Positions 1 through 64,000 of a DNA stretch of 64,000 nt are shown here, piece by piece. A model generated the notes under the pieces. That model was given only the letters and a program-made list of their open reading frames with translations. It was not told where the DNA came from and did not search any database. The stretch is taken from NCBI RefSeq assembly GCF_001404985.1, contig NZ_JRLF01000009.1, positions 496,001 through 560,000 on the forward strand, given 5' to 3'. Position 1 is the first letter of the stretch. The number at the start of each line of letters is the position of its first letter. This DNA is from Flavobacterium aquidurense. GTDB lineage: Bacteria; Bacteroidota; Bacteroidia; Flavobacteriales; Flavobacteriaceae. Both the position numbers and the translations under genes were made by a program.

Positions 1-1596
1 GAAACGTATTCGAAGTTTATTAATTATATTTTATATTTCCTGGCAGAAATAGCCATTGCCGCGTGCGATTTAGCCGAAGTATTAGGAATGGCGATCGGGA
101 TCAACTTGCTTTTTGATATTCCGCTTATCGAAGGTGTTTTAATTACCGTTTTAGATACCTTTTTATTATTATTCCTTATCAATAAAGGAATCCGAAAAAT
201 GGAAGCTTTTATTATTGTTCTGGTTGCGATTATTGGTTTCTCCTTTATTTTTGAAATGATTTTTGCAGAACCGGAACTGGATAAAGTACTTTATGGTCTT
301 ATTCCTTCAATGCCAAACTCAGCGGCTTTGTATATTGCTATTGGGATTATTGGTGCAACGGTAATGCCACATAATTTATATTTGCATTCCTCTTTAGTTC
401 AAACCAGAAAATTTGACAGAACTCCAGCCGGAATCAAACAAGCTCTGAAATATAATTTCATAGATTCTACAATCGCCTTAAACCTTGCTTTTTTTGTAAA
501 CGCTGCTATTTTGATTTTGGCTGCAGCCACATTCTATAGAAACGGAATGTTTGAAGTTGCAGAAATTCAGGATGCACATCAGTTCCTGGAGCCTTTGCTG
601 GGAACCAAATGGGCACCAATTTTATTTGCCGTTGCTTTGATTGCCGCCGGACAAAGTTCGACTGTTACCGGAACTTTAGCCGGACAAATTGTAATGGAAG
701 GTTATCTGAATTTAAGAATTCAGCCTTGGGTCCGACGCATTATTACCCGCTTAATTGCCATTGTACCGGCAGTAATTGTGATCTTGATTTATGGCGAAAG
801 CGTCACGGGAAAACTTCTAATTTTAAGTCAGGTTATTTTGAGTTTACAATTGGGATTTGCGATTATTCCGCTAATACACTTTGTAAGCGATAAAACTAAG
901 ATGAAAGGATTTCATATTTCTAAAACAACTCAGGTCGCTGCCTGGATTATTGCGCTAATTATCGTTTCATTAAATGCAAAACTGGTTTATGACGAAATCA
1001 CATCATGGCTTGAAAACTCGAATCATCCAACAATTTTATGGTTAACAGTCGTTCCACTCGCTTTTGGATTTCTTGCTTTATTATTATACATTATTGCAAA
1101 ACCTTTTATTGCAAGAGCAAAATCGAATATCGAAAATCATTCACCTCATCACTTAAAATTAGTTTATACGCCAAAAGAAAGTTACGGCAAGAAAAACATA
1201 GCGATTTCAGTCGACTTTTCTAAAGCTGACGAAGCTGCACTTAATAATGCCTTTGAATTGGGCGGAATCGATGCGCAATATACCTTAATTCACATTGTAG
1301 AAACTGTTGGCGCATTAATGTATGGCGTACACGTTGACGATCACGAAACTACTATTGACGAAAAATTATTATTAGAATATAAAGAAATGCTTTCGCAGAA
1401 GGGATTCAGAATCGAAACAGAACTTGGTTTTGGGAAACCTAACGCAGTGATCCCGAAGATTATCAACCAAGGTAATTTTGACATTCTGGTTATGGGAACC
1501 CACGGCCACACTGGATTAAAAGATATTTTATTTGGTACAACCGTAGATAAATTGAGACATAAAATTTCAATACCTTTGTTGATTGTTAAAAAATAG
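1..1596 (+). CDS. Nramp-family Mn/Fe transporter with C-terminal UspA domain (5' end outside window)
   Basis: Inner-membrane divalent metal importer, probably Mn2+ or Fe2+, driven by protons. The frame is open from base 1, and the first visible residues (AEIAIAACDLAEVLG) match an internal Nramp membrane helix, so the start lies upstream; the ATG at 88 is internal. The metal-binding helix 6 motif MPHNLYLHS is encoded near base 366. Several hydrophobic helices follow to about base 1110. From about base 1185 a cytosolic universal-stress-protein domain begins (KKNIAISVDFS) and ends with the nucleotide-loop pattern GTHGHTGLKDILFGTTVD. Nramp proteins are normally about 400-450 residues, so the tail is an extra domain. 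A DtxR-type regulator follows downstream, which supports a manganese/iron role. Metal preference cannot be read from sequence alone. Confidence 0.93.
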   Translation, partial: ETYSKFINYILYFLAEIAIAACDLAEVLGMAIGINLLFDIPLIEGVLITVLDTFLLLFLINKGIRKMEAFIIVLVAIIGFSFIFEMIFAEPELDKVLYGLIPSMPNSAALYIAIGIIGATVMPHNLYLHSSLVQTRKFDRTPAGIKQALKYNFIDSTIALNLAFFVNAAILILAAATFYRNGMFEVAEIQDAHQFLEPLLGTKWAPILFAVALIAAGQSSTVTGTLAGQIVMEGYLNLRIQPWVRRIITRLIAIVPAVIVILIYGESVTGKLLILSQVILSLQLGFAIIPLIHFVSDKTKMKGFHISKTTQVAAWIIALIIVSLNAKLVYDEITSWLENSNHPTILWLTVVPLAFGFLALLLYIIAKPFIARAKSNIENHSPHHLKLVYTPKESYGKKNIAISVDFSKADEAALNNAFELGGIDAQYTLIHIVETVGALMYGVHVDDHETTIDEKLLLEYKEMLSQKGFRIETELGFGKPNAVIPKIINQGNFDILVMGTHGHTGLKDILFGTTVDKLRHKISIPLLIVKK

Positions 1597-1681
1597 GTTC
1601 AAAGTAACAGAGCGACAAAGGCACAAAGATTTAAAACCTTTGAACTTTTGTGCCTCTGAACCTTTGTGACTCAAAAAATAA
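1597..1681. repeat. Intergenic repeat with CTTTGTGxCTTTGT phrases
   Basis: The gap between the Nramp gene and the DtxR gene is made of variants of the words ttcaaag, ggcacaaag, ctttgaac and ctttgtgac, partly inverted (ggcacaaag near 1620 against ttttgtgcc near 1646). The same phrases occur before hemE at 11752-11801. This is a low-complexity repeat family and not coding. It contributes an alternative GTG start at 1650 for the next gene, which I reject. Confidence 0.6.
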
Positions 1682-1685
1682 AAAA

Positions 1686-2339
1686 ATGACTTTTTCAGAA
1701 GAAAATTATCTTAAATCAATCTATCATCTTACGGCTTCAAATGATGCTGAAGTCAGCACGAATGCTATTGCCGAAATGATGGAAACCAAAGCTTCATCTG
1801 TTACGGATATGCTTAAAAAATTATCTGAAAAGGATTTGGTAAACTATAAAAAGTATCAAGGCGTTTCTTTGACCGAAAACGGCAAATTAGCCGCTAAAAT
1901 GATTGTTAGAAAACATCGCTTATGGGAAGTTTTTCTTGTTGAAAAATTAAATTTTTCGTGGGATGAAGTTCATGATATTGCGGAACAATTAGAACACATT
2001 AAATCAGAACAGTTAATCAATCGTTTGGATGATTTTCTGGGAAATCCAACAGAAGATCCGCATGGTGACCCGATTCCGGATGCGAATGGACGAATTGTAA
2101 AAATTGAGAAACACTTACTTTCTGAATTAACAGAAAATCAAATTGGAGTTTGTGTAGGTGTAAAAGATACTTCATCAGAATTCCTGAAATATCTCGACAA
2201 ACAAGAGATTGCTCTGGGTTCTCAAATGGAACTTCTGTCTAAGGAATCTTTTGACTTATCTGTGAAGATTAAAATTGATGGCAGAGAATTGTCTATTTCG
2301 AATAAGATTGCTTCGAATTTGTTTGTAAAGCTGGTTTAG
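1686..2339 (+). CDS. DtxR/MntR-family metal-dependent transcriptional regulator
   Basis: Metal-sensing repressor, 217 residues, most likely controlling the adjacent Nramp gene. Residues 1-65 form a winged helix (FSEENYLKSIYHL, then the recognition region around TKASSVTDMLKKL). Residues 70-140 are the dimerisation and metal-binding domain, with RKHRLWEVFL, the His/Glu-rich EVHDIAEQLEHI and the family motif GNPTEDPHGDPIP. Residues 150-217 resemble the FeoA/SH3-like third domain. The ATG at 1686 is chosen because homologues start with TFSEENYLK and the upstream GTG (1650) lies inside a repeat. Whether the corepressor is Mn2+ or Fe2+ is uncertain; proximity to Nramp favours Mn2+. Confidence 0.9.
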   Translation: MTFSEENYLKSIYHLTASNDAEVSTNAIAEMMETKASSVTDMLKKLSEKDLVNYKKYQGVSLTENGKLAAKMIVRKHRLWEVFLVEKLNFSWDEVHDIAEQLEHIKSEQLINRLDDFLGNPTEDPHGDPIPDANGRIVKIEKHLLSELTENQIGVCVGVKDTSSEFLKYLDKQEIALGSQMELLSKESFDLSVKIKIDGRELSISNKIASNLFVKLV

Positions 2340-2375
2340 AGATTGTTTCCAAATGATTCGCGAAGAAGTCTGCTG

Positions 2376-2486
2376 ATTTTTGTCATCCCGAGAAACAAGT
2401 GATCTCAACAAGTTGCTCCACATTTTAGGAAAAATTCTTTACGTTAGTTCTTACGGATATCCCTCGTTTATCGGGATGACAAAAAT
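2376..2486. repeat. Inverted repeat ending in TCATCCCGA / TCGGGATGA
   Basis: A perfect 16-bp inverted repeat, ATTTTTGTCATCCCGA at 2376-2391 and its complement at 2471-2486, encloses 79 bases. It lies in the 397-base gap between the DtxR gene and the minus-strand gene ending at 2737. No coding signal is seen. It looks like a mobile or REP-type intergenic element and could fold as RNA from either strand. Confidence 0.7.
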
Positions 2487-2519
2487 GAGATTATGATCAC
2501 ATAAATGGATTACAACAAA

Positions 2520-2715
2520 GCGGGAGTTCGACTTCCCTCAGCCTGACAAGCGAGGCATTATACTTTATGATGCAAAAAGTTTCATCAACATTTGTTTCTC
2601 GCCCCGATAGAAGTGGAAATCCTTTTGTGCCGGTCCCGAGGCTTCGGGAGGCACAAAAGGTTGTAACGGATTGCTTCGCCAGTTCGCTCTTTCAGGCTCC
2701 TGTGCGGGATTAGCT
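2520..2715. repeat. Structured intergenic element with long hairpin; candidate conserved Flavobacterium RNA/repeat
   Basis: Non-coding stretch with a nested hairpin: arms CCTTTTGTGCC (2621-2631) and GGCACAAAAGG (2650-2660) flank the palindrome TCCCGAGGCTTCGGGA (2634-2649). Upstream is the phrase GCCCCGATAGAAGTGGAAAT (2601-2620); downstream is GCGGGATTAGCTCCTAAA near 2705. From memory, elements with this phrase order and a variable central hairpin recur in Flavobacterium genomes, sometimes discussed as a conserved RNA (possibly Flavo-1-like). I cannot verify the match here. No ORF fits. Confidence 0.5.
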
Positions 2716-2736
2716 CCTAAATCCAATAAAAGTTAT

Positions 2737-3135
2737 TTAAACAATTCCTTTCTCGATCATTTCTAACATTACGGGCGAAGCGTTCTTGAATGTCGGCTCT
2801 TGCTCGATGATACTTCCTGCGTTCTTTTTGTTTACTTTAAAAGTCACATCGTTATCTGTGGTAAACAATAAAGCGGTCAAAAATGGATTTTTGATATAAG
2901 TTCCCAATACCAATAAAGCTTCATCTAAAGTATGTGTACTTTCGATTTCTTCGGTTTTATAACGCGTTGTTAATGCGATTGAATACGTATTGTCTTCGTT
3001 TATCGCCAAACGGAAATAGATATTTTTAATCTCGGTATCGCCGATGGTTTTTGCCAGAGTTAATTTGGCAAAGGTGCCGGCTTTGATGCTTTCTTTAACA
3101 CGTTCGCAAAAAAGAGCAAATATAGGTTCGTACAT
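2737..3135 (-). CDS. Conserved hypothetical protein, 132 aa
   Basis: I do not recognise a family. The protein is soluble, with no signal peptide or membrane helix, and mixed alpha/beta in appearance (MYEPIFALFCERV at the start, KNPFLTALLFTTDNDVTFKVNKKN in the second half). The ATG at 3135 is preferred over the upstream one at 3162, which lies in a low-complexity repeat (ctaagattctgaggcactaag). It sits 69 bases downstream of the enoyl-CoA hydratase gene on the same strand and may share its transcript. The flanking repeat elements give no clue to function. Confidence 0.75.
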   Translation of the reverse strand: MYEPIFALFCERVKESIKAGTFAKLTLAKTIGDTEIKNIYFRLAINEDNTYSIALTTRYKTEEIESTHTLDEALLVLGTYIKNPFLTALLFTTDNDVTFKVNKKNAGSIIEQEPTFKNASPVMLEMIEKGIV

Positions 3136-3204
3136 TTTTTTATTTCTAAGATTCTGAGGCACTAAGATTCTTTTTGAATCTTTATATCTCGTTGTGGTAT
3201 AATT

Positions 3205-3987
3205 TTATTTTCCTGTAAATTCAGCTTTTCTTTTCTCTAAGAATGCTGTTGTTCCTTCCTTAAAATCCTGGGTTCCGAAACATTTACCGAATGATTTTAT
3301 TTCGGTATCAAAACCATTTTTACCGTCTGTATAATTTGCATTGATTGCTTTTATGGCTTTACCAATTGCAAAAGGAGCATTTTTGATGATTTTATTGGCT
3401 ATTACATTTGTAAAAGACAAAAGTTCTTCTTGTGGCACTACATAATTTACCAATCCGTATTGTTTGGCTTCTTCTGCAGAAATCATTGCTGCGGTCATAA
3501 TCATTTCCATTGCACGGCCCTTTCCTATTAATTGTGGCAAACGCTGCGTTCCTCCATAACCGGGAATCAATCCTAAGGTTACTTCGGGTAATCCCATTTT
3601 AGCATTATCTGATGCTACTCTAAAATGACATGCCATTGCAAGTTCTAATCCTCCGCCAAGTGCAAAACCATTTACGGCAGCAATAACGGGTTTCTTTAAG
3701 TTCTCTATAAAATCAAATAGTAATTCTTGTCCTTCTCCGGCTAATTGAGCTCCTTCTGCTACAGAATAATTTGCAAATTCTGAGATATCAGCTCCGGCTA
3801 CAAATGCTTTTTCGCCGCTTCCTGTAATAACAATTACACGAACATCATCATTTTTACCTAATAATTTTACCGCTTTGCTCAAATCACTAATTGTTGCTTT
3901 GTTTAAAGCATTTAGTTTTGTAGGTCTGTTTATGGTTACGGTTGCAATTTTTTCTTCAATCGAGATTAAAAGATTTTCGTAGTTCAT
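3205..3987 (-). CDS. Enoyl-CoA hydratase/isomerase (crotonase) family protein
   Basis: Cytoplasmic crotonase-fold enzyme of 260 residues, the usual family length, probably hydrating short-chain enoyl-CoA in fatty-acid or amino-acid degradation. Visible landmarks are TVTINRPTKLNALNK near the N-terminus, the oxyanion-hole segment VAGADISEFA, the second oxyanion region AVNGFALGGGLELAMACH and the catalytic Glu region LPEVTLGLIPGYGGTQRLPQ, which carries both glutamate positions of true hydratases. The ATG at 3987 fits homologues; an earlier in-frame ATG at 4059 would overlap the kinase by 62 bases and adds non-family sequence. Only 10 bases separate it from the kinase stop, so co-transcription is likely. 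Confidence 0.92.
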   Translation of the reverse strand: MNYENLLISIEEKIATVTINRPTKLNALNKATISDLSKAVKLLGKNDDVRVIVITGSGEKAFVAGADISEFANYSVAEGAQLAGEGQELLFDFIENLKKPVIAAVNGFALGGGLELAMACHFRVASDNAKMGLPEVTLGLIPGYGGTQRLPQLIGKGRAMEMIMTAAMISAEEAKQYGLVNYVVPQEELLSFTNVIANKIIKNAPFAIGKAIKAINANYTDGKNGFDTEIKSFGKCFGTQDFKEGTTAFLEKRKAEFTGK

Positions 3988-3997
3988 GACGCTTTTT

Positions 3998-5470
3998 TTA
4001 GGAGTTTGTGATTGGCAAAGAAACTCTAAAAGTAGTTCCTTTTCCGTAAGTTGATTCAAAGGTAATTGTTCCTTTGTAATTTTCTATAATGTTTTTTATA
4101 ATTCCGAGTCCAAGTCCCATTCCACTTGTTTTCGTAGTGAATTTTGGTTCAAAGATCCGACCTGTATCCAGTTTTTGAATCCCTATTCCATTATCCTTTA
4201 CAGCAATCTCTACATTATTGTTTCTGCGTTTTACGGTAACAACAATAGATTTATGAAACTGACTTTCCGGAATTGCCTGTGTTGCATTTTTTACGAGATT
4301 CGTAATGACACGAATCAATTGTGTACGATCCATTTTTGAAATGATTTCCTCTTCTTCGCTTTCAAACACAATATAATCCTCGTTGAAAATATCCAAAGAG
4401 AGCTCAACGACTTCAACCACATTTAAAGTTTCGTTTTGTTGCGCCGGCATTGATGCAAAATTCGAAAATGCCGATGCTACTGCGGTCATAGTATCAATTT
4501 GCTGAATTAAAGTTTCAGAATAATCGTTTAATTTTTGTTTTACATCCGGAGCCGTTGGATCAAACTTACGTTGAAAACTCTGCACGGTTAACCTCATCGG
4601 CGTAAGCGGATTTTTTATTTCGTGCGCTACTTGTTTCGCCATTTCGCGCCAGGCTTCTTCACGCTCACTTTGGGCTAGTTTTATGGCGCTAGTTTCGAGT
4701 TTGTCGACCATTCCGTTGTAAGCCTTTATCAGGAAATTTACTTCCTTACTATTGGCTTCCAAAACGATTTTTTCGTTTTTCTGATCCAGATTGGTTTCTT
4801 CTAATCTGTCTGAAATGGTTTTCAGCGATTTTGTAATATAGGTCGAAAGGAAATATGCTAATGCAAAAGCTACAACCAACATAAAAGAATAAACCTGACT
4901 TAAACGAATCAGGAAAGTATTCAATTCGTTATCATAATAGCCATCGTCTTCTAAATACGGAAGATTTAAAATACCAAGCGGTTTGAATTTTTCGTCTTTG
5001 ATTAAACTGTAAGATGATCGATTTTTGACTCCATCGATGGTTTTAATATCTACAAAACGCTTTTCGATCGAAGAACGCACTAATTTTAAAATATAATCCG
5101 GAACAGGCGGCGCTACTTTATCAACGGCAAAAGACTCTTTTGATGATTTTAATAGTTTTCCATCAAGACTATAAATATTGATTTCAATTTTATGAATCTG
5201 AGCTAATTCGTGGATTTTATCCTTGAAAATCAAATCCAGGTTTCCGGTTTTTAAAGGATAAGTTGTAGTCGAAAGCACATAATTAATGTGTTCTTTTACT
5301 GCATTTTCTTTTCGTTCAAGACGTTCCTGATGGTATTCTTTGGCTTCATTCTTAAACTGAATAATCGAAATGGAAGCCAATAAAAAAGATGCCACAACAA
5401 TCAATACAATCATCGACAGGAAAATCCTGGTACGAAGCGAAAGCATTGACATTTTGAAGTTGTTCAGCAT
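3998..5470 (-). CDS. NtrY-like sensor histidine kinase (orphan)
   Basis: Membrane-bound two-component sensor of 490 residues. A first membrane helix lies at about residues 12-32 and a second at about 190-212, enclosing a periplasmic sensor region of about 155 residues. A HAMP linker, the dimerisation/phospho-acceptor motif VAHEIKNPLTPMRLTVQ, the N-box NLVKNATQAIP, G1 DNGIGI and G2 GMGLGLGIIKNI follow, so it should be catalytically complete. The HEIKNPLTPMRL form is typical of NtrY-type kinases. No response regulator gene is adjacent. The next gene, a crotonase, starts 10 bases downstream. The signal is unknown. Confidence 0.9.
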   Translation of the reverse strand: MLNNFKMSMLSLRTRIFLSMIVLIVVASFLLASISIIQFKNEAKEYHQERLERKENAVKEHINYVLSTTTYPLKTGNLDLIFKDKIHELAQIHKIEINIYSLDGKLLKSSKESFAVDKVAPPVPDYILKLVRSSIEKRFVDIKTIDGVKNRSSYSLIKDEKFKPLGILNLPYLEDDGYYDNELNTFLIRLSQVYSFMLVVAFALAYFLSTYITKSLKTISDRLEETNLDQKNEKIVLEANSKEVNFLIKAYNGMVDKLETSAIKLAQSEREEAWREMAKQVAHEIKNPLTPMRLTVQSFQRKFDPTAPDVKQKLNDYSETLIQQIDTMTAVASAFSNFASMPAQQNETLNVVEVVELSLDIFNEDYIVFESEEEEIISKMDRTQLIRVITNLVKNATQAIPESQFHKSIVVTVKRRNNNVEIAVKDNGIGIQKLDTGRIFEPKFTTKTSGMGLGLGIIKNIIENYKGTITFESTYGKGTTFRVSLPITNS

Positions 5471-5478
5471 ATATTTAG

Positions 5479-5562
5479 TATTCAGTCTCAGTATTCAGTC
5501 TCAGTATTCAGTCTCAGTATTCAGTCTCAGCATAAACTGAAAACTAAGACTGAGACTGAATA
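5479..5562. repeat. Four tandem 13-bp repeats plus an inverted copy
   Basis: The unit TATTCAGTCTCAG occurs four times head-to-tail at 5479-5530. After a short spacer its reverse complement CTGAGACTGAATA stands at 5550-5562, directly against the stop codon of hemJ. The inverted copy can pair with any of the four units, giving alternative hairpins. Related phrases occur at 12834-12900 and 33132-33187. Confidence 0.85.
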
Positions 5563-6111
5563 CTATTTTTTCTCTCTTATTCTTTTATAAAAACGGAATC
5601 CCAACATAATGATAATCGAGAATAAAAAGATTCCGATTACACCAAAAATCCAATTGATGGCACTTTTTAAAACTACTAAAAAAACCACGGCAAAAAGGAT
5701 AATCGTTGCGCCTTCATTCCATAAACGCATAAAATTGTTAGAATATTTTACCTCATCATTTTGCAATTGCTTAAATATTTGATGGCATTTTGCATGATAC
5801 AAATACAATAAAAAAACAAAACATAACTTAACGTGCATCCATGGCATTTTGAGCCAGGCGTTTCCTAAATCTGTAAAAAGCAACATCCAAAAAGCAAAAA
5901 TACTTGCCAAAATTGCTGACGGCCACGTAATAATATACCACAAACGATACGTCATTATTTTGTATTGCGCTTGTAAAATTTCTTTTTCAGGAGATGATTT
6001 TTCGTTGGCTTCAATTTGATAAACAAACAAACGCACGATATAAAACAATCCGGCAAACCAGGTTATTACAAAAATAAGATGCAGTGATTTCAGATAGTTA
6101 TAGTATTCCAT
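5563..6111 (-). CDS. hemJ: HemJ-type protoporphyrinogen IX oxidase (CopD-like membrane protein)
   Basis: Integral membrane enzyme of 182 residues that oxidises protoporphyrinogen IX to protoporphyrin IX, the step before ferrochelatase. The N-terminus (YLKSLHLIFVITWFAGLFYI) carries the conserved His and Trp of the HemJ/UPF0093 family; a second conserved block is KIMTYRLWYIITWPSAI and a third WMHVKLCFVFLLYLYH. About four to five membrane helices are visible. It lies 43 bases downstream of hemH on the same strand, in agreement with the pathway. No hemG or hemY is seen, so this is probably the working oxidase of the cell. Confidence 0.88.
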   Translation of the reverse strand: MEYYNYLKSLHLIFVITWFAGLFYIVRLFVYQIEANEKSSPEKEILQAQYKIMTYRLWYIITWPSAILASIFAFWMLLFTDLGNAWLKMPWMHVKLCFVFLLYLYHAKCHQIFKQLQNDEVKYSNNFMRLWNEGATIILFAVVFLVVLKSAINWIFGVIGIFLFSIIIMLGFRFYKRIREKK

Positions 6112-6154
6112 TATAAAGTCTTTTTTCTTTACTCTTTCTTCTTTGTTCTATTTT

Positions 6155-7168
6155 CTATTTAGCCCAATCATTAATCCAATTACCTACTGTTTCACACCAT
6201 TCATCGTCATCATTTAAACACGGAATTGCCAGGAATTTTTCTCCTCCGTTTTTCTCGAAATCTTCTTTGGCGCGCATTGCAATTTCTTCCAGCGTTTCTA
6301 AACAATCAGAAACGAAAGCTGGTGTTACAACAGCTAAATTTCTGATTCCTTTTCCTGGCATTTTATCAATTTCAACATCGGTATACGGTTCTAACCATTT
6401 ATCTCCTGCTAAACGAGACTGAAAAGTTAAACTATATTTATCTTCAGGAAGTCCTAATAATTTTACGACTTGTCTGGTTGTCTCATAACATTGGTGACGG
6501 TAACAAAAATCGTGTGCCGGTGAAGGTGTATTACAGCAAGAACCATCAATTTTACAATGTGATTTTGTTACATCGGTTTTGCGAATATGACGTTCCGGTA
6601 TTCCGTGGTACGAGAACAATAAATGATCGTAATCAAAACCAACTAAATGTTTATGAATCGAATCTGCCAAATTCTTGATGTAATCCGGTTTGTTATAAAA
6701 CGCGGGAACATCAGTAAAAGTCATTTGAGGGAATTTCTTTTTACGAATTTCTTCTGCTTTTACTAAAATGGTCAAAGTCGAAGCCATTGCATATTGTGGA
6801 TATAACGGAAAAAGTAATACTTCAGTAACACCTTTATCATGCAATTCCTGAAGTCCTTTTTCGATAGTCATACTTCCGTAACGCATGGCCAGAGCAACAG
6901 GAACATTTACTAAAGGCTGCACTTTTTTCTGCATTCTTTCAGAAAGAACTACTAATGGAGAACCTTCGTCCCACCAAATTTTCGCATAAGCGTGCGCTGA
7001 TTCTTCTGGTCTTTTTCTTAAAATAATACCACGAACCAATAAAGCTCTCAATAAATACGGAACATCGATCACGTATTTATCCATTAAAAATTCGTCTAAA
7101 TATGGTTTTACATCTTTTGGTGTTGGACTTTCCGGAGATCCTAAGTTTACTAATAATACGCCTTTCAT
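6155..7168 (-). CDS. hemH: Ferrochelatase
   Basis: Inserts Fe2+ into protoporphyrin IX to make haem (last step). The protein has 337 residues, normal for the family. It starts with KGVLLVNLGSPESP; the catalytic His188 lies in LLFSYHGIPERH, and the conserved acidic helix DCLETLEEI is at residues 288-296. A cysteine cluster at residues 205, 211, 212, 222 and 227 sits between these motifs and could ligate an iron-sulfur cluster, as in some bacterial ferrochelatases (inference). It is followed by hemJ. A -7 box TACTTTTG lies about 65 bases upstream of the start. Confidence 0.96.
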   Translation of the reverse strand: MKGVLLVNLGSPESPTPKDVKPYLDEFLMDKYVIDVPYLLRALLVRGIILRKRPEESAHAYAKIWWDEGSPLVVLSERMQKKVQPLVNVPVALAMRYGSMTIEKGLQELHDKGVTEVLLFPLYPQYAMASTLTILVKAEEIRKKKFPQMTFTDVPAFYNKPDYIKNLADSIHKHLVGFDYDHLLFSYHGIPERHIRKTDVTKSHCKIDGSCCNTPSPAHDFCYRHQCYETTRQVVKLLGLPEDKYSLTFQSRLAGDKWLEPYTDVEIDKMPGKGIRNLAVVTPAFVSDCLETLEEIAMRAKEDFEKNGGEKFLAIPCLNDDDEWCETVGNWINDWAK

Positions 7169-7186
7169 TCTGTTTTTTTTGCTTTA

Positions 7187-7212
7187 GGCTTTAAGCTATA
7201 GGCTTTAAGCAT
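7187..7212. repeat. GGCTTTAAGC direct repeat in hemH leader
   Basis: The phrase ggctttaagc occurs twice, at 7187-7196 and 7201-7210, in the form ggctttaagc-tata-ggctttaagc. It falls between the predicted hemH promoter and the hemH start, so it would be in the leader RNA. Function unknown; it resembles other phrase repeats in the window. Confidence 0.55.
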
Positions 7213-7233
7213 TTGTTTGTTTAAAAATTTCGT

Positions 7234-7241
7234 CAAAAGTA
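7234..7241 (-). promoter_or_regulatory. Predicted -7 box of the hemH-hemJ promoter
   Basis: On the minus strand the bases read TACTTTTG, matching the Bacteroidota housekeeping -7 consensus TAnnTTTG. Transcription would begin near 7227, leaving a leader of about 60 bases before hemH. No clear TTTG -33 box is seen at the expected distance. Confidence 0.45.
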
Positions 7242-7326
7242 AAACTTGCAACTTTTTAGAAATATGATAAATGTTATTTTTTATTTATGTTCTGATATAT
7301 AAAATTGATGCTGAAGTCTTTTTAAT

Positions 7327-7707
7327 TTAATCTTCACTTAAAACGTTTAACTCTTTTTCCATTTTCTCTTTCCATCCTTTTCCATTTCTACTTACGAGGT
7401 AAACATCTGTTATTCTATGATACTCTTTTATTGCTTTGTCCATTTTCTTGTCACCTATAACACAACCTTGATTTTGTTTATATAAACCATATTTTTTATA
7501 AACACTATCACGCTTATACTTTCTTGTCTCTTGAATTTTTCTTTCGGTCTCGATCGGAGAAATAAAAGGTAAACCATAAGTAAATGTCTTTACACTATCT
7601 ACTATAATATCATGCGATGCATAGTTTTTATATTCATTCAATAAAGAACGATCAGTTGATTTACAGCTTAATAAAGGAATAAATATCAAAAAAAGTATTT
7701 TTCTCAT
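7327..7707 (-). CDS. Hypothetical lipoprotein, 126 aa
   Basis: Small exported protein of unknown function. The N-terminus MRKILFLIFIPLLSCKS is a signal peptide ending in a lipobox (LLSC), so it is expected to be lipidated. The mature part is charged and Lys-rich, with no domain I recognise. It starts three bases after the araC-type regulator stop on the same strand, so the two are probably one transcript. It lies just upstream of the hemH promoter region. Confidence 0.75.
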   Translation of the reverse strand: MRKILFLIFIPLLSCKSTDRSLLNEYKNYASHDIIVDSVKTFTYGLPFISPIETERKIQETRKYKRDSVYKKYGLYKQNQGCVIGDKKMDKAIKEYHRITDVYLVSRNGKGWKEKMEKELNVLSED

Positions 7708-7710
7708 TTG

Positions 7711-8583
7711 CTATACATTAGTATTAATTGACATCAAATATTTCTTTGGAGTTGTGGCGAACTTTTTCTTGAAAGCCGCTATAAAATGACTTCCGGTGCT
7801 GTAACCAATTTTTAATCCTACTTCATTTACATTATAAGATCCGCTATCTAATAGTTTTCGGGCGAAATCCATTTTGTAATCAAATAGAAAACCGTAAACT
7901 GTATCGCCGTAAATTTGTTTGAAACCCATTTTGAGTTTCTTTAGATTCAAACCAATTTCATCTGCCAACTCTTGCAATCCCGGAGGTTCAGCCATATTAG
8001 CGATGATAATTTCTTTGGCTTTTCTGATCTTCAAAACATTATCTTCATCAATCAAAAACGGACATTGCTCTGCATTTGGATCTTCGGTTCTGTTAAAATA
8101 CAAACTCAGCAATTCATATCCTTTTCCTTTATAATAAAGGTTTTTTATAGACGGATGTAAGTTATAATGAAACAGTTGACTCAAAACAATTGCCATTGAC
8201 GGACTAATATTTCCTTCGTTATAATACTTTTTGTCCTTATTATCCGGACTTAAGAAAGTAATATAATCTGCTTCAGCAGAAAACAACGCGTGAAATTTCT
8301 TAATCGAAACAATTACAGAGATCACCCAGGAATTTGGAGCCAACTCTAAATTGAGTGGTAATTCTTTCTGCGGATTATATAAAAGCAGCGATTTTTCTTC
8401 TTTCAATTCCAATGCATAGTTACCCTGATTGAACAAGAATTTTGCATTTCCTTTTATTCCGAAGTGAAACTGTATCAGGCCACTACCAATTTCTCGTTGT
8501 GCAGAAAAAGGTTCTAAACTGTCATTTTGAAAACGAATAAGCGTAAAGTCGTCTTCAATTTTTATAATTTCCTGAGAACTCAT
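7711..8583 (-). CDS. AraC-family transcriptional regulator, divergent from hemA
   Basis: DNA-binding regulator of 290 residues. The N-terminal 180 residues form a beta-rich sensing region without a signature I can name. The C-terminal 100 residues hold two helix-turn-helix motifs: LQELADEIGLNLKKLKMGFK and the AraC signature around VNEVGLKIGYSTGSHFIAAF, ending KKKFATTPKKYL. It is transcribed away from hemA across a 227-base gap and lies next to hemH-hemJ, so control of haem synthesis is a reasonable inference; no ligand is evident. It is followed after three bases by a small lipoprotein gene. A minus-strand TACTTTTG box at 8677-8684 could be its promoter. Confidence 0.9.
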   Translation of the reverse strand: MSSQEIIKIEDDFTLIRFQNDSLEPFSAQREIGSGLIQFHFGIKGNAKFLFNQGNYALELKEEKSLLLYNPQKELPLNLELAPNSWVISVIVSIKKFHALFSAEADYITFLSPDNKDKKYYNEGNISPSMAIVLSQLFHYNLHPSIKNLYYKGKGYELLSLYFNRTEDPNAEQCPFLIDEDNVLKIRKAKEIIIANMAEPPGLQELADEIGLNLKKLKMGFKQIYGDTVYGFLFDYKMDFARKLLDSGSYNVNEVGLKIGYSTGSHFIAAFKKKFATTPKKYLMSINTNV

Positions 8584-8673
8584 AGCGATATTTTTTTAGA
8601 ACAAAAATCAGGACAATTGCAAAATGTTATTTAGAATCACTCTAAACAAAACATTTCTAACAAGTTGATTTTG

Positions 8674-8786
8674 CTACAAAAGTACTTCTTTTTGCATAAA
8701 AACAGACCTTTACAAACAAAAAAACACGCAGCGATACAAAAAGTACTTTCAGCGTTACTTTTATAAAGACTATAGTGATAATTTTG
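8674..8786. promoter_or_regulatory. Divergent araC-like/hemA promoter region with paired AAGTACTT palindromes
   Basis: For hemA, the plus strand has TAATTTTG at 8779-8786, fitting the -7 consensus TAnnTTTG about 25 bases before the ATG at 8811. For the regulator, the minus strand has TACTTTTG at 8677-8684. Two similar words, TACAAAAGTACTT (8676-8687 region) and TACAAAAAGTACTTT (8735-8749), each contain the palindrome AAGTACTT, with centres 61 bases apart. They could be operator half-sites for the AraC-type protein; this is inference. Confidence 0.45.
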
Positions 8787-8810
8787 TTGCACTTTTATGA
8801 AAGTGAATTT

Positions 8811-10061
8811 ATGGAAAACAATAACGTACCTAAACATCTTTATTTTTACTCAGTTGGTTTGAGTTATAAAAAAGCTGATGCTGAGGTAAGAGGTAAATTT
8901 AGTTTGGATGCAATTGCAAAAACGCGTTTGCTGGAACAGGCTAAAGAAGAAGGAATAGAAAGTTTGATTGTCACTTCGACCTGCAACAGAACCGAGATTT
9001 ACGGTTTTGCAGAACATCCATTTCAATTAATAAAACTAATTTGTGATAACAGCAACGGTTCTGTTGATGCTTTTCAGAAAGTTGGTTTTGTCTACAAAAA
9101 TCAAGAAGCCATTAATCATATGTTTCGCGTAGGAACTGGTTTAGACAGTCAGATCTTAGGTGATTTTGAGATTATTTCTCAAATCAAGACCAGTTTTGCA
9201 CATTCAAAATCAATGGGACTTGCGAATGCTTTCTTAGAAAGATTGGTAAACGCCGTAATTCAGGCCAGTAAAAAGATCAAGAATGAAACGGAGATTAGTT
9301 CAGGCGCAACATCTGTTTCTTTTGCATCGGTACAATACATTATCAAAAATGTAGAAGACATAGGCAATAAAAATATTTTACTTTTCGGAACAGGAAAAAT
9401 TGGAAGAAATACTTGCGAGAATCTTGTAAAACATACCAAAAACGAACATATTACTTTAATAAACAGAACGAAAGATAAAGCCGAGAAACTGGCTGGAAAA
9501 CTAAATTTGATTGTTAAAGATTATTCTGAACTTCATTTAGAACTTCAAAAAGCCGATGTTGTAGTTGTCGCTACAGGTGCTCAAAACCCAACAGTTGACA
9601 AAGCAATTTTAAATCTAAAGAAACCTTTATTGATTCTTGATTTATCGATTCCGAAAAACGTACACGAAAACGTAGAGGAATTAGAAGGTGTAACGTTGAT
9701 TCACATGGATTATTTGTCGCAATTGACGGATGAAACTCTTGAAAACAGAAAATTACATATCCCTGCTGCCGAAGCTATTATTGAAGAGGTTAAAGAGGAA
9801 TTTGTTACCTGGACAAAAGGAAGAAAATTTGCTCCAACCATAAATGCTTTAAAAGAAAAACTGAATGCTATTAAAGTTTCAGAATTAGATTTTCAAAGCA
9901 GAAAAATTGCTGATTTCAATGAAGCTCAGGCTGAAATCATCAGCAACAGAATCATCCAGAAAATCACTACACATTTCGCAAATCATTTAAAAGACGACGA
10001 TACCATGGTTGATGAAAGCATCGAGTGGATCGAGAAAGTCTTTAAAATAAAAGCATCTTAA
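8811..10061 (+). CDS. hemA: Glutamyl-tRNA reductase
   Basis: First committed step of the C5 haem pathway: NADPH reduction of glutamyl-tRNA to glutamate-1-semialdehyde. The protein has 416 residues. Catalytic Cys58 sits in VTSTCNRTEIYGF. A conserved block GLDSQILGDFEIISQ precedes the NADPH Rossmann motif NILLFGTGKIGRNT, and the C-terminal half is the helical dimerisation domain. The ATG at 8811 is used; a GTG at 8775 would place the predicted -7 box inside the gene. It heads a plus-strand run of haem genes in pathway order (hemA, hemC, hemD, hemE, hemF). The partner aminomutase hemL is not in the window. Confidence 0.96.
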   Translation: MENNNVPKHLYFYSVGLSYKKADAEVRGKFSLDAIAKTRLLEQAKEEGIESLIVTSTCNRTEIYGFAEHPFQLIKLICDNSNGSVDAFQKVGFVYKNQEAINHMFRVGTGLDSQILGDFEIISQIKTSFAHSKSMGLANAFLERLVNAVIQASKKIKNETEISSGATSVSFASVQYIIKNVEDIGNKNILLFGTGKIGRNTCENLVKHTKNEHITLINRTKDKAEKLAGKLNLIVKDYSELHLELQKADVVVVATGAQNPTVDKAILNLKKPLLILDLSIPKNVHENVEELEGVTLIHMDYLSQLTDETLENRKLHIPAAEAIIEEVKEEFVTWTKGRKFAPTINALKEKLNAIKVSELDFQSRKIADFNEAQAEIISNRIIQKITTHFANHLKDDDTMVDESIEWIEKVFKIKAS

Positions 10062-10077
10062 AAACATAAACTCTTTT

Positions 10078-10146
10078 CACCATATAAGTTCATTTAATAT
10101 AGTTGTTTACGCATTGCTTAAATTTACTTACATAACTTATATGGTG
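10078..10146 (+). promoter_or_regulatory. Hairpin-forming inverted repeat in hemA-hemC gap
   Basis: A perfect 13-bp inverted repeat, CACCATATAAGTT (10078-10090) and AACTTATATGGTG (10134-10146), encloses 43 bases and ends 15 bases before the hemC ATG. In hemA-hemC read-through RNA it would form a stem close to the ribosome-binding region. It could act as an attenuator or processing site, or be one of the genome's dispersed repeats. No U-run follows, so it is not a typical terminator. Confidence 0.5.
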
Positions 10147-10161
10147 GAAAAAAAGTAAAAC

Positions 10162-11085
10162 ATGGCAGAAAAAACAATCAGAATTGGAACCCGCGATAGC
10201 GAATTAGCACTTTGGCAAGCACATACTGTCGAGAAAAAACTGAATGACTTAGGTTATAAAACTTCAATTGTTGCGGTAAAATCCCAAGGAGACATTATTC
10301 TTGACAAACCTCTTTATGAACTTGGCATTACAGGTATTTTCACCAAAACCTTAGATATTGCCATGATTAATGGAGATATTGATATTGCAGTGCATTCGAT
10401 GAAAGATGTTCCAACCGCTTTACCAAAAGGTATTGTTCAGGCAGCAGTTTTAGAAAGAGCCAATGTTTTAGACATTTTAGTTCATAAAGGCAATCCTGAT
10501 TTCGCAAATCCAAGTACAATTGCAACCGGAAGTTTACGTCGTCAGGCGCAATGGTTCAACAAATATCCTAATCATACTGTTGTTGATTTACGCGGAAACG
10601 TAAATACACGTATGCAGAAACTACAAGACAATACCTGGGATGGAGCTGTTTTTGCTGCTGCAGGTTTGGAGCGCATAAATCTGAAACCGGGAAATTATAT
10701 TGATCTTGATTGGATGATTCCAGCACCGGCACAAGGCGCAATGCTAGTTGTTGCAATGGAAAATGACAATTATACGCTGGACGCGCTTTCGCAATTGAAT
10801 CATATCGAAACTGAAATTTGTACCTATATAGAACGTCAGTTTCTAAGAACGCTGGAAGGCGGTTGTACCGCGCCAATCGGGGCTTTGGTAAAATATAATG
10901 AAGATGAAGATACGCTGCATTTTCAAGGCGTTTTACTTTCTGTTGATGGTAAACAAAAACTAGAAGTAAACAAAACGGTTGATATAGCAGAGTGGAAAAA
11001 ACTAGGTTTCTTCGCCGCCCAGGAAATTCTAAACAATGGCGGAACTGAACTGATGGCATCTATAAAAGAATCTTTAAAAAAATAA
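10162..11085 (+). CDS. hemC: Porphobilinogen deaminase (hydroxymethylbilane synthase)
   Basis: Polymerises four porphobilinogens to hydroxymethylbilane in the cytosol. 307 residues. The start TIRIGTRDSELALWQA, the catalytic Asp82 in HSMKDVPT, the substrate-binding GSLRRQAQ and DLRGNVNTR segments, and Cys235 in LEGGCTAPIGA, which anchors the dipyrromethane cofactor, are all present. It runs directly into hemD: the next ATG follows its stop without a gap, which suggests translational coupling. Confidence 0.97.
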   Translation: MAEKTIRIGTRDSELALWQAHTVEKKLNDLGYKTSIVAVKSQGDIILDKPLYELGITGIFTKTLDIAMINGDIDIAVHSMKDVPTALPKGIVQAAVLERANVLDILVHKGNPDFANPSTIATGSLRRQAQWFNKYPNHTVVDLRGNVNTRMQKLQDNTWDGAVFAAAGLERINLKPGNYIDLDWMIPAPAQGAMLVVAMENDNYTLDALSQLNHIETEICTYIERQFLRTLEGGCTAPIGALVKYNEDEDTLHFQGVLLSVDGKQKLEVNKTVDIAEWKKLGFFAAQEILNNGGTELMASIKESLKK

Positions 11086-11751
11086 ATGAGTAAATCAATT
11101 CAAATATTATCTACAAAAAAGCTATCGGGCGAACAAAAACAAGCATTGGTAAAAGCCAATATTGAAGTTATTGATGCTGATTTTATTCAAACTCAAAACA
11201 AATCTTTCGAACTAAAAGACCTCAACGAAAATCTGATTTTTACGAGTCAGAATGCAGTTCATAGCGTTTTATCGAATCCTGATTCAGAAAAACTGAAAAG
11301 CAAAAATGTGTTTTGTGTGGGCTTAAAAACCAAAATTCTATTATCTGAAAATGGTTTTAATGTTGTGGCTTATACAGGTTATGCCTCTGATTTAGCCGAA
11401 ATCATCACTTTAATTTACCGCAGCGAAAGCTATACTTTTTTTAGCGGAAACCTTCGCAGAGAAACGTTGCCAAAAGCATTGAAAGATGCTGATGTCAAAT
11501 TGAATGAAATTCAGGTTTATGATACGTCATTAGTTCCTCAGAAAATAAAAACTACGGTAGACGGAATTTTATTTTTTAGTCCTTCCGGCGTTGAAAGTTA
11601 TTTGAAAGACAATACAATCAAGAAAGAAAAGTGCTTTTGCATTGGAGAAACCACCGCAGAAGCTTTACATAAAATTACCAAAAACATCATCATTGCAGAT
11701 CAGCCTACAGTTGAAGACGTAATTGAAGATGTGATTAACGAATATAAGTAA
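11086..11751 (+). CDS. hemD: Uroporphyrinogen-III synthase
   Basis: Closes hydroxymethylbilane with inversion of ring D to give uroporphyrinogen III. 221 residues, somewhat shorter than the usual 240-260. The family is poorly conserved; visible landmarks are [13 protein letters not shown] (the TSxNAV segment), FCVGLKTK, the C-terminal [13 protein letters not shown] and [10 protein letters not shown]. The position between hemC and hemE, with its ATG touching the hemC stop, makes the assignment firm despite low sequence conservation. Confidence 0.9.
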
Positions 11752-11801
11752 AAACCTTTGTGACTTTGTCCCTTTGTGGCTTTGCACCTAAAATAAAAAA
11801 C
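11752..11801. repeat. CTTTGTGACTTTGTCCCTTTGTGGC repeat before hemE
   Basis: The hemD-hemE gap is made of three near-copies of ctttgtg(a/g)ctttg-type phrases, the same family as 1597-1681. It adds an in-frame false start at 11760 to hemE. Non-coding in my reading. Confidence 0.6.
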
Positions 11802-12827
11802 ATGTTAAAAAACGACCTATTTTTAAAAGCATTAAAAGGAGAAACTGTTCAACGTCCGCCAGTATGGATGATGCGTCAAGCCGGAAGATATTTACCGGAA
11901 TTTATCGCTTTGCGTGATAAATATGATTTCTTCACTCGTTGTCAGACTCCTGAATTGGCTGCTGAAATTACTGTTCAGCCTATTCGCAGAATTGCTCCGG
12001 ATGCAGCAATTTTATTCTCGGATATTTTGGTTGTTCCGCAAGCAATGGGAATAGAAGTTTTAATGAAAGAGAATTTTGGTCCTTTTTTACCAAACCCAAT
12101 TCGTTCTTTGGCAGATGTTCATAGAGTTTATGTTCCGGACATTCAGGAAAGTTTAGGTTATGTTATGGATGCCATTAAATTGACTAAAGAAATGCTGAAC
12201 GACGAAGTGCCATTAATTGGTTTCGCTGGTTCGCCTTGGACAATCTTTTGTTATGCTGTTGAAGGAAAAGGTTCTAAAAGTTTTGATACTGCAAAAGGAT
12301 TCTGTTTCTCAAACCCTGCAGCAGCGCATACTTTACTACAAAAAATTACAGACACTACTATTTTATACTTAAAAGAAAAAGTAAAAGCAGGAGTTGATGC
12401 TGTTCAGATTTTTGATTCTTGGGGAGGAATGCTTTCTCCGGTTGATTATCAGGAATTCTCATGGAAATACATCAACCAAATCGTTGAAGCTTTGGCTGAT
12501 CACGCTCCGGTTATTGTTTTCGGAAAAGGATGTTGGTTTGCTCTTGGCGAAATGGGTAAAAGTAGAGCTTCGGCATTGGGTGTAGACTGGACATGTTCGG
12601 CTAGAAATGCTCGTTATTTGTCTGGTGGAAACATTACTTTACAAGGAAACTTTGATCCGTCAAGATTGCTTTCTCCAATTCCAACTATCAAAAAAATGGT
12701 TCATGAAATGATCGACGAGTTCGGAAAAGATAAATATGTTGTAAATTTAGGTCACGGAATTTTACCAAATATCCCTGTAGATCATGCAAAAGCGTTTATT
12801 GACGCGGTTAAGGAATACGGGAACTAA
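11802..12827 (+). CDS. hemE: Uroporphyrinogen decarboxylase
   Basis: Decarboxylates the four acetate side chains of uroporphyrinogen III to give coproporphyrinogen III. 341 residues. The signature [17 protein letters not shown] is at the N-terminus, the catalytic Asp lies in [14 protein letters not shown], and the second signature [16 protein letters not shown] and the terminal [14 protein letters not shown] are present. The ATG at 11802 matches the family start; the 14 extra codons before it come from the CTTTGTG repeat. Confidence 0.96.
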
Positions 12828-12833
12828 ATATAG

Positions 12834-12900
12834 TATTCAGTTTTCAGTCGCAGTTTTCAGTCTAATTTTAAACTGAAAACTGCGAGTGGGGCTGCAAACT
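12834..12900. repeat. Inverted repeat CGCAGTTTTCAGT / ACTGAAAACTGCG after hemE
   Basis: A perfect 13-bp inverted repeat at 12849-12861 and 12872-12884 with a 10-base loop, preceded by TATTCAGTTTTCAG. The words resemble the tandem repeats at 5479-5562 and the motif at 33132-33187. It may act as a processing or termination hairpin, but no U-run follows and the downstream genes continue on the same strand. Confidence 0.65.
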
Positions 12901-12919
12901 TAAAAAACCATGTCCTAAA

Positions 12920-13615
12920 ATGTTTGCAAACATAAACCTTCATAGAAATTCACCATTTTCTTTTATAGAATATGCTTTTCAGGCATATTATGCGACGGTG
13001 TTTTTGATGGTTTGGTTACATCCGGAACAACACAATGTAAGTATGATTAATGACCTGGCTATTTTAATGGCTTTCGAGTTTATCATGGTACATTCAGGAG
13101 TTTTTATGGCGGTTATGCCTAAAAAATTGTCGCTTTTCGTGTTTTTCCCCATGTACGGATTGTTTGCATATGGTTTTAATCATTCTGTAATTAATACCAA
13201 TATTTTTTACATTTATTTGTTGACGGTTTTAAACCGAATGCGCTTTGCTTTTTCTGATGTCCCGCCGGAAGTTCGGGCTTTACAAATAGGGAAATCTGTA
13301 GCAAAAGCAATGTTTTATTTCTTTTTAATTTTTGCCGTATGCTTCGGAAATGGCATAATTCCGAAATTCGGATTAACAGATGAATTTTTAGAAAAATCCC
13401 ATTATTTCGATACTGTAAAATCAAGCGGATTATTCATAGATAAACCTTATGTCCCGATATGCATGGGATTTATATATTATTCTTTGCCTGTTTTGTATTT
13501 TATCTATTGGACAATTAAAAACTTTGGAAGAACTAACAATTTTACCTCCCAAGAAGGTAAATTAGTCTTTAGCCAAACGATCAATAATCAGAAATTTAAA
13601 TCGAATAAAAAATAA
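12920..13615 (+). CDS. Hypothetical integral membrane protein, 231 aa
   Basis: Unrecognised membrane protein with about five or six hydrophobic helices (AYYATVFLMVWLH; LAILMAFEFIMVHSGVFMAV; LFVFFPMYGLFAYGF; AMFYFFLIFAVCFGNGI; CMGFIYYSLPVLYFIYW). No catalytic motif is evident. It lies between hemE and hemF with two further genes spaced by 6 bases and a 4-base overlap, so it is probably in the haem operon. That context does not prove a haem role. Confidence 0.8.
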   Translation: MFANINLHRNSPFSFIEYAFQAYYATVFLMVWLHPEQHNVSMINDLAILMAFEFIMVHSGVFMAVMPKKLSLFVFFPMYGLFAYGFNHSVINTNIFYIYLLTVLNRMRFAFSDVPPEVRALQIGKSVAKAMFYFFLIFAVCFGNGIIPKFGLTDEFLEKSHYFDTVKSSGLFIDKPYVPICMGFIYYSLPVLYFIYWTIKNFGRTNNFTSQEGKLVFSQTINNQKFKSNKK

Positions 13616-13621
13616 CTAATC

Positions 13622-14005
13622 ATGCTCAACAAGGGATTACGAGACAACGAAAGCATCAGAATTGACAATGTCCTGAAAACATTGCACGCTCTTGACTTTG
13701 TTCCTAAAATGTTGAATGACGATGAAAAACTTGAAATTGAAAATCAACTTCAGGAACTCGGTTTAAACATTCAAATTCTGGTTGATTACGATAATGAAGA
13801 ATTAATTGCATTATTAATCCGTAATCAATTCGATTGGAATCAACTGGAACAATTTGCTGATTTCTTAATCCATTTTTCAAAAACAGACAACTATAAATTT
13901 GAAGATAAAGCTTTAGCAATTTATCAATATATCCAGCAGGAAAGCAAGGTTTTTTCATTTGGAATAAATGCTAAAATTGCTTCGGCTAAAAACAAACAAA
14001 AATGA
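13622..14005 (+). CDS. Conserved hypothetical protein, 127 aa
   Basis: Small soluble protein of unknown function. It is acidic and helical (DNESIRIDNVLKTLHALDFVPKM, then DDEKLEIENQLQELGLNIQ), without signal peptide or membrane segment. Its stop overlaps the start of the acetyltransferase gene by four bases (ATGA), so the two are translationally coupled. It lies in the hemE-hemF interval. Confidence 0.75.
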   Translation: MLNKGLRDNESIRIDNVLKTLHALDFVPKMLNDDEKLEIENQLQELGLNIQILVDYDNEELIALLIRNQFDWNQLEQFADFLIHFSKTDNYKFEDKALAIYQYIQQESKVFSFGINAKIASAKNKQK

Positions 14006-14553
14006 GTTTTACAGATTGGAAAATAGAAACAATTGCCAACATTCTTCCGGAAGAGTTTTATAACCTCATCGAAAAGAACAAAAGTTATATTGGAAAAACT
14101 TTTCCCGTTACGCTGGCCAATTCTGATTCTCTAAAGAAAGCACAGAATTTTTTAAAAGTTAGTCTTGACAAAGAGAAAAACAAAGAAGGTTATCATTTTT
14201 ACGCCAGAGATATAAAAACTAATGCTTTAATTGGTTATTTGTGTGTTAAAACCATAGATTACCGAATTTCTAAATGCGAATTAGGTTATTTTATTGATGA
14301 AGATTATCAAGGAAAGCGAATTACATCAAAAATGGTTTCTCATGTACTTGATTTTTGTTTCAACAAATTAATGCTAAACAAGGTTTTTATATGCACCTCA
14401 GAAGTTAATTTGGCAAGTCAGCGAATTGCGTTGAAACATAATTTTAAACAAGAAGGAATTTTACGAGACGAATTTAGAAATGGTGACGGAGAATTGCAAA
14501 ACACTGTTTACTTTGGATTGCTCAAATCAGAATATAAAGCACATGAAAGATAA
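14002..14553 (+). CDS. GNAT acetyltransferase, RimJ/RimL type
   Basis: Predicted N-acetyltransferase of 183 residues. The acetyl-CoA-binding core is visible as CELGYFIDEDYQGKRITSKM (motif A), followed by NKVFICTSEVNLASQRIALK and HNFKQEGILRDEF, a pattern typical of ribosomal-protein-alanine acetyltransferases of the RimJ/RimL group. The substrate is not evident. Its end overlaps the hemF start by 11 bases, so it belongs to the same transcript. Confidence 0.88.
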   Translation: MSFTDWKIETIANILPEEFYNLIEKNKSYIGKTFPVTLANSDSLKKAQNFLKVSLDKEKNKEGYHFYARDIKTNALIGYLCVKTIDYRISKCELGYFIDEDYQGKRITSKMVSHVLDFCFNKLMLNKVFICTSEVNLASQRIALKHNFKQEGILRDEFRNGDGELQNTVYFGLLKSEYKAHER

Positions 14554-15445
14554 ATTTTACGCATACATACAAAAATTACAAGACCAGATTTGCGCTGGAT
14601 TAGAAGCTGTTGACGGAACTACAAAATTCCGCGAAGATCTCTGGAAACGCCCTGAAGGTGGCGGAGGAAGAACCCGCGTAATTGAAAACGGAAATGTTTT
14701 CGAAAAAGGCGGTGTCAACATTTCAGCAGTTCACGGAAAATTACCTGAAGCGATGCAGAAGATGTTTGGCGTTGGCGAAGCAGATTTTTTTGCCTGTGGA
14801 TTAAGTTTGGTTTTACATCCAAAGAATCCAATGACTCCAACGGTTCATGCCAATTGGCGATATTTTGAAATGTATGACGAATCCGGAAAAGTAATCGAAC
14901 AATGGTTTGGCGGCGGACAGGATTTAACGCCTTATTATTTGTTTGAGGAAGATGCCAAGCACTTTCACCAAACCTGTAAAACAGCTTGTGACAAACATAA
15001 TCCAGAGTTTTATCCTAAATATAAAAAACAATGCGACGCTTATTTCTGGAATGCACACAGACACGAAGCCCGCGGAATTGGTGGATTGTTCTTTGATTAT
15101 TGCAAAGCAAATGAACAAATGTCGATGGACGATTGGTACAATTTCGTAACCGAAGTTGGTAATAGTTTCCTTGAAGCTTATGTTCCAATCGTAGAAAGAA
15201 GAAAAAATTTAGAATATACTCCGGAAAACAGAAAATGGCAGGAAATCCGTCGTGGTCGTTATGTCGAATTTAACCTTGTTCATGATAAAGGAACATTATT
15301 CGGTTTAAAAACCAACGGAAGAATTGAAAGCATTTTGATGAGTTTACCTCCGCACGTGCAATGGGTTTATGATCATCATGCAGAAGCTGGAAGTGAAGAA
15401 GAAAAATTGGTGAAGGTGTTAGAAAATCCTGTTGATTGGGTTTAA
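14543..15445 (+). CDS. hemF: Oxygen-dependent coproporphyrinogen-III oxidase
   Basis: Oxidatively decarboxylates coproporphyrinogen III to protoporphyrinogen IX using O2. 300 residues. Conserved segments include RPEGGGGRTRVIENG, the active-site NPMTPTVHANWRYFE, FGGGQDLTPYYLFEED, HRHEARGIGGLFFDY and the C-terminal RYVEFNLVHDKGTLFGLKT. The ATG at 14543 is inside the end of the preceding gene; the upstream in-frame extension from 14480 is not family sequence. Its presence fits an aerobic organism. An anaerobic HemN could exist elsewhere. Confidence 0.97.
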   Translation: MKDKFYAYIQKLQDQICAGLEAVDGTTKFREDLWKRPEGGGGRTRVIENGNVFEKGGVNISAVHGKLPEAMQKMFGVGEADFFACGLSLVLHPKNPMTPTVHANWRYFEMYDESGKVIEQWFGGGQDLTPYYLFEEDAKHFHQTCKTACDKHNPEFYPKYKKQCDAYFWNAHRHEARGIGGLFFDYCKANEQMSMDDWYNFVTEVGNSFLEAYVPIVERRKNLEYTPENRKWQEIRRGRYVEFNLVHDKGTLFGLKTNGRIESILMSLPPHVQWVYDHHAEAGSEEEKLVKVLENPVDWV

Positions 15446-15937
15446 TATTTATATCCGAATTTATGTTTTTATAAATATGCCGCTCCGCTGGAGCTTATAA
15501 TCTTGTTCGCCCATTTATTTCTAGAGATATGTCGCTCCGCTGGAGCTTTGCATGATGTCCCCATGATTTTTGCTATAAATATTTCGTCCCTCTGGGAACT
15601 ACGTTTAGACTTTAGCTAGATATAAAACTCCATAGGAGTAAAATATTTATAGCAAAATAATGCAGCTCCAGCGGAGCGAAATATCTATAGAAAAATTTAT
15701 TGCCAGCCCCAGAGGGGTGTCATATCTATAGCAAAATTTATTACCATCCAAATAAAGCTCCAGAGGAGCGAAATATCTATAGAAAATTTATTACCATTCA
15801 CAAAAAGCCCCAGAGGGGTGACATATTATAATTATCAACAGAATTCAATTAATTTTTCGATAACAAAAAAAGAAATATTTATCCTACAAATTGAATTTAT
15901 TCTTTAGCTTTACCTATCAATAAATTTTAATTAAAAT
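15446..15937. repeat. Field of REP-like palindromes (GCTCCAGCGGAGC / GCCCCAGAGGGG)
   Basis: This 492-base non-coding stretch holds at least seven short imperfect palindromes: inverted-orientation copies at 15481-15494 and 15533-15546, CCCTCTGGGA near 15590, ACTCCATAGGAGT near 15628, then GCTCCAGCGGAGC (15665), GCCCCAGAGGGGTG (15706), GCTCCAGAGGAGC (15757) and GCCCCAGAGGGGTG (15807). The last four alternate two palindrome types, spaced 41-51 bases by a common AT-rich linker (atatctatagaaaatttatt). They lie directly before a REP-associated transposase pseudogene, which probably spread them. Confidence 0.85.
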
Positions 15938-16395
15938 ATGGCAAACACTTACACTCAACTATATATTCAAATTGTTTTGCGGTAAAGGGAAGACAAAACT
16001 TAATTTCCAAAAATAATAAAGACGAAATCTATAAATATATTACAGGAATTATCACCAATCACAAACAAAAACTAATTTCTATTAACGGAATGCCAGATCA
16101 TATTCATATCTTAGTTGGAATAAAACCGGATATCTCAATATCTGATTTAGTAAGAGATATTAAATCAAGTTCATCCAAATTCATAAACGAACAAAAATGG
16201 ATCAATGGAAAATTTGAATGGCAGACTGGCTTTGGTGCTTTTTCATATGGACATTCTCAATTGAACAATCTTATAAAATATATTGAAAACCAGGAAGAAC
16301 ATCATAAAACAAAAACATTTAGGGAAGAATATATCGCATTTTTAAAATTATTCAATATTGATTTTAGAAATGAATATCTTTTTGAAAACGTTTAA
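15938..16395 (+). pseudogene. REP-associated tyrosine transposase (IS200-like, Y1/HUH), frameshifted
   Basis: Single-strand transposase-like enzyme. The ATG at 15938 starts MANTYTQLYIQIV and hits TAA at 15983. Adding one T to the T-run at 15975-15978 restores a continuous frame (VFAVKGRQNLISKNN) leading into the downstream ORF. Intact, it would be about 152 residues, normal for the family. The HUH metal motif HIH in MPDHIHILVG and the catalytic Tyr in KYIENQEEHHK are both present, so the damage is recent or due to a sequencing error. REP-like palindromes flank it on both sides; no IS200 terminal hairpins of a mobile unit are evident. Confidence 0.88.
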
Positions 16396-16470
16396 TAATC
16401 GCTCCTTTGGAGCTTTAAATAATTCAGGCAATTCAATTGCTATAAATATTTTGCTACGTTGGAGCACTAT
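16396..16470. repeat. REP-like palindromes downstream of the transposase
   Basis: CGCTCCTTTGGAGC at 16400-16413 and a weaker TGCTACGTTGGAGCA near 16452 continue the family seen upstream, with the same linker words (tgctataaatatttt). Together with the upstream field they bracket the transposase. Confidence 0.7.
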
Positions 16471-16487
16471 AAAAACTGATTTTGCAG

Positions 16488-17426
16488 ATGAATTTTAAAT
16501 TAATCGGTATATTAACTTTGAATAGTATTTTGGGATGTTTTGCCCAAAACGATTCACTACAGAACCCCTATTTTAAATCGTATAATGATAAAATTACTGG
16601 CAGCATTTATTATTTAGATACTTCGAATAGTTTTCAGATTGCTTCAGGCAATCTGGATTCAGAAACATTTGTTAATCTTATTCCTAATAGAAGAGAACAG
16701 ATTGGTTTTAATCTGAACTATAAAATCATTGATATTTCTGTTGGCTTTGCCCCAAAATTTCTAAGTCAAAATAAAGGAGACTCTCATTCCAAAAATTTTA
16801 ATTTCAATACCCGTTTTTATTACAAAAAATGGATGCAGTCTTTTACTTTCATCAATCAAAAAGGATTTTATATCAGCGATGATAATATAACGGCACAACT
16901 GCCAGATATGCGTACTACGAAAATTGGCGGATCGACGGCTTACGTTTTTAATAATAAATTCTCTTTTAAAACGCTGGTAAGCCAAAACGAATGGCAAACT
17001 AAGAGTTCCGGAAGTTTTATTCCAACTTTCTCGTTTTACTACACCAATATAGACTTAAACATTACAGACACAACACCTGGAGATATTTATGTATTTACTT
17101 TGGCTCCATCCTATTTCTATAATTTTGTAATTAGTGACAGAGTTTTAATTGGTACCGGAATTGCTTTAGGCGTTGGAATTAATGATATTGACGGAGATTC
17201 ATCGGCTCTATATCAAGCCGATTTTAATTTAAAACTGGCCTACAATAAGGATCGTTTCTTTGCTTTTGCAAGTATCAATACTGTAAGTTTTGCTCAGGAT
17301 GAAAAAGTCAATCCGCGACTGAATGATAATATCGCTACTTTAAAACTTTCTGCAGGTTATAGATTTGATCCTCCCAAAAAAGTAAAAGAAGTTTATGACA
17401 AGGTAAATCAGAAAATAGGTCTGTGA
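16488..17426 (+). CDS. DUF4421 family outer-membrane beta-barrel-like protein
   Basis: Exported protein of 312 residues with signal peptide MNFKLIGILTLNSILGCFAQ. The rest alternates short amphipathic strands rich in Tyr, Phe and Asn, as in outer-membrane barrels. Segments such as YYKKWMQSFTFINQKGFY, LPDMRTTKIGGSTAYVFN and SSGSFIPTFSFYY match my memory of the DUF4421 family of Bacteroidota. The ATG at 16488 gives a clean signal peptide; the TTG at 16482 is less likely. Function is unknown. A class I aldolase gene follows after 48 bases. Confidence 0.8.
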   Translation: MNFKLIGILTLNSILGCFAQNDSLQNPYFKSYNDKITGSIYYLDTSNSFQIASGNLDSETFVNLIPNRREQIGFNLNYKIIDISVGFAPKFLSQNKGDSHSKNFNFNTRFYYKKWMQSFTFINQKGFYISDDNITAQLPDMRTTKIGGSTAYVFNNKFSFKTLVSQNEWQTKSSGSFIPTFSFYYTNIDLNITDTTPGDIYVFTLAPSYFYNFVISDRVLIGTGIALGVGINDIDGDSSALYQADFNLKLAYNKDRFFAFASINTVSFAQDEKVNPRLNDNIATLKLSAGYRFDPPKKVKEVYDKVNQKIGL

Positions 17427-17474
17427 TATTCATTATCTTTAAATCTTCATTCTAAAAATCTAAAATATAACGAT

Positions 17475-18377
17475 ATGAAAAATAGAGAAAGATACATAGC
17501 ACAGTTAAACCGTATGCATTCCGGAAAAGGATTTATCGCCGCACTGGATCAAAGTGGCGGAAGTACACCAAAAGCTTTAGCTCAATACGGAGTCCTGGAA
17601 AGCAGCTTCTCGAATGATGAAGAAATGTACACGCTTGTACATGAAATGAGAACCCGCATCATTAAAAGCCCTGCTTTTAAGAGTGAGTATATCCTGGGCG
17701 CGATTCTATTTGAAAACACAATGGATCGTAAAATTGACAATCAATGGACTGCCGATTATTTGTGGGAGAAAAAAAACATCGTTCCTTTTTTAAAGGTTGA
17801 TAAAGGACTTGCTGATCTTGCAAATGGTGTACAATTGATGAAACCTATTGCTAATTTAGATGAATTGCTGACACGTGCCGCAGAACGAAATGTTTTTGGA
17901 ACTAAAATGCGTTCTGTAATTAAAGAAGCAAATGCAACAGGAATTCGTGAAGTAGTCGAACAACAATTTGCGGTAGGTTTACAAATCTTCGAAAAAGGAC
18001 TTATTCCTATTATCGAGCCTGAAGTTGATATTTATAGTGCTGATAAAGCAAAATCAGAAGAGATTTTAAAAACAGAAATCAAAAAACAACTTGGTTTATT
18101 AGACAAAGATGTAAAAGTGATGCTAAAACTGTCCATTCCAACTGTGAATGATTTTTATAAAGACCTAATGTCTGATCCGCATGTTGTGCGTGTTGTAGCA
18201 TTATCCGGTGGATATGGACAGGATGAAGCCAATGAAAAGCTTTCGCAAAACCACGGATTGATCGCCAGTTTCTCAAGAGCCTTATCAGAAGGACTTACTG
18301 CTTCTCAGTCTGATGAAGAGTTTGATACTAAAATAGCTAAAACAATTAAAGGGATTTACGAAGCTTCTATTACATAA
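17475..18377 (+). CDS. Class I fructose-bisphosphate aldolase
   Basis: Cleaves fructose-1,6-bisphosphate to dihydroxyacetone phosphate and glyceraldehyde-3-phosphate through a Schiff-base lysine. 300 residues, close to the short bacterial class I enzymes of Staphylococcus type. The N-terminal [17 protein letters not shown] is the conserved substrate region; Lys218 in VMLKLSIPT is the expected Schiff-base residue; [11 protein letters not shown] and [17 protein letters not shown] complete the barrel. It ends at a strong bidirectional terminator. A separate class II enzyme may exist outside the window. Confidence 0.93.
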
Positions 18378-18383
18378 GATGAT

Positions 18384-18423
18384 AAAAAAAATCCCCAAGA
18401 AAATAGCTTGGGGATTTTTTTTT
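18384..18423. terminator. Bidirectional rho-independent terminator
   Basis: AATCCCCAAG and CTTGGGGATT form a stem with an eight-base loop, with A-run on the left and T-run on the right. It lies between convergent genes (aldolase on plus, exported protein on minus) and can serve both. Confidence 0.9.
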
Positions 18424-18437
18424 ATAAGTTTTATAAA

Positions 18438-20216
18438 CTATTTACTTAATTCTTCTGCTAAATCTAATGTTTGCAAAATGATATTTTTATCTGATTTTGC
18501 AGCGTTTAATTTAAATTCGAATATCAATTTGTTGTCAATTAATTTTTTAGGCGATTCGAATGTGACATCTATAAATTCTTCGGCAACTCTTTTTATTTTA
18601 TCTGATTTAGTCGTGTCCCCAGTATTTGCATAGACATTTGATAATCCGGCAATGTTGAATTTTCCGAAGATGTAGTTTTTCTTTAAGGCTTTTTTAGCTT
18701 CTTTAGAGAAAGATCCTTTTCCAGCATTAAAATAATCCTGCGTGTTGGTTATAACCACTACATCTTTATCTTTTTTGATAAAAATAGTTCCGTATTCTTC
18801 TGTTCCCAGTATTTGATAATAATCTCCTTTTTGCTCCAGAAATTGTTTACGAACACCTAATTGAATAAGTTTATCACCAAATGTAGGATGTGTCGAGGTA
18901 AAAACGGCAGAGAATAACGGAATGTTTTTCTTAATCTTCTGTTCTGTTACTTTCTCTTCATAATTTTCATCATATCCGTAAGATTTGGTTGTTACTTCAA
19001 CTTCTTTCATGTTGTATAAAAACATACTTAAATCACCATCAAAAAGTGTTGCAGTAGCTTCTTCATCAATAATTGTCGAAATTAAATCGGTTACAATGGT
19101 TATATCTTCTTTAAGGAGTTTAGGATTTTGAAAAAGTTCAGCGGTTAATGACGGGAAATTTTCCAATGTGGCTTTGCTATTGATATGATATGACATATAG
19201 CCCAATGGTTTTTGATCAGGAAAATAATTAAAGATATTTTTATTTACTTTTCTATTCGTCATTTTCTCTACGATTACTGCCATTGGTTCTGCATATTCTA
19301 CGACCTCATCAATTCGTGCATTGTCATTATCGAAATAAAAATCAAGGTTAATTCCTTTTACAAAATTTCCAAAGCTTTTTTGCATTGGTAAAAACTTATT
19401 GTAGCTGGTAAACTGTGACAAAGCACCATATGTAGAACTTAATGTAGACATTACTGAACTGTAGTTTATCCATGATGAAATATCTGCAGCGGCATTTATC
19501 TTATCTGAATTTGGCGCTGTAAAACCATTTTCGAATAACGATTTGATAAAAAGATTTTGTTGTTCTGCCTGCAAAAAGTTAAAATCGGCTTCCGCTTTTT
19601 CATATTCTGCATTCGATATTCCGGCATATTCTTCTACTTCTTCAGCATCATCGTTTTCAGTTGTTCCGTTTGTCTCGACCGTTGCCGTTTCTTCGTAAGG
19701 TTCTTCGATTGAAATAGAATCTTGCGTTGTCTCAGGAAAAAGAATGTTTGATTTATATTTTTTAGTAAATTCTAAAATAACCAAGTAATTATCATTCCAT
19801 GCAAATGATTTCTTTTGGTTCTTTGGAGAAAAAAGCAAATATTTACCAAGATCCTGTATTACCGGCACCTCAACAGAATCTGTATTTTTATTAATGGTGC
19901 GTTGCTCTATTAGAAATTCCTTAACGGCTTCTTTGCTTTTTATAGGAATCGTAACCTGGTAATATGGAATACTATCTGTAAAATTCCCGTGAATAGATGC
20001 TTTTTGATCCATTTGAAAAAGAGCTGCATATTGGGCTAAATCAGGACCATCTTTGTATTTCGCAATAAGCGGATGATTGAGTATATCTGCAAGATTTACT
20101 TTTTTAGAAAGCTGGTTACCATTAAATTGAACGAAATAATCGTATTGTTTTTGATTGGCTTGGCCAAAAGTCAAATGCAGGGCGAATAATAAAAAGAGCG
20201 TATAAAACTGCTTCAT
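18438..20216 (-). CDS. Hypothetical exported protein, 592 aa
   Basis: I cannot name the family. The start MKQFYTLFLLFALHLTFGQ is a signal peptide, so the protein is periplasmic or surface-located. An acidic stretch (ENDDAEEVEEYAGIS) lies near residues 195-210. The remainder is mixed, with several repeated strand-helix segments (YFVQFNGNQLSKKV near the N-terminus, DKDVVVITNTQDYFNAG near the C-terminus) and looks like a large globular bacteroidete protein. It begins three bases after the lipoprotein gene upstream, so the two form an operon and may interact. Confidence 0.85.
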   Translation of the reverse strand: MKQFYTLFLLFALHLTFGQANQKQYDYFVQFNGNQLSKKVNLADILNHPLIAKYKDGPDLAQYAALFQMDQKASIHGNFTDSIPYYQVTIPIKSKEAVKEFLIEQRTINKNTDSVEVPVIQDLGKYLLFSPKNQKKSFAWNDNYLVILEFTKKYKSNILFPETTQDSISIEEPYEETATVETNGTTENDDAEEVEEYAGISNAEYEKAEADFNFLQAEQQNLFIKSLFENGFTAPNSDKINAAADISSWINYSSVMSTLSSTYGALSQFTSYNKFLPMQKSFGNFVKGINLDFYFDNDNARIDEVVEYAEPMAVIVEKMTNRKVNKNIFNYFPDQKPLGYMSYHINSKATLENFPSLTAELFQNPKLLKEDITIVTDLISTIIDEEATATLFDGDLSMFLYNMKEVEVTTKSYGYDENYEEKVTEQKIKKNIPLFSAVFTSTHPTFGDKLIQLGVRKQFLEQKGDYYQILGTEEYGTIFIKKDKDVVVITNTQDYFNAGKGSFSKEAKKALKKNYIFGKFNIAGLSNVYANTGDTTKSDKIKRVAEEFIDVTFESPKKLIDNKLIFEFKLNAAKSDKNIILQTLDLAEELSK

Positions 20217-20219
20217 AAA

Positions 20220-20852
20220 TCAGGGAGTTAATTGGATTGTATTGTTCATTAATGCCGATTTTTTAAGTACACTGTACATACTTTGTTTTAAAAATACGGT
20301 CTTTTTGTTTTGGGAAATTTTACTATTTGGATTTTGCACCGCCTGAACATCTTTATCAAATGTGTAAATGGCAATAATATTGGCTGCTTCCAGATCTTGT
20401 TTTTTCTTAGGATCTTTTATCAGTTTTTCAGGAATTGGATATGAAGCAATTCTTTCGAAATTCTTGGCGCTACTGGCAAAGTGAATCTGATCGCTTTGAT
20501 TGTTTATCGTATTTACAACGGCATTAAGCGCTTTTACGTTTGCATAACTGAGTTTGATAATGAAAACATAATTTTCAAAATCAGTCTTGGTAGTTACGTT
20601 TGTAATTCCGTCAATTTTAGAAGCTTTTGTTTTAAAGTCCTCTAATTTTTTGGTGATTTCCTGTTCGTTTGGAATTTTTACGCCATCGACTTCTTCGAGC
20701 CACATTGCAGATTTTGTTTTAAACCATGATTTTGAGAAGTCGACCATTAATGTGTACTCGCCACTTTGATCGTCGTGATGTTTGATTCTTTCTGTTATTT
20801 CAAAACAACTTGTTAGCAGTAAACAACAGCATAAAGCGAGAAATTTCTTCAT
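20220..20852 (-). CDS. Hypothetical lipoprotein, 210 aa
   Basis: Exported lipoprotein of unknown function. The signal peptide MKKFLALCCCLLLTSC ends in a lipobox (LTSC). The mature region contains an acidic-basic patch ITERIKHHDDQSGEY and an otherwise globular alpha/beta sequence. It is first in a two-gene operon with the 592-residue exported protein, three bases apart. Upstream on the other strand, after about 300 bases, is hemB. Confidence 0.82.
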   Translation of the reverse strand: MKKFLALCCCLLLTSCFEITERIKHHDDQSGEYTLMVDFSKSWFKTKSAMWLEEVDGVKIPNEQEITKKLEDFKTKASKIDGITNVTTKTDFENYVFIIKLSYANVKALNAVVNTINNQSDQIHFASSAKNFERIASYPIPEKLIKDPKKKQDLEAANIIAIYTFDKDVQAVQNPNSKISQNKKTVFLKQSMYSVLKKSALMNNTIQLTP

Positions 20853-21157
20853 TAGACAAATTTAATGGGAAAATTTTTAAAAACAATAATATCAGACGAA
20901 ACAAGTTTCATTTTACGGGCTTTGAAATTTTCGTCAGAAACTAAAAAACATCAAATTTTTAGATAATATTAACGGATTCTCCAATACTCTAATCTCCTTA
21001 TTCTGTTGATTTTTCTTTAACTTTGCAGTGCTTCTAAAAAAGCATTATAATCTTCAAAAAAATAAAAATAACTACACTTTTAGCATTAAGGATTACCAAT
21101 CTGCTTTCGAATAAATCAGATTAAAATCTGAGATCTAAAATCTAAATCCTAAATTAT
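20853..21157. promoter_or_regulatory. Divergent intergenic region with predicted hemB -7 box
   Basis: 305 bases without a gene. The plus strand has TAACTTTG at 21018-21025, fitting the TAnnTTTG -7 consensus, which would give a long hemB leader of about 125 bases. No good -33 box is seen. The leader ends in phrase repeats (gattaaaatctgagatctaaaatctaaat, split at 21119-21148) that recur in other gaps of this window. A hairpin-like word pair cttctaaaaaagc/gcattataatc is weak. I see no riboswitch. Confidence 0.4.
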
Positions 21158-22150
21158 ATGTTCCCATTACAAAGAAACCGCCGTTTAAGAACCAATGAAT
21201 CTATTCGCTCTTTAGTTCGTGAAACAAGTTTAAGCCCACAAGATTTTATGCTTCCTATGTTTGTTGCCGAAGGAAAAGACGTAAAAGTTGCTATTCCGTC
21301 AATGCCGGGAATATATCGTCATTCGTTAGACAATACTATTAAAGAAGTAAAAGAAGCCTGGGATTTAGGAATAAAAGCGGTGAATATTTATGTAAAAGTA
21401 AGCGACAATCTAAAAGATAATAAAGGTGTAGAAGCCTGGAATAAAGATGGTTTGATGCAACAAACAATTCGTGCCATCAAGGATGCTGTTCCTGAAATGA
21501 TTGTTATGCCGGATGTAGCTTTAGATCCTTATTCTATTTACGGCCATGACGGAATTATTGAAAATGGTCAATTAATCAACGACGCTACTGTAGATGCTTT
21601 AACCAGAATGAGTTTGAGTCATGCTGAAGCCGGAGCTGATTTTGTTGCGCCAAGTGATATGATGGATGGACGAGTTTTAGCGATTAGAAAAGCATTAGAA
21701 GAAAACGGACATCATAATGTGGGAATCATGAGTTACAGTGCAAAATATGCTTCGGCATTTTACGGACCATTTCGTGATGCTCTGGATTCTGCTCCGGTAG
21801 ATTCTCAAAATATCCCTAAAGATAAAAAGACTTATCAAATGGATTATGCTAATAGAATTGAAGGAATTCGTGAGGCATTATTAGATGTTGAAGAAGGCGC
21901 GGATATTGTTATGGTAAAACCAGGAATTGCATATTTAGACATTGTTCGTGAGATAAAAGATACCGTTCATGTACCAGTTGCCGTATACCAAGTATCTGGT
22001 GAGTACGCTATGGTAAAGGCTGCAGCAGAAAAAGGATGGTTAGATCACGACAAAATTATGATAGAGCAACTATATTGCATTAAGCGTGCGGGAGCAAGTA
22101 TTATTTCTACTTATTTTGCTAAAGAAGCAGCAATTATTTTAAACAGGTAA
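21158..22150 (+). CDS. hemB: Delta-aminolevulinic acid dehydratase (porphobilinogen synthase), non-zinc type
   Basis: Condenses two 5-aminolevulinates to porphobilinogen. 330 residues. The two Schiff-base lysines are Lys196 (SYSAKYASAFYGPFRDA) and Lys254 (DIVMVKPG). The active-site metal loop reads DVALDPYSIYGHDG (residues 119-132) and lacks the three cysteines that bind zinc in E. coli or human enzymes, so it should be of the Mg2+/K+-dependent, zinc-free type known from plants and Pseudomonas. It stands apart from the hemACDEF run but is close by. Confidence 0.96.
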   Translation: MFPLQRNRRLRTNESIRSLVRETSLSPQDFMLPMFVAEGKDVKVAIPSMPGIYRHSLDNTIKEVKEAWDLGIKAVNIYVKVSDNLKDNKGVEAWNKDGLMQQTIRAIKDAVPEMIVMPDVALDPYSIYGHDGIIENGQLINDATVDALTRMSLSHAEAGADFVAPSDMMDGRVLAIRKALEENGHHNVGIMSYSAKYASAFYGPFRDALDSAPVDSQNIPKDKKTYQMDYANRIEGIREALLDVEEGADIVMVKPGIAYLDIVREIKDTVHVPVAVYQVSGEYAMVKAAAEKGWLDHDKIMIEQLYCIKRAGASIISTYFAKEAAIILNR

Positions 22151-22188
22151 TACACAATAAAAGGCTACTTTAGCCAAAAATATAACAT

Positions 22189-23106
22189 ATGAAAAAAGTA
22201 TTACTTGGGCTTGCCATGATCGCTTCTGTAACAGCAATTGGTCAGGATATTAAAATTAAAAAAGATAAAATCAGCATCGACGGAACTGAAGTCGCGATTT
22301 TAGACAAAGAAAAACTATCGTATAAAATTCTTTCATTAGACAACAGACCTATTTTTTCTATCGAAAGAAAAGCTAATACCCTGCTTGATGGTTCAACGGT
22401 TTATTGGTCTCTTCTTACTGATTTAAGCAATAACAAAACAAATGAGATTGTTGATTATGGTACAGATCAGGGTTTGAGTTTTCAAAGAGCTATTGTAGCC
22501 AGTGTTTGTAATGAAAAATACAAATTTATCAGTGCATCCGGTTTAGATGAAAAAGGGGTTTTAGAATTTATTAACGGAACACCTACTAACATTACAAAAG
22601 TTTTTGATGATGCAAATCAGAAAACAATTGACCAGTTAAAAACAGAAAATGATGCAATGGTTGCCTTGAGAATTAAAGTTGAGAATGGAAATATTCTTCA
22701 AAAGCAGGAAGTTCTTAAAGATGGCCAGCTTGTTATGGATTATGTTTTAATAGGAGAAGTTAAAAAAAGCAATATAACTTTTATGCCTAATTTTCCGCCT
22801 AGTCTGGTTTATACTGTAAACTCCCTTTATTCTGAAAAAGACAATAACAGCAGAGTCCAAAACCGAGTTAAGGTATTGGGTGCGTGGTATGCTACAAAAA
22901 CAGGATACCAAAATCCTAATACGAATAAAAATATCAAGGACGAAATAATTACCTGGGATAACAAATATTATAATTTAAGAGGAACTCTTACTGACACTGA
23001 AAAAATTAATCTTTCGTTTTATGGCAATGAAGATAAAGATCTTCTTTCAAAACAAATCGTAGCCAAACTTCTTTACAATGGCTATAAGTTTGATGCGATG
23101 AAATAA
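22189..23106 (+). CDS. Hypothetical exported protein, 305 aa
   Basis: Unknown periplasmic or surface protein. The N-terminus MKKVLLGLAMIASVTAIGQ is a signal peptide. The mature part is rich in short beta segments (DIKIKKDKISIDGTEVAILDK) and Lys/Asn, with no catalytic signature. It is 38 bases downstream of hemB and 13 bases upstream of a cytochrome c gene, so it may be part of a hemB transcript. No membrane helix beyond the signal. Confidence 0.8.
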   Translation: MKKVLLGLAMIASVTAIGQDIKIKKDKISIDGTEVAILDKEKLSYKILSLDNRPIFSIERKANTLLDGSTVYWSLLTDLSNNKTNEIVDYGTDQGLSFQRAIVASVCNEKYKFISASGLDEKGVLEFINGTPTNITKVFDDANQKTIDQLKTENDAMVALRIKVENGNILQKQEVLKDGQLVMDYVLIGEVKKSNITFMPNFPPSLVYTVNSLYSEKDNNSRVQNRVKVLGAWYATKTGYQNPNTNKNIKDEIITWDNKYYNLRGTLTDTEKINLSFYGNEDKDLLSKQIVAKLLYNGYKFDAMK

Positions 23107-23119
23107 AATTAAATCTATA

Positions 23120-23521
23120 ATGAAAAAACTATTATTCTTATCTGCCGTTTTAGCTTTGACTTCTTGTAAAAAAGAAACAACAGAAAACACTGTTCAGGAA
23201 CCTGTAGAAAACTATTCAGAAGGACATTCGGCAGAAGCCAAAACTCCGGAAGCGTTGGGAAAACAAATTTTTGAAGGACAAGGAAATTGTTTTTCCTGCC
23301 ATCAGGCTGATCAAAAAGTGATTGGTCCGAGTATTCAGGAAATTGCCAAAATCTACAAAGACAAAAAAGGAGATATCACTACTTTCTTAAAAGGAAATGC
23401 TGAACCAATTGTAGATCCAAGTCAGTTTGCGGTTATGAAAACGAATTTTCCTGTAACTCAGGCAATGTCTGACGAAGAATTGAAAGCTATTGAGGCTTAT
23501 ATTTACAGCCATTTAAAGTAG
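23120..23521 (+). CDS. Cytochrome c lipoprotein
   Basis: Small class I cytochrome c, 133 residues, carrying electrons outside the cytoplasm. The signal MKKLLFLSAVLALTSCKKE ends in a lipobox with Cys16, so the protein is membrane-anchored by lipid. The covalent haem motif CFSCH is at residues 57-61, with Met106 in FAVMKTNF as the likely sixth ligand. The acidic linker between the lipid and the haem domain is about 30 residues. It lies near the haem biosynthesis genes, though cytochromes are common anyway. Confidence 0.93.
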   Translation: MKKLLFLSAVLALTSCKKETTENTVQEPVENYSEGHSAEAKTPEALGKQIFEGQGNCFSCHQADQKVIGPSIQEIAKIYKDKKGDITTFLKGNAEPIVDPSQFAVMKTNFPVTQAMSDEELKAIEAYIYSHLK

Positions 23522-23595
23522 TATTTATCATTTCTGCTGACATACTGTTGTCATTACATGGTTTTACATTTACAGCTTAACAAAAATGACGTAAA

Positions 23596-24045
23596 ATGAT
23601 AATTCAAAAATTCAATGTAATTGGTATTTCGGTAAGAACTACAAATGAAAATGGCACCTCATCAAAAGATATTCCAGCGCTTTGGAACAAATTTATGAGT
23701 AAAGAAATTCAGCATAAAATTCCAGGCAAAGTTTCAGAAGATCTATTCTGCATTTATACGGATTACGAAAAAGATCATACCAAACCTTATACGACTATTT
23801 TAGGATGCAGGGTTGAGAGCTTAGATTTCGTGCCTGAAAACATGACCGGAATAACAATTGAATCCGCAGATTACGAACAATGGATTGCCAAAGGAAATTT
23901 AGCTGAAGGAATTGTGTTTAACAAATGGCTTGAAATTTGGAACTCAGATTTAGATCGAAGTTTCACTGCAGATTTTGAGGTTTATGGAGAGAAAACCCAA
24001 AACCCGGAAAATGCAGAAGTGGCTATTTATATTGCAATTCAATAA
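23596..24045 (+). CDS. GyrI-like/effector-binding domain protein
   Basis: Stand-alone small-molecule-binding domain of 149 residues, in the SOUL/GyrI-like superfamily that forms the ligand pocket of AraC/MerR multidrug regulators. The pattern KFNVIGISVRTTNENG at the start, DLFCIYTDYEKDHTKPYTTILGCRV in the middle and NSDLDRSFTADFEVYGE near the end fits this fold. No DNA-binding domain is present. It ends at a terminator shared with the M13 peptidase gene on the opposite strand. Confidence 0.75.
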   Translation: MIIQKFNVIGISVRTTNENGTSSKDIPALWNKFMSKEIQHKIPGKVSEDLFCIYTDYEKDHTKPYTTILGCRVESLDFVPENMTGITIESADYEQWIAKGNLAEGIVFNKWLEIWNSDLDRSFTADFEVYGEKTQNPENAEVAIYIAIQ

Positions 24046-24056
24046 GATATACAAAC

Positions 24057-24087
24057 AAAAACGGCGCTAAAATTAGCGCCGTTTTTT
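24057..24087. terminator. Bidirectional terminator between the GyrI-like gene and M13 peptidase
   Basis: ACGGCGCTAA / TTAGCGCCGT stem with a two-base gap at its centre, flanked by A-run and T-run. The two genes converge on it. Confidence 0.92.
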
Positions 24088-24106
24088 ATTTTTATGATTG
24101 GATATA

Positions 24107-26167
24107 TTACCAGATTTTAACTCTTTTTTCTGGTTCTACATACATCTTATCCCCTTTCTTGATTCCGAAAGCCTGATAAAAAGTATCTAAATTCTGAATT
24201 GGCACAACAGCTCTGTACATTCCAGGAGAATGCGGATCTGTTTTAACCTGACTTTTTATAGCTTCGTCTCTCGATTTAGTTCTCCAAACGGTAGCCCAGG
24301 AAATAAAGAAACGCTGTTCAGGTGTAAATCCGTCAATTAATCCCGGATTACCATGTTCTTTCAAATACAATTGCAAACCATCATATGCAGCATTCGTTCC
24401 TCCTAAATCTCCAATGTTTTCACCTAATGTAAATTTACCATCTACGTGAATTCCGGGAAGTGGTTCTAAAGCGCTGTATTGTGCAGCAAGTTCACCGCCA
24501 AGAGCTGTAAATTGCTTTAAGTCTTCAGGAGTCCACCAGTCAACTAAATTTCCATCAGCGTTGTAACGTGCACCAGAATCATCAAATCCATGAGAAATCT
24601 CGTGACCTATTACAGCTCCAATTCCACCATAATTAACCGCTTCATCAGCTTGGTAATTGTAGAAAGGCGGCTGAAGAATTGCAGCAGGAAAAACAATCTC
24701 GTTATAAGATGGATTAAAATATGCATTTACAGTTTGTGGAGACATTCCCCATTCTGTTTTGTCAACCGGTTTGCCTAATTTGGCTAAATTTTCTGCATAA
24801 GACCACTTTGATATATTTCTCATATTATCAAAATAAGTTCCGCCTTCACTAACATTTTTAAGTTCTAAAGCAGAATAATCTTTCCACTTGTCCGGATATC
24901 CAATTTTTACGGTAAGTTTCTTTAGTTTCTCAATTGCTTTAATCTTAGTTTCCTTAGACATCCAAGGCAAAGCATTAATTCTGTTTTCATAAGCTAACAT
25001 AACATTGTTGATCATGTCTTTAGCTTTTGTTTTTGCTTCTGCAGGAAATAATTTCTCTACATAAAGTTTTCCTAAAGCTTCTCCTGTTGCTCCGTTGATT
25101 ACCTGAAGTGCTACTTCTTCACGCGGACGTTGCTTTAAAGCTCCTGTTAAGGTTTTTCCGTAAAAATCGAAATTAGCGTTTTCAATATCTGTACTTAAAG
25201 TTGCGGCTGTTTTATTTAATATAGACCATTTTAAGTATTCTTTCCATGCTTCTACTTTTTTATCTGTCAAAGTTTTTTCTAAAGCAATCATATAACGCGG
25301 TTGCGCTACGTTTACAGTATCTAGTTTTGACATCCCGATTCCGGTGAAATATTTCTCCCATTGAATTGAAGGTGTATTCTTCTTTAAATCAGCTACAGCA
25401 GTTGGATTGTATTGTTTTCTACGATCTCTTCTTTCAACACGATCTAATCTTGGAGCTGATAATTCAACCTCTAAAGCAACGATTTGTTTGGCACTTTCCT
25501 TTGCTTTTGCTGGAGATTCTCCAATATATTGCATCATTCTGGCAAGATGCACTTCGTATTTTTCACGTTTTTCTTTTGAGTCTTTATCATCGGCGTTGTA
25601 ATAATCTTTATCAGATAATCCTAAACCTCCGGGAACAAGACTTACAGAATTTTTATTACTGTCTTTTGCATCAGCTGAAACATAAACACCAAAGAAACCA
25701 ATACTTCCCTGAGGCTGCATTTCGATGAAGAAATTTTGCAAATCTGTTACGTTTTTAATTGCATCAATTTTCTTCAAATAAGGCTGAAGTGGTTTGATGC
25801 CATTTTTATTACGCCCAACAGTATCCATAATTGTATTAAACAAAGCAATTGCTTTACCCTGATCTGTATTCGATTTATACTTAGGATTTTTTGAAGCTTC
25901 TTTTAAGATTGCAAGTGCATCATTATCTGTCTTTTGACGTAATTCGTTGAAACTTCCCCATGAATTTCTATCACTTGGTATTTCAGTTTTATCCAGCCAG
26001 GCTCCGTTTACGTAACGAAAGAAATCTTGTCCCGGACTAACTTTTGTATCCATGTTAGAAAGATTGATACCTGGTTCTTTCTTTTTTGCATCCTGAGCGT
26101 TTACTGCAGTAATGGTAATCATTGCAGAAACAACACAAAACATAGGTTTTCGTAGTTGTTTAATCAT
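24107..26167 (-). CDS. M13-family zinc metallopeptidase (PepO/neprilysin-like), copy 1
   Basis: Exported zinc endopeptidase of 686 residues, normal family length. A signal peptide lies at about residues 1-24 (CVVSAMITITAVNAQ). The N-terminal M13 domain is helical; the catalytic domain has NAYFNPSYNEIVFPAAILQ, the zinc motif HEISH at residues 522-526 and the third ligand Glu583 in GENIGD. It is 204 bases downstream of a paralogue of exactly the same length, and the last 165 residues differ at only about 15 positions. Both copies look intact and each has its own promoter-like box. It probably degrades small peptides in the periplasm. Confidence 0.95.
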   Translation of the reverse strand: MIKQLRKPMFCVVSAMITITAVNAQDAKKKEPGINLSNMDTKVSPGQDFFRYVNGAWLDKTEIPSDRNSWGSFNELRQKTDNDALAILKEASKNPKYKSNTDQGKAIALFNTIMDTVGRNKNGIKPLQPYLKKIDAIKNVTDLQNFFIEMQPQGSIGFFGVYVSADAKDSNKNSVSLVPGGLGLSDKDYYNADDKDSKEKREKYEVHLARMMQYIGESPAKAKESAKQIVALEVELSAPRLDRVERRDRRKQYNPTAVADLKKNTPSIQWEKYFTGIGMSKLDTVNVAQPRYMIALEKTLTDKKVEAWKEYLKWSILNKTAATLSTDIENANFDFYGKTLTGALKQRPREEVALQVINGATGEALGKLYVEKLFPAEAKTKAKDMINNVMLAYENRINALPWMSKETKIKAIEKLKKLTVKIGYPDKWKDYSALELKNVSEGGTYFDNMRNISKWSYAENLAKLGKPVDKTEWGMSPQTVNAYFNPSYNEIVFPAAILQPPFYNYQADEAVNYGGIGAVIGHEISHGFDDSGARYNADGNLVDWWTPEDLKQFTALGGELAAQYSALEPLPGIHVDGKFTLGENIGDLGGTNAAYDGLQLYLKEHGNPGLIDGFTPEQRFFISWATVWRTKSRDEAIKSQVKTDPHSPGMYRAVVPIQNLDTFYQAFGIKKGDKMYVEPEKRVKIW

Positions 26168-26194
26168 TTTAATTTATAGTTTTTAGTATATACA

Positions 26195-26202
26195 CAAACA
26201 TA
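26195..26202 (-). promoter_or_regulatory. Predicted -7 box of M13 copy 1
   Basis: The minus strand reads TATGTTTG, fitting TAnnTTTG, 28 bases upstream of the start codon. The neighbouring words resemble those before copy 2, which supports a common ancestral promoter. Confidence 0.4.
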
Positions 26203-26337
26203 TTGCAATTATTTCAAAATCTATGTTAAATTTGGCAAATAATTGGTTTTGGAAAATGGTGTTCTGTTTTTGTTCAGAATTTGACTAAAAAAACAACAGA
26301 GCAAATAACTTTCCGGATAATTTACTAAATAATGCAA

Positions 26338-26369
26338 ACAAAAACGACGCTGAATCAGCGCCGTTTTTA
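26338..26369 (-). terminator. Terminator of M13 copy 2
   Basis: AAAACGACGCTGA and TCAGCGCCGTTTT form a stem with one mismatch and a T-run on the minus strand, directly after the stop of copy 2. It closely resembles the terminator after copy 1 at 24057-24087 (GGCGCT core). Confidence 0.85.
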
Positions 26370-26382
26370 TACTCTTTATATT

Positions 26383-28443
26383 TTACCAGATTTTAACTCT
26401 CTTAGCTGGATCGATATACATTTTGTCTCCTTTTTTAATTCCGAAAGCATCATAAAAAGCATCTACGTTCTGAATTGGCACAACTGCTCTGTACATTCCA
26501 GGAGAATGCGGATCTGTTTTTACCTGGTTTTTAAGTGCTTCATCTCTCGTTTTTGTTCTCCAAACGGTTGCCCATGAAATAAAGAAACGCTGTTCTGGTG
26601 TAAACCCGTCAATTAATCCTGGATTTCCGTGTGCTTTTAGATACAATTGCAAACCATCATAAGCTGCATTAATACCACCTAAGTCACCAATGTTTTCTCC
26701 CAGTGTAAATTTACCATCTACATGAATTCCAGGCAATGGTTCTAATGCACTATATTGATCTGCTAAAGCAGTACCAAGTGCCGTAAATTGTTTTAAGTCT
26801 TCTGGTGTCCACCAGTCTACTAAATTTCCTTCGGCATTATAACGTGCTCCAGAATCATCAAATCCATGAGAAATTTCATGACCAATTACAGCTCCAATTC
26901 CGCCATAATTTACAGCTTCATCTGCTTGATAATTGTAGAACGGAGGTTGTAAAATTGCCGCTGGAAATACAATTTCGTTATACGATGGATTATAATACGC
27001 ATTTACGGTTTGTGGTGACATTCCCCACTCTGTTTTATCAACTGGTTTATTTAATTTCTCGATTCCTTTCTTGAAGTTCCATTTAGAAAGATTACGCACA
27101 TTTTCGAAATAACTTCCTCCATCGGCTACACTTTTAATTTCAAGGGCAGAGTAATCTTTCCATTTATCAGGATAACCAACTTTTATGGTAATCTTATTTA
27201 ATTTTTCATTCGCTTTTACTTTTGTAGCTGCCGACATCCAGGTCAGGTTATTAATACGATTTTGGTATGCCAAAATAACATTATGAATCATATCAACTGC
27301 TTTAGATTTTGCTTCGGCAGGAAATACTTTTTCTACATATAATTTACCAAGTGCTTCACCAATACTGTTGTTTACAACTTGTAATGCTTTTTCTTCGCGT
27401 GGCAATTGTTTGATCGCACCTTTTAAAGTCTTGCTGTAAAAATCAAAACTGGCAGTTTCAATATCTGTAGATAATGTTGTAGAAACTGTGTTTAGTAAAT
27501 CCCATTTTAGATATTCTTTCCACAGTGCTACTTTGTTTTCAGTAAAAACAGTTTGCAAAGCTTTCATATACTTAGGCTCCATAACCACTACGGTATCTAA
27601 CTTTGTCAAACCAATACCTGCAAAATAAGCATCCCACTTAATAGCCGGTGTTAATTTTTGAAGCTGGGCAATTGTCATTGGATTATATTGCAAACGGCTG
27701 TCTCTGCTTTCAACACGATTTAATCTTGGTTTAGACAATTCTGTTTCCAGAGCCAAAATCCCGGTTGCATTTTGCTTTGCTTTCTCAGGAGATTCTCCAA
27801 TAATCTGAAGCATCTTTGCTAAATGCAATTCATATTTTGCTTTCTTTTCTTTAGAGTCTTTATCTTCAGATGTGTAATAATCTTTATCAGGCAAACCTAA
27901 TCGGCTTACGCCAAGATATACAGAGTTTTTAGAACTGTTTTTTTCATCAGCACCAATATATATCCCAAAAAAGCCAGAACCGCCTTCCGGCTCCATTTCT
28001 ACCAAATATTTTTGAAGATCAGCAATGTTTTTGATTGCATCAATCTTTTTAAAATAAGGTTCTAAAGGCTTTATTCCCGCTTTATTTCTACCCACTGTAT
28101 CTAAAATCGTAGAGAATAAGTTAATTGCTTTTCCCTGATCTGTATCTGATTTATATTTTGGATTTTTAGATGCTTCTTTCAGGATAGACATTGCATCTTT
28201 ATCTGTTTTCTTGATCAGTTCATTAAAACTTCCCCATGTTGTACGATCATTTGGAATTTGAGTCTGATCCAGCCAGGTTCCGTTTACATATTTAAAAAAA
28301 TCCTGACTTGGACTAATTTTGTTATTCATGTATGAAACGTTAATACCCGGTTCTTTTGAAGCTGCATTTTGGGCTTTAACAGCCGTTAATGAAACGGTTA
28401 CAAAAAAGGCGCAGAATAAAGGTCTGCAAATGTGTTTTTTCAT
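26383..28443 (-). CDS. M13-family zinc metallopeptidase (PepO/neprilysin-like), copy 2
   Basis: Paralogue of the next gene on the strand, also 686 residues with signal peptide (LFCAFFVTVSLTAVKAQ), HEISH at 522-526 and GENIGD around Glu583. The N-terminal half has diverged considerably more than the catalytic domain, which suggests different substrate access but the same chemistry. Synonymous differences are scattered through the conserved part, so this is an old tandem duplication. It ends at its own terminator and is therefore transcribed separately from copy 1. Confidence 0.95.
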   Translation of the reverse strand: MKKHICRPLFCAFFVTVSLTAVKAQNAASKEPGINVSYMNNKISPSQDFFKYVNGTWLDQTQIPNDRTTWGSFNELIKKTDKDAMSILKEASKNPKYKSDTDQGKAINLFSTILDTVGRNKAGIKPLEPYFKKIDAIKNIADLQKYLVEMEPEGGSGFFGIYIGADEKNSSKNSVYLGVSRLGLPDKDYYTSEDKDSKEKKAKYELHLAKMLQIIGESPEKAKQNATGILALETELSKPRLNRVESRDSRLQYNPMTIAQLQKLTPAIKWDAYFAGIGLTKLDTVVVMEPKYMKALQTVFTENKVALWKEYLKWDLLNTVSTTLSTDIETASFDFYSKTLKGAIKQLPREEKALQVVNNSIGEALGKLYVEKVFPAEAKSKAVDMIHNVILAYQNRINNLTWMSAATKVKANEKLNKITIKVGYPDKWKDYSALEIKSVADGGSYFENVRNLSKWNFKKGIEKLNKPVDKTEWGMSPQTVNAYYNPSYNEIVFPAAILQPPFYNYQADEAVNYGGIGAVIGHEISHGFDDSGARYNAEGNLVDWWTPEDLKQFTALGTALADQYSALEPLPGIHVDGKFTLGENIGDLGGINAAYDGLQLYLKAHGNPGLIDGFTPEQRFFISWATVWRTKTRDEALKNQVKTDPHSPGMYRAVVPIQNVDAFYDAFGIKKGDKMYIDPAKRVKIW

Positions 28444-28469
28444 TTATATTTAATTTTGTGGTCTTTATA

Positions 28470-28477
28470 CAAACGTA
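28470..28477 (-). promoter_or_regulatory. Predicted -7 box of M13 copy 2
   Basis: The minus strand reads TACGTTTG (TAnnTTTG), 27 bases upstream of the start codon, almost the same distance as in copy 1. Confidence 0.4.
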
Positions 28478-28646
28478 TTCCTAATATTTGAAACGCTATG
28501 TTAAAATTTTTGAAATAATCGCAAAAAGCAATTTATCCTAAAATCATTAATAGATATGATCGAATATTTTCATGTATTTATTACCGGTTTATATCTGAAT
28601 ATTAGAATTGTTTTTCGAATATTTGTTACAAAGAATTTAAATAAAA

Positions 28647-29573
28647 GTGAGAACAAAAATTCAGAATGCCGTTTCAGGAAAAATTGATGCCATTGGACTA
28701 CCTATTTTGGCTTTGTGCTGGGTAAGTTTCTTTTGGGGAACTACGTGGTTAGCTTCTAAAGAAGGTGTTAGACATATGCCTGGTTTGCAATTGGCAAATA
28801 TTCGTCAGCTTTTGGGCGGAGTTCTTTATGTGGGATATTTTATTCTAAAAAAACAACCGTGGCCAAAAGGCAAACAATGGCGTACGATTATTGTTTTAAG
28901 TATTTTAAATTTTGCATTGAGTAACGGGTTAAGTACTTGGGGCGTAAAATATATGAGCAGTGGATTGGGCGCCATTATTAGTGCTCTTTTCCCAATTTGG
29001 ATTATCATTATCAACTTTTTTAACGGTAAGAAAATTGCAAGAATGGCTTTGCTTGGAATTCTTATTAGTTTTGCAGGTATTTGTATCATTTTCATTGACT
29101 ATATCGCTGATTTTCTAAAACCTGAATTTCAATTCGGAATTATATTGATGACTGCTTCCACAATTACTTGGGCTTTTGGAATATTGGAAACTAAAAAACA
29201 AGCCGCAAATTTTAATCCTTATTTTAGTTTAGGGTTGCAAATGCTGATCTCAAGTGTATTACTGTTTGGAATCACAGAAGCTTCAGGAATTAATATTCCG
29301 CTTAGCGAAATACCTTTGGCTTCGTGGTGGTCAATTGGTTATTTGGTAATTATTGGTTCTGTTCTAACTTTTATTGCTTTTATATATTCCCTGCAAAATC
29401 TTCCAACAGAAATAAGCAGCATTTATGTTTACATCAATCCAATCGTAGCGATGGTTTTAGGCTCTTTTATTTTTGGTGAGGTTTTAACACAGGCAATAGT
29501 TATTGGTGCTGCCGTAACTTTAGTTGGATTGTATCTGGTCAATAAAGCGATTAGAAAAAATAAAGTTATTTAA
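28647..29573 (+). CDS. EamA/DMT-superfamily transporter
   Basis: Inner-membrane drug/metabolite exporter of 308 residues with ten predicted helices in two EamA repeats. The first repeat is recognisable by WVSFFWGTTWLASKEGV, the second by YINPIVAMVLGSFIFGEVL. The start codon is GTG at 28647; no ATG in the right place is seen. It is probably expressed on its own, divergent from M13 copy 2. The substrate is unknown. Confidence 0.9.
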   Translation: MRTKIQNAVSGKIDAIGLPILALCWVSFFWGTTWLASKEGVRHMPGLQLANIRQLLGGVLYVGYFILKKQPWPKGKQWRTIIVLSILNFALSNGLSTWGVKYMSSGLGAIISALFPIWIIIINFFNGKKIARMALLGILISFAGICIIFIDYIADFLKPEFQFGIILMTASTITWAFGILETKKQAANFNPYFSLGLQMLISSVLLFGITEASGINIPLSEIPLASWWSIGYLVIIGSVLTFIAFIYSLQNLPTEISSIYVYINPIVAMVLGSFIFGEVLTQAIVIGAAVTLVGLYLVNKAIRKNKVI

Positions 29574-29616
29574 TGCCGTTGAGTCAGGAAATTTTATTTT
29601 TTATTGTTGAATTGCC

Positions 29617-29702
29617 TCCAGCTTTAGCGGGAGGTAAAATAGTAAAAGTGAAAGGGCTTTAGCCAAACAGTATTAATTTGGCTAAAGCTGGAGACAATTC
29701 AA
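29617..29702. repeat. Inverted repeat with CTCCAGCTTTAGC words
   Basis: Arms at 29617-29638 and 29681-29702 match at 21 of 22 positions (core CCTCCAGCTTTAGC against GCTAAAGCTGGAG). The loop contains a further inverted word, GGCTTTAGCCAAA. It lies between the transporter and the SCO gene; no U-run follows. A REP-like element in my reading. Confidence 0.7.
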
Positions 29703-29757
29703 AAAAGCGAACTTGTTAAAACCACATGCAACTAGCATTTTAAAATGCCCTTTTTTG

Positions 29758-29765
29758 TACTTTTG
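29758..29765 (+). promoter_or_regulatory. Predicted -7 box of the SCO gene
   Basis: TACTTTTG, a full match to TAnnTTTG, 15 bases before the chosen ATG at 29781. It argues against the alternative start at 29745, which would lie upstream of the promoter. Confidence 0.55.
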
Positions 29766-29780
29766 CACCAAATTATTTTT

Positions 29781-30446
29781 ATGAAATCGTTTTTTTACAA
29801 ATACCGCAAATTCTTTATTGTTCTAATTGTATTTTCGGCTGTCACTATATCCTTATTTTACTCGGCTTTAAAGCCACAAAAAACATTACCAATTTACAAT
29901 CCTGCTGATGTAAATCCAGAACTGGTTGATAGTACGATTCAATATAAAAGCAAATACCACACCATTGCTGATTTTAAATTTGTAAACCAAAATGGAGATA
30001 CAATTACCCAAAAGAATTATGAAGGTAAAATTTATGTAGCCGACTTTTTCTTCACGACTTGTGGATCTATTTGCCCAAAAATGAGTACTAATTTAACTGA
30101 AGTTCAAAAAGCAGTTTTGAATAATCCTAAGGTAATGCTGCTTTCTCATACCGTTTTTCCTGAGGTCGACAGTATTCCCGTATTAAAAGCATATGCTATA
30201 AAATATGGTGTTGTAGACAGTAAATGGAATTTAGTAACGGGAGACAAAAAAGAAATCTATACAATGGCCAGAAAATCATATCTGGCGGTTAAGCTTGGTC
30301 GTCCCGATCAATTGTATGATATGGTGCATACGGAGAATTTTGTTTTGGTAGATCAAAAGCGTCGTGTACGAGGTTTTTATGACGGAACAAATCAAGAGGA
30401 AATCAAACGTCTTTTAGAAGACATCAATTTCTTGTGTCAGGAGTAA
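29781..30446 (+). CDS. SCO1/SenC copper chaperone family protein
   Basis: Membrane-anchored thioredoxin-fold protein that delivers copper to the CuA site of cytochrome oxidase. 221 residues from the ATG at 29781. A signal-anchor helix spans about residues 9-28. Copper ligands are the CxxxC pair Cys94/Cys98 (TTCGSICPKM) and His183 in DMVHTENFVLV. The promoter-like box lies just upstream and decides the start. A redox-only role is also possible for SCO proteins. Confidence 0.92.
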   Translation: MKSFFYKYRKFFIVLIVFSAVTISLFYSALKPQKTLPIYNPADVNPELVDSTIQYKSKYHTIADFKFVNQNGDTITQKNYEGKIYVADFFFTTCGSICPKMSTNLTEVQKAVLNNPKVMLLSHTVFPEVDSIPVLKAYAIKYGVVDSKWNLVTGDKKEIYTMARKSYLAVKLGRPDQLYDMVHTENFVLVDQKRRVRGFYDGTNQEEIKRLLEDINFLCQE

Positions 30447-30494
30447 AATCCCTTATTTTTAGAAACATTTAGCATTTACAAAAGTGTTAAATAC

Positions 30495-30524
30495 CTTGAA
30501 ATAAAGAATAATTGCCTACTTTTG
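30495..30524 (+). promoter_or_regulatory. Predicted feoAB promoter
   Basis: A TTG-containing -33 box (CTTG, 30495-30498) and a perfect -7 box TACTTTTG (30517-30524) are 18 bases apart, the best two-part promoter in the window. Transcription would begin near 30531, 20 bases before the TTG start of feoA. Confidence 0.65.
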
Positions 30525-30550
30525 CAATCTAAATTCAATCTAAATAAGCT

Positions 30551-30790
30551 TTGCAAAATACTATCCACACGCTAAAAAAAGGCGAGAAAGCCATTATCAA
30601 AGATTTTGATATCGATCTTATTCCTCTAAAATTATTAGAAATGGGTTGTTTGCCAGGCAACTTAGTCGAATTGCTTCAGATTGCTCCTTTTGGAGATCCA
30701 TTATATTTAGACATTAATGGTTCGCATGTTGCCATTCGTGTTGAAACTGCTCGTGAAATTGAAGTTGAACTTATCAAAACCAACTTATAA
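30551..30790 (+). CDS. feoA: FeoA family protein (TTG start)
   Basis: Small SH3-like cytosolic protein of 79 residues that assists FeoB in ferrous iron uptake. The conserved LLEMGCLPGNLVELLQIAPF and GDPLYLDINGSHVAIR blocks are clear. Translation most likely starts at TTG 30551: no in-frame ATG precedes the conserved region, the frame fits the family length, and the promoter sits directly upstream. The stop overlaps the feoB start by one base. Confidence 0.93.
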   Translation: MQNTIHTLKKGEKAIIKDFDIDLIPLKLLEMGCLPGNLVELLQIAPFGDPLYLDINGSHVAIRVETAREIEVELIKTNL

Positions 30791-32889
30791 TGAGCATTCA
30801 AAATATCAATGTTGCCCTTATTGGAAATCCAAATACAGGAAAAACTTCTGTTTTTAATCAGCTTACAGGGCTAAATCAACAAGTGGGGAATTATCCCGGA
30901 ATTACTGTTGAGAAAAAAATAGGGTTCTGCAAACTTCCTCACAATATTAAAGCCAACATTCTTGACTTACCCGGAACTTATAGTCTGAACGCGAGTTCTA
31001 TGGACGAAAGTGTGGTGATTGAGCTTTTATTAAACAAAAACGATAAATTATATCCGGATGTAGCTGTAGTGGTTACAGATGTTGAAAATCTGAAAAGAAA
31101 TCTACTAATTTACACGCAAATAAAAGACCTTGAGATTCCAACGATTTTAGTCATTAACATGTCGGATCGTATGGAAAGCAAAGGAATTACTTTAGATATT
31201 CCGTATCTGGAAGAAAAACTAAAAACCAAGATTGCTTTAGTAAGTTCCCGTAAAGGTTTGGGAATTGATGAATTGAAGGAATTAATTGTTTCTTATAAAA
31301 CGATTCCACACGAACCTTGCCTTAATGCTTCAGTTATTGACGAAGACTATTTTGAGAGTTTACAAAAGGCATTTCCAAATCAATTATTGTATAAATTGTG
31401 GCTGGTAATTACGCAGGATGTTAACTTTTTGAATTTAGACCGAAATGAAATCAGAAGTACTTTTACGAAATCACATTCAGAATTAAAGCGTTTACAGCAA
31501 AAAGAAACGATAAAACGTTATCAATTTATAAATGATGTTTTAAAAGAAGGCTTAAAAGTCGATGCCACTAATGCAAAAGACTTTAGGGCTAAACTTGATC
31601 GTATTTTAACGCACAAAGTTTGGGGTTACGTAATTTTCTTAGCGATATTATTTTTAATTTTTCAATCGATTTTCAGTTGGTCAACTATCCCGATGGATTT
31701 CATCGACAGCACTTTTGCTTCTTTAAGCAGTTGGGTTGCTCAGGAATTGCCAAGCGGAATTCTTACCGATTTACTTTCTCAGGGAATTGTACCGGGAATT
31801 GGCGGTGTTATTATTTTTATTCCTCAAATTGCCTTTCTGTTCTTGTTCATTTCCATTCTCGAAGAAAGCGGTTATATGAGTCGTGTGGTCTTTTTGATGG
31901 ATAAAATCATGCGCAAGTTTGGACTTTCAGGAAAAAGTGTCGTACCCTTAATTTCAGGAACTGCGTGTGCGATTCCGGCAATTATGGCAACCAGAAATAT
32001 CGAAAACTGGAAAGAACGCCTTATTACGATCTTAGTAACTCCATTCACGACTTGTTCTGCAAGATTACCGGTTTATACGATCATCATTTCATTGGTTATC
32101 CCGGAAGAACGCTTGTTTGGTTTTCTAAATGTACAAGGTTTAGCCTTGATGCTGTTGTATTTATTAGGTTTTGGAACCGCAATTTTATCAGCTTATATCT
32201 TAAATAAAATATTAAAAATAAGTGCTAAAACATATTTCGTTGTCGAAATGCCAAGCTATAAATTGCCTCTTTTTAAGAATGTAGCCATTAATGTTGTCGA
32301 GAAAACAAAGGCTTTCGTTGTTGGAGCCGGTAAAATCATCTTAGCGATATCAGTAATTCTGTGGTTCCTTGCCTCTTTTGGACCCGGCGAAAACTTTAAT
32401 GAAGCAGAAACCATCGTAAAAGAAAGATTTACAGACAAACCCCTGACAGAAATAGAATTCGAAAACGAAGTTGCTTCCCAAAAACTGGAGAACTCTTACA
32501 TTGGAATCATGGGTAGAGTAATCGAACCTGCTATTGCACCATTAGGATATGACTGGAAAATTGGAATTGCAATTATAAGTTCGTTTGCTGCACGTGAGGT
32601 TTTTGTGGGAACTCTTGCTACAATCTATAGTGTAGGAAATAGTGATAATGAAGCAACTATAAAAAGCAAAATGCAGGAAGAAATAAATCCGCAAACCGGT
32701 AAAAAGATTTTTAATTTTGCCTCTGGGATTTCCTTACTCCTTTTCTATGCTTTTGCAATGCAATGTGCCAGTACGCTTGCTATTACCAAAAAAGAAACCA
32801 ACTCTTGGAAATGGCCGGCAATGCAACTTGTTCTTATGAGTGGACTTGCCTATTTTGTGGCATTACTTGCTTATCAACTTTTAAAATAA
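30790..32889 (+). CDS. feoB: Ferrous iron transport protein B
   Basis: Inner-membrane Fe2+ transporter with an N-terminal GTPase. 699 residues. G1 is GNPNTGKTS (residues 12-20), the G3 region is LDLPGTYSLNAS and G4 is NMSD. Gate domains with several membrane helices follow, with the conserved GGVIIFIPQIAFLFLFISIL, GTACAIPAIMATRN and TTCSARLPVYTII. Coupled to feoA by a one-base overlap, and followed by a small cysteine-rich membrane protein, the typical Bacteroidota feo operon. Iron-dependent repression is expected; no operator is obvious. Confidence 0.97.
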   Translation: MSIQNINVALIGNPNTGKTSVFNQLTGLNQQVGNYPGITVEKKIGFCKLPHNIKANILDLPGTYSLNASSMDESVVIELLLNKNDKLYPDVAVVVTDVENLKRNLLIYTQIKDLEIPTILVINMSDRMESKGITLDIPYLEEKLKTKIALVSSRKGLGIDELKELIVSYKTIPHEPCLNASVIDEDYFESLQKAFPNQLLYKLWLVITQDVNFLNLDRNEIRSTFTKSHSELKRLQQKETIKRYQFINDVLKEGLKVDATNAKDFRAKLDRILTHKVWGYVIFLAILFLIFQSIFSWSTIPMDFIDSTFASLSSWVAQELPSGILTDLLSQGIVPGIGGVIIFIPQIAFLFLFISILEESGYMSRVVFLMDKIMRKFGLSGKSVVPLISGTACAIPAIMATRNIENWKERLITILVTPFTTCSARLPVYTIIISLVIPEERLFGFLNVQGLALMLLYLLGFGTAILSAYILNKILKISAKTYFVVEMPSYKLPLFKNVAINVVEKTKAFVVGAGKIILAISVILWFLASFGPGENFNEAETIVKERFTDKPLTEIEFENEVASQKLENSYIGIMGRVIEPAIAPLGYDWKIGIAIISSFAAREVFVGTLATIYSVGNSDNEATIKSKMQEEINPQTGKKIFNFASGISLLLFYAFAMQCASTLAITKKETNSWKWPAMQLVLMSGLAYFVALLAYQLLK

Positions 32890-32895
32890 ATTGCC

Positions 32896-33018
32896 ATGAT
32901 ACAAGAAATTATAGCTTTTGCCATTTTACTTATCGCCGTTGGCTTTTTGATCAAAAAGTTCTTTTGGAAATCTAAAAAGAAAAAAGATTGCGGTGACGGT
33001 AATTGTGGGTGTTCTTAG
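32896..33018 (+). CDS. FeoB-associated Cys-rich membrane protein, 40 aa
   Basis: Very short gene six bases after feoB. It encodes one membrane helix (IIAFAILLIAVGFLIKKFFW), a lysine-rich linker and a terminal CGDGNCGC cluster. This layout is that of the small FeoB-associated cysteine-rich proteins found after feoB in many bacteria. It could bind iron on the cytosolic side. Position and composition make it a real gene despite its size. Confidence 0.88.
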   Translation: MIQEIIAFAILLIAVGFLIKKFFWKSKKKKDCGDGNCGCS

Positions 33019-33021
33019 AAG

Positions 33022-33060
33022 GTTCTGAGTTGCTGAGATTCTAAGTTTCTGAGGTTTTGT
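33022..33060. repeat. TTCTGAG phrase repeat after feo operon
   Basis: The words ttctgagttgctgag, attctaag and tttctgaggtttt form imperfect tandem copies. A similar run (tttctaagattctgaggcactaagattc) lies at 3140-3170. Non-coding. Confidence 0.5.
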
Positions 33061-33096
33061 ACCACAGAGCTATCTCTAAAAGTAGAATTAAAACAT

Positions 33097-33129
33097 AAAA
33101 AAATGGCTTCAATCATGAGGCCATTTTTT
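33097..33129. terminator. Terminator after the feo operon
   Basis: ATGGCTTC / GAGGCCAT hairpin with one mismatch, flanked by A-run and T-run. It lies between the convergent feo operon and HD-domain gene. Confidence 0.85.
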
Positions 33130-33131
33130 AT

Positions 33132-33187
33132 TACTGAAAACTGAGACTGAGACTGATCCCGATAGCTATCGGGAGAGACTGAAAACT
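33132..33187. repeat. ACTGAGACTGAG repeat with palindrome CCCGATAGCTATCGGG
   Basis: Words actgaaaactgagactgagactg and gagactgaaaact surround a perfect 16-base palindrome at 33158-33173. The flanking words match the repeats at 5479-5562 and 12834-12900. It abuts the stop codon of the next minus-strand gene, as the 5479-5562 repeat does at hemJ. Confidence 0.7.
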
Positions 33188-33840
33188 TATTTAATCCCCT
33201 CCCACTCTGCGTAAAACTGAGCCAGGAAAGTTTCCATAAACTTATGTCTTTCTGCTGCGATTTGTTTTCCGGTTTCGGTATTCATTTTATCTTTTAAGAG
33301 TAAAAGCTTTTCGTAGAAATGATTTATTGTTGGCGCATTATTCTTTTTGTATTCTTCTTTTGTCATATTGCTTATCGGGGCAATTTCAGGATTATGAAGA
33401 GTTCTGTTTTTAAATCCGCCATAATTGAATGCTCTTGCTACTCCTATCGCTCCTATTGCGTCTAAACGATCCGCATCCTGAACGATATCCAATTCTATAG
33501 AGGAAAACTTCTTTTCGAAATTTCCGCCTTTATATGAGATGTTTTCGATGATATTTACAACATGTTGAATAATGTCTTCTGAAACACTTTCGGATTCTAA
33601 AAATAAACGGGCAGTTTTAGGTCCGATAGTTTCATCTCCGTTATGAAATTTACTGTCGGCAATATCATGAAGCAAAGCGCCTAATTGCACTACAACTAAA
33701 TCACAATCAGTATCTTTTGCAATTAGAAGTGCATTTTTATAAACTCGTTCGATATGAAACCAATCATGTCCACCTTCGGCATCATTTAGTTTTTCTTTTA
33801 CAAAAGCGATTGTTTTGTTTATTAATTCAGGGTTATTCAT
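33187..33840 (-). CDS. HD-domain metal-dependent phosphohydrolase
   Basis: Cytosolic hydrolase of 217 residues. The HD metal-binding set is visible: His in GGHDWFHIERV, the paired HD in ALLHDIADSKF, a further His in DIIQHVVNIIENISY, and the late Asp in DIVQDADRLDAIGAIG. It resembles uncharacterised YedJ-type HD proteins thought to act on phosphorylated small molecules. It stands alone; a repeat and terminator lie downstream. Confidence 0.88.
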   Translation of the reverse strand: MNNPELINKTIAFVKEKLNDAEGGHDWFHIERVYKNALLIAKDTDCDLVVVQLGALLHDIADSKFHNGDETIGPKTARLFLESESVSEDIIQHVVNIIENISYKGGNFEKKFSSIELDIVQDADRLDAIGAIGVARAFNYGGFKNRTLHNPEIAPISNMTKEEYKKNNAPTINHFYEKLLLLKDKMNTETGKQIAAERHKFMETFLAQFYAEWEGIK

Positions 33841-34066
33841 AGTTGTGTTTTTGAATTGAGAAATGGCACGCAGATGAGACAGATTTAAGCGGATTAATGT
33901 TGATTGTTTTATTTAATACTTTTTAAATAAAAAATGTTGATTGTCAAAGTTTTGAAGCTTCAACAATCAACAATATGTTTTAAATGTCAATATCAAATAT
34001 TAATTGCGAAATCAATTTTTAATCTATCCCGAGGCTTCGGGACTAAAATCTGCAATCTAAAATTAT
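33841..34066. repeat. Non-coding gap with inverted repeat and CCCGAGGCTTCGGG palindrome
   Basis: Inverted repeat TGTTGATTGT (33935-33944) and ACAATCAACA (33963-33972), and the palindrome TCCCGAGGCTTCGGGA at 34027-34042. The latter is identical to the palindrome at 2634-2649. Before and after it stand phrases such as aatctaaaat. No gene is seen. Confidence 0.6.
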
Positions 34067-35059
34067 TTAAAGTCTCGCTGGTTCAACCCATTTAAAGATA
34101 TGTGATTCTTGCGGGATTACTAATCTTTCTGAGATTCTTGCCATACGAGCCGGTAATTTCATTAAGTAATCACGTGCTTTTTCTGCTTCATCTGTTAAAT
34201 TAGAAATCTTATCAATTTCCCATTTATCAATTAATTTTTGCATGATATCTACGTAATCATTTGCGGTATAAACTCCTATACGTTGTGCAGAATCAGAGAA
34301 TTGTTCGAAAGCAGAACTGATCTTTTGTCCTGATTCTCTTAAAAAGTGTGCGGGCATAACGATTTTTTGTTTCATCATGTATTGAAACGCCAACATCATT
34401 TCGCTTGGATCTACTGCAAAAATACGAGTAACAAACTCACTATAAGCATGGTGATGACGCATTTCGTCACCTGCAATCATTTTACACATTTTAGACAACT
34501 TATTATCACCAAATTTTTTCGCCATTTGGGCTACTCTGTTGTGTGATACGTATGTTGCTAATTCCTGGAAACTTGTATATACAAAGTTTTTGTATGGGTC
34601 AGATCCAGTTCCAATATCGAAACCGTCGTTGATTAAATGCTGTGTTGTCATTTCGATTTCACGCATGTTCACACGACCGGACAAATACAAATATTTATTT
34701 AGTAAATCACCGTGACGGTTTTCTTCTCCAGTCCATTGTCTGATCCATTTAGACCATCCATTTCCACCGTTTTCTATTTGATTTATTCCCTCTACATCCA
34801 TTAACCACGATTCATATGTTGGCAAAGCTTCTTCAGTGATTGTATCACCTACAAGGGTTACCCAGAAATCATATGGTAATTCTTTAGCAATTTCACGTAA
34901 CTCTTTAACCTCCTCAAAGAAATTTTCTCCTTCAGAATTAGGCAAAAAGTCTGACGGCTGCCAAATTTTTTCAACTGGAATTAAATACTGTTCAACGAAG
35001 CTATCCACGTTTTTTTCCAAAAACTGCATTACTTCTAATCTAATGTTTTTTATAGACAT
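34067..35059 (-). CDS. Acyl-ACP desaturase (soluble di-iron)
   Basis: Inserts a double bond in acyl-ACP using O2 and a di-iron centre. 330 residues. The two iron-binding motifs are EENRH (112-116) and DEMRHH (198-203), the pattern of stearoyl-ACP-type desaturases. The middle helix with YTSFQELATYVSHNR supplies a further Glu and His. It is 54 bases downstream of the plsC gene on the same strand, so the two lipid genes are probably co-transcribed. Confidence 0.93.
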   Translation of the reverse strand: MSIKNIRLEVMQFLEKNVDSFVEQYLIPVEKIWQPSDFLPNSEGENFFEEVKELREIAKELPYDFWVTLVGDTITEEALPTYESWLMDVEGINQIENGGNGWSKWIRQWTGEENRHGDLLNKYLYLSGRVNMREIEMTTQHLINDGFDIGTGSDPYKNFVYTSFQELATYVSHNRVAQMAKKFGDNKLSKMCKMIAGDEMRHHHAYSEFVTRIFAVDPSEMMLAFQYMMKQKIVMPAHFLRESGQKISSAFEQFSDSAQRIGVYTANDYVDIMQKLIDKWEIDKISNLTDEAEKARDYLMKLPARMARISERLVIPQESHIFKWVEPARL

Positions 35060-35113
35060 TACTTATTTTAGATTTGGGATTTTTGTTTCAGTTTAATTTC
35101 TGAAATCAAAAAT

Positions 35114-35854
35114 CTATTTATACTCGTTTACTCCTTCTACAACTGCTTTCTCTGTCATCTCCATTAACTCGGCAAAGTTATAGTCTTTTACGGCCAAAGC
35201 CTTATGTGCTGTAAAGGTAAGGCGATTTCCTAAACCTACAGGAAAAAAACCATATTTTACCATTTTCCATGAATTGTTGATACTCACTGGTACTATGTAT
35301 GCAGAAGGGGCATATTTACATAGAATTTTTAAACCATTTTGAGCGAATTCTTTCGGTTTTCCTGTTTTGCTACGCGTTCCTTCAGGAAAAATAACAGCAG
35401 ATCTATTGTATTTCTCAATATATTCAGACAATCCTTTGATCGCAGGAATAGCTTGTTTCGGGTCTTTACGGTCGATTAGCACTGATCCTCCGTGGCGTAA
35501 ATTATAAGATACACTCGGAATTCCGCTACCTAACTCTTTCTTACTTACAAATTTACAATGAAAACGTCTAAAGTACCAAATCATTGCGATGATATCGTAC
35601 ATACTTTGGTGGTTAGAAACAAAAATAATTGGAACTCCGGTTGGAATCGTTTCTCTGTTTTCGATTTTATAGGTTGTTCCGACAAGGTTTGTACATCTTA
35701 AAAGGAAAAAATTTAAATAGTCGACACTTTTTTTATGAGCCTGATAGCCAAAAACATTTAGGCAAATCCATTGTATTGGATGAAATACAAGCAAACACAA
35801 ACTAAAAATGATATAGTATATGACAGATATTGGATAGGAAATTATTTTTTGCAT
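35114..35854 (-). CDS. 1-acylglycerol-3-phosphate O-acyltransferase (PlsC family)
   Basis: Membrane-bound acyltransferase of phospholipid synthesis, 246 residues from the ATG at 35854. The HX4D catalytic motif is at residues 82-87 (NHQSMYDI), the second motif FPEGTRS at 156-162 and the third conserved region PVSINNSW further on. One or two membrane helices lie at residues 8-28. The upstream ATG at 35917 adds hydrophobic non-family sequence and is less likely. It is followed by the desaturase gene. Confidence 0.9.
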   Translation of the reverse strand: MQKIISYPISVIYYIIFSLCLLVFHPIQWICLNVFGYQAHKKSVDYLNFFLLRCTNLVGTTYKIENRETIPTGVPIIFVSNHQSMYDIIAMIWYFRRFHCKFVSKKELGSGIPSVSYNLRHGGSVLIDRKDPKQAIPAIKGLSEYIEKYNRSAVIFPEGTRSKTGKPKEFAQNGLKILCKYAPSAYIVPVSINNSWKMVKYGFFPVGLGNRLTFTAHKALAVKDYNFAELMEMTEKAVVEGVNEYK

Positions 35855-35940
35855 GCTTAAAAAATTAATGCCCAAAAGTAATAAATAAATTTTTAGCCGT
35901 ATAAAAATTGAAAACAATAACCGTTTTTCTGGTTTAATTG

Positions 35941-35948
35941 TACCTTTG
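35941..35948 (+). promoter_or_regulatory. Predicted -7 box of rnpA
   Basis: TACCTTTG fits TAnnTTTG, 32 bases before the rnpA ATG. No convincing -33 box. Confidence 0.45.
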
Positions 35949-35979
35949 CCTATAAAATTGCAAATTTTTTCTGAATTAA

Positions 35980-36384
35980 ATGAACTTCACTTACCCCAAA
36001 AATGAACGCTTAAAGAGCAAAACGACAATTGGTTTACTATTTTCTGAAGGAAAATCGGTTTCTAAATATCCATTGCGTTTGGTTTACCGTGAAGCGGAAG
36101 TTGATGCAGATGAAAAAATAAAAATTGGTGTTTCGGTCTCTAAAAAATATTTTAAAAAAGCGGTTGATCGCAATTATTTCAAACGCGTTTTGAGAGAAAC
36201 GTATCGTTTGAACAAACATTTGCTTTTAGACAATATCCAGCAGCCGTATTCTTTGATGTTTTTTTATCAGACGAAAGACAAATTAACATACGAGGAAATC
36301 AATACCAAAACGATTCAGTTGTTCGAGAAATTCCTTTTACAGGTAAACAAAACTATTGATTCTGAAAATAAAACGGAGTTGTAA
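35980..36384 (+). CDS. rnpA: Ribonuclease P protein component
   Basis: Binds the catalytic RNA of RNase P and assists 5' maturation of tRNA. 134 residues. The signature RNYFKRVLRETYR is present, preceded by KIGVSVSKKYFKKAVDRN. As usual in Bacteroidota it is not beside rpmH and dnaA. It is followed by DUF4349, CtpA and OmpA genes, the gap to DUF4349 being 81 bases. Confidence 0.95.
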   Translation: MNFTYPKNERLKSKTTIGLLFSEGKSVSKYPLRLVYREAEVDADEKIKIGVSVSKKYFKKAVDRNYFKRVLRETYRLNKHLLLDNIQQPYSLMFFYQTKDKLTYEEINTKTIQLFEKFLLQVNKTIDSENKTEL

Positions 36385-36465
36385 TGTTTCAATCATAACT
36401 TTATTTATCAAATTAGACCAACGCTTATAAAAAAATTGTAGTTTTAGATTTAATTTGAAATAGAT

Positions 36466-37284
36466 ATGAAATATATTTCCATTTTATTCTTTGTTCTTTT
36501 TAGCTTTACGGGTTGTGGTAAACACGAAGAGCCAATTGCAGAGATGGCAGTTAGTGCCATTAAACTTCCTGCAAAAAATGAATCTGCTCCCATTTCAGAT
36601 GTACAAGCTGAGCCTGCTTCTCCTCAAATTCCTCAAAAAATTATCAAAGAAGCTTCTCTTCGATTTGAAACTAATGATTTAGAAGAAACTTTTAAGCAAA
36701 TTCAAACTGCAATTGCTACAAATAAAGCTACGATTGAAAATGATTCTGAAGGAAAAGATTATAACAACATTTATAGAAATCTAACCATTCGTGTTCCAAG
36801 TGAGAATTTTGATGCATTTATAAATTCTGTTTCAAAAGGTGTCTCTTATTTTGAAAGAAAAGATATTTCGGCTCAAAATGTAACCGAACGATATATTGAC
36901 CTAACCACAAGACTAAATAACAAACGTAAACTCGAAGCCCGTTACTTAGAAATATTACAAAAAGCGACTAAAATAAGTGAGATTCTGGAAATTGAAAAGC
37001 AAATTTCAGCCATTCGCGAAGAAATTGAAGCTAAAGAAGGGCAACTAAAATACCTGGAAAATCGTGTATCAGAAAGCACTGTTACAATCGAATTCTACAA
37101 AACCATTGCTCAAAAAGAAGGGGTAAAAACTTCGTACGGATCAAAAATCTGGACTGCCATTCAATCCGGATTTTTTAGCCTATCCGAATTTTTAATATCC
37201 ATCATTAGCCTTTGGCCATTTATTATACTATTTTGCGTATTCGCCTATTTTATTAGAAAAAGATTTAAAAGAAAAAAATTATAA
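36466..37284 (+). CDS. DUF4349 lipoprotein
   Basis: Envelope protein of 272 residues. The signal peptide MKYISILFFVLFSFTGC ends in a lipobox-like FTGC. A long helical middle section (TERYIDLTTRLNNKRKLEARY, EILEIEKQISAIREEIEAKE) predicts coiled coil, and a C-terminal membrane helix (LISIISLWPFIILFCVFAYF) is followed by basic residues. This is the layout of DUF4349 proteins, of unknown function. It starts an operon with ctpA two bases on. Confidence 0.88.
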   Translation: MKYISILFFVLFSFTGCGKHEEPIAEMAVSAIKLPAKNESAPISDVQAEPASPQIPQKIIKEASLRFETNDLEETFKQIQTAIATNKATIENDSEGKDYNNIYRNLTIRVPSENFDAFINSVSKGVSYFERKDISAQNVTERYIDLTTRLNNKRKLEARYLEILQKATKISEILEIEKQISAIREEIEAKEGQLKYLENRVSESTVTIEFYKTIAQKEGVKTSYGSKIWTAIQSGFFSLSEFLISIISLWPFIILFCVFAYFIRKRFKRKKL

Positions 37285-37286
37285 TC

Positions 37287-38924
37287 ATGTATCCTTATTT
37301 CAAAAAGAAATTCATCATACCAACTGTTGCGGCAGGATTTTTATTTATTGGAACCAGTTTCAAAGACGACTTTTTTGAGATTGCCAAGCAAATCGAAATC
37401 TTCACCACATTATTTAAAGCTGTTAATACCAATTATGTCGACGAAACAAATCCTGGTGACTTGATGGATAAAGCCATTAAGAGCATGTTAGGAAGTTTAG
37501 ATCCTTATACGGTTTACTTTAATGAGCAGGATGTTGTAAACTTCAAGATCAATAATACGGGAGAATATACCGGAATTGGTGCTTTGATATCCAGAAAAAA
37601 AGATCGTTTAATTGTTCGTGAACCTTATAAAAATTATCCTGCTGATAAAGCCGGACTAAAAGCGGGTGACGAAATTATCCAGATTGGTGATGTTTTGATT
37701 GCTGATTTTAAAGATGATGCTTCGCAATTGCTGAAAGGAACTAAGAATACTAAAATCCAGATTAAATATCTACGTCAGGGAAAAACATTTACAACTGAAT
37801 TGGTTTTGGATGAAGTGGATATTAAATCCGTTCCGTTCTACGGAAAGATTGATGATAAAACGGGTTATATTGTTCTGGCACATTTTAGCCGTAAAGCTTC
37901 AACTGAAGTAAAAGAAGCGCTGGAAAAACTAAAAGCTGACGGAGCTACGCAAATCGTGCTTGACTTAAGAGGAAATCCAGGTGGTTTACTAAATGAAGCC
38001 ATTGATATTTGTAATTTATTTGTTCCTAAGAATGAAGTTATTGTAACTACAAAATCAAGAATCGAAAAGCATAATAATACGTATAAAACGACTAAAGAAC
38101 CTATTGATACTCAGATTCCATTAGCTATTTTGGTAAACGGAAGAAGTGCTTCTGCCTCTGAAATTGTTTCGGGAGCTTTGCAGGATTTAGATCGTGCAGT
38201 GGTTTTGGGAAGCCGTAGTTTTGGAAAAGGTTTGGTGCAGCGTTCAGTTGATCTGACTTACGGAACTCAGCTAAAAGTAACTATCTCCCGTTACTATACT
38301 CCTTCAGGCCGTTGTATTCAGGCTTTAGATTATGCCCATAAGGATAAAAATGGTGTTGCTCAAAAAACGGATGCTAAAAATTTTAATGCTTTTAAAACCA
38401 GAAAAGGAAGAACGGTTTATGATGGCGGTGGTGTTTTGCCGGATATTGAATTAGACGAAGCTAAAATGAGCCCGATCACGACTGCGTTACTAAAAAATGA
38501 CGGAATCTTTGATTACGCAACAACCTATTATTACAAGAACCCGAATCTTGGTGATAAAATCCCAACGGTTTCAGATGCTGATTACGCTAGTTTCAAACAA
38601 TACTTAAAAGCAAACAAAATTAGTTTTGATACGGAGACTGAAGTAGCTTTGAAGAATACTTTGGCTGCAGCCAAAAACGAAAAAATTGATGAAACGATAG
38701 CTCCGGAATACCAACAATTATTGGCAGCACTTGAAAAAAGTGAAACAACTTTATTGGATAAAAACCAAAAGGAAATTAGAAACCTGATTCAGGAAGAACT
38801 GATTAAGAGATATCAATATCAGGAGGGATTATATCAATATTATATTAGGAACAATTCAGAGATTAAGAAAGCGGTAAATGTTTTAAATAATCAAACTGAA
38901 TATAAAACGATTTTAAAGATGTAA
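37287..38924 (+). CDS. S41-family C-terminal processing peptidase
   Basis: Periplasmic serine protease of 545 residues. An N-terminal membrane or signal segment is at residues 9-24, a PDZ domain at about 88-165, and the S41 catalytic domain carries Ser289 in NGRSASASEIVSGAL and Lys314 in SRSFGKGLVQ, spaced 25 as in E. coli Prc. Conserved substrate loops DLRGNPGGLL precede the nucleophile. It is two bases after the DUF4349 gene and two before the OmpA gene, a tight operon. Confidence 0.94.
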   Translation: MYPYFKKKFIIPTVAAGFLFIGTSFKDDFFEIAKQIEIFTTLFKAVNTNYVDETNPGDLMDKAIKSMLGSLDPYTVYFNEQDVVNFKINNTGEYTGIGALISRKKDRLIVREPYKNYPADKAGLKAGDEIIQIGDVLIADFKDDASQLLKGTKNTKIQIKYLRQGKTFTTELVLDEVDIKSVPFYGKIDDKTGYIVLAHFSRKASTEVKEALEKLKADGATQIVLDLRGNPGGLLNEAIDICNLFVPKNEVIVTTKSRIEKHNNTYKTTKEPIDTQIPLAILVNGRSASASEIVSGALQDLDRAVVLGSRSFGKGLVQRSVDLTYGTQLKVTISRYYTPSGRCIQALDYAHKDKNGVAQKTDAKNFNAFKTRKGRTVYDGGGVLPDIELDEAKMSPITTALLKNDGIFDYATTYYYKNPNLGDKIPTVSDADYASFKQYLKANKISFDTETEVALKNTLAAAKNEKIDETIAPEYQQLLAALEKSETTLLDKNQKEIRNLIQEELIKRYQYQEGLYQYYIRNNSEIKKAVNVLNNQTEYKTILKM

Positions 38925-38926
38925 AA

Positions 38927-39733
38927 ATGAAACTTTGTAGCGCCATTTTTCTGTTTATTCTTTACAATTTATCGGCACAGCAAAACACTATTGAAACCAT
39001 TTATTTCGAATTTGATAAATTCGATCTTACGCCCAGACAAACCGAAGTTGTAACTTGTTTTATTAAAGATATTGACAGCTCTAAAGTAGAGTCAATAGAA
39101 ATTTATGGGTATTGTGATGACCGCGGGAATGACGAATACAATTTCCGTTTATCAAATAATCGTGCCAAAACTATTCAGAAGCTATTAGTTTCGGCCGGGT
39201 TTAATAATCAGACTAAAATTATAATTATTGAAGGAAAAGGGCGCGTCAGGATTAAAGCTGACACGGTTGAAAATCTTCATGAAACTCGTTCCAGAAATCG
39301 TAGGGTTGATTTGATTGTTGTTAAGAAAAACAACCTTGGAAAAGGAATATATAATTCGTTTAGCAATAAAATCAAAGTTGGCGATAAAGTTTTCCTCGAA
39401 AATATTCTATTTAATCTTGGAAGCTCAAAACTTACTTCAATTGCTAAAAAAGAACTGGACAAAGTGGTAGTTATTTTAGAAAAACAAAAGAACATGCATT
39501 TCGAAATAAGAGGTCATGTTTGCTGCACTCCCCCAATTTATAGTGACGGAATTGACAAAGACACAAAAGAAAGAAAGCTTTCCCGGAATCGTGCAAAGAC
39601 AGTTTTTAATTATCTGAGTTCGAAAAAAATTTCTAAAAACCGAATGACTTATCGAGGCTGTGGCAATAAATATCCTTTGGGAAAAGGCGATGCTCTTGAT
39701 CGTCGTGTAGAATTTTTAATTACCAAATTATAG
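38927..39733 (+). CDS. Protein with two OmpA/MotB-like domains
   Basis: Exported protein of 268 residues, with signal peptide about residues 1-18. Two OmpA C-terminal domains stand in tandem. The first runs from YFEFDKFDLTP to NNRAKTIQKLL; the second from LFNLGSSKLTSI to the terminus, with NRAKTVFNYLSSK. Such domains bind peptidoglycan non-covalently. The second contains a cysteine pair (GHVCCTPP) where usual OmpA has a short loop, and Cys in RGCGNKYP. No beta-barrel is present. It ends the rnpA-adjacent operon. Confidence 0.85.
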   Translation: MKLCSAIFLFILYNLSAQQNTIETIYFEFDKFDLTPRQTEVVTCFIKDIDSSKVESIEIYGYCDDRGNDEYNFRLSNNRAKTIQKLLVSAGFNNQTKIIIIEGKGRVRIKADTVENLHETRSRNRRVDLIVVKKNNLGKGIYNSFSNKIKVGDKVFLENILFNLGSSKLTSIAKKELDKVVVILEKQKNMHFEIRGHVCCTPPIYSDGIDKDTKERKLSRNRAKTVFNYLSSKKISKNRMTYRGCGNKYPLGKGDALDRRVEFLITKL

Positions 39734-39894
39734 CTTTCTGACTTAAAGTTTAACTCTAAGAAAAACTACTATTCGATTGTTTTTAAATGAATTATAAATT
39801 TAAAATACAATTATAGAAACAAACGCAACAATGTGTCATTAATTTTTGCACTATAAATTATTCTTAGTTCAATGAATTTTAAATTGCTTAAAAA

Positions 39895-40341
39895 TTATTC
39901 TTTTATCATCTCAATGTGCGGGATATCATTTTCAAGATACATTTCGCTGGTTTGGACAAATCCATGGCTTTCGTAAAATTTCTTCAGGTACAATTGAGCG
40001 CCAATAGTTATTTTATCTGTATTGAAATTAGATTTTATTCCTGCAATAGCTTCACGCATTAAATCATGTCCCCATTTTTTGTCGCGATAATTCGCATCTA
40101 CAACTACTCTGCCAATCGAGGCATTATCAAAGCTTATTCCTGCATCGAATATACGTGCATAAGCGACAATTTTACCATCGTACTCCCCAATTAGGTGTAA
40201 TGCTTTCTTGTCTTTTCCGTCAAGGTCCAAATAAACGCAATTTTGCTCTACTACAAAGATTTCACTTCTTACTTTGAGTAAATCATATAGTTCGTTAACT
40301 GTTAATGCCTCAAACGGCTTTATTTTCCATTTTAATTCCAT
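39895..40341 (-). CDS. GNAT acetyltransferase, ElaA family
   Basis: Cytosolic acetyltransferase of 148 residues, normal for ElaA. Landmarks are LYDLLKVRSEIFVVEQNCVY near the start, ARIFDAGISFDNASIGRVVV, the acetyl-CoA loop RDKKWGHDLMREAI and the end LYLKKFYESHGFVQTSEMY. The substrate is unknown. It appears as a single gene; about 160 bases of AT-rich sequence without features separate it from the OmpA gene. Confidence 0.9.
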   Translation of the reverse strand: MELKWKIKPFEALTVNELYDLLKVRSEIFVVEQNCVYLDLDGKDKKALHLIGEYDGKIVAYARIFDAGISFDNASIGRVVVDANYRDKKWGHDLMREAIAGIKSNFNTDKITIGAQLYLKKFYESHGFVQTSEMYLENDIPHIEMIKE

Positions 40342-40397
40342 TGTGTATTCTTGTATATTCTGTTTTAATAAAAGTTAAGCAAAATTACATTAAATAA

Positions 40398-40428
40398 AAA
40401 TCCTGACTACAAACTGCAATCAGGATTT
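40398..40428. terminator. Likely terminator after the DUF1579 gene
   Basis: AAATCCTGA (40398-40406) and TCAGGATTT (40420-40428) form a 9-bp stem in the gap between the GNAT and DUF1579 genes, both on the minus strand. Confidence 0.65.
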
Positions 40429-40452
40429 ATACTTTTTGATTGAATAAAAAAC

Positions 40453-41094
40453 TTATTTTTTCTTCATTATGATTTCCATGCTTTTATATTCTTTTCCATT
40501 TTTTACGTCAAACATTTCCATTTTACGCGTTTGCGCGTCTACAATGGTATAAATTTCACGAAAGGGCGTTTTTTTCTGACTTACAGGATTTACCACATCT
40601 CCTTTCAGTTCCATACTTTTTGTTTTGTCATCGTATGTACCGTTTGCCACCATCATTCCTGTACCCATATTGTCGATAAAAGTTGTAGTATATTCTTTGC
40701 TGGCATTATTATAAGCAAGGGTACTTTTTCCTTCAAATGGCTGTCCCATTATTTTTCCCTCATAACTGGTTTCCTGATAACGTCCGCCAAGAATCATTTT
40801 GACATTTGCCGTAGAACTTGATTTTTCGGGTTTTCCATTTGGCTCATACCAGAAAGTCATGTCGCAATTCCAGGTTCCTACTTCATCTGTCATTAGTTTA
40901 TGAGGTTCACCGGGTTTGGCATATGCTTGCCAGGCTTTCATTTCTGTTGCTGAATCTACCAGTTGTTCGGCAATTGGTTCTGTTGTGCTAATGCTGTCTG
41001 TAGCATTTACGGTTCCAACTTCTGTTTTTACTTCTTTCTTGCAGGAAGCAAAAAACAGTAGTAACATTACTAATACTGTGATTGAATTTTTCAT
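40453..41094 (-). CDS. DUF1579-family lipoprotein
   Basis: Exported protein of 213 residues. A lipobox (FFASC) ends the signal peptide, followed by a Thr/Ser-rich linker. The domain starts near GTWNCDMTFWYEPNGKPEKS and continues with a lipocalin-like series of strands (GGRYQETSYEGKIMGQPFEG, TFIDNMGTGMMVANGTYDD), matching DUF1579. Its ligand is unknown. The next genes up are in the same direction, but 73 bases away. Confidence 0.85.
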   Translation of the reverse strand: MKNSITVLVMLLLFFASCKKEVKTEVGTVNATDSISTTEPIAEQLVDSATEMKAWQAYAKPGEPHKLMTDEVGTWNCDMTFWYEPNGKPEKSSSTANVKMILGGRYQETSYEGKIMGQPFEGKSTLAYNNASKEYTTTFIDNMGTGMMVANGTYDDKTKSMELKGDVVNPVSQKKTPFREIYTIVDAQTRKMEMFDVKNGKEYKSMEIIMKKK

Positions 41095-41167
41095 AACTCT
41101 TTGTTTTAATGTTTGTTACAAAACAAAAATAAGAAAAATATTAGTTCATTGTGTTCTGATCTGATTC

Positions 41168-42136
41168 TTAACGTTTATCAATTTTAACTGATTTTATAAT
41201 TGCTTCTAAATCGAACATCAAATCGCGTTCCTGATTTGAAGGCGAATAACAAAACCCTTCAATAACCAAAATCCTATTGTACATTTCATCTACAATGGCA
41301 TAATTGATAAAAGGCCCGGACATAAAATCATTTTTAAGTTCCCAGGTTCCTTTGGTCTCATATGCATTTTTGCCGTCTAAGGTTGTTGCAGAAAAATAAG
41401 GTGCATAAGCTTCACCGGTAATCATTCGGGTATTGGGTTCGCGTCCTTTAATGTAGCTTCCAATAGAATCACGCATTTTGATAATATTGGTTATCGTATT
41501 TGAGTTCTTCTTAAAACTACGCAAAGGTATCTGGTAAATAAGTAAGCTTGTATTGCCGCTGATGATATCTTTTTTTAGCCAAATGAAATTCTTTTTGTGC
41601 AACATGTATTCATAACCTGTTGGAATTTGTAAATCGATATGGAATTTGTTTTTTATAACGGCAGGGTTTAGAAGTGATTTGCTGTTATCTTCCTGGATTT
41701 TTTTTATTTCGGCATCCCGAATGATCTTAATAATTTGTCCTGAATTAAGTTCAATACTACAAATAATATCATCTACAGATTTGCCATAAATACGAAATGT
41801 ATTATGGGGTAATGCTCTACTGTGATTGATTTCGAATTTGTCTGTAACGGCTTTTTTGACTACAATTATACTACGGCTGTCGGTCACGAAACCTTCTAGC
41901 AAACGGGCAGGATATTGATTTATGGTAAATAGGGGTTCTTCCTGGGTAAGGCCCAAAACCGGTGAGGCAAATTTATTCCGGATACTGTCGCCTACTTCTC
42001 CATACCACAATTGATCGTCTATAATAATAGAGATCGAATTTGTTTTGCCGGATACTGGTTGGGACTGCTTTTCATTCCTGAAACATGAAATGAGTACAAA
42101 TGGAATTAGCAGCAATAAAAAATGGGTTTTATTCAT
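41168..42136 (-). CDS. DUF4837-family lipoprotein
   Basis: Exported protein of 322 residues with lipobox LISC. Landmarks ISIIIDDQLWYGEVGDSIRN and the central FHIDLQIPTGYEYMLHKKNF match the DUF4837 family of Bacteroidota, of unknown function. It lies 47 bases downstream of the LysM transglycosylase gene on the same strand and could act in cell-wall or envelope processes with it. Confidence 0.86.
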   Translation of the reverse strand: MNKTHFLLLLIPFVLISCFRNEKQSQPVSGKTNSISIIIDDQLWYGEVGDSIRNKFASPVLGLTQEEPLFTINQYPARLLEGFVTDSRSIIVVKKAVTDKFEINHSRALPHNTFRIYGKSVDDIICSIELNSGQIIKIIRDAEIKKIQEDNSKSLLNPAVIKNKFHIDLQIPTGYEYMLHKKNFIWLKKDIISGNTSLLIYQIPLRSFKKNSNTITNIIKMRDSIGSYIKGREPNTRMITGEAYAPYFSATTLDGKNAYETKGTWELKNDFMSGPFINYAIVDEMYNRILVIEGFCYSPSNQERDLMFDLEAIIKSVKIDKR

Positions 42137-42183
42137 TTTCTTAATTTATGAAATAAAACCCAAATTTATGTAAGATTTTTTTA

Positions 42184-44022
42184 CTATCCGTTTATTTTAA
42201 GTTTCATTCCGGGTTTAATGTCTCCGTCTTTTATATTATTCCATTTTTTAATATCTGAAATGGTAACTCCAGGATATTTTTTTGAAATACTATATAACGA
42301 ATCTCCTTTTTTAACGTAATAGTCTTCTCCAAGATCTTTGGCTGAAGTTGCTTTTTTCTTGAATGAATCAATCGAAGAATTTGAAGCTATAGCTGTATTT
42401 ACAGCATTTTCGTCAATAATTTCAGGTGTTGTTTTAGAAACTACCAGTGTTTTACCTAAACCAATATTATTTGAAGTTAGACTATTCAGTTCTTTTAACT
42501 CCGCAATAGTCGTACCGAATTTTTTAGCAATGCTTCCTAAATTATCTCCGGCTACTACAACATATTCCTGTGATTGTGTATTGTTTTTATCTTTATCATC
42601 TGCAGCGGCAATTGCTTCTTCAGATCTTTTTTCTACTGCAAGTGCTGCTTTTAGTTCTTTTGGATTTTTGATTATAGGATCAACATCTGATTTAATCTTT
42701 AGATTTCTTCCAAGTGCAACGGCATTAGATTTAAGATTGTTCCATTTTTTCAAGTCGATAATGTTTACATTATACTTTGAGGCAATGGCTCCTAAATTAT
42801 CTCCTTTTTGAACTTTATACCACTTAACATCTGTATCGATTGTTTTTTCCAGTTTTGCTTTTGCTTTTGGGGTTACCTTTAAAGCTAATTGAACCGGCAT
42901 GGTTTTATTTCTTGACTGATAGGCTACGTAGTCGTAAATTTTATCCTCGTTTGAAACAAATGTGGCGATTTTATCTTTTGGTAAACGTAAATAATGTGGT
43001 TCTCCCTGATAAAAAGGCACAACGTTTAATTTATAAGATGGATTTAAAAGTTGTATTTGAGATTGTGGCATGTCTAACAAATCTGCAATTTGTTTGAATG
43101 ACATTTGGTTTTTGATTTGAACGGTGTCTGTTTCGAAGTTTTTGACTACAGCTCTTTGAGGATTAATTCCGTGTTCTTTATGGTATTCAAAAAGATACAT
43201 TGTGGCTAAAAAAGCGGGAACATAACCTTGGGTTTCTTTTGGAAGGTGGTTACGAATGTCCCAGTATTTTGTTTTTCCGCCTGAACGACGAATTGCTTTG
43301 GTAACATTTCCCGGACCTGAATTGTATGAAGCTAAAACCAGCTCCCAATCACCAAAAATATTGTACATTTTAGTCATGTACTCTGAACATGCAGCTGTTG
43401 CTTTAAGCGGATCACTGCGTTCATCGATGTATGAGTCTATTTTAAGTGCGTATTGTTTCCCGGTTCCGTACATGAATTGCCAAAGTCCCGTGGCGCCCAT
43501 TTTAGAAACTGCTTTAGGATTTAAAGCAGATTCTACAACGGCTAAATATTTAATTTCTAAAGGCACATTTTGTTTTGCAAAGGCATCTTCAAAAATTGGA
43601 AAATAATATTCTGATAAAGACATTAATCGTGAAAATGACTTTTTACGATTTTTAAGAAACGACTTTATTATGTTTTCTAAACCTTGATTGTATTCAATCT
43701 CAAAAGGTGATTTCTCATTCATTGCCTGAAGACGCTGTTTAAGCAATTCTGTTGGCAGTTCTTCATCTACAGTAACATCTGTGTTGATGGTTTGAATGTC
43801 TTTCGTGAGATCATCGTAAATATCTAAACTTACTAATTCGTTCATCCAGAGACTATCTACGCGAGTTGCCATCTCGTCTCTTTTAAAAGAATTTTTAACA
43901 GAATCTAAATACGATATCTTTACAATTGGCTTAATTTCCAGATCTGTCTTTGCAACATCTTGTGCAAACATCGAAATTGAAAAAAAAGCAGAAACAACTA
44001 ATGATATTTTTTTTACAATCAT
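42184..44022 (-). CDS. MltD-like lytic transglycosylase with three LysM domains
   Basis: Periplasmic peptidoglycan lytic enzyme, 612 residues from the ATG at 44022. Signal peptide MIVKKISLVVSAFFSISMFAQ. The SLT catalytic domain has the Glu near residue 160 in AVVESALNPKAVSKMGATGL and WQFMYGTGKQYAL, ASYNSGPGNV and GYVPAFLATMYL further on. Three LysM peptidoglycan-binding domains follow in the last 210 residues (starting KVQKGDNLGAIASKYN, VVAGDNLGSIAKKFG and VKKGDSLYSISKKYP). A Lys/Glu/Asp-rich linker lies between the first two. Confidence 0.94.
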   Translation of the reverse strand: MIVKKISLVVSAFFSISMFAQDVAKTDLEIKPIVKISYLDSVKNSFKRDEMATRVDSLWMNELVSLDIYDDLTKDIQTINTDVTVDEELPTELLKQRLQAMNEKSPFEIEYNQGLENIIKSFLKNRKKSFSRLMSLSEYYFPIFEDAFAKQNVPLEIKYLAVVESALNPKAVSKMGATGLWQFMYGTGKQYALKIDSYIDERSDPLKATAACSEYMTKMYNIFGDWELVLASYNSGPGNVTKAIRRSGGKTKYWDIRNHLPKETQGYVPAFLATMYLFEYHKEHGINPQRAVVKNFETDTVQIKNQMSFKQIADLLDMPQSQIQLLNPSYKLNVVPFYQGEPHYLRLPKDKIATFVSNEDKIYDYVAYQSRNKTMPVQLALKVTPKAKAKLEKTIDTDVKWYKVQKGDNLGAIASKYNVNIIDLKKWNNLKSNAVALGRNLKIKSDVDPIIKNPKELKAALAVEKRSEEAIAAADDKDKNNTQSQEYVVVAGDNLGSIAKKFGTTIAELKELNSLTSNNIGLGKTLVVSKTTPEIIDENAVNTAIASNSSIDSFKKKATSAKDLGEDYYVKKGDSLYSISKKYPGVTISDIKKWNNIKDGDIKPGMKLKING

Positions 44023-44132
44023 ATAACATTTTTTTAAAATTCTATAAATCAAACTATTATAGAAACCTTACTTTTGCAAACTTAACCAGTTTATGGATGT
44101 AAATTATGTAAAAAAATGTTAATTGTGATATT

Positions 44133-45320
44133 TTAGTCTAAAATCGCAGCGATTCCAGGTAAAACTTTTCCTTCTAACATTTCTAGCATAGCCCCGCCAC
44201 CAGTGGAAACATAGCTCATTTTGTCTTCGAAACCAAACTGTTTTACGGCAGCAACTGAATCTCCGCCACCAACTAATGAAAATGCTCCATTTTCTGTTGC
44301 TTCGGCAATATAATCCCCTAAAGCAATTGTTCCTTTTGCAAATGATTCCATCTCAAAAACTCCTAAAGGACCATTCCATAAAATAGTTTTTGATTCTAAA
44401 ATTACTTTTTTGAAGTTTTCTAAAGATTTAGGACCTGCGTCAAGACCTTGCCATCCGTCAGGAATTTCTGTAACATCTACCACTTTTGTGTTTGCTGTGT
44501 TTGAGAAATCATCTGCAGCAATTACATCAACCGGAATATGAATCTGAACTCCTTTTTCTTTGGCTAATCTTAAAATTTCAAGTGCCAATTCTTGTTTGTC
44601 ATCTTCACAAATAGAATCTCCAATTTTACCACCTTGCGCTTTAATGAATGTAAAAGTCATTCCGCCGCCAATGATCATGTGATCTACTTTGTCAAGGATG
44701 TTTTCGATAACAGTGATTTTAGAAGATACTTTTGATCCTCCAAGAACTGCAGTTACCGGTTTTTCGCTATTTTTAAGTACTTTGTTTAAGCTCTCTATTT
44801 CTTTGGCCAATAATGTACCGAAGCATTTTTCTGTTGGAAAAAATTGTGCAATGATTGTTGTTGAAGCGTGTGCTCTGTGTGCTGTTCCAAAAGCGTCGTT
44901 TACATAGATGTCTCCAAGTGAAGCCAATTCTTTTGCAAAAGCAACATCTCCAGCTTCTTCTTCAGCGTGAAAACGTAAATTTTCAAGTAATAAAACTTCT
45001 CCGGGCTTTAAATCTTTGGCAGCAGCCTGAGCTACTTCTCCAACACAATTTTCAGCAAATTTAACCTCAACTCCTAAAATTTCTGAAGCTGTTTTTAAAA
45101 TATGTTTTAACGAATATTTTTCTTCAACACCTTTTGGTCTTCCTAAATGCGACATCAAAATTACGCTTCCACCTTGTGCTAAAATAGCATCAATTGTAGG
45201 TTTTGCCGCTTCGATACGTGTAGCATCAGTTACATTAAAATTTTCATCCAGTGGTACATTAAAGTCAACACGGATAATTGCTTTTTTATTTTTAAAATCG
45301 AAATCGTTTAAAGTTTTCAT
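44133..45320 (-). CDS. pgk: Phosphoglycerate kinase
   Basis: Glycolytic enzyme that transfers phosphate from 1,3-bisphosphoglycerate to ADP. 395 residues. The N-terminal [14 protein letters not shown] signature, [22 protein letters not shown] and [11 protein letters not shown], and the nucleotide-binding [17 protein letters not shown] and [13 protein letters not shown] near the C-terminus are present. It stands alone between the transglycosylase gene and sprF; the predicted minus-strand promoter box is at 45353. Confidence 0.97.
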
Positions 45321-45352
45321 TAGATAATTTTTTAGTTTTTTTGAAAGAAAAA

Positions 45353-45419
45353 CAAATATAGAACTTTTAAAGTATCAATAAATATAAAAATAACCTATCT
45401 GTAATAACGAAAACGTTAT
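45353..45419 (-). promoter_or_regulatory. Predicted pgk promoter and upstream palindrome
   Basis: The minus strand reads TATATTTG at 45353-45360, fitting TAnnTTTG about 33 bases before the pgk ATG. Upstream lies ATAACG-AAAA-CGTTAT (45404-45419), a small perfect palindrome that could be an operator. No terminator is obvious between sprF and pgk, so read-through from sprF is possible. Confidence 0.4.
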
Positions 45420-45467
45420 AAGTTAAGAAAAAAAACAAATTAGCTGTTAAATTGTTGAAAATGTTCT

Positions 45468-46442
45468 TTAATCGTGAACCGGACTTTGTGTACAAGGACA
45501 GTTACTGATTGCCTGTAAGAAATCGAAACCAATAGTTATCGAGTGTGTACCTGTGTTATAGTTACCCAAATCGTTGAACATTACCTGGTATGAATATCCA
45601 AAATAGAATTTAGATTTCATGAAACCTACCATTGGCCCAACTGATAATGGTTTAGGAAACTGGTCGTTTAGGAAACGGTATGAAACTCCTATCCAGTAGT
45701 AATCTTCGTAACGATTGTAACGTCTGTATTTGAAGTTGAAATCGGTTGTAGAACGTTTATCACTTGCAAAATATTGGTAGTAAACAGACGGCTCGTATTC
45801 GATACGGCTGTTTTCTCCATCTTTAAATACATATCCGGAATATACCTGGTAGTTGGAAAGTAAAGATGGTTCTACTCCTCTGTATTTATCTGTATTTTTC
45901 TTTAAAACGTTATTGGCATTAAAACTCACATAGAAACTTTTATTACGGTACAAAGCACTAATATCAAAGTTACTATTCGCATTATAACGATTATCTGTAA
46001 CTCCCGGATCAATAAAAGGCTGATTGGGTGTACTATTAAATTCATCTGTATCAATACGGAAAGTATTGATATTATAGGAAAGTCCAAAAGACAGATATTG
46101 CTTAGAATAGTAATCTAAAATGATGTGGTGCGCAAATGAAATTTTAGCTCCAGTTTGACGCGTATAACCATTTTTATCATTATAAACATTTATACCAACC
46201 CCGGAACGATCCAGTACTCTAAAATCAGCATAAACCGATTGGTTGTCCGGCGCATCTTTAATCCCCACCCATTGTGTAAGACCGTTTGCCCTAATTCTAA
46301 GGTTATCCCCGATACCGGCAAATGCTGGTGAGATAACAAAGGGGTTGTCCGCCAAATATTGTGTAAAAACTGGTAGGTTTAACTCTTGGCTGTAACTTGT
46401 TGTTACAGCCATGAGTACTAAAGATAAAATAAACTTTTTCAT
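45468..46442 (-). CDS. sprF: PorP/SprF-family type IX secretion membrane protein
   Basis: Outer-membrane protein of 324 residues from the ATG at 46442, with signal peptide MKKFILSLVLMAVTTSYSQ. The mature N-terminus LPVFTQYLADNPFVISPAFAGIG is the hallmark of PorP/SprF proteins; the rest is strand-rich, ending near SITIGFDFLQ. In F. johnsoniae SprF lies directly downstream of sprB and is needed to export SprB. Here it is 44 bases downstream of the giant adhesin gene on the same strand, an identical arrangement. Confidence 0.92.
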   Translation of the reverse strand: MKKFILSLVLMAVTTSYSQELNLPVFTQYLADNPFVISPAFAGIGDNLRIRANGLTQWVGIKDAPDNQSVYADFRVLDRSGVGINVYNDKNGYTRQTGAKISFAHHIILDYYSKQYLSFGLSYNINTFRIDTDEFNSTPNQPFIDPGVTDNRYNANSNFDISALYRNKSFYVSFNANNVLKKNTDKYRGVEPSLLSNYQVYSGYVFKDGENSRIEYEPSVYYQYFASDKRSTTDFNFKYRRYNRYEDYYWIGVSYRFLNDQFPKPLSVGPMVGFMKSKFYFGYSYQVMFNDLGNYNTGTHSITIGFDFLQAISNCPCTQSPVHD

Positions 46443-46486
46443 TGTAATAATTTTTTTAGATAACATCATCAGGGGCTCTTATTTTG

Positions 46487-49400
46487 TTATCTGTATAAAG
46501 TGAAATGTCCTACAAACTCTCTTGCATCTTTCTCGTCTTTCAATTTAAGAACATACCAGTAATCTCCTGTTGGTAATTCTTCGCCATTGTATTTACCATC
46601 CCATTTTTGACCGTAGTGGTACTTAGCAATTACACGACCGTATCTGTCGAAGATTGAGAACTCAAGGTTGTTGTAAATATTAGTACAACCAGGACCCCAT
46701 GTATCATAAATACCATCTCCGTTAGGGGTAAAGTAATTATCAAGACAAACATCTACGTAAATAGCATGAACAGTAATTGTCGCTGTACATCCGTTTTGAT
46801 CTCTTACTATTACTACATAATCTCCTGTTTTGTAGATTTTGTATTTGTTTGAAGATGTAAACGGCTCTCCGTTGAAACTGTACTCATAAGCAGGTGAACC
46901 ACCAGCAGCAGTAACATTAATAATGTTCATTTCCTGTTGTCCTGTAGCCTCGATAAGAGTTAACGGATCATATGCTTTGATGTCGAAACTAATTGTTGGT
47001 ACGATACATCCGTTTGTATGTCTTGTCACGATAAAGTGTCTTCCCGGAGCAACATTTGTAAAGATGTGACTTGTCTGGAAAGGACCTGCTTCGTTATCAA
47101 GTGCATAATCAATCTGAGTAAGATCTGTATTGCTTGTATCAACTGTAATAGTTACCATGTTAGATTGTGCATTGTTCACACAGTCATAATTAACTTCAAC
47201 AGTTGGGTTTAGAACTACCGGTAAAGGCATATTCTCTACAAACTCAGATGTACATCCTTGAGCATCTTTAACATAAACGGTATGAACACCTCCTGAAAGA
47301 TTCGTAAAGTCAAAGATAGTCTGACCAATTGCTCCTACAGTATAAGTTCCGTTTTTAACATCAAGACTTACGCTATATGGTGCTGTACCTCCTTTAATTT
47401 CGATACTAAATGCTCCGTCTTTATCGTCTTTACAAACTTCAGGAATCATAGAGTTTGCAAGTTCTTTCACGATAAGAGGTAATGGTTGTGTAATTTCTAT
47501 TTCGTCTACTACATAACAACCGTTTTCATCTTGTGTAACGATAGTATAGATACCAGCAGTTAATTTCTCGAATGTATTTTTAGTATCAAACTGGTTCAAG
47601 TCAGGTGAGATAGCATATTTAACAACACCTGTACCACCTGCATAACTCATTACGATTTGACCGTTGTTTTCTCCAAAACAAGAAACATTTGTTGCTACGT
47701 GCGTTGTGCTCAGACCAACAGCAGGTTCTTTAATTTCTACAGATTTAACAACTGCATCACAATCACCGCTTACCACTCTAACATTGTAGTTTCCTGCAAT
47801 CAGACCTTCGAATCTTCCATCAGCTTTAGGTCCTTGTAATATAACACCAGCTGTAGTTTCTAAAGTATAGGCATAGTTTCCTAAAGCACCTTTTCCTTCA
47901 GCAACGATAACACCTGTTTGTTCACCTGTACATTTTACAACTGCATTTGTAATATCTAATTCTAATAACAGAGGCTCTAAAGCATCAATTCTAATTTCGT
48001 TAGAAATACTAGCCACACAGTTATTGGCATCTTTTACAAAGTACTGGTATTTACCAACCGGCACCTGGAATGATACTGAAGTTATAAATGGAGTAACATT
48101 ATATGTTGTACCATCTGCACTGTAAGTATAAGGAGCTGATCCGCCCGTTGCACTTAATGTAAGGGTAGTTTCTGTATCACATGTTTGCGCTGTTGCTAAA
48201 GTTAAATCAGCAACAATTTCTGTAGGTTCTGTAATAACAATATTAGCTGATGTTATTGAACAGTTATATCCGTCAGAAACTGTAATACTGTATGTTCCGG
48301 CAGGTAATCCTGCGAAAACAGGATCAGTTTGCGGACCTGAAACAGCAACTGGGTTTACTGATAAGTAATTTAATGTATATTTATAGTTACTTCCCTGACC
48401 ACCTGTAGTTGTATGAACAGTAATGATACCGTCTCTTCCACCAAAACAAGATAACATTGCTGCATTTGGTGTAGCATTTACCTGAATTGGATCCGGTACA
48501 ACTAATGTCACGATTTCAGTATCGATACATCCTTTACCGTCTTTAGCATTTACGGTGTAAACTCCAGCTTTTAATCCTGTAAAGTTTCCATCAGTTCTGT
48601 AAGGAACTATTGGAGCACCGTTTAATACTAATTCATAAGTATAATTATTATCCCATCCACCTACTGCAGAAGCAGAGATTTCACCGTCATCATAATTTGC
48701 AGATGTACACGTAATTGGGCTAGTTAATACTTTAACCTCTAATTGAGCTGAAGGCTGTGCTATTGTAAACACAGTCGAAACAGTACACTCAGGTAATGCT
48801 CTTAATTTTGCCGTTACGGTATATGTACCTGCAACAAGGTTTGAAATCAATTCAGGACCAGCACTTGTAGTTGTTCCTGAGATTACTGCAGGACCACCAG
48901 TGATAGTGTAATCAAAAGGACCAGCTTCATCAAGAGGATCTGTTTGATTGTCTACAAAAGTTAATTCAACGCTTCCGGTACTTGTACCATAACAAATTTC
49001 TGTTGCAATTGGATTAACTTTAATTTCAAATGTGTTAGGATTTGAAACATAATGTGCTTCTTGTATTGAACAATGTGTATCAGGGTTTTCAACAGTAATT
49101 AAATAATTTCCTATTGGTAATCCTGTAAATACTCCTGTTGTATTGTTATCTGTAAATGTGCTTCCGCCAATACCTTCAATTTTGTATAACAAGAATGCCG
49201 GAGCCGGTGTACCTGTTGTTTTAACAGTTACAGTTATATCTTCATTGTTAATACATGTGATGTTTTTATTAATTGTAATATCAATATCATCTAAACTAAT
49301 GAAAGGTTTAATATCGATTATTGATGTTGCTGATCCAACACATCCGTTTTCATCATAAACATTTACAGTATAAATACCTCCTGTAAGATCAAATACAGTA

Positions 49401-52400
49401 TATACATTTGATGTACTGCTTTGAAGTACTGTTGCTCCTTTAATAAATTCATATTTAATGAAGTTACCAGAACCACCAGTTACATTGTTTACTGTAATTG
49501 TAGCCAGATTATTTCCGTTAGTTCCAGGAGTACAGCCAAATTGAGTAACAACCGGATCAGGAACTGTAATTACAGCTGGCTGACCTATTGTAACATCTTC
49601 TAATGCTTTACAACCTCTACCTGAAGTAACTGTTACGGTATATTGTCCTACAGGTAATCCTGTAAACACTCCAGATGTTTGATCTGGTCTTGTAACTGGT
49701 CCAGCAGTAATACTATAGTAATAAATAGGGTTATTATTTACACCTGTTTCATCAATAGTAGCAGTAATAGTACCATCTGTAAATCCGTTACAAGTTACAT
49801 CAGTTCCTTTTACAAGTAAACCTTGAATGTCTGTAGCTTTTTCAATATCAAACTCAACTGTATCTGTACAATTAGTTGTTAAATCTGTTACAATAATAGT
49901 ATGATGTCCGTGATTAACATTATTAAATGTTCCTGACGTCTGACCAAAGTTACCATCTAAACTATAGCTATAATTTGCAGGAGTTGCTCCTCCGGTAGCC
50001 GTAGCAGTAACTATACCATCTACGAAGTTACAACCTGGCAATTTAGTTACCACAACATCTAAAACTAATGGTGGTAAAATATTTACTACAGCTGTTGTTG
50101 TTACTTCACAACCATTACCATCTTTTACTGTTACATCATAGGAACGAGCATCAGTAACTGTGAATGTTGGATTAGATTGGAATCCGTTACCAATACTATA
50201 AAGGATTGGTGCTACACCTGTAACTCCGGTAATCGTAAATGTATACGTTCCGTTTGTTGCATCCGGACATTGACTGAACGGAGCTACACTTGGAGTTGTT
50301 GGTAATGCATCCTCAATAATTGTTTGAGTTTTTGTAGCAGGACATCCGTTAAGATCTTTTACATAAATATCCCAAACCATGTTTGCTCCATTGTTTGTAT
50401 CTACCACAATCGTAGGATTAGCTCCAAACGTTGTTGGAACCGGAGATCCCTGAACTACTGCTGCATAACCGTAAGCTTGCGTTCCGCCTGTAGCAGTAAT
50501 TGTAATTATAGCTTTTTTATTGTTACAATTAATATTTGTTGCAGTAGATGTGAAATCCAGAACAGCCGGCTCACCAACTACAAAATTAATTACCTGACGC
50601 TGACATCCTGAAATATTATCTAAAACAGTAAATGTATAACTACCTGCTGTTAAACCTGTATATGTAATAACATCTCCAACTTTTGTAGCAGTTCCTGCAA
50701 TTGGCGAGATACTATATCCATAATTAGCCGGAGTAATATAGTTCGTTACCGTAAAGGCTACTGAACCTGTATTACCACCATTACATAATACATCGCTTAA
50801 TAACTGAGCAGTTACATTGATTTTATCAGACTCTTTTATTACAATCGCTTTAGTTGTACTACAACCGTTAGCATCTGTAACTTTTATTTGATAATTATCC
50901 GGTAATAATCCAGGGAAAATACCCGTTGTATTGTTTGCTACTGCTGTTGCAGGTGAAACAATTTCATATTTATATGGTCCTACACCACCGGTTACTGCGG
51001 TTACAGTAGCTGTAGAAGTTCCTCCTACAGTGTTACAGTAAATTGGTGTTGCAGTAATATTCATATCTGTTGGCGGCGTGTAAGGATTTACGACTACAGA
51101 GTTAGTAACTCTACATCCTTTAGAATCGATTACAACATAGTAAACCGTTTTTGGACTCACTATAGTACTTACCGTTAATGTTGGAGAATCTCCAAAAGTA
51201 ACTCCGTTATCAAAACTATATTTATATCCAGGTGTACCATCAGCAGCAGTTAAGGTAACAACTGCATCCTGAGGAGCATTAGTTAAGCTACAACCAAATG
51301 GTGTAACTACTGCCGTTGCTGTTAATACAACTGGCTGTGAAATTACAACAGTTTCGCTTACAACACATTTTTTAGCATCTCTTACGTAAACTGTGTAAGT
51401 ATTTGCAGTTAATCCAGCAAAAATGTTAGATGGCTGATATGTTGTACCGTTAATACTGTATTCGTAAGCAGGAAGTCCGCTTCCGGCTGTGATTGTAATA
51501 CTTCCGTTATTGCCACCATTACAACTTACATCTGATTTAGTTGTAGAAATTGTAGGCATTACAATAGGATTTACAACTACAGGAAGTGAAACTGCCTGAC
51601 AGTTTTTACTATCTGTTACTGTAAAAGTATATGTTCCAGGAATATTTGTTGTGTATGGAGAAGTTGCCGGTGAAGGTGCACCTCCATTAAATGAAACCTG
51701 ATAATTATTATATGTCAATGATCCCTGAGTAGCTGTCAATGTAATTGTAGCCAAGTTAGGAGCGGCACATGTTAAATCCTGTAATTTAGCCTCTAACAAT
51801 AGTTCCTGATCAAGGTTGTAAACATAAGGCGTAACCGCATCACAATTGTTTGCATCTCTTACATAGAAAGTATAAGAACCCGGTGCATTTAATACGAAGT
51901 CTGGGCTAGATTTAAATCCGTTACCAATACTGTACATTAAAGGACCTACTCCGTGACCTACCAAAGTAACATTTACCGGAGCGCCATCATAACAAACACC
52001 TGTAATTGGGTCTATTGTTGGTCTTGGATCTGTTACGATAGTCAATGGTAATTGTGCGATACATCCTTTTGAATCTTTTACATAAGCAATCCATGTTTTA
52101 GACGGATCTAAAATAGCATTAGGACTAGCTTTATAATCACTGGCAACCGGAGTTGCAGGAGTTGCAACGAAAGCATAAGTATAGTTTGGAGTTCCTCCAG
52201 AACCTATAACACTCACTTTTGCACCAAAACTACAGTTTGCATTAACATTAGAAACTAATGATAAATCTAATGGTACAGCCGGTTGGCTAACCACTACAGT
52301 ATTTGTAGCGACACAACCTGTTGCAACATCTACAACATCAATTTTATAAGAACCTACAGCTAAATTTACAAGAGTAACTTTAGGGTTTGTATGTGTTCCT

Positions 52401-55400
52401 GCAACGGCAACACCGTTGATTGAATATGTATATGATCCGGCAAAATTACCTACTGTAAATTCTACAGAACCATTTGGAGTTGCCGCTGTTTCGTTACAGC
52501 TCACATCTTTTATTAATTGACCAGAAACTGTAATATTTGTTACTGGTTTTATTGTGTATGATTTTTGGAATGAACATCCATTTGCATCAGTTACTTTGAA
52601 AACATAAGTATCTGGCCCAAGTCCTGCAAAAACATTTGATGTGCCGTTATCCACTGTAATTGGCGATACGATTTCATATTTAGTAATTGCATATCCACCT
52701 ACTACAGAAACTGTAATACTTGTTGTTGGGGCGTTACAAGTGATTGCAGCACCAGCAAAAGTTAAGTTTGTAATTTTTTGGTATGGATTAACCGTTACCG
52801 TATTATCAAACGTACACCCTTTAGCATCTTTAACATAATAGTGAATAGTTTGTACTGCACCATTATCCAGAACTGCTAATGTATTAGCGTCATTGTATAC
52901 CGCAGAACCATCAAAATTATATTTGTATGGAGCTGTTCCTGTACCTGTAGTAACATTTACTGTTACAACTGCCGGCTGAGCAACATTACTTGTATTACAA
53001 GAATACGGTGTTACGGCTGCAGTAGCTGCAAGAACTGCCGGTTGTCCAACTGTGAAAGGTTTAGACAATGAGCATCCTCTACCTGAGAATACTGTAATTG
53101 AATACGTTCCTTGTGGTAAATTAGAGAATATGTTATTTGTTTGTACTGATCCCGGAGGAACTGGTAAGATAGAATACGTGTAAACTGGATTATCGCTGTT
53201 AGCAGCAAGATTTACAGTAATCGTACCATCGCTAGATCCGTTACAAGAAGCATCGATTACAACAGCAGTAAAATCTACAGGTGTTGGAGCAGATAACTCA
53301 ACAGGAGCATTTGCAGTACACAATGTATTTGTATCTGTAATAGTAATTGTATAAGCACCTGCAGGAACACCTGAAATAACATTACCTAAAATAGTTCCCA
53401 CATTAGGAGTGATACTATATGAATAAGTACCTGAACCTCCTGAAGGTGTCAATGTTATAACGCCATCGTTATTCGCACAAGTTGGTAATTTAGTAATCGC
53501 AGGTACTACTAAAAGAGGTTTTTCGATTACGATCGATTTAGTGTCAATACAACCGTTAGCATCCTTGATACTAATTGTATTTGAACCTGAATTAAGACCT
53601 GTAACATCATATGGTAAACCAGGAATACTTGCATATAAACCGTTGTTTACACTTATAGAATAAGGTGCAACACCTGCAGTAGTTTGAGAAACTCTCACTA
53701 CATAAGTTCCTTCAGCCACACATTTGTCTACAACTGCTAAAGCAATTACCGGACTTGGTGCTAAAGATATAGTCGTACTAACTCTGTCTGTACAGCCATT
53801 TGCATCTTGTACAACAATATCCCAATTAGTTCTTGTTGCATAATTTAGGCTTAAAACATTGCCTGTATTGAAAACTGTAGGCGTGAAACCAACAGCTCCA
53901 GCCGCGTATTTATAAGGACCTGTTCCTCCTGTTGTAGTCAGAGTAACCTGAGCATTAACATTACAAGTAGCATCTACAACTGCAGTGATAGCAGTTTTAA
54001 GAGGTTGAGCTGGTTGCGTTATGTCAAATGTATAAGCATTAGAACATAATGTACCTGTAGACTCAGAAACTTTTAGAACATAGTTTCCTGCTGGTAAGTT
54101 TGGTATCGTATGAGAAACCGGACCACCTGGAGAACCTGTTAATGTTCCAGCTATTGCCGGAGTAACCGGTAATAAAGTTAAAGCATTTAAAACAACATAA
54201 TTAATTACAGAAACTGACGAGTCGTAACCGCTAACAGTAAATTGTAAAGTTCCTGTTGAAGTACCTGTACAAGTAACATTAGTCGCTGTTGTACCTGTAA
54301 TAACTATTCCTGACGGAGGAGGAGGAGTTTTAAATTCTAAAATAGAGATACAATCATTAGCATCTTTTACTTGTAAGTAATAAGTAGTTCCGTGTTGTAA
54401 ACCTATAAATGTATAAGTAGGACTTGTTTGTGCAGGGCTTTCAGTTAAAGGTTGTCCAAAAATAGAATATTTATAATCTGGTGTACCTCCTGAAGTAGTC
54501 ACTGTAACATTAACACCTGTAGCACAATTGTTTGAATCTACAACGGCAGTCATACTTAAATATGGTGGTGTTTCAATTCTTAATTTACCACTTTTAAATT
54601 CACAACCTACTGCATCTACAACGGTAATATAATAATCTCCAAAGTTTAAGTTTGCAAATTTATGAACCGCAGTTGCAGCAGCACCTGTTTCAGTATAAGT
54701 ATCAATTTGTGTAAATGTATTATCGTATAGTCTGTAAACGTATGGAGCAACTCCACCTGAAACTACATTAAGGTCAAAACTACCAGGCGTATTTAAGTTA
54801 CATAAAATTGCATTACGCACTATATTAACAACAATTGGAGCTGGATTATTCAACGTAATTGTTGCAGGTGCAGAAGTACAGCCTTTAGCATCTTTAACCA
54901 CATAGTTATATGTTCCTGCAGATAATCCACCAAAAACATTTGTAGATACAAAAGTAGCACCGTTATCAATACTGTAAGTAAAAGGAGAAACTCCTGATGT
55001 AGCTACCAATTTGATAGAACCATCTGTGTAAGCGTTACAAGTTGGGTCAACTTTTGTAGCTGTTACAGCAATACTTTGCGGTGTTGTTGTAGTAACTTTA
55101 TTTGTGATTTTTTTACAACCTGCTGCGTCAGTTACCTCAAAATAGTAATCACCGGCAACAGTTGTTGTATATGTATTTCCTACCAAATCCGGAGAAGTAC
55201 CATAAGTAACTCCACCATCTGTAGAAACTAAATAAGTATAAGGAGCTAAACCTCCGCCTGCATTAATAGTAATACTTGCTCCAGCTGGAGTTAAACAAGT
55301 AATATCGCTAACTAAAACAGCATTTGCTGTTAAAACAGAATTAACTGTAACTGTAGCAGTAGCTGTACAATTATTAGCGTCTTTAACCGTAACAATATAT

Positions 55401-58400
55401 GTTCCAGGAGAAGTCACTGTAAAAGTATCTGCAGGGCTTGGTGTAACACCATTACTAATAGAATACGTTAAAGGTGCAACACCTCCTGTACCAACAGCTT
55501 TTATTATAAAAGATGTTCCTGTAGAAGTACATTGATTTGTAACCGAAGCCGTAACAGTAGGTGCTACATCTGTAGTAACTGCTACATCTAGTTTAATCAA
55601 ACAACCATTTGCATCTTTTACCCAAATATCCCAATCTGTAATTGTTGCATTAAGGTTAGCCGTGTTATTTGATACATAATCAGCTGAAGTAGGTGCAACA
55701 TTATTTTGTACATAAGCATAAGAATATGCTGTAGTTCCTCCAGTAGCATTAACTGTTACTTTTGAAGTAGTTACATTACAATTCGCATTTACCACATCAA
55801 CAGTAGCTGCAAGAGCTTGAGTTGGTTGTGTAATTGTAACTGATTTATTGTCTTTACAATTTGTAGTGTTATCAGTTACCTCAAGATTATAAGTACCGGC
55901 AACTAAACCATTTAATGTAATAACATCACCTGTTGTTGCAGTTGTATAAGGTAATCCTGCAGGAGTAGAAGTTACTGCAACAGCATAATTTCCTGTTGCG
56001 CTAAAGCCACTAATAGTGAATCTTGCTGAACCTGTATTTCCTCCAAAACATAAAACATCTGTTAATTTAGATGCTGTAACAGCAATTGGTGTAAGACTAT
56101 TTACAGTATAAGACTGAATTGCAAAACATCCGTTTGCATCAGTAACTTTAAAAGTATAAGTATCCGGAGTTAATCCTGTGAAAATTCCTGTTGTAGCTCC
56201 TGTTACATTTGTAACAGCAGAAGCCGGAGCAGTAATTACATAAGCTAAACTTCCAACACCATTTGTAGTAGTAACTGTTACTGTACTTGTAGTACTTGCA
56301 GCAGGAGCACATAAAATTGGTGTACCGGTAATTGATGCAATAATTGGTGGATCTAATTTTTTTACAACAATTTGTTGAATTGCTGTTGTACATCCTTTTG
56401 CATCTTTAACAGAATAGTTGATCGTTTGATCATTTCCGTTATCATTAATTGTTAAGGTATTATTGTTACTATATGGGCTTCCATTGAAGCTATATTCATA
56501 CGGAGCTGTACCAGTTGTTGGTACTGCAATTGTAATCGTAGCAGATTGTTTTGTATTTGTAACACTACAAGTAAAATTAGTAGCAGTAGCAGTAGCTGTT
56601 AAAGTAGTAGGCTGAGCAATAGTTACAGCTACAGTATTTGTACAGCCTTTACTGTCTTTTACATAGAAAGTATATGAACCTGCTGCTAAATTTTCGAATA
56701 ATGAAGTTAAAGCATAAGTTGTTCCATTAGAACTGTATGTATATCCTCCTGAACCACCAGCTCCTGTTAACTGAACAGAACCTGTTGCTGAACCATTACA
56801 AGAAGCATCAACTTTTACAGCAGTAACAGTTGGGTTTGTAATTGGGGCAACAGTAGTCGATGTAGTAGTAGAACATCCGTTAGCATCTGTAATTACAAAT
56901 GTGTAACCATCAGCGTTAGCCGGAGTTACAGAAATTGTAAATGATGTTCCAGCTATAGGACCAACCGGAGAACTTGGTGTTCCCGATCCTTTTGTTACTG
57001 TATAAGTATATGGTGCTTTTCCTCCTTTAACATCAACTTTGATAGTCGCGTCTGGAGTACCTGTACAATCTAATTCTTTAGTCACACCTGCCAAAGCAGA
57101 TACCTGAGGATAAACAGTTACCGGAGTAGCTGCACTAGTTGTACAACCATTTTTATCCTTAACTGTAACTGTGTATGTTCCTGCAGTTACTGTAAAAGTA
57201 TTACCTGGCTGGAAGTTCGTTCCATCAATACTGTAAGATAGAGGATTTAATCCCGTAGCATTTGCCGTAATCGTAAAGCTTGAGATCGAACCTGTCTGAC
57301 ATTGGTTGTCAACCGTAACTGAAGTAATTACCGGTTTGGCATCTACAGCAATAGTGATTGGGAAATTATCTGTACAACCATTAGCGTCTTTAACGTAAAC
57401 GATCCAGTTTAATACTGTACCATTCACAGTATTAACTGTCAATACATCATCATAAACTGTAGGAACCGGAGCTCCTTGTCTTGCAACAGCATAGGTGTAA
57501 GCAGGAGTTCCTCCTGTTGTAGTAGCTGTAATTTCAGCTGTAAATTTATTACAATTTACTGTAGTTGCCGTTGCAGTAACGTCTAACACCGCAGCTGGCT
57601 GCGCTAAAATAACTGAATAAGTAGCCTGACATTTTGTTAATCTGTCTGTTACAGTAATTGTATAAGTACCTGCAGGCTGAGCCGCAGTAACAGCAATAGT
57701 TGTTGTTGCCTGGCTTACATTTGTAGCTTGTTGAATAATTGTATTAGCAGCGTTTCTAATAATGTAGTCGAATCCGCTTGCTTTTACTCCACTAACTGTA
57801 AATTCAATAGTTCCTGTAGATCCAAAACATTTAATGTTAGTAAGTACTGATCCTCCTGCTGTAATATCAGAAGTACCTTTTATAGTGTGACCTTTTGTAA
57901 ATAAACAATTTGTAGCAGTATCAGTAGCCTGGAAAATATAATCACCAGGAGCTAATGATTTAAAGTCACCCGTTGTATTTGTCGCAGGATTAAATCCGGC
58001 AGGACCTGAAATAATTTGGTATGTGATAGTCGCTAAACTTCCAGATTTTACAGCTGTTAAAGTTACATGTCCGCCTGGAGGAGTTGTAGAACAATCGTAT
58101 CCGCTATCAACAATAGTGATATCTGTGATTTGATCTAAAGCACCAATAGTAATCGATAATGGTCCAAGCTGACAATTATTAGCATCTTTAATATAAGCTG
58201 TCACTGTTCCAGCTGTTGTTGTAGAGAATGTATTTGTTGTTGTAAAGTTAGTAGTTCCGTTAAAACTATACGTATAAGCACCAGTTCCTCCACCAGCAGT
58301 AACTGTAACTACTGCAGGAACTGTTCCTGTAGCACTACATTTAATTGTTGTAGCAGCAATTGATCCTGTTACAACTGTAGGTTGCGTTAATCTTATAATT

Positions 58401-61400
58401 GCACTTGCAGAAGTACAACCTTTACTATCTCTAACCTGATAAGTATAATCAACGTTTGGACTTAAATTAGAGTATAACGTATTTGTTGACCAACCTAAAT
58501 TGTTAAAGTTATATTCATATCCGCCTGAACCACCAGCACCAAGTAATTCAACTGTACCGTTTTGTAAGCCATTACAAGTAATTTGTGTTGGTGAAGCAGT
58601 AACAGTAGGATTTGTTATTGGGCTAATAGTAGCAGTAACAGTTGTAATACATCCTTTAGAGTCTGTAATTTCAAAAGTATAAAGTCCTGCTCCGGTTGTA
58701 GCTGAGTAATTAAAGGTATTACCTGTAACATTTACAACACCGCCATAAGCTCCGGTATCTTTTTTAACTTTATAAGTATATGCAGCAACTCCATCTGTAA
58801 TGTCAACTTTAATAGTTGCATTAGGAGTTGTACAATCTAATGTTTTTGTAATTGAAGCAGCCGCTTTTAATTCCGGTGCAATAACAATATTTGAAATTGT
58901 TACAGGACAGTTATTACTATCTGTAACTGTAATAGTATGTGTACCTGGTCCAACATTTGTAAATGTATTCGTGTTTTGTGCAGGTGCACCATCTAAACTA
59001 TATGTTATAGCTCCTGTACCTGTTGCAGTTACTACAAGTGTAGCTCCTTTATTAGATGAGAAACAATAATTTGAAGTAGCAGCCAAACTTGCTGTTGGCA
59101 ATACTGGCGCATCTACAACTACTTGCGCAGACGCAGTAGAAGAACACGCATATTGATCACGGGTTACAACAGTATAAGTTCCTGTAGGAACATTTGCAAA
59201 AACTCCAGTGTTTTGGAAAGCTCTTACAACTGTAACGCCATTTGCAGCTCTTAATTCGAATTCATAAGCAGGAGTTCCTCCAGTTGCAGTAGCTGTAATT
59301 GTTGCTCCTGTAGTACAAGTTGCAAGTTTAGTAACTTTTGCATCAATTTTTAATTCGGCAGGAACACCAATAGGCTGGCTAAATGGGAAACTACAACTTG
59401 CAGCTTTATCATCATAACGAATTAAAATATTGTATGTTTTACCTGTTAATCCAGTAACTGTAACAGGAGATGTTTTAGAGTTTGTCCACGTTGTTCCGTT
59501 ATCTAATGAATAATCAAAACCATAAGCAGTTCCAAAATTTTGAGCTGATAAAGTAATTTCTCCGTTATTAGCACCAAAACAAGTAAGGTCTTTATGTCCT
59601 ACGATTGCAGCAGAAAATGCTTTATCCGTACCCACAACAACTGGGAAATCTTTTGTAGCAAGACAAGATTCCGGTATCTGGCGAACCCAGATATCATCTA
59701 TAAGTACATCATTACCATTAAACTCATTACTGTATGATCTAATTACAAAACTCAAATTAGTTTTACCAATACCAGGATTTAATGTTAACTCTTTATATTC
59801 CCATTTTTCAGTTTTAGGAACAACCCATGGGTTAGACGTGTCTGTGGTAGCAACGATTTCTTCTGGCCCACCTACATTATTTAAATTGTTTACTAACTGA
59901 ATCGTTAATTTTGGATCAGCGTGAGATGTCGATGTTTTTACAATAAGATTCTCTGCCCATAGCGAAATAATTACAGACTGATTATCAATAACATCTTTAA
60001 TTGGTTTACTATATAAAATACCTCCAATTCCTGCAGAACCTCCTACGTTTACACATAGAAATCTTCCTAACGGATCTTGTGGAACGGTATGATCTTTTGC
60101 AAAAATCCAAGAATTTCCAAAAGTAGTTTTAATAGAACTTGCTACTGCATATTTACCATCATTGATTTGGTAATCGTTAAAATCTCCACAAGGATATCCA
60201 ACTGGGTGTGGCGTAGATTCGTCTTCAAAACAATAAGCAGGATTAATTCCCGGAGTAGTTGTGTAACCACCTTTACCAAAATCTTCCTGTAATAAATTAC
60301 TATAAGTAGAAACTGTAGTTACTGTATACTTAACAGAAATTGTATGTGTTCCTGACGGAACATTTGCAAATACGTTATTTGTAATTGGAGTATTTGGAAT
60401 ACCATTTCTAAAATATTCATATTTATAGTTTGCAGATGTACCGTTTGTAACCGTTACTGTACTTGTTGCAGTACCGTTACAATTAAATACAGGATCTTCA
60501 ACTTTAATAGTTGGTTCAGCTGGTTTTTGATCCAGAGTTACCGTGTAAGGAATTGTATACTCACAACCAACTGCATCTTTAATTTTTAGGATGTAAGAAC
60601 CTGGCAATACATCTTTTTCATTTGTTGCCTGCCATGTTGCACCACCATCAAAACTGTACTGATAAGGAGTAGTTCCTCCTTGTGCATTATTAATTCTTAA
60701 TTTACCACCTTGTTGACCTAATGTACATCCTGCCAATGCAGCTACACCACCAGATGCTGTTACAGCAGATGTTGGTCCGGCAATGATTTTTTGTACCGCA
60801 GGATCTGAACAGTATTTAATAGTTGGCTGACCAAATTCAGGAGTATAAGCTATACCATATCTTACTACTACATTATAAGTTCCAGGTTGTAAATTAGAGA
60901 ATACAGGATTTGTTTGATAAGTTCCTCCATTATTAATACTGTAAGACATACTATATCCGTTAGCATTAGTAACATTTACTCTAATTTCAGAGTTATCATT
61001 ATAACAAGTACTGTTTGTATTTGTAATTGTATAAGTTGGTTTTGTACTATTAGGAACTACAACAGTTCTTGTTAATGTACAGTTATTTTTATCTACAATT
61101 TTAATTACATACGTTCCCGGAGCAGTAACTACATATTCATTTGAAGTTTGAAAAACAGTATCACTATTTATAAAATAAGAATACGGAGTATTTCCACCTT
61201 CTGCAGTAATTTTAATTTTTCCATCACTACAAGCTGTCAATGGTTCTACTAAAGTAGCCGTTGCTTTATACTCGTTCCAAACCTGACCTATATAAATATA
61301 TTTTGTGTCTTTACAACCATCATCTGTAGAAACTTCTACAACATAGTTTTTATTGGTCGTTAAATTATCAAAAGTATATTCAGCAGCAGCAACTGGTCCT

Positions 61401-63961
61401 ATATTATATAATAAGTTTCCATCACTGTAAACCTTATAATAATATTGTGGATTTGCATCATTCACCGCTACTTTAATTCTACCTTTTTCACCATAACACA
61501 ATGGTTGTGTTACCTCTGAAACTACAGCAAAATTTCTTTGTCTGATTTGAATATTAGGAACTGTAAAAATACAAGGATTTAGATTTACACCAGTTTGTCT
61601 GATGTATACCGTATAGAATCCTGCAGTATTTACATTAAAAATATTACTTGGCTGATAATTTGTACCATCAATACTGTACTCATATCCTGCAGGAACACCA
61701 CCAATTGTAATAGTACCTGGTTTTCCGCAAATAATATCTGTATGTTTTTCTGTTGGATTTAATGAGTTGGTGAATACATTAAAATAGAAACGGTTAAAAC
61801 AACCACCTGCATAATTTAATGTCAACCTGTATTGTCCCGCTATCTTAGCTTCATAATTTGGTCCGGTCGCAACCTGCGTCCAGGAACATGAAGTACCTTC
61901 ATTAGCACAACTTGCACTAATTGGAGCAGCACAACTTGCCTCATCCAGTTTTTCCCAAACAAGAGTAGAACCATCTGAAATATGAGTTTCGATTAATCTC
62001 GAATCATTTGCACCACACAAGAAAAGATTAGGTAACTCTTTTCCGTTGTTAGGACAAATTAATACCTCACCTTTATATGGAGCTTTTGCATATGGAATAA
62101 CCGGATTTGTTGTTGTAGCACCAAATCTTGTTACAGTAAAAGCCTGGTAAATTGATCTACATGGAGCTGCGGCTAAATTATAAACATAATAAATTCCAGG
62201 CTCTTTAACAGTAAGAGTTTGTCCTGTACCTATTTGTTTAGTACGAGCTTCGTCACTAAACCAGGTATAAGAAGTATACCCGTTTGCAGCTACAAGATTT
62301 ACATCATCTTTACATAAAGTAGCAGTTGCTGTATATTTACAACCATCAACACCTACTAAAAAGTTAGTTGCTTTTGGAGTTAATATACATCCTGTATTCG
62401 TATTAACACTTGGATCATCAGAAATTTGAAAATCCGGATTCAATGTTCCTTTATAAGTTGCGTAAGCCGAGTTATCAATACTGTTAGAACATGCTTCACT
62501 CAATGAATTACAATCAGGAACAACCTTAACTTTGAAACTGATAACCTTATCCGCTATTGAATTTGCTTTAACTACTGAATCATCAATTTTAAATACAATA
62601 CTTCTCGTAGCAGGATTATAACTTTGAATCGATACTCCGGCTGGTAAAGGATTTATATCAGTAGGATAATTAAATATAATATTGATAGGTAACTGATCTC
62701 TAATCGTTAAAGATTTAGCATCATCATTACCCGTGTTTTTAAAACCAATTTCATAATTTAATTGTTGGCCTAATGTTACATTTTGGTTTCCAATATCTAC
62801 ACCCGCAGAATTTTTTACAATTTTTGTCAGTACAATATGCGGTTCGATAATATCTACCGCAAAGGCATTAAAATAATAAAAATAAACGTCCTGAGTACTT
62901 CCTAACTTAATTTTTGCCGAAGTTTCATTATTATCAATTACAATCCCCCCGGGCCTTAATAGCGTTCCCGGATTGTTAATATTCAAAATACCGGCATCAT
63001 ACCCAAGGGTATTTGTACTGGCAGGATTTCGATTTAAGAAATCTTCTGTTTTATCCGTAGCCGGATCAACATAAGTTACACTACTGTTAAAGAAGTTATT
63101 TGATGGTCTGATGATTGCATTTGCAGCATTTGTAGCCGTAATAGTTGTACCATTAATTTGCAGATAATCTCCCGCAATAGGCTGATCTCCCTCTAAGGCT
63201 GCAAAAGCAAATTTCACACGAACAGGACCAGTAGGAATGGTCTTAAATCCGGCAACATCAATATCTAAAGTTGTAGCACCTCCAATACCGCTAAAACCAT
63301 CAAACGAGGTAATGAATTTTGCAGGCAATGTTGGATCTTCATAAACAACAAAAATAGACCAACCGGCAGATAAACCAGTTCCGCCATTTGTTCCTTCACT
63401 AGACTTAACGTTTGCAACAGTATACAATCCCTGAGCATTAGTTTGTCCCGAAACTAAAGATGTAATATCTGCATAACAGGCATATGCTTTATTATTATCA
63501 CCACCAATTGGTGCCGCATTGGCATCATAAATGATTTGACCGGTAATATCATTATAGGCACCTGTAGGTAATTTAAGTTTTACTTTTTCTATACCGGTAC
63601 GATCATTTTGCTGAAGGATCGCACCCCAATACAAACCAGCATAAACAATTTTATAACAGGCAGGTTTTGGTACCGTCAATGTAGCACTACTGGAACTGAA
63701 TGTAGTGTTATCATTATCGACATCAATATATTTCATATTGAAATCAGAATTGTATCCATTACCATTATAAGCGTCTTTTGGACTCCTATTATTGGTTTCC
63801 CTGTTGAGGATATTGTTACCAATAAGTAACATATCACCCTTCAATCTCTTGTCAAATCTTGGCGTAAATGACTTAAGATTTTGAGAAATTACAAAGTAAC
63901 TTTGAAAGAAAATCAAAGCTATTAAAATCAATCTTAGGTTAGTAGGTGTTTTCATAATCAT
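46487..63961 (-). CDS. sprB: Giant SprB-like gliding-motility adhesin, 5,824 aa, type B T9SS sorting domain
   Basis: Cell-surface adhesin carried along the cell by the gliding motor. The signal peptide is at residues 1-27 (ATG at 63961; ATG 63955 equally possible). Residues 30-370 form a globular domain (CYKIVYAGLYWGAILQQND), 370-500 a DUF11-like domain (GQQLNYEIGFKNTGNDDA). I then count about 57 SprB-type modules of about 80-90 residues, each usually beginning CNG...G and ending KDANGC or similar. An insert lies near residues 1217-1440. The C-terminal 90 residues (NYFTPNGDGIYDTWGPGC, FDRYGRVIAKY, WDGKYNGEELPTGDYWYVLK) are a type B T9SS sorting domain. F. johnsoniae SprB is about 6,500 residues from memory. 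One frame, no interruptions. Confidence 0.9.
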   Translation of the reverse strand: MIMKTPTNLRLILIALIFFQSYFVISQNLKSFTPRFDKRLKGDMLLIGNNILNRETNNRSPKDAYNGNGYNSDFNMKYIDVDNDNTTFSSSSATLTVPKPACYKIVYAGLYWGAILQQNDRTGIEKVKLKLPTGAYNDITGQIIYDANAAPIGGDNNKAYACYADITSLVSGQTNAQGLYTVANVKSSEGTNGGTGLSAGWSIFVVYEDPTLPAKFITSFDGFSGIGGATTLDIDVAGFKTIPTGPVRVKFAFAALEGDQPIAGDYLQINGTTITATNAANAIIRPSNNFFNSSVTYVDPATDKTEDFLNRNPASTNTLGYDAGILNINNPGTLLRPGGIVIDNNETSAKIKLGSTQDVYFYYFNAFAVDIIEPHIVLTKIVKNSAGVDIGNQNVTLGQQLNYEIGFKNTGNDDAKSLTIRDQLPINIIFNYPTDINPLPAGVSIQSYNPATRSIVFKIDDSVVKANSIADKVISFKVKVVPDCNSLSEACSNSIDNSAYATYKGTLNPDFQISDDPSVNTNTGCILTPKATNFLVGVDGCKYTATATLCKDDVNLVAANGYTSYTWFSDEARTKQIGTGQTLTVKEPGIYYVYNLAAAPCRSIYQAFTVTRFGATTTNPVIPYAKAPYKGEVLICPNNGKELPNLFLCGANDSRLIETHISDGSTLVWEKLDEASCAAPISASCANEGTSCSWTQVATGPNYEAKIAGQYRLTLNYAGGCFNRFYFNVFTNSLNPTEKHTDIICGKPGTITIGGVPAGYEYSIDGTNYQPSNIFNVNTAGFYTVYIRQTGVNLNPCIFTVPNIQIRQRNFAVVSEVTQPLCYGEKGRIKVAVNDANPQYYYKVYSDGNLLYNIGPVAAAEYTFDNLTTNKNYVVEVSTDDGCKDTKYIYIGQVWNEYKATATLVEPLTACSDGKIKITAEGGNTPYSYFINSDTVFQTSNEYVVTAPGTYVIKIVDKNNCTLTRTVVVPNSTKPTYTITNTNSTCYNDNSEIRVNVTNANGYSMSYSINNGGTYQTNPVFSNLQPGTYNVVVRYGIAYTPEFGQPTIKYCSDPAVQKIIAGPTSAVTASGGVAALAGCTLGQQGGKLRINNAQGGTTPYQYSFDGGATWQATNEKDVLPGSYILKIKDAVGCEYTIPYTVTLDQKPAEPTIKVEDPVFNCNGTATSTVTVTNGTSANYKYEYFRNGIPNTPITNNVFANVPSGTHTISVKYTVTTVSTYSNLLQEDFGKGGYTTTPGINPAYCFEDESTPHPVGYPCGDFNDYQINDGKYAVASSIKTTFGNSWIFAKDHTVPQDPLGRFLCVNVGGSAGIGGILYSKPIKDVIDNQSVIISLWAENLIVKTSTSHADPKLTIQLVNNLNNVGGPEEIVATTDTSNPWVVPKTEKWEYKELTLNPGIGKTNLSFVIRSYSNEFNGNDVLIDDIWVRQIPESCLATKDFPVVVGTDKAFSAAIVGHKDLTCFGANNGEITLSAQNFGTAYGFDYSLDNGTTWTNSKTSPVTVTGLTGKTYNILIRYDDKAASCSFPFSQPIGVPAELKIDAKVTKLATCTTGATITATATGGTPAYEFELRAANGVTVVRAFQNTGVFANVPTGTYTVVTRDQYACSSTASAQVVVDAPVLPTASLAATSNYCFSSNKGATLVVTATGTGAITYSLDGAPAQNTNTFTNVGPGTHTITVTDSNNCPVTISNIVIAPELKAAASITKTLDCTTPNATIKVDITDGVAAYTYKVKKDTGAYGGVVNVTGNTFNYSATTGAGLYTFEITDSKGCITTVTATISPITNPTVTASPTQITCNGLQNGTVELLGAGGSGGYEYNFNNLGWSTNTLYSNLSPNVDYTYQVRDSKGCTSASAIIRLTQPTVVTGSIAATTIKCSATGTVPAVVTVTAGGGTGAYTYSFNGTTNFTTTNTFSTTTAGTVTAYIKDANNCQLGPLSITIGALDQITDITIVDSGYDCSTTPPGGHVTLTAVKSGSLATITYQIISGPAGFNPATNTTGDFKSLAPGDYIFQATDTATNCLFTKGHTIKGTSDITAGGSVLTNIKCFGSTGTIEFTVSGVKASGFDYIIRNAANTIIQQATNVSQATTTIAVTAAQPAGTYTITVTDRLTKCQATYSVILAQPAAVLDVTATATTVNCNKFTAEITATTTGGTPAYTYAVARQGAPVPTVYDDVLTVNTVNGTVLNWIVYVKDANGCTDNFPITIAVDAKPVITSVTVDNQCQTGSISSFTITANATGLNPLSYSIDGTNFQPGNTFTVTAGTYTVTVKDKNGCTTSAATPVTVYPQVSALAGVTKELDCTGTPDATIKVDVKGGKAPYTYTVTKGSGTPSSPVGPIAGTSFTISVTPANADGYTFVITDANGCSTTTSTTVAPITNPTVTAVKVDASCNGSATGSVQLTGAGGSGGYTYSSNGTTYALTSLFENLAAGSYTFYVKDSKGCTNTVAVTIAQPTTLTATATATNFTCSVTNTKQSATITIAVPTTGTAPYEYSFNGSPYSNNNTLTINDNGNDQTINYSVKDAKGCTTAIQQIVVKKLDPPIIASITGTPILCAPAASTTSTVTVTTTNGVGSLAYVITAPASAVTNVTGATTGIFTGLTPDTYTFKVTDANGCFAIQSYTVNSLTPIAVTASKLTDVLCFGGNTGSARFTISGFSATGNYAVAVTSTPAGLPYTTATTGDVITLNGLVAGTYNLEVTDNTTNCKDNKSVTITQPTQALAATVDVVNANCNVTTSKVTVNATGGTTAYSYAYVQNNVAPTSADYVSNNTANLNATITDWDIWVKDANGCLIKLDVAVTTDVAPTVTASVTNQCTSTGTSFIIKAVGTGGVAPLTYSISNGVTPSPADTFTVTSPGTYIVTVKDANNCTATATVTVNSVLTANAVLVSDITCLTPAGASITINAGGGLAPYTYLVSTDGGVTYGTSPDLVGNTYTTTVAGDYYFEVTDAAGCKKITNKVTTTTPQSIAVTATKVDPTCNAYTDGSIKLVATSGVSPFTYSIDNGATFVSTNVFGGLSAGTYNYVVKDAKGCTSAPATITLNNPAPIVVNIVRNAILCNLNTPGSFDLNVVSGGVAPYVYRLYDNTFTQIDTYTETGAAATAVHKFANLNFGDYYITVVDAVGCEFKSGKLRIETPPYLSMTAVVDSNNCATGVNVTVTTSGGTPDYKYSIFGQPLTESPAQTSPTYTFIGLQHGTTYYLQVKDANDCISILEFKTPPPPSGIVITGTTATNVTCTGTSTGTLQFTVSGYDSSVSVINYVVLNALTLLPVTPAIAGTLTGSPGGPVSHTIPNLPAGNYVLKVSESTGTLCSNAYTFDITQPAQPLKTAITAVVDATCNVNAQVTLTTTGGTGPYKYAAGAVGFTPTVFNTGNVLSLNYATRTNWDIVVQDANGCTDRVSTTISLAPSPVIALAVVDKCVAEGTYVVRVSQTTAGVAPYSISVNNGLYASIPGLPYDVTGLNSGSNTISIKDANGCIDTKSIVIEKPLLVVPAITKLPTCANNDGVITLTPSGGSGTYSYSITPNVGTILGNVISGVPAGAYTITITDTNTLCTANAPVELSAPTPVDFTAVVIDASCNGSSDGTITVNLAANSDNPVYTYSILPVPPGSVQTNNIFSNLPQGTYSITVFSGRGCSLSKPFTVGQPAVLAATAAVTPYSCNTSNVAQPAVVTVNVTTGTGTAPYKYNFDGSAVYNDANTLAVLDNGAVQTIHYYVKDAKGCTFDNTVTVNPYQKITNLTFAGAAITCNAPTTSITVSVVGGYAITKYEIVSPITVDNGTSNVFAGLGPDTYVFKVTDANGCSFQKSYTIKPVTNITVSGQLIKDVSCNETAATPNGSVEFTVGNFAGSYTYSINGVAVAGTHTNPKVTLVNLAVGSYKIDVVDVATGCVATNTVVVSQPAVPLDLSLVSNVNANCSFGAKVSVIGSGGTPNYTYAFVATPATPVASDYKASPNAILDPSKTWIAYVKDSKGCIAQLPLTIVTDPRPTIDPITGVCYDGAPVNVTLVGHGVGPLMYSIGNGFKSSPDFVLNAPGSYTFYVRDANNCDAVTPYVYNLDQELLLEAKLQDLTCAAPNLATITLTATQGSLTYNNYQVSFNGGAPSPATSPYTTNIPGTYTFTVTDSKNCQAVSLPVVVNPIVMPTISTTKSDVSCNGGNNGSITITAGSGLPAYEYSINGTTYQPSNIFAGLTANTYTVYVRDAKKCVVSETVVISQPVVLTATAVVTPFGCSLTNAPQDAVVTLTAADGTPGYKYSFDNGVTFGDSPTLTVSTIVSPKTVYYVVIDSKGCRVTNSVVVNPYTPPTDMNITATPIYCNTVGGTSTATVTAVTGGVGPYKYEIVSPATAVANNTTGIFPGLLPDNYQIKVTDANGCSTTKAIVIKESDKINVTAQLLSDVLCNGGNTGSVAFTVTNYITPANYGYSISPIAGTATKVGDVITYTGLTAGSYTFTVLDNISGCQRQVINFVVGEPAVLDFTSTATNINCNNKKAIITITATGGTQAYGYAAVVQGSPVPTTFGANPTIVVDTNNGANMVWDIYVKDLNGCPATKTQTIIEDALPTTPSVAPFSQCPDATNGTYTFTITGVTGVAPILYSIGNGFQSNPTFTVTDARSYDVTVKDGNGCEVTTTAVVNILPPLVLDVVVTKLPGCNFVDGIVTATATGGATPANYSYSLDGNFGQTSGTFNNVNHGHHTIIVTDLTTNCTDTVEFDIEKATDIQGLLVKGTDVTCNGFTDGTITATIDETGVNNNPIYYYSITAGPVTRPDQTSGVFTGLPVGQYTVTVTSGRGCKALEDVTIGQPAVITVPDPVVTQFGCTPGTNGNNLATITVNNVTGGSGNFIKYEFIKGATVLQSSTSNVYTVFDLTGGIYTVNVYDENGCVGSATSIIDIKPFISLDDIDITINKNITCINNEDITVTVKTTGTPAPAFLLYKIEGIGGSTFTDNNTTGVFTGLPIGNYLITVENPDTHCSIQEAHYVSNPNTFEIKVNPIATEICYGTSTGSVELTFVDNQTDPLDEAGPFDYTITGGPAVISGTTTSAGPELISNLVAGTYTVTAKLRALPECTVSTVFTIAQPSAQLEVKVLTSPITCTSANYDDGEISASAVGGWDNNYTYELVLNGAPIVPYRTDGNFTGLKAGVYTVNAKDGKGCIDTEIVTLVVPDPIQVNATPNAAMLSCFGGRDGIITVHTTTGGQGSNYKYTLNYLSVNPVAVSGPQTDPVFAGLPAGTYSITVSDGYNCSITSANIVITEPTEIVADLTLATAQTCDTETTLTLSATGGSAPYTYSADGTTYNVTPFITSVSFQVPVGKYQYFVKDANNCVASISNEIRIDALEPLLLELDITNAVVKCTGEQTGVIVAEGKGALGNYAYTLETTAGVILQGPKADGRFEGLIAGNYNVRVVSGDCDAVVKSVEIKEPAVGLSTTHVATNVSCFGENNGQIVMSYAGGTGVVKYAISPDLNQFDTKNTFEKLTAGIYTIVTQDENGCYVVDEIEITQPLPLIVKELANSMIPEVCKDDKDGAFSIEIKGGTAPYSVSLDVKNGTYTVGAIGQTIFDFTNLSGGVHTVYVKDAQGCTSEFVENMPLPVVLNPTVEVNYDCVNNAQSNMVTITVDTSNTDLTQIDYALDNEAGPFQTSHIFTNVAPGRHFIVTRHTNGCIVPTISFDIKAYDPLTLIEATGQQEMNIINVTAAGGSPAYEYSFNGEPFTSSNKYKIYKTGDYVVIVRDQNGCTATITVHAIYVDVCLDNYFTPNGDGIYDTWGPGCTNIYNNLEFSIFDRYGRVIAKYHYGQKWDGKYNGEELPTGDYWYVLKLKDEKDAREFVGHFTLYR
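48182..58834 (-). repeat. Six copies of a seven-module super-repeat in sprB
   Basis: Taking the cysteine of the first module (pattern K-x-L-D/P-x-C or S-D-I-T-C) as phase mark, the copies span 58834-57068, 57067-55298, 55297-53480, 53479-51770, 51769-50033 and 50032-48182, that is 589, 590, 606, 570, 579 and 617 residues. Each copy contains seven modules in the same order; same-phase modules resemble each other more than neighbours do. Phase marks are, for example, ITNPTV after module 1, GAGGSGGY in module 2 of copies 1 and 2, VTPF/YxC before module 3 in copies 4-5, TG-F-GL-PD-Y in module 4, and W-I-YVKD-NGC ending module 6. Confidence 0.85.
59640..60310 (-). other. Non-repeat domain inserted in the sprB module array
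   Basis: About 220 residues that lack the module pattern. It opens with LLQEDFGKGGYTTTPGINP, continues with NSWIFAKDHTVPQDPLGRFL and SVIISLWAENLIVKTSTS, and closes with NDVLIDDIWVRQIPESC. The DFG-start, a sandwich-like run of strands and the closing LIDDIWV pattern recall jelly-roll, carbohydrate-binding-like domains of Bacteroidota surface proteins. Ligand unknown; fold assignment is inference. Confidence 0.6.
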
Positions 63962-64000
63962 TTTTTTGTTTACTTACATCTTATCCTCTAAGGGGCATTA

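Follow-up and report, generated by a model that had tools for sequence, protein, structure and literature searches.

SprB is described in a passage of a review (PMC13104615) as the best-characterized gliding adhesin of the Bacteroidota, and the same passage gives the length of its filament as ~150 nm. GhpA, the grappling hook protein of Aureispira, is a T9SS-secreted heptamer of 5,898 residues according to the accessible parts of PMC11205867 and PMC13319060; those of the latter also state that the GhpA monomer spans its filament and that GhlA, a hook protein of 6,596 aa, has a filament of ~180 nm. The literature searched, which covered few subscription papers and included passages of PMC12635249, PMC9870892, PMC10994853 and PMC12239597, yielded no account of how the giant SprB chain is arranged and no mention of matched arms, a fold-back or a seven-module period in SprB. 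The terms sought on SprB arrangement are absent from the text of PMC8986121.

A SprB-type adhesin gene and its parts

The window, i.e., the whole stretch of 64,000 nucleotides of Flavobacterium aquidurense DNA analyzed here, contains an ORF of 5824 aa with SprB repeats (PF13573, E 5.9e-99, 323.8 bits, cut-off 28). The C-terminus has a type B T9SS sorting domain (TIGR04131, E 2.5e-25, 88.4 bits, cut-off 35) and also matches PF13585 (59.1 bits, cut-off 27), and sprF lies directly downstream. As predicted from its repeats, sorting domain and sprF neighbor, the ORF is a SprB-type gliding adhesin, and the sprF product is likely its secretion and anchoring partner. The parts of the locus are as follows.

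46487..63961, minus strand: SprB-type gliding adhesin ORF, 5824 aa (ORF list, PF13573 and TIGR04131)
61757..63961, minus strand: N-terminal head, residues 1-735 (the module HMM gives nothing above 5 bits before residue 736)
60329..61756, minus strand: six N-terminal modules, residues 736-1211 (module HMM)
59657..60328, minus strand: insert of ~220 aa without module hits, residues 1212-1435
54308..59656, minus strand: arm 1, modules 1-21 as three seven-module blocks, residues 1436-3218 (module HMM, period and arm counts)
54032..54307, minus strand: central module 22, residues 3219-3310 (profile of modules 21-23, central alignment A1)
48785..54031, minus strand: arm 2, modules 23-43 as three seven-module blocks, residues 3311-5059, register taken from mirror order, co-variation and the comparison with four-module arms and uncertain by about one module (module HMM and arm counts)
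46784..48784, minus strand: tail, modules 44-51, residues 5060-5726 (alignment A2)
46490..46741, minus strand: type B C-terminal sorting domain, residues 5741-5824 (TIGR04131/PF13585)
45468..46469, minus strand: sprF, PorP/SprF family (PF11751, E 6.5e-72; TIGR03519, E 4.7e-71)

Fifty modules bounded by two cysteines span residues 1461-5652, and a partial 51st follows them. The ~220-aa insert is missing from some relatives; the tail is highly conserved (mean column identity 63% in alignment A2, which takes in the tail and the sorting domain).

A period of seven modules

The initial annotation had described the central part of this protein as six copies of a seven-module super-repeat of 570-617 residues, the first two copies differing by one residue. 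The period was borne out by the module alignments, whose mean z peaked at lags of 7 (9.97), 14 (8.57), 21 (8.27) and 28 (7.97) modules, versus 4.4-5.8 at lags that are not multiples of seven, i.e., about half of the similarity at lag 7. No excess similarity was detected at lag 35 (z 5.19). With blocks starting at residues 1710, 2299, 2889, 3495, 4065, 4644 and 5261, the lengths are 589, 590, 606, 570, 579 and 617 residues, reproducing the sizes and the one-residue difference. Mean z was 9.5 for same-phase pairs and 5.15 for other pairs (a value as high as that observed was reached in 0 of 20000 permutations of the phase labels), and the best partner was of the same phase for 30 of the 42 modules. 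In a tree of modules 1-42, same-phase modules clustered rather than neighbors, with 12 phase changes (mean 29.3 and minimum 24 in 300 shuffles) and 32 changes of block, where the shuffles averaged 28.0. The same grouping was found in four of five relatives tested, while the fifth (L113, with 28 modules) had 15 phase changes, just under its shuffled minimum of 16.

The blocks of the window gene are much diverged from one another, and the tandem-repeat scan, which covers periods of up to 500 bases, is blind to them. A lag of seven was found in none of the five paralogues in the same genome that have enough modules. The period is real, and details of the original description were refined. The sixth copy fits poorly (mean z of 5-8 to the others); the array begins three modules earlier, at residue 1436, and the last two modules of the sixth copy belong to the conserved tail. 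Modules 20-22 form a special center, and the six copies divide into two arms, with three blocks on each side of a central module.

Equal arms around one center

A total of 145 regions were taken, hand-picked among the sprF matches listed with room upstream, plus one paralogue of the window's genome; nine are extensions. Together with the window they contained 137 ORFs, and an array start was recognized in 109. By total module number, 103 of these fell into classes of 23 (5 arrays), 37 (23), 51 (54, including the window), 65 (14) and 79 (7). The six outside these classes were L016 and L021, each with one module split in two and counted after joining, and four that were left out, namely L011 (N-runs), L056 and L083 (ORFs ending early) and L029 (a paralogue). 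Among the 28 ORFs without a recognized start, 23 were examined, which added 12 complete arrays to the count (L026, L108, L110, L120, L127, L131, L133, L143, L144, L148, L151 and L152), L143 and L144 minus one partial hit of 43 and 42 aa, respectively; of the others examined, L089 lacks its 5' part and the remainder stop at the end of a contig or are interrupted.

The profile of modules 21-23 revealed one clear center in each array. Arrays have A modules before the center and A+8 after it, with A being 4, 7, 14, 21, 28 or 35; the arms of the window protein are of 21 modules. Of the 117 arrays in which both sides were counted, 115 have a difference of eight (the 103, L016 and L021, and 10 of the 12 added). 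In the two exceptions, the best fit places 25 and 6 extra modules beyond positions +11 to +14, in the C-terminal tail, which would leave the arms equal. A second set of 80 named loci, overlapping many genomes of the first, had the center in 66 (profile score ≥190, as read here) and A+8 modules after it in 64; the other two were L173, with 30 modules after the center, one of them partly doubled, and L180, a broken gene that is the same as L083. One locus (L068), which we take to be F. johnsoniae UW101, encodes 6497 aa from the first methionine, the published length of F. johnsoniae SprB, and has 28 modules before the center and 36 after.

On a tree of 105 taxa, the length class changed at least 30 times (also 30 with nodes below 0.95 collapsed), and all changes in these arrays were with matched arms. 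Growth by whole seven-module blocks, as originally proposed, is supported by tandem blocks in L059 and L068 (mostly 93-100% DNA identity) and by arm length, which in 98 of the 103 assigned arrays is a whole number of seven-module steps away from that of the five shortest. A duplication unit of 14 modules was rejected: the center shifts by seven when the total shifts by 14, and near-identical tandem copies in relatives repeat every seven modules.

Changes at mirror positions

Alignments without a fixed center often placed one 14-module gap across the center, and a center-anchored alignment was used instead. There were 11 pairs of adjacent classes with similarity >0.55 in both arms, representing five or six events; most of 44 further pairs were too divergent for placing insertions. 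In nine of the 11 pairs, both seven-module insertions were within two modules of equal distance from the center (6/6, 8/8, 16/16 in three pairs, 14/13 in two, 0/0 and 8/6), and in the other two they were placed apart (8/17 and 8/16). Three pairs from two events were tight on both sides, L130-L129 (6-9 and 5-8) and L039 and L088 with L061 (13-15 and 11-13); several other good pairs, including the three at 16/16, had wide tie ranges (e.g., 7-21 and 6-20). Four-module arms, when compared with seven-module arms, were missing exactly three facing modules, -5 to -7 and +4 to +6, in 66 of 66 comparisons. These set 11 of 13 loci against 6 of 8, share ancestry and may all reflect one event. The modules in this comparison are distinct from one another, and the step is three per arm, which is not a multiple of seven, yet it is matched.

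L059 and L068 carry near-identical tandem blocks on both sides of the center, ~5-16 and 2-16 away from it, and the near-identical runs of L069 and L080 were unlike between arms (~14 vs 9 positions). A correlation was also present for parallel order, at 0.29 in class 51 and 0.41 in class 65, compared with 0.53 and 0.73 for the best mirror shift.

Co-variation between facing modules

The co-variation between modules peaked at equal distance from the center, with 10.0 per mille at a+b = 0 vs 0.5-0.9 at +5 to +7, a peak reached by 14 of 5000 permutations. The co-varying equal-distance modules were up to 28 modules apart. The band was weaker in class 51 alone, with 6.0-7.3 compared with edge values of 1.8-3.3, and 5.5 was reached on some parallel diagonals. 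The initial annotation had put forward phase-specific binding faces as another possible cause of the regularity; the co-varying columns were spread across whole modules, not on one face, and a residue-level interface was rejected on account of this scatter; charge complementarity of facing modules was looked for and none was found. A similar matrix would result if central segments were exchanged at mirrored breakpoints.

A proposed fold-back fiber and its alternatives

Given the equal arms and the changes mostly at facing positions, a hairpin-like fold-back is the most likely explanation. We consider it probable that the fiber folds back at the central module, with the equal arms running antiparallel next to each other and their register recurring every seven modules. 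The chain would turn at central module 22, forming the hairpin tip with its neighbors 20, 21 and 23; two arms of equal module number would pair antiparallel in the seven-module register, and this would be the reason for the seven-module repeat. The earlier suggestion that the repeat is a structural repeat of the fiber is supported. With somewhat less confidence, we favor a picture of SprB as a zipped hairpin of several thousand residues anchored by its tail, in which the two arms of beta modules are paired like a two-stranded rope and the conserved turn is the adhesive tip. The rope would lengthen only in matched steps, each arm gaining one block, and the unpaired stalk would be free to vary by single modules. 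We infer that the coupling of the arms is physical pairing within one chain. The center would be the outer tip of the fiber, the eight-module tail and sorting domain would be the stalk held by SprF, and the gain or loss of a block on one side would be tolerated only if the facing arm matches. Arrays would grow when whole blocks are duplicated in tandem in each arm or, if longer alleles are already present, when a central segment is exchanged with that of a relative.

At an assumed 4 nm each, 150 nm is ~37 modules, about half of a single file for A = 28. The filament length alone is no proof of folding back, because the 6,596-aa hook protein has a filament of ~180 nm, which weakened this argument.

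The modeled segments were as follows.

52805..55858, minus strand: segment across the center, modules 16-27 (AlphaFold mean pLDDT 85.4, pTM 0.52)
49286..52309, minus strand: control segment in arm 2, modules 30-41 (AlphaFold mean pLDDT 82.5, pTM 0.30)

The higher pTM across the center within a single chain (0.52 vs 0.30, a comparison of pTM/pLDDT scores, not coordinates or error matrix, with a control similar in size and a shallower alignment, 30 sequences vs 52) speaks for the fold-back and against an unlikely alternative, in which the arms pair between two antiparallel SprB chains with a two-fold axis at the center, e.g., on neighboring cells, with module -j of one chain facing +j of the other. 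Equal arms, mirror changes and anti-diagonal co-variation would follow from such pairing as well, and the solved relative GhpA is an oligomer; however, chains anchored C-terminally on one cell cannot easily lie antiparallel, and the ~150 nm given in the review passage (PMC13104615) is short for a single file, the rise per module being assumed. A structure search with the central model matched chiefly fibronectin type III, Ig and complement-type chains as well as those of GhpA; the rmsd was high, and the matches gave no arm geometry.

We regard it as still less probable that the center has to lie at a set relative height along a single-file fiber, e.g., for partner binding, with arms matched without touching: this accounts for the equal arm counts but leaves unexplained the changes at facing positions, the co-variation at equal distance and the free tail length in two arrays. 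Least of all do we expect that block duplication, array exchange between species and common descent suffice with no structural cause, for although block duplications are real and the arrays of some close relatives look exchanged (window vs L065: array similarity 0.43 and 0.46, flank distance 0.32), at least 30 class changes on the tree of 105 arrays all came with matched arms, the step of three modules, also matched, is no multiple of seven, and the lag of seven is seen in 0 of the 5 paralogues of the window's genome with enough modules.

The comparison among relatives shows what a single sequence could not: both arms change jointly and, for the most part, as mirror images. Matched arms and mirror changes give a direct prediction of the fold, length, tip and N-terminus location of SprB. 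The fold-back, if true, would explain the seven-module period and would make SprB an unusual example of a protein whose length evolves by coupled steps at two far-apart places in a single gene, with an intramolecular pairing readable from module counts alone.

Comparison with known systems

GhpA (PDB 9flp and seven more entries) has modules homologous to those of the window adhesin, matching the central profile in 12 stretches (E 1.8e-66), and its solved pieces extend from the neck (1403-2314) to the base (4151-5009). In this one clear solved relative, the chain spans the filament according to the accessible part of PMC13319060, unlike the fold-back proposed for SprB. Within the window's genome, the paralogue L030, a SprB-repeat protein of 2331 aa, shares the module HMM and the SprB repeat family with the window adhesin and likewise ends in the same kind of C-terminus with an adjoining sprF homologue, but its module similarity drops steadily with lag and it has no lag of seven. 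F. johnsoniae SprB (6497 aa) shares the module family and the downstream sprF with the window protein; as represented by L068, it is alignable along the array (mean module similarity 0.30) and has the same center and tail, with arms of 28 modules where the window protein has 21.

A seven-module period in the adhesin

The array belongs to a single large protein of the window.

46487-63961, minus strand: ORF encoding an SprB-type adhesin of 5824 aa

The protein contains SprB repeats (PF13573, E 5.9e-99) and a type B T9SS sorting domain (TIGR04131), and sprF adjoins its gene on the downstream side. Modules 75-102 residues long, each delimited by two cysteines, form a chain in its central part. 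The seven-module super-repeat proposed in the initial annotation holds, with corrections: the mean z of module similarity peaked at lags 7 (9.97), 14 (8.57), 21 (8.27) and 28 (7.97) against 4.4-5.8 at non-multiples, with no peak at lag 35 among the modules of this protein. Same-phase pairs scored 9.5 compared with 5.15 for the others (0/20000 permutations as high), and in a tree of modules 1-42, run as a check, neighbours did not cluster (12 phase changes needed, shuffled minimum 24). Elsewhere in the window, two neighbouring same-strand ORFs (24107-26167 and 26383-28443) of exactly 686 aa each are possibly a tandem pair.

As a control, we used eight other proteins near SprB-repeat or sprF matches, seven from the same genome and one (L029) from another (G044). 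A lag of seven was absent in all five with enough modules for a lag profile. Neighbouring modules were most alike in the 2331-aa and 2098-aa proteins, and in a 1721-aa protein with SprB-type modules (L237, G000:C2:188000-197000) the modules recurred with a period of three (0.27 at lag 3). Belonging to this module family thus does not by itself bring a seven-module period, although higher-order periods occur elsewhere. The 2331-aa control (L030, G000:C16:475000-481100) is an SprB-repeat protein encoded outside the window beside another sprF-like gene of the genome, and its ~68-aa modules are in ordinary tandem order.

Module counts around a conserved centre

Relatives were sought with sprF as the handle, which had matches in 24/61, 184/397 and 231/396 genomes (one per species, by database description) at the cut-offs used. 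Regions upstream of sprF were picked by hand in Flavobacterium and other genera of the same family, and modules were counted with an HMM. An array start was recognised in 109 of 137 ORFs; module totals were 23 (n = 5), 37 (n = 23), 51 (n = 54), 65 (n = 14) or 79 (n = 7) in 103 of these, the other six being explained by one split module (L016, L021), N-runs (L011), an early ORF end (L056, L083) or paralogy (L029), and none of the 109 had 30, 44, 58 or 72 modules. A profile of modules 21-23 located one clear centre per array (module 22 in the window), flanked by arm 1 before it and arm 2 after it, the latter followed by a tail (modules 44-51 in the window). Counts before/after the centre were 7/15, 14/22, 21/29, 28/36 and 35/43 in 103/103 class arrays, and a smaller class, 4/12, occurred among 12 arrays without a 220-aa insert.

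Together with those 12 and two arrays with one split module, 117 were countable on both sides, and the count after the centre exceeded that before it by 8 in 115. The exceptions were two relatives' loci, L026 (25 modules more) and L144 (6 more), whose extra modules fit best after +11 to +14, beyond arm 2, with narrow margins (six references). On this placement, all 117 arrays are compatible with equal arms, and the tail can vary by single modules. Thirteen of the extra modules of L026 are near-identical single modules of 77-83 aa in the tail and mark recent growth by single modules away from the arms. The same after-counts were found in 64 of 66 named loci holding the centre, most of which overlap the first set and are not independent. 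One locus, L173 (the same as L014), has 30 modules after the centre, one of them partly doubled, through either a genuine partial duplication or a fault in the assembly.

Mirrored changes in the two arms

With the centre held fixed, 55 adjacent-class pairs were compared, and 11 had a similarity >0.55 in both arms; the lower-similarity pairs were mostly beyond placement. In these 11, the seven-module insertions lay at distances from the centre (arm 1/arm 2) of 6/6, 8/8, 16/16 (three pairs), 14/13 (two pairs), 0/0, 8/6, 8/16 and 8/17. Three pairs, representing two events, were placed tightly in both arms (ranges 6-9 and 5-8; 13-15 and 11-13); owing to the resemblance among blocks, tie ranges were wider in the rest, e.g., 7-21 and 6-20 for the 16/16 pairs. 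The cleanest placed change is that between arms of 4 and 7, a step that is not a seven-module block: arms of 4 lacked modules -5, -6, -7 and +4, +5, +6 of the 7-module arms in 66/66 comparisons (11 x 6 loci), which have common ancestry and may reflect one event, although Xanthomarina includes both arm lengths.

Tandem blocks, mostly of 93-100% DNA identity, were present in both arms of L059 and L068 at distances of ~5-16 (arm 1) and 2-16 (arm 2), so that the arms mirror each other with an offset of one to three modules; near-identical runs were unequal in L069 and L080 (~14 vs 9 positions). Compared across species, position-specific recency correlated between arms in mirror order with r of 0.53, 0.73 and 0.63 (classes 51, 65 and 79; best shift -1 to -4), compared with 0.29, 0.41 and -0.53 in parallel order; the species-permuted null (s.d. 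0.08, 0.14 and 0.23) was taken at shift 0, unlike the best-shift r.

Co-variation of facing modules

Background-corrected mutual information gave an anti-diagonal band in both 148 non-redundant arrays and 122 arrays with arms ≥14. High-scoring column pairs had a mean share of 10.0 per mille at equal distance from the centre, against 0.5-0.9 at a+b = +5 to +7 and about level with same-arm neighbours (10.0 and 15.1); 14/5000 permutations of arm-2 labels were as high. The band weakened when class 51 (63 arrays, effective number 30) was analysed alone (6.0-7.3 vs 1.8-3.3), with some parallel diagonals up to 5.5. Because the co-varying columns were scattered across whole modules and no charge complementarity was found between facing modules, the sequence signal shows facing modules being replaced together rather than a residue interface. 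Its source could be exchange of central segments with mirrored breakpoints, but such mirroring would itself point to a need for facing modules to match. By position, arm 2 modules are more acidic than arm 1 modules (mean net charge -2 to -5 vs mostly 0 to -3; 55 class-51 arrays). In the window the arms, with the centre between them, lie at 48785-59656.

Repeated change of array length

On a tree of the flanks of 105 SprB proteins (the pre-array part plus the final seven modules and sorting domain), the length class changed no fewer than 30 times, against a mean of 45.7 and a minimum of 41 in 100 shuffles. The count remained 30 with nodes under 0.95 collapsed, and ordered steps numbered 32. Part of these changes may be whole-array exchange between species, since a few close pairs combine similar flanks with dissimilar arrays. 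The window protein and L065 (flank distance 0.32, array similarities 0.43/0.46) and L045 and L064 (0.19, 0.31/0.42) are such pairs, suggesting exchange.

A proposed fold-back fibre

The most economical reading is a chain that would turn at the central module, with the arms paired laterally so that module -j lies near module +j and the pairing recurs every seven modules. The centre would be the far tip of the fibre. Such a fold would explain why the modules repeat every seven, why the arms are equal and change in mirror fashion, why facing modules co-vary and why the tail is free to vary in length. The same sequence signals would be expected from two molecules lying antiparallel.

AlphaFold models were made of a segment spanning the centre (modules 16-27, 1018 residues, 52 sequences; mean pLDDT 85.4, pTM 0.52) and, with equal module number and a shallower alignment, of modules 30-41 inside arm 2 (1008 residues, 30 sequences; 82.5, 0.30). 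A fold-back would predict the higher pTM of the centre-spanning segment, though rigidity of the centre could by itself have the same effect.

L068, with arms of 28 and 6497 aa encoded, we take to be the F. johnsoniae SprB, on matching protein length and genome size. That SprB is reported to have 6497 aa (PMC9870892). Folded back, L068 would span ~37 modules; with the rise per module assumed to be 4 nm, this gives 148 nm, against ~280 nm in single file. The reported SprB filament of ~150 nm (review, PMC13104615) fits the folded-back length at this assumed rise. In the folded-back chain, the tail and sorting domain would form a stalk gripped by SprF, proposed because SprF is reported to anchor SprB in F. 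johnsoniae (PMC12635249).

In a structure search of the central model, the modules, almost entirely beta, resembled fibronectin type III and Ig domains. Among PDB entries compared by sequence, GhpA of Aureispira stands out as the clear relative (E 1.8e-66; next match 3.1e-08); it is described as a heptamer in which the monomer spans the filament (PMC13319060).
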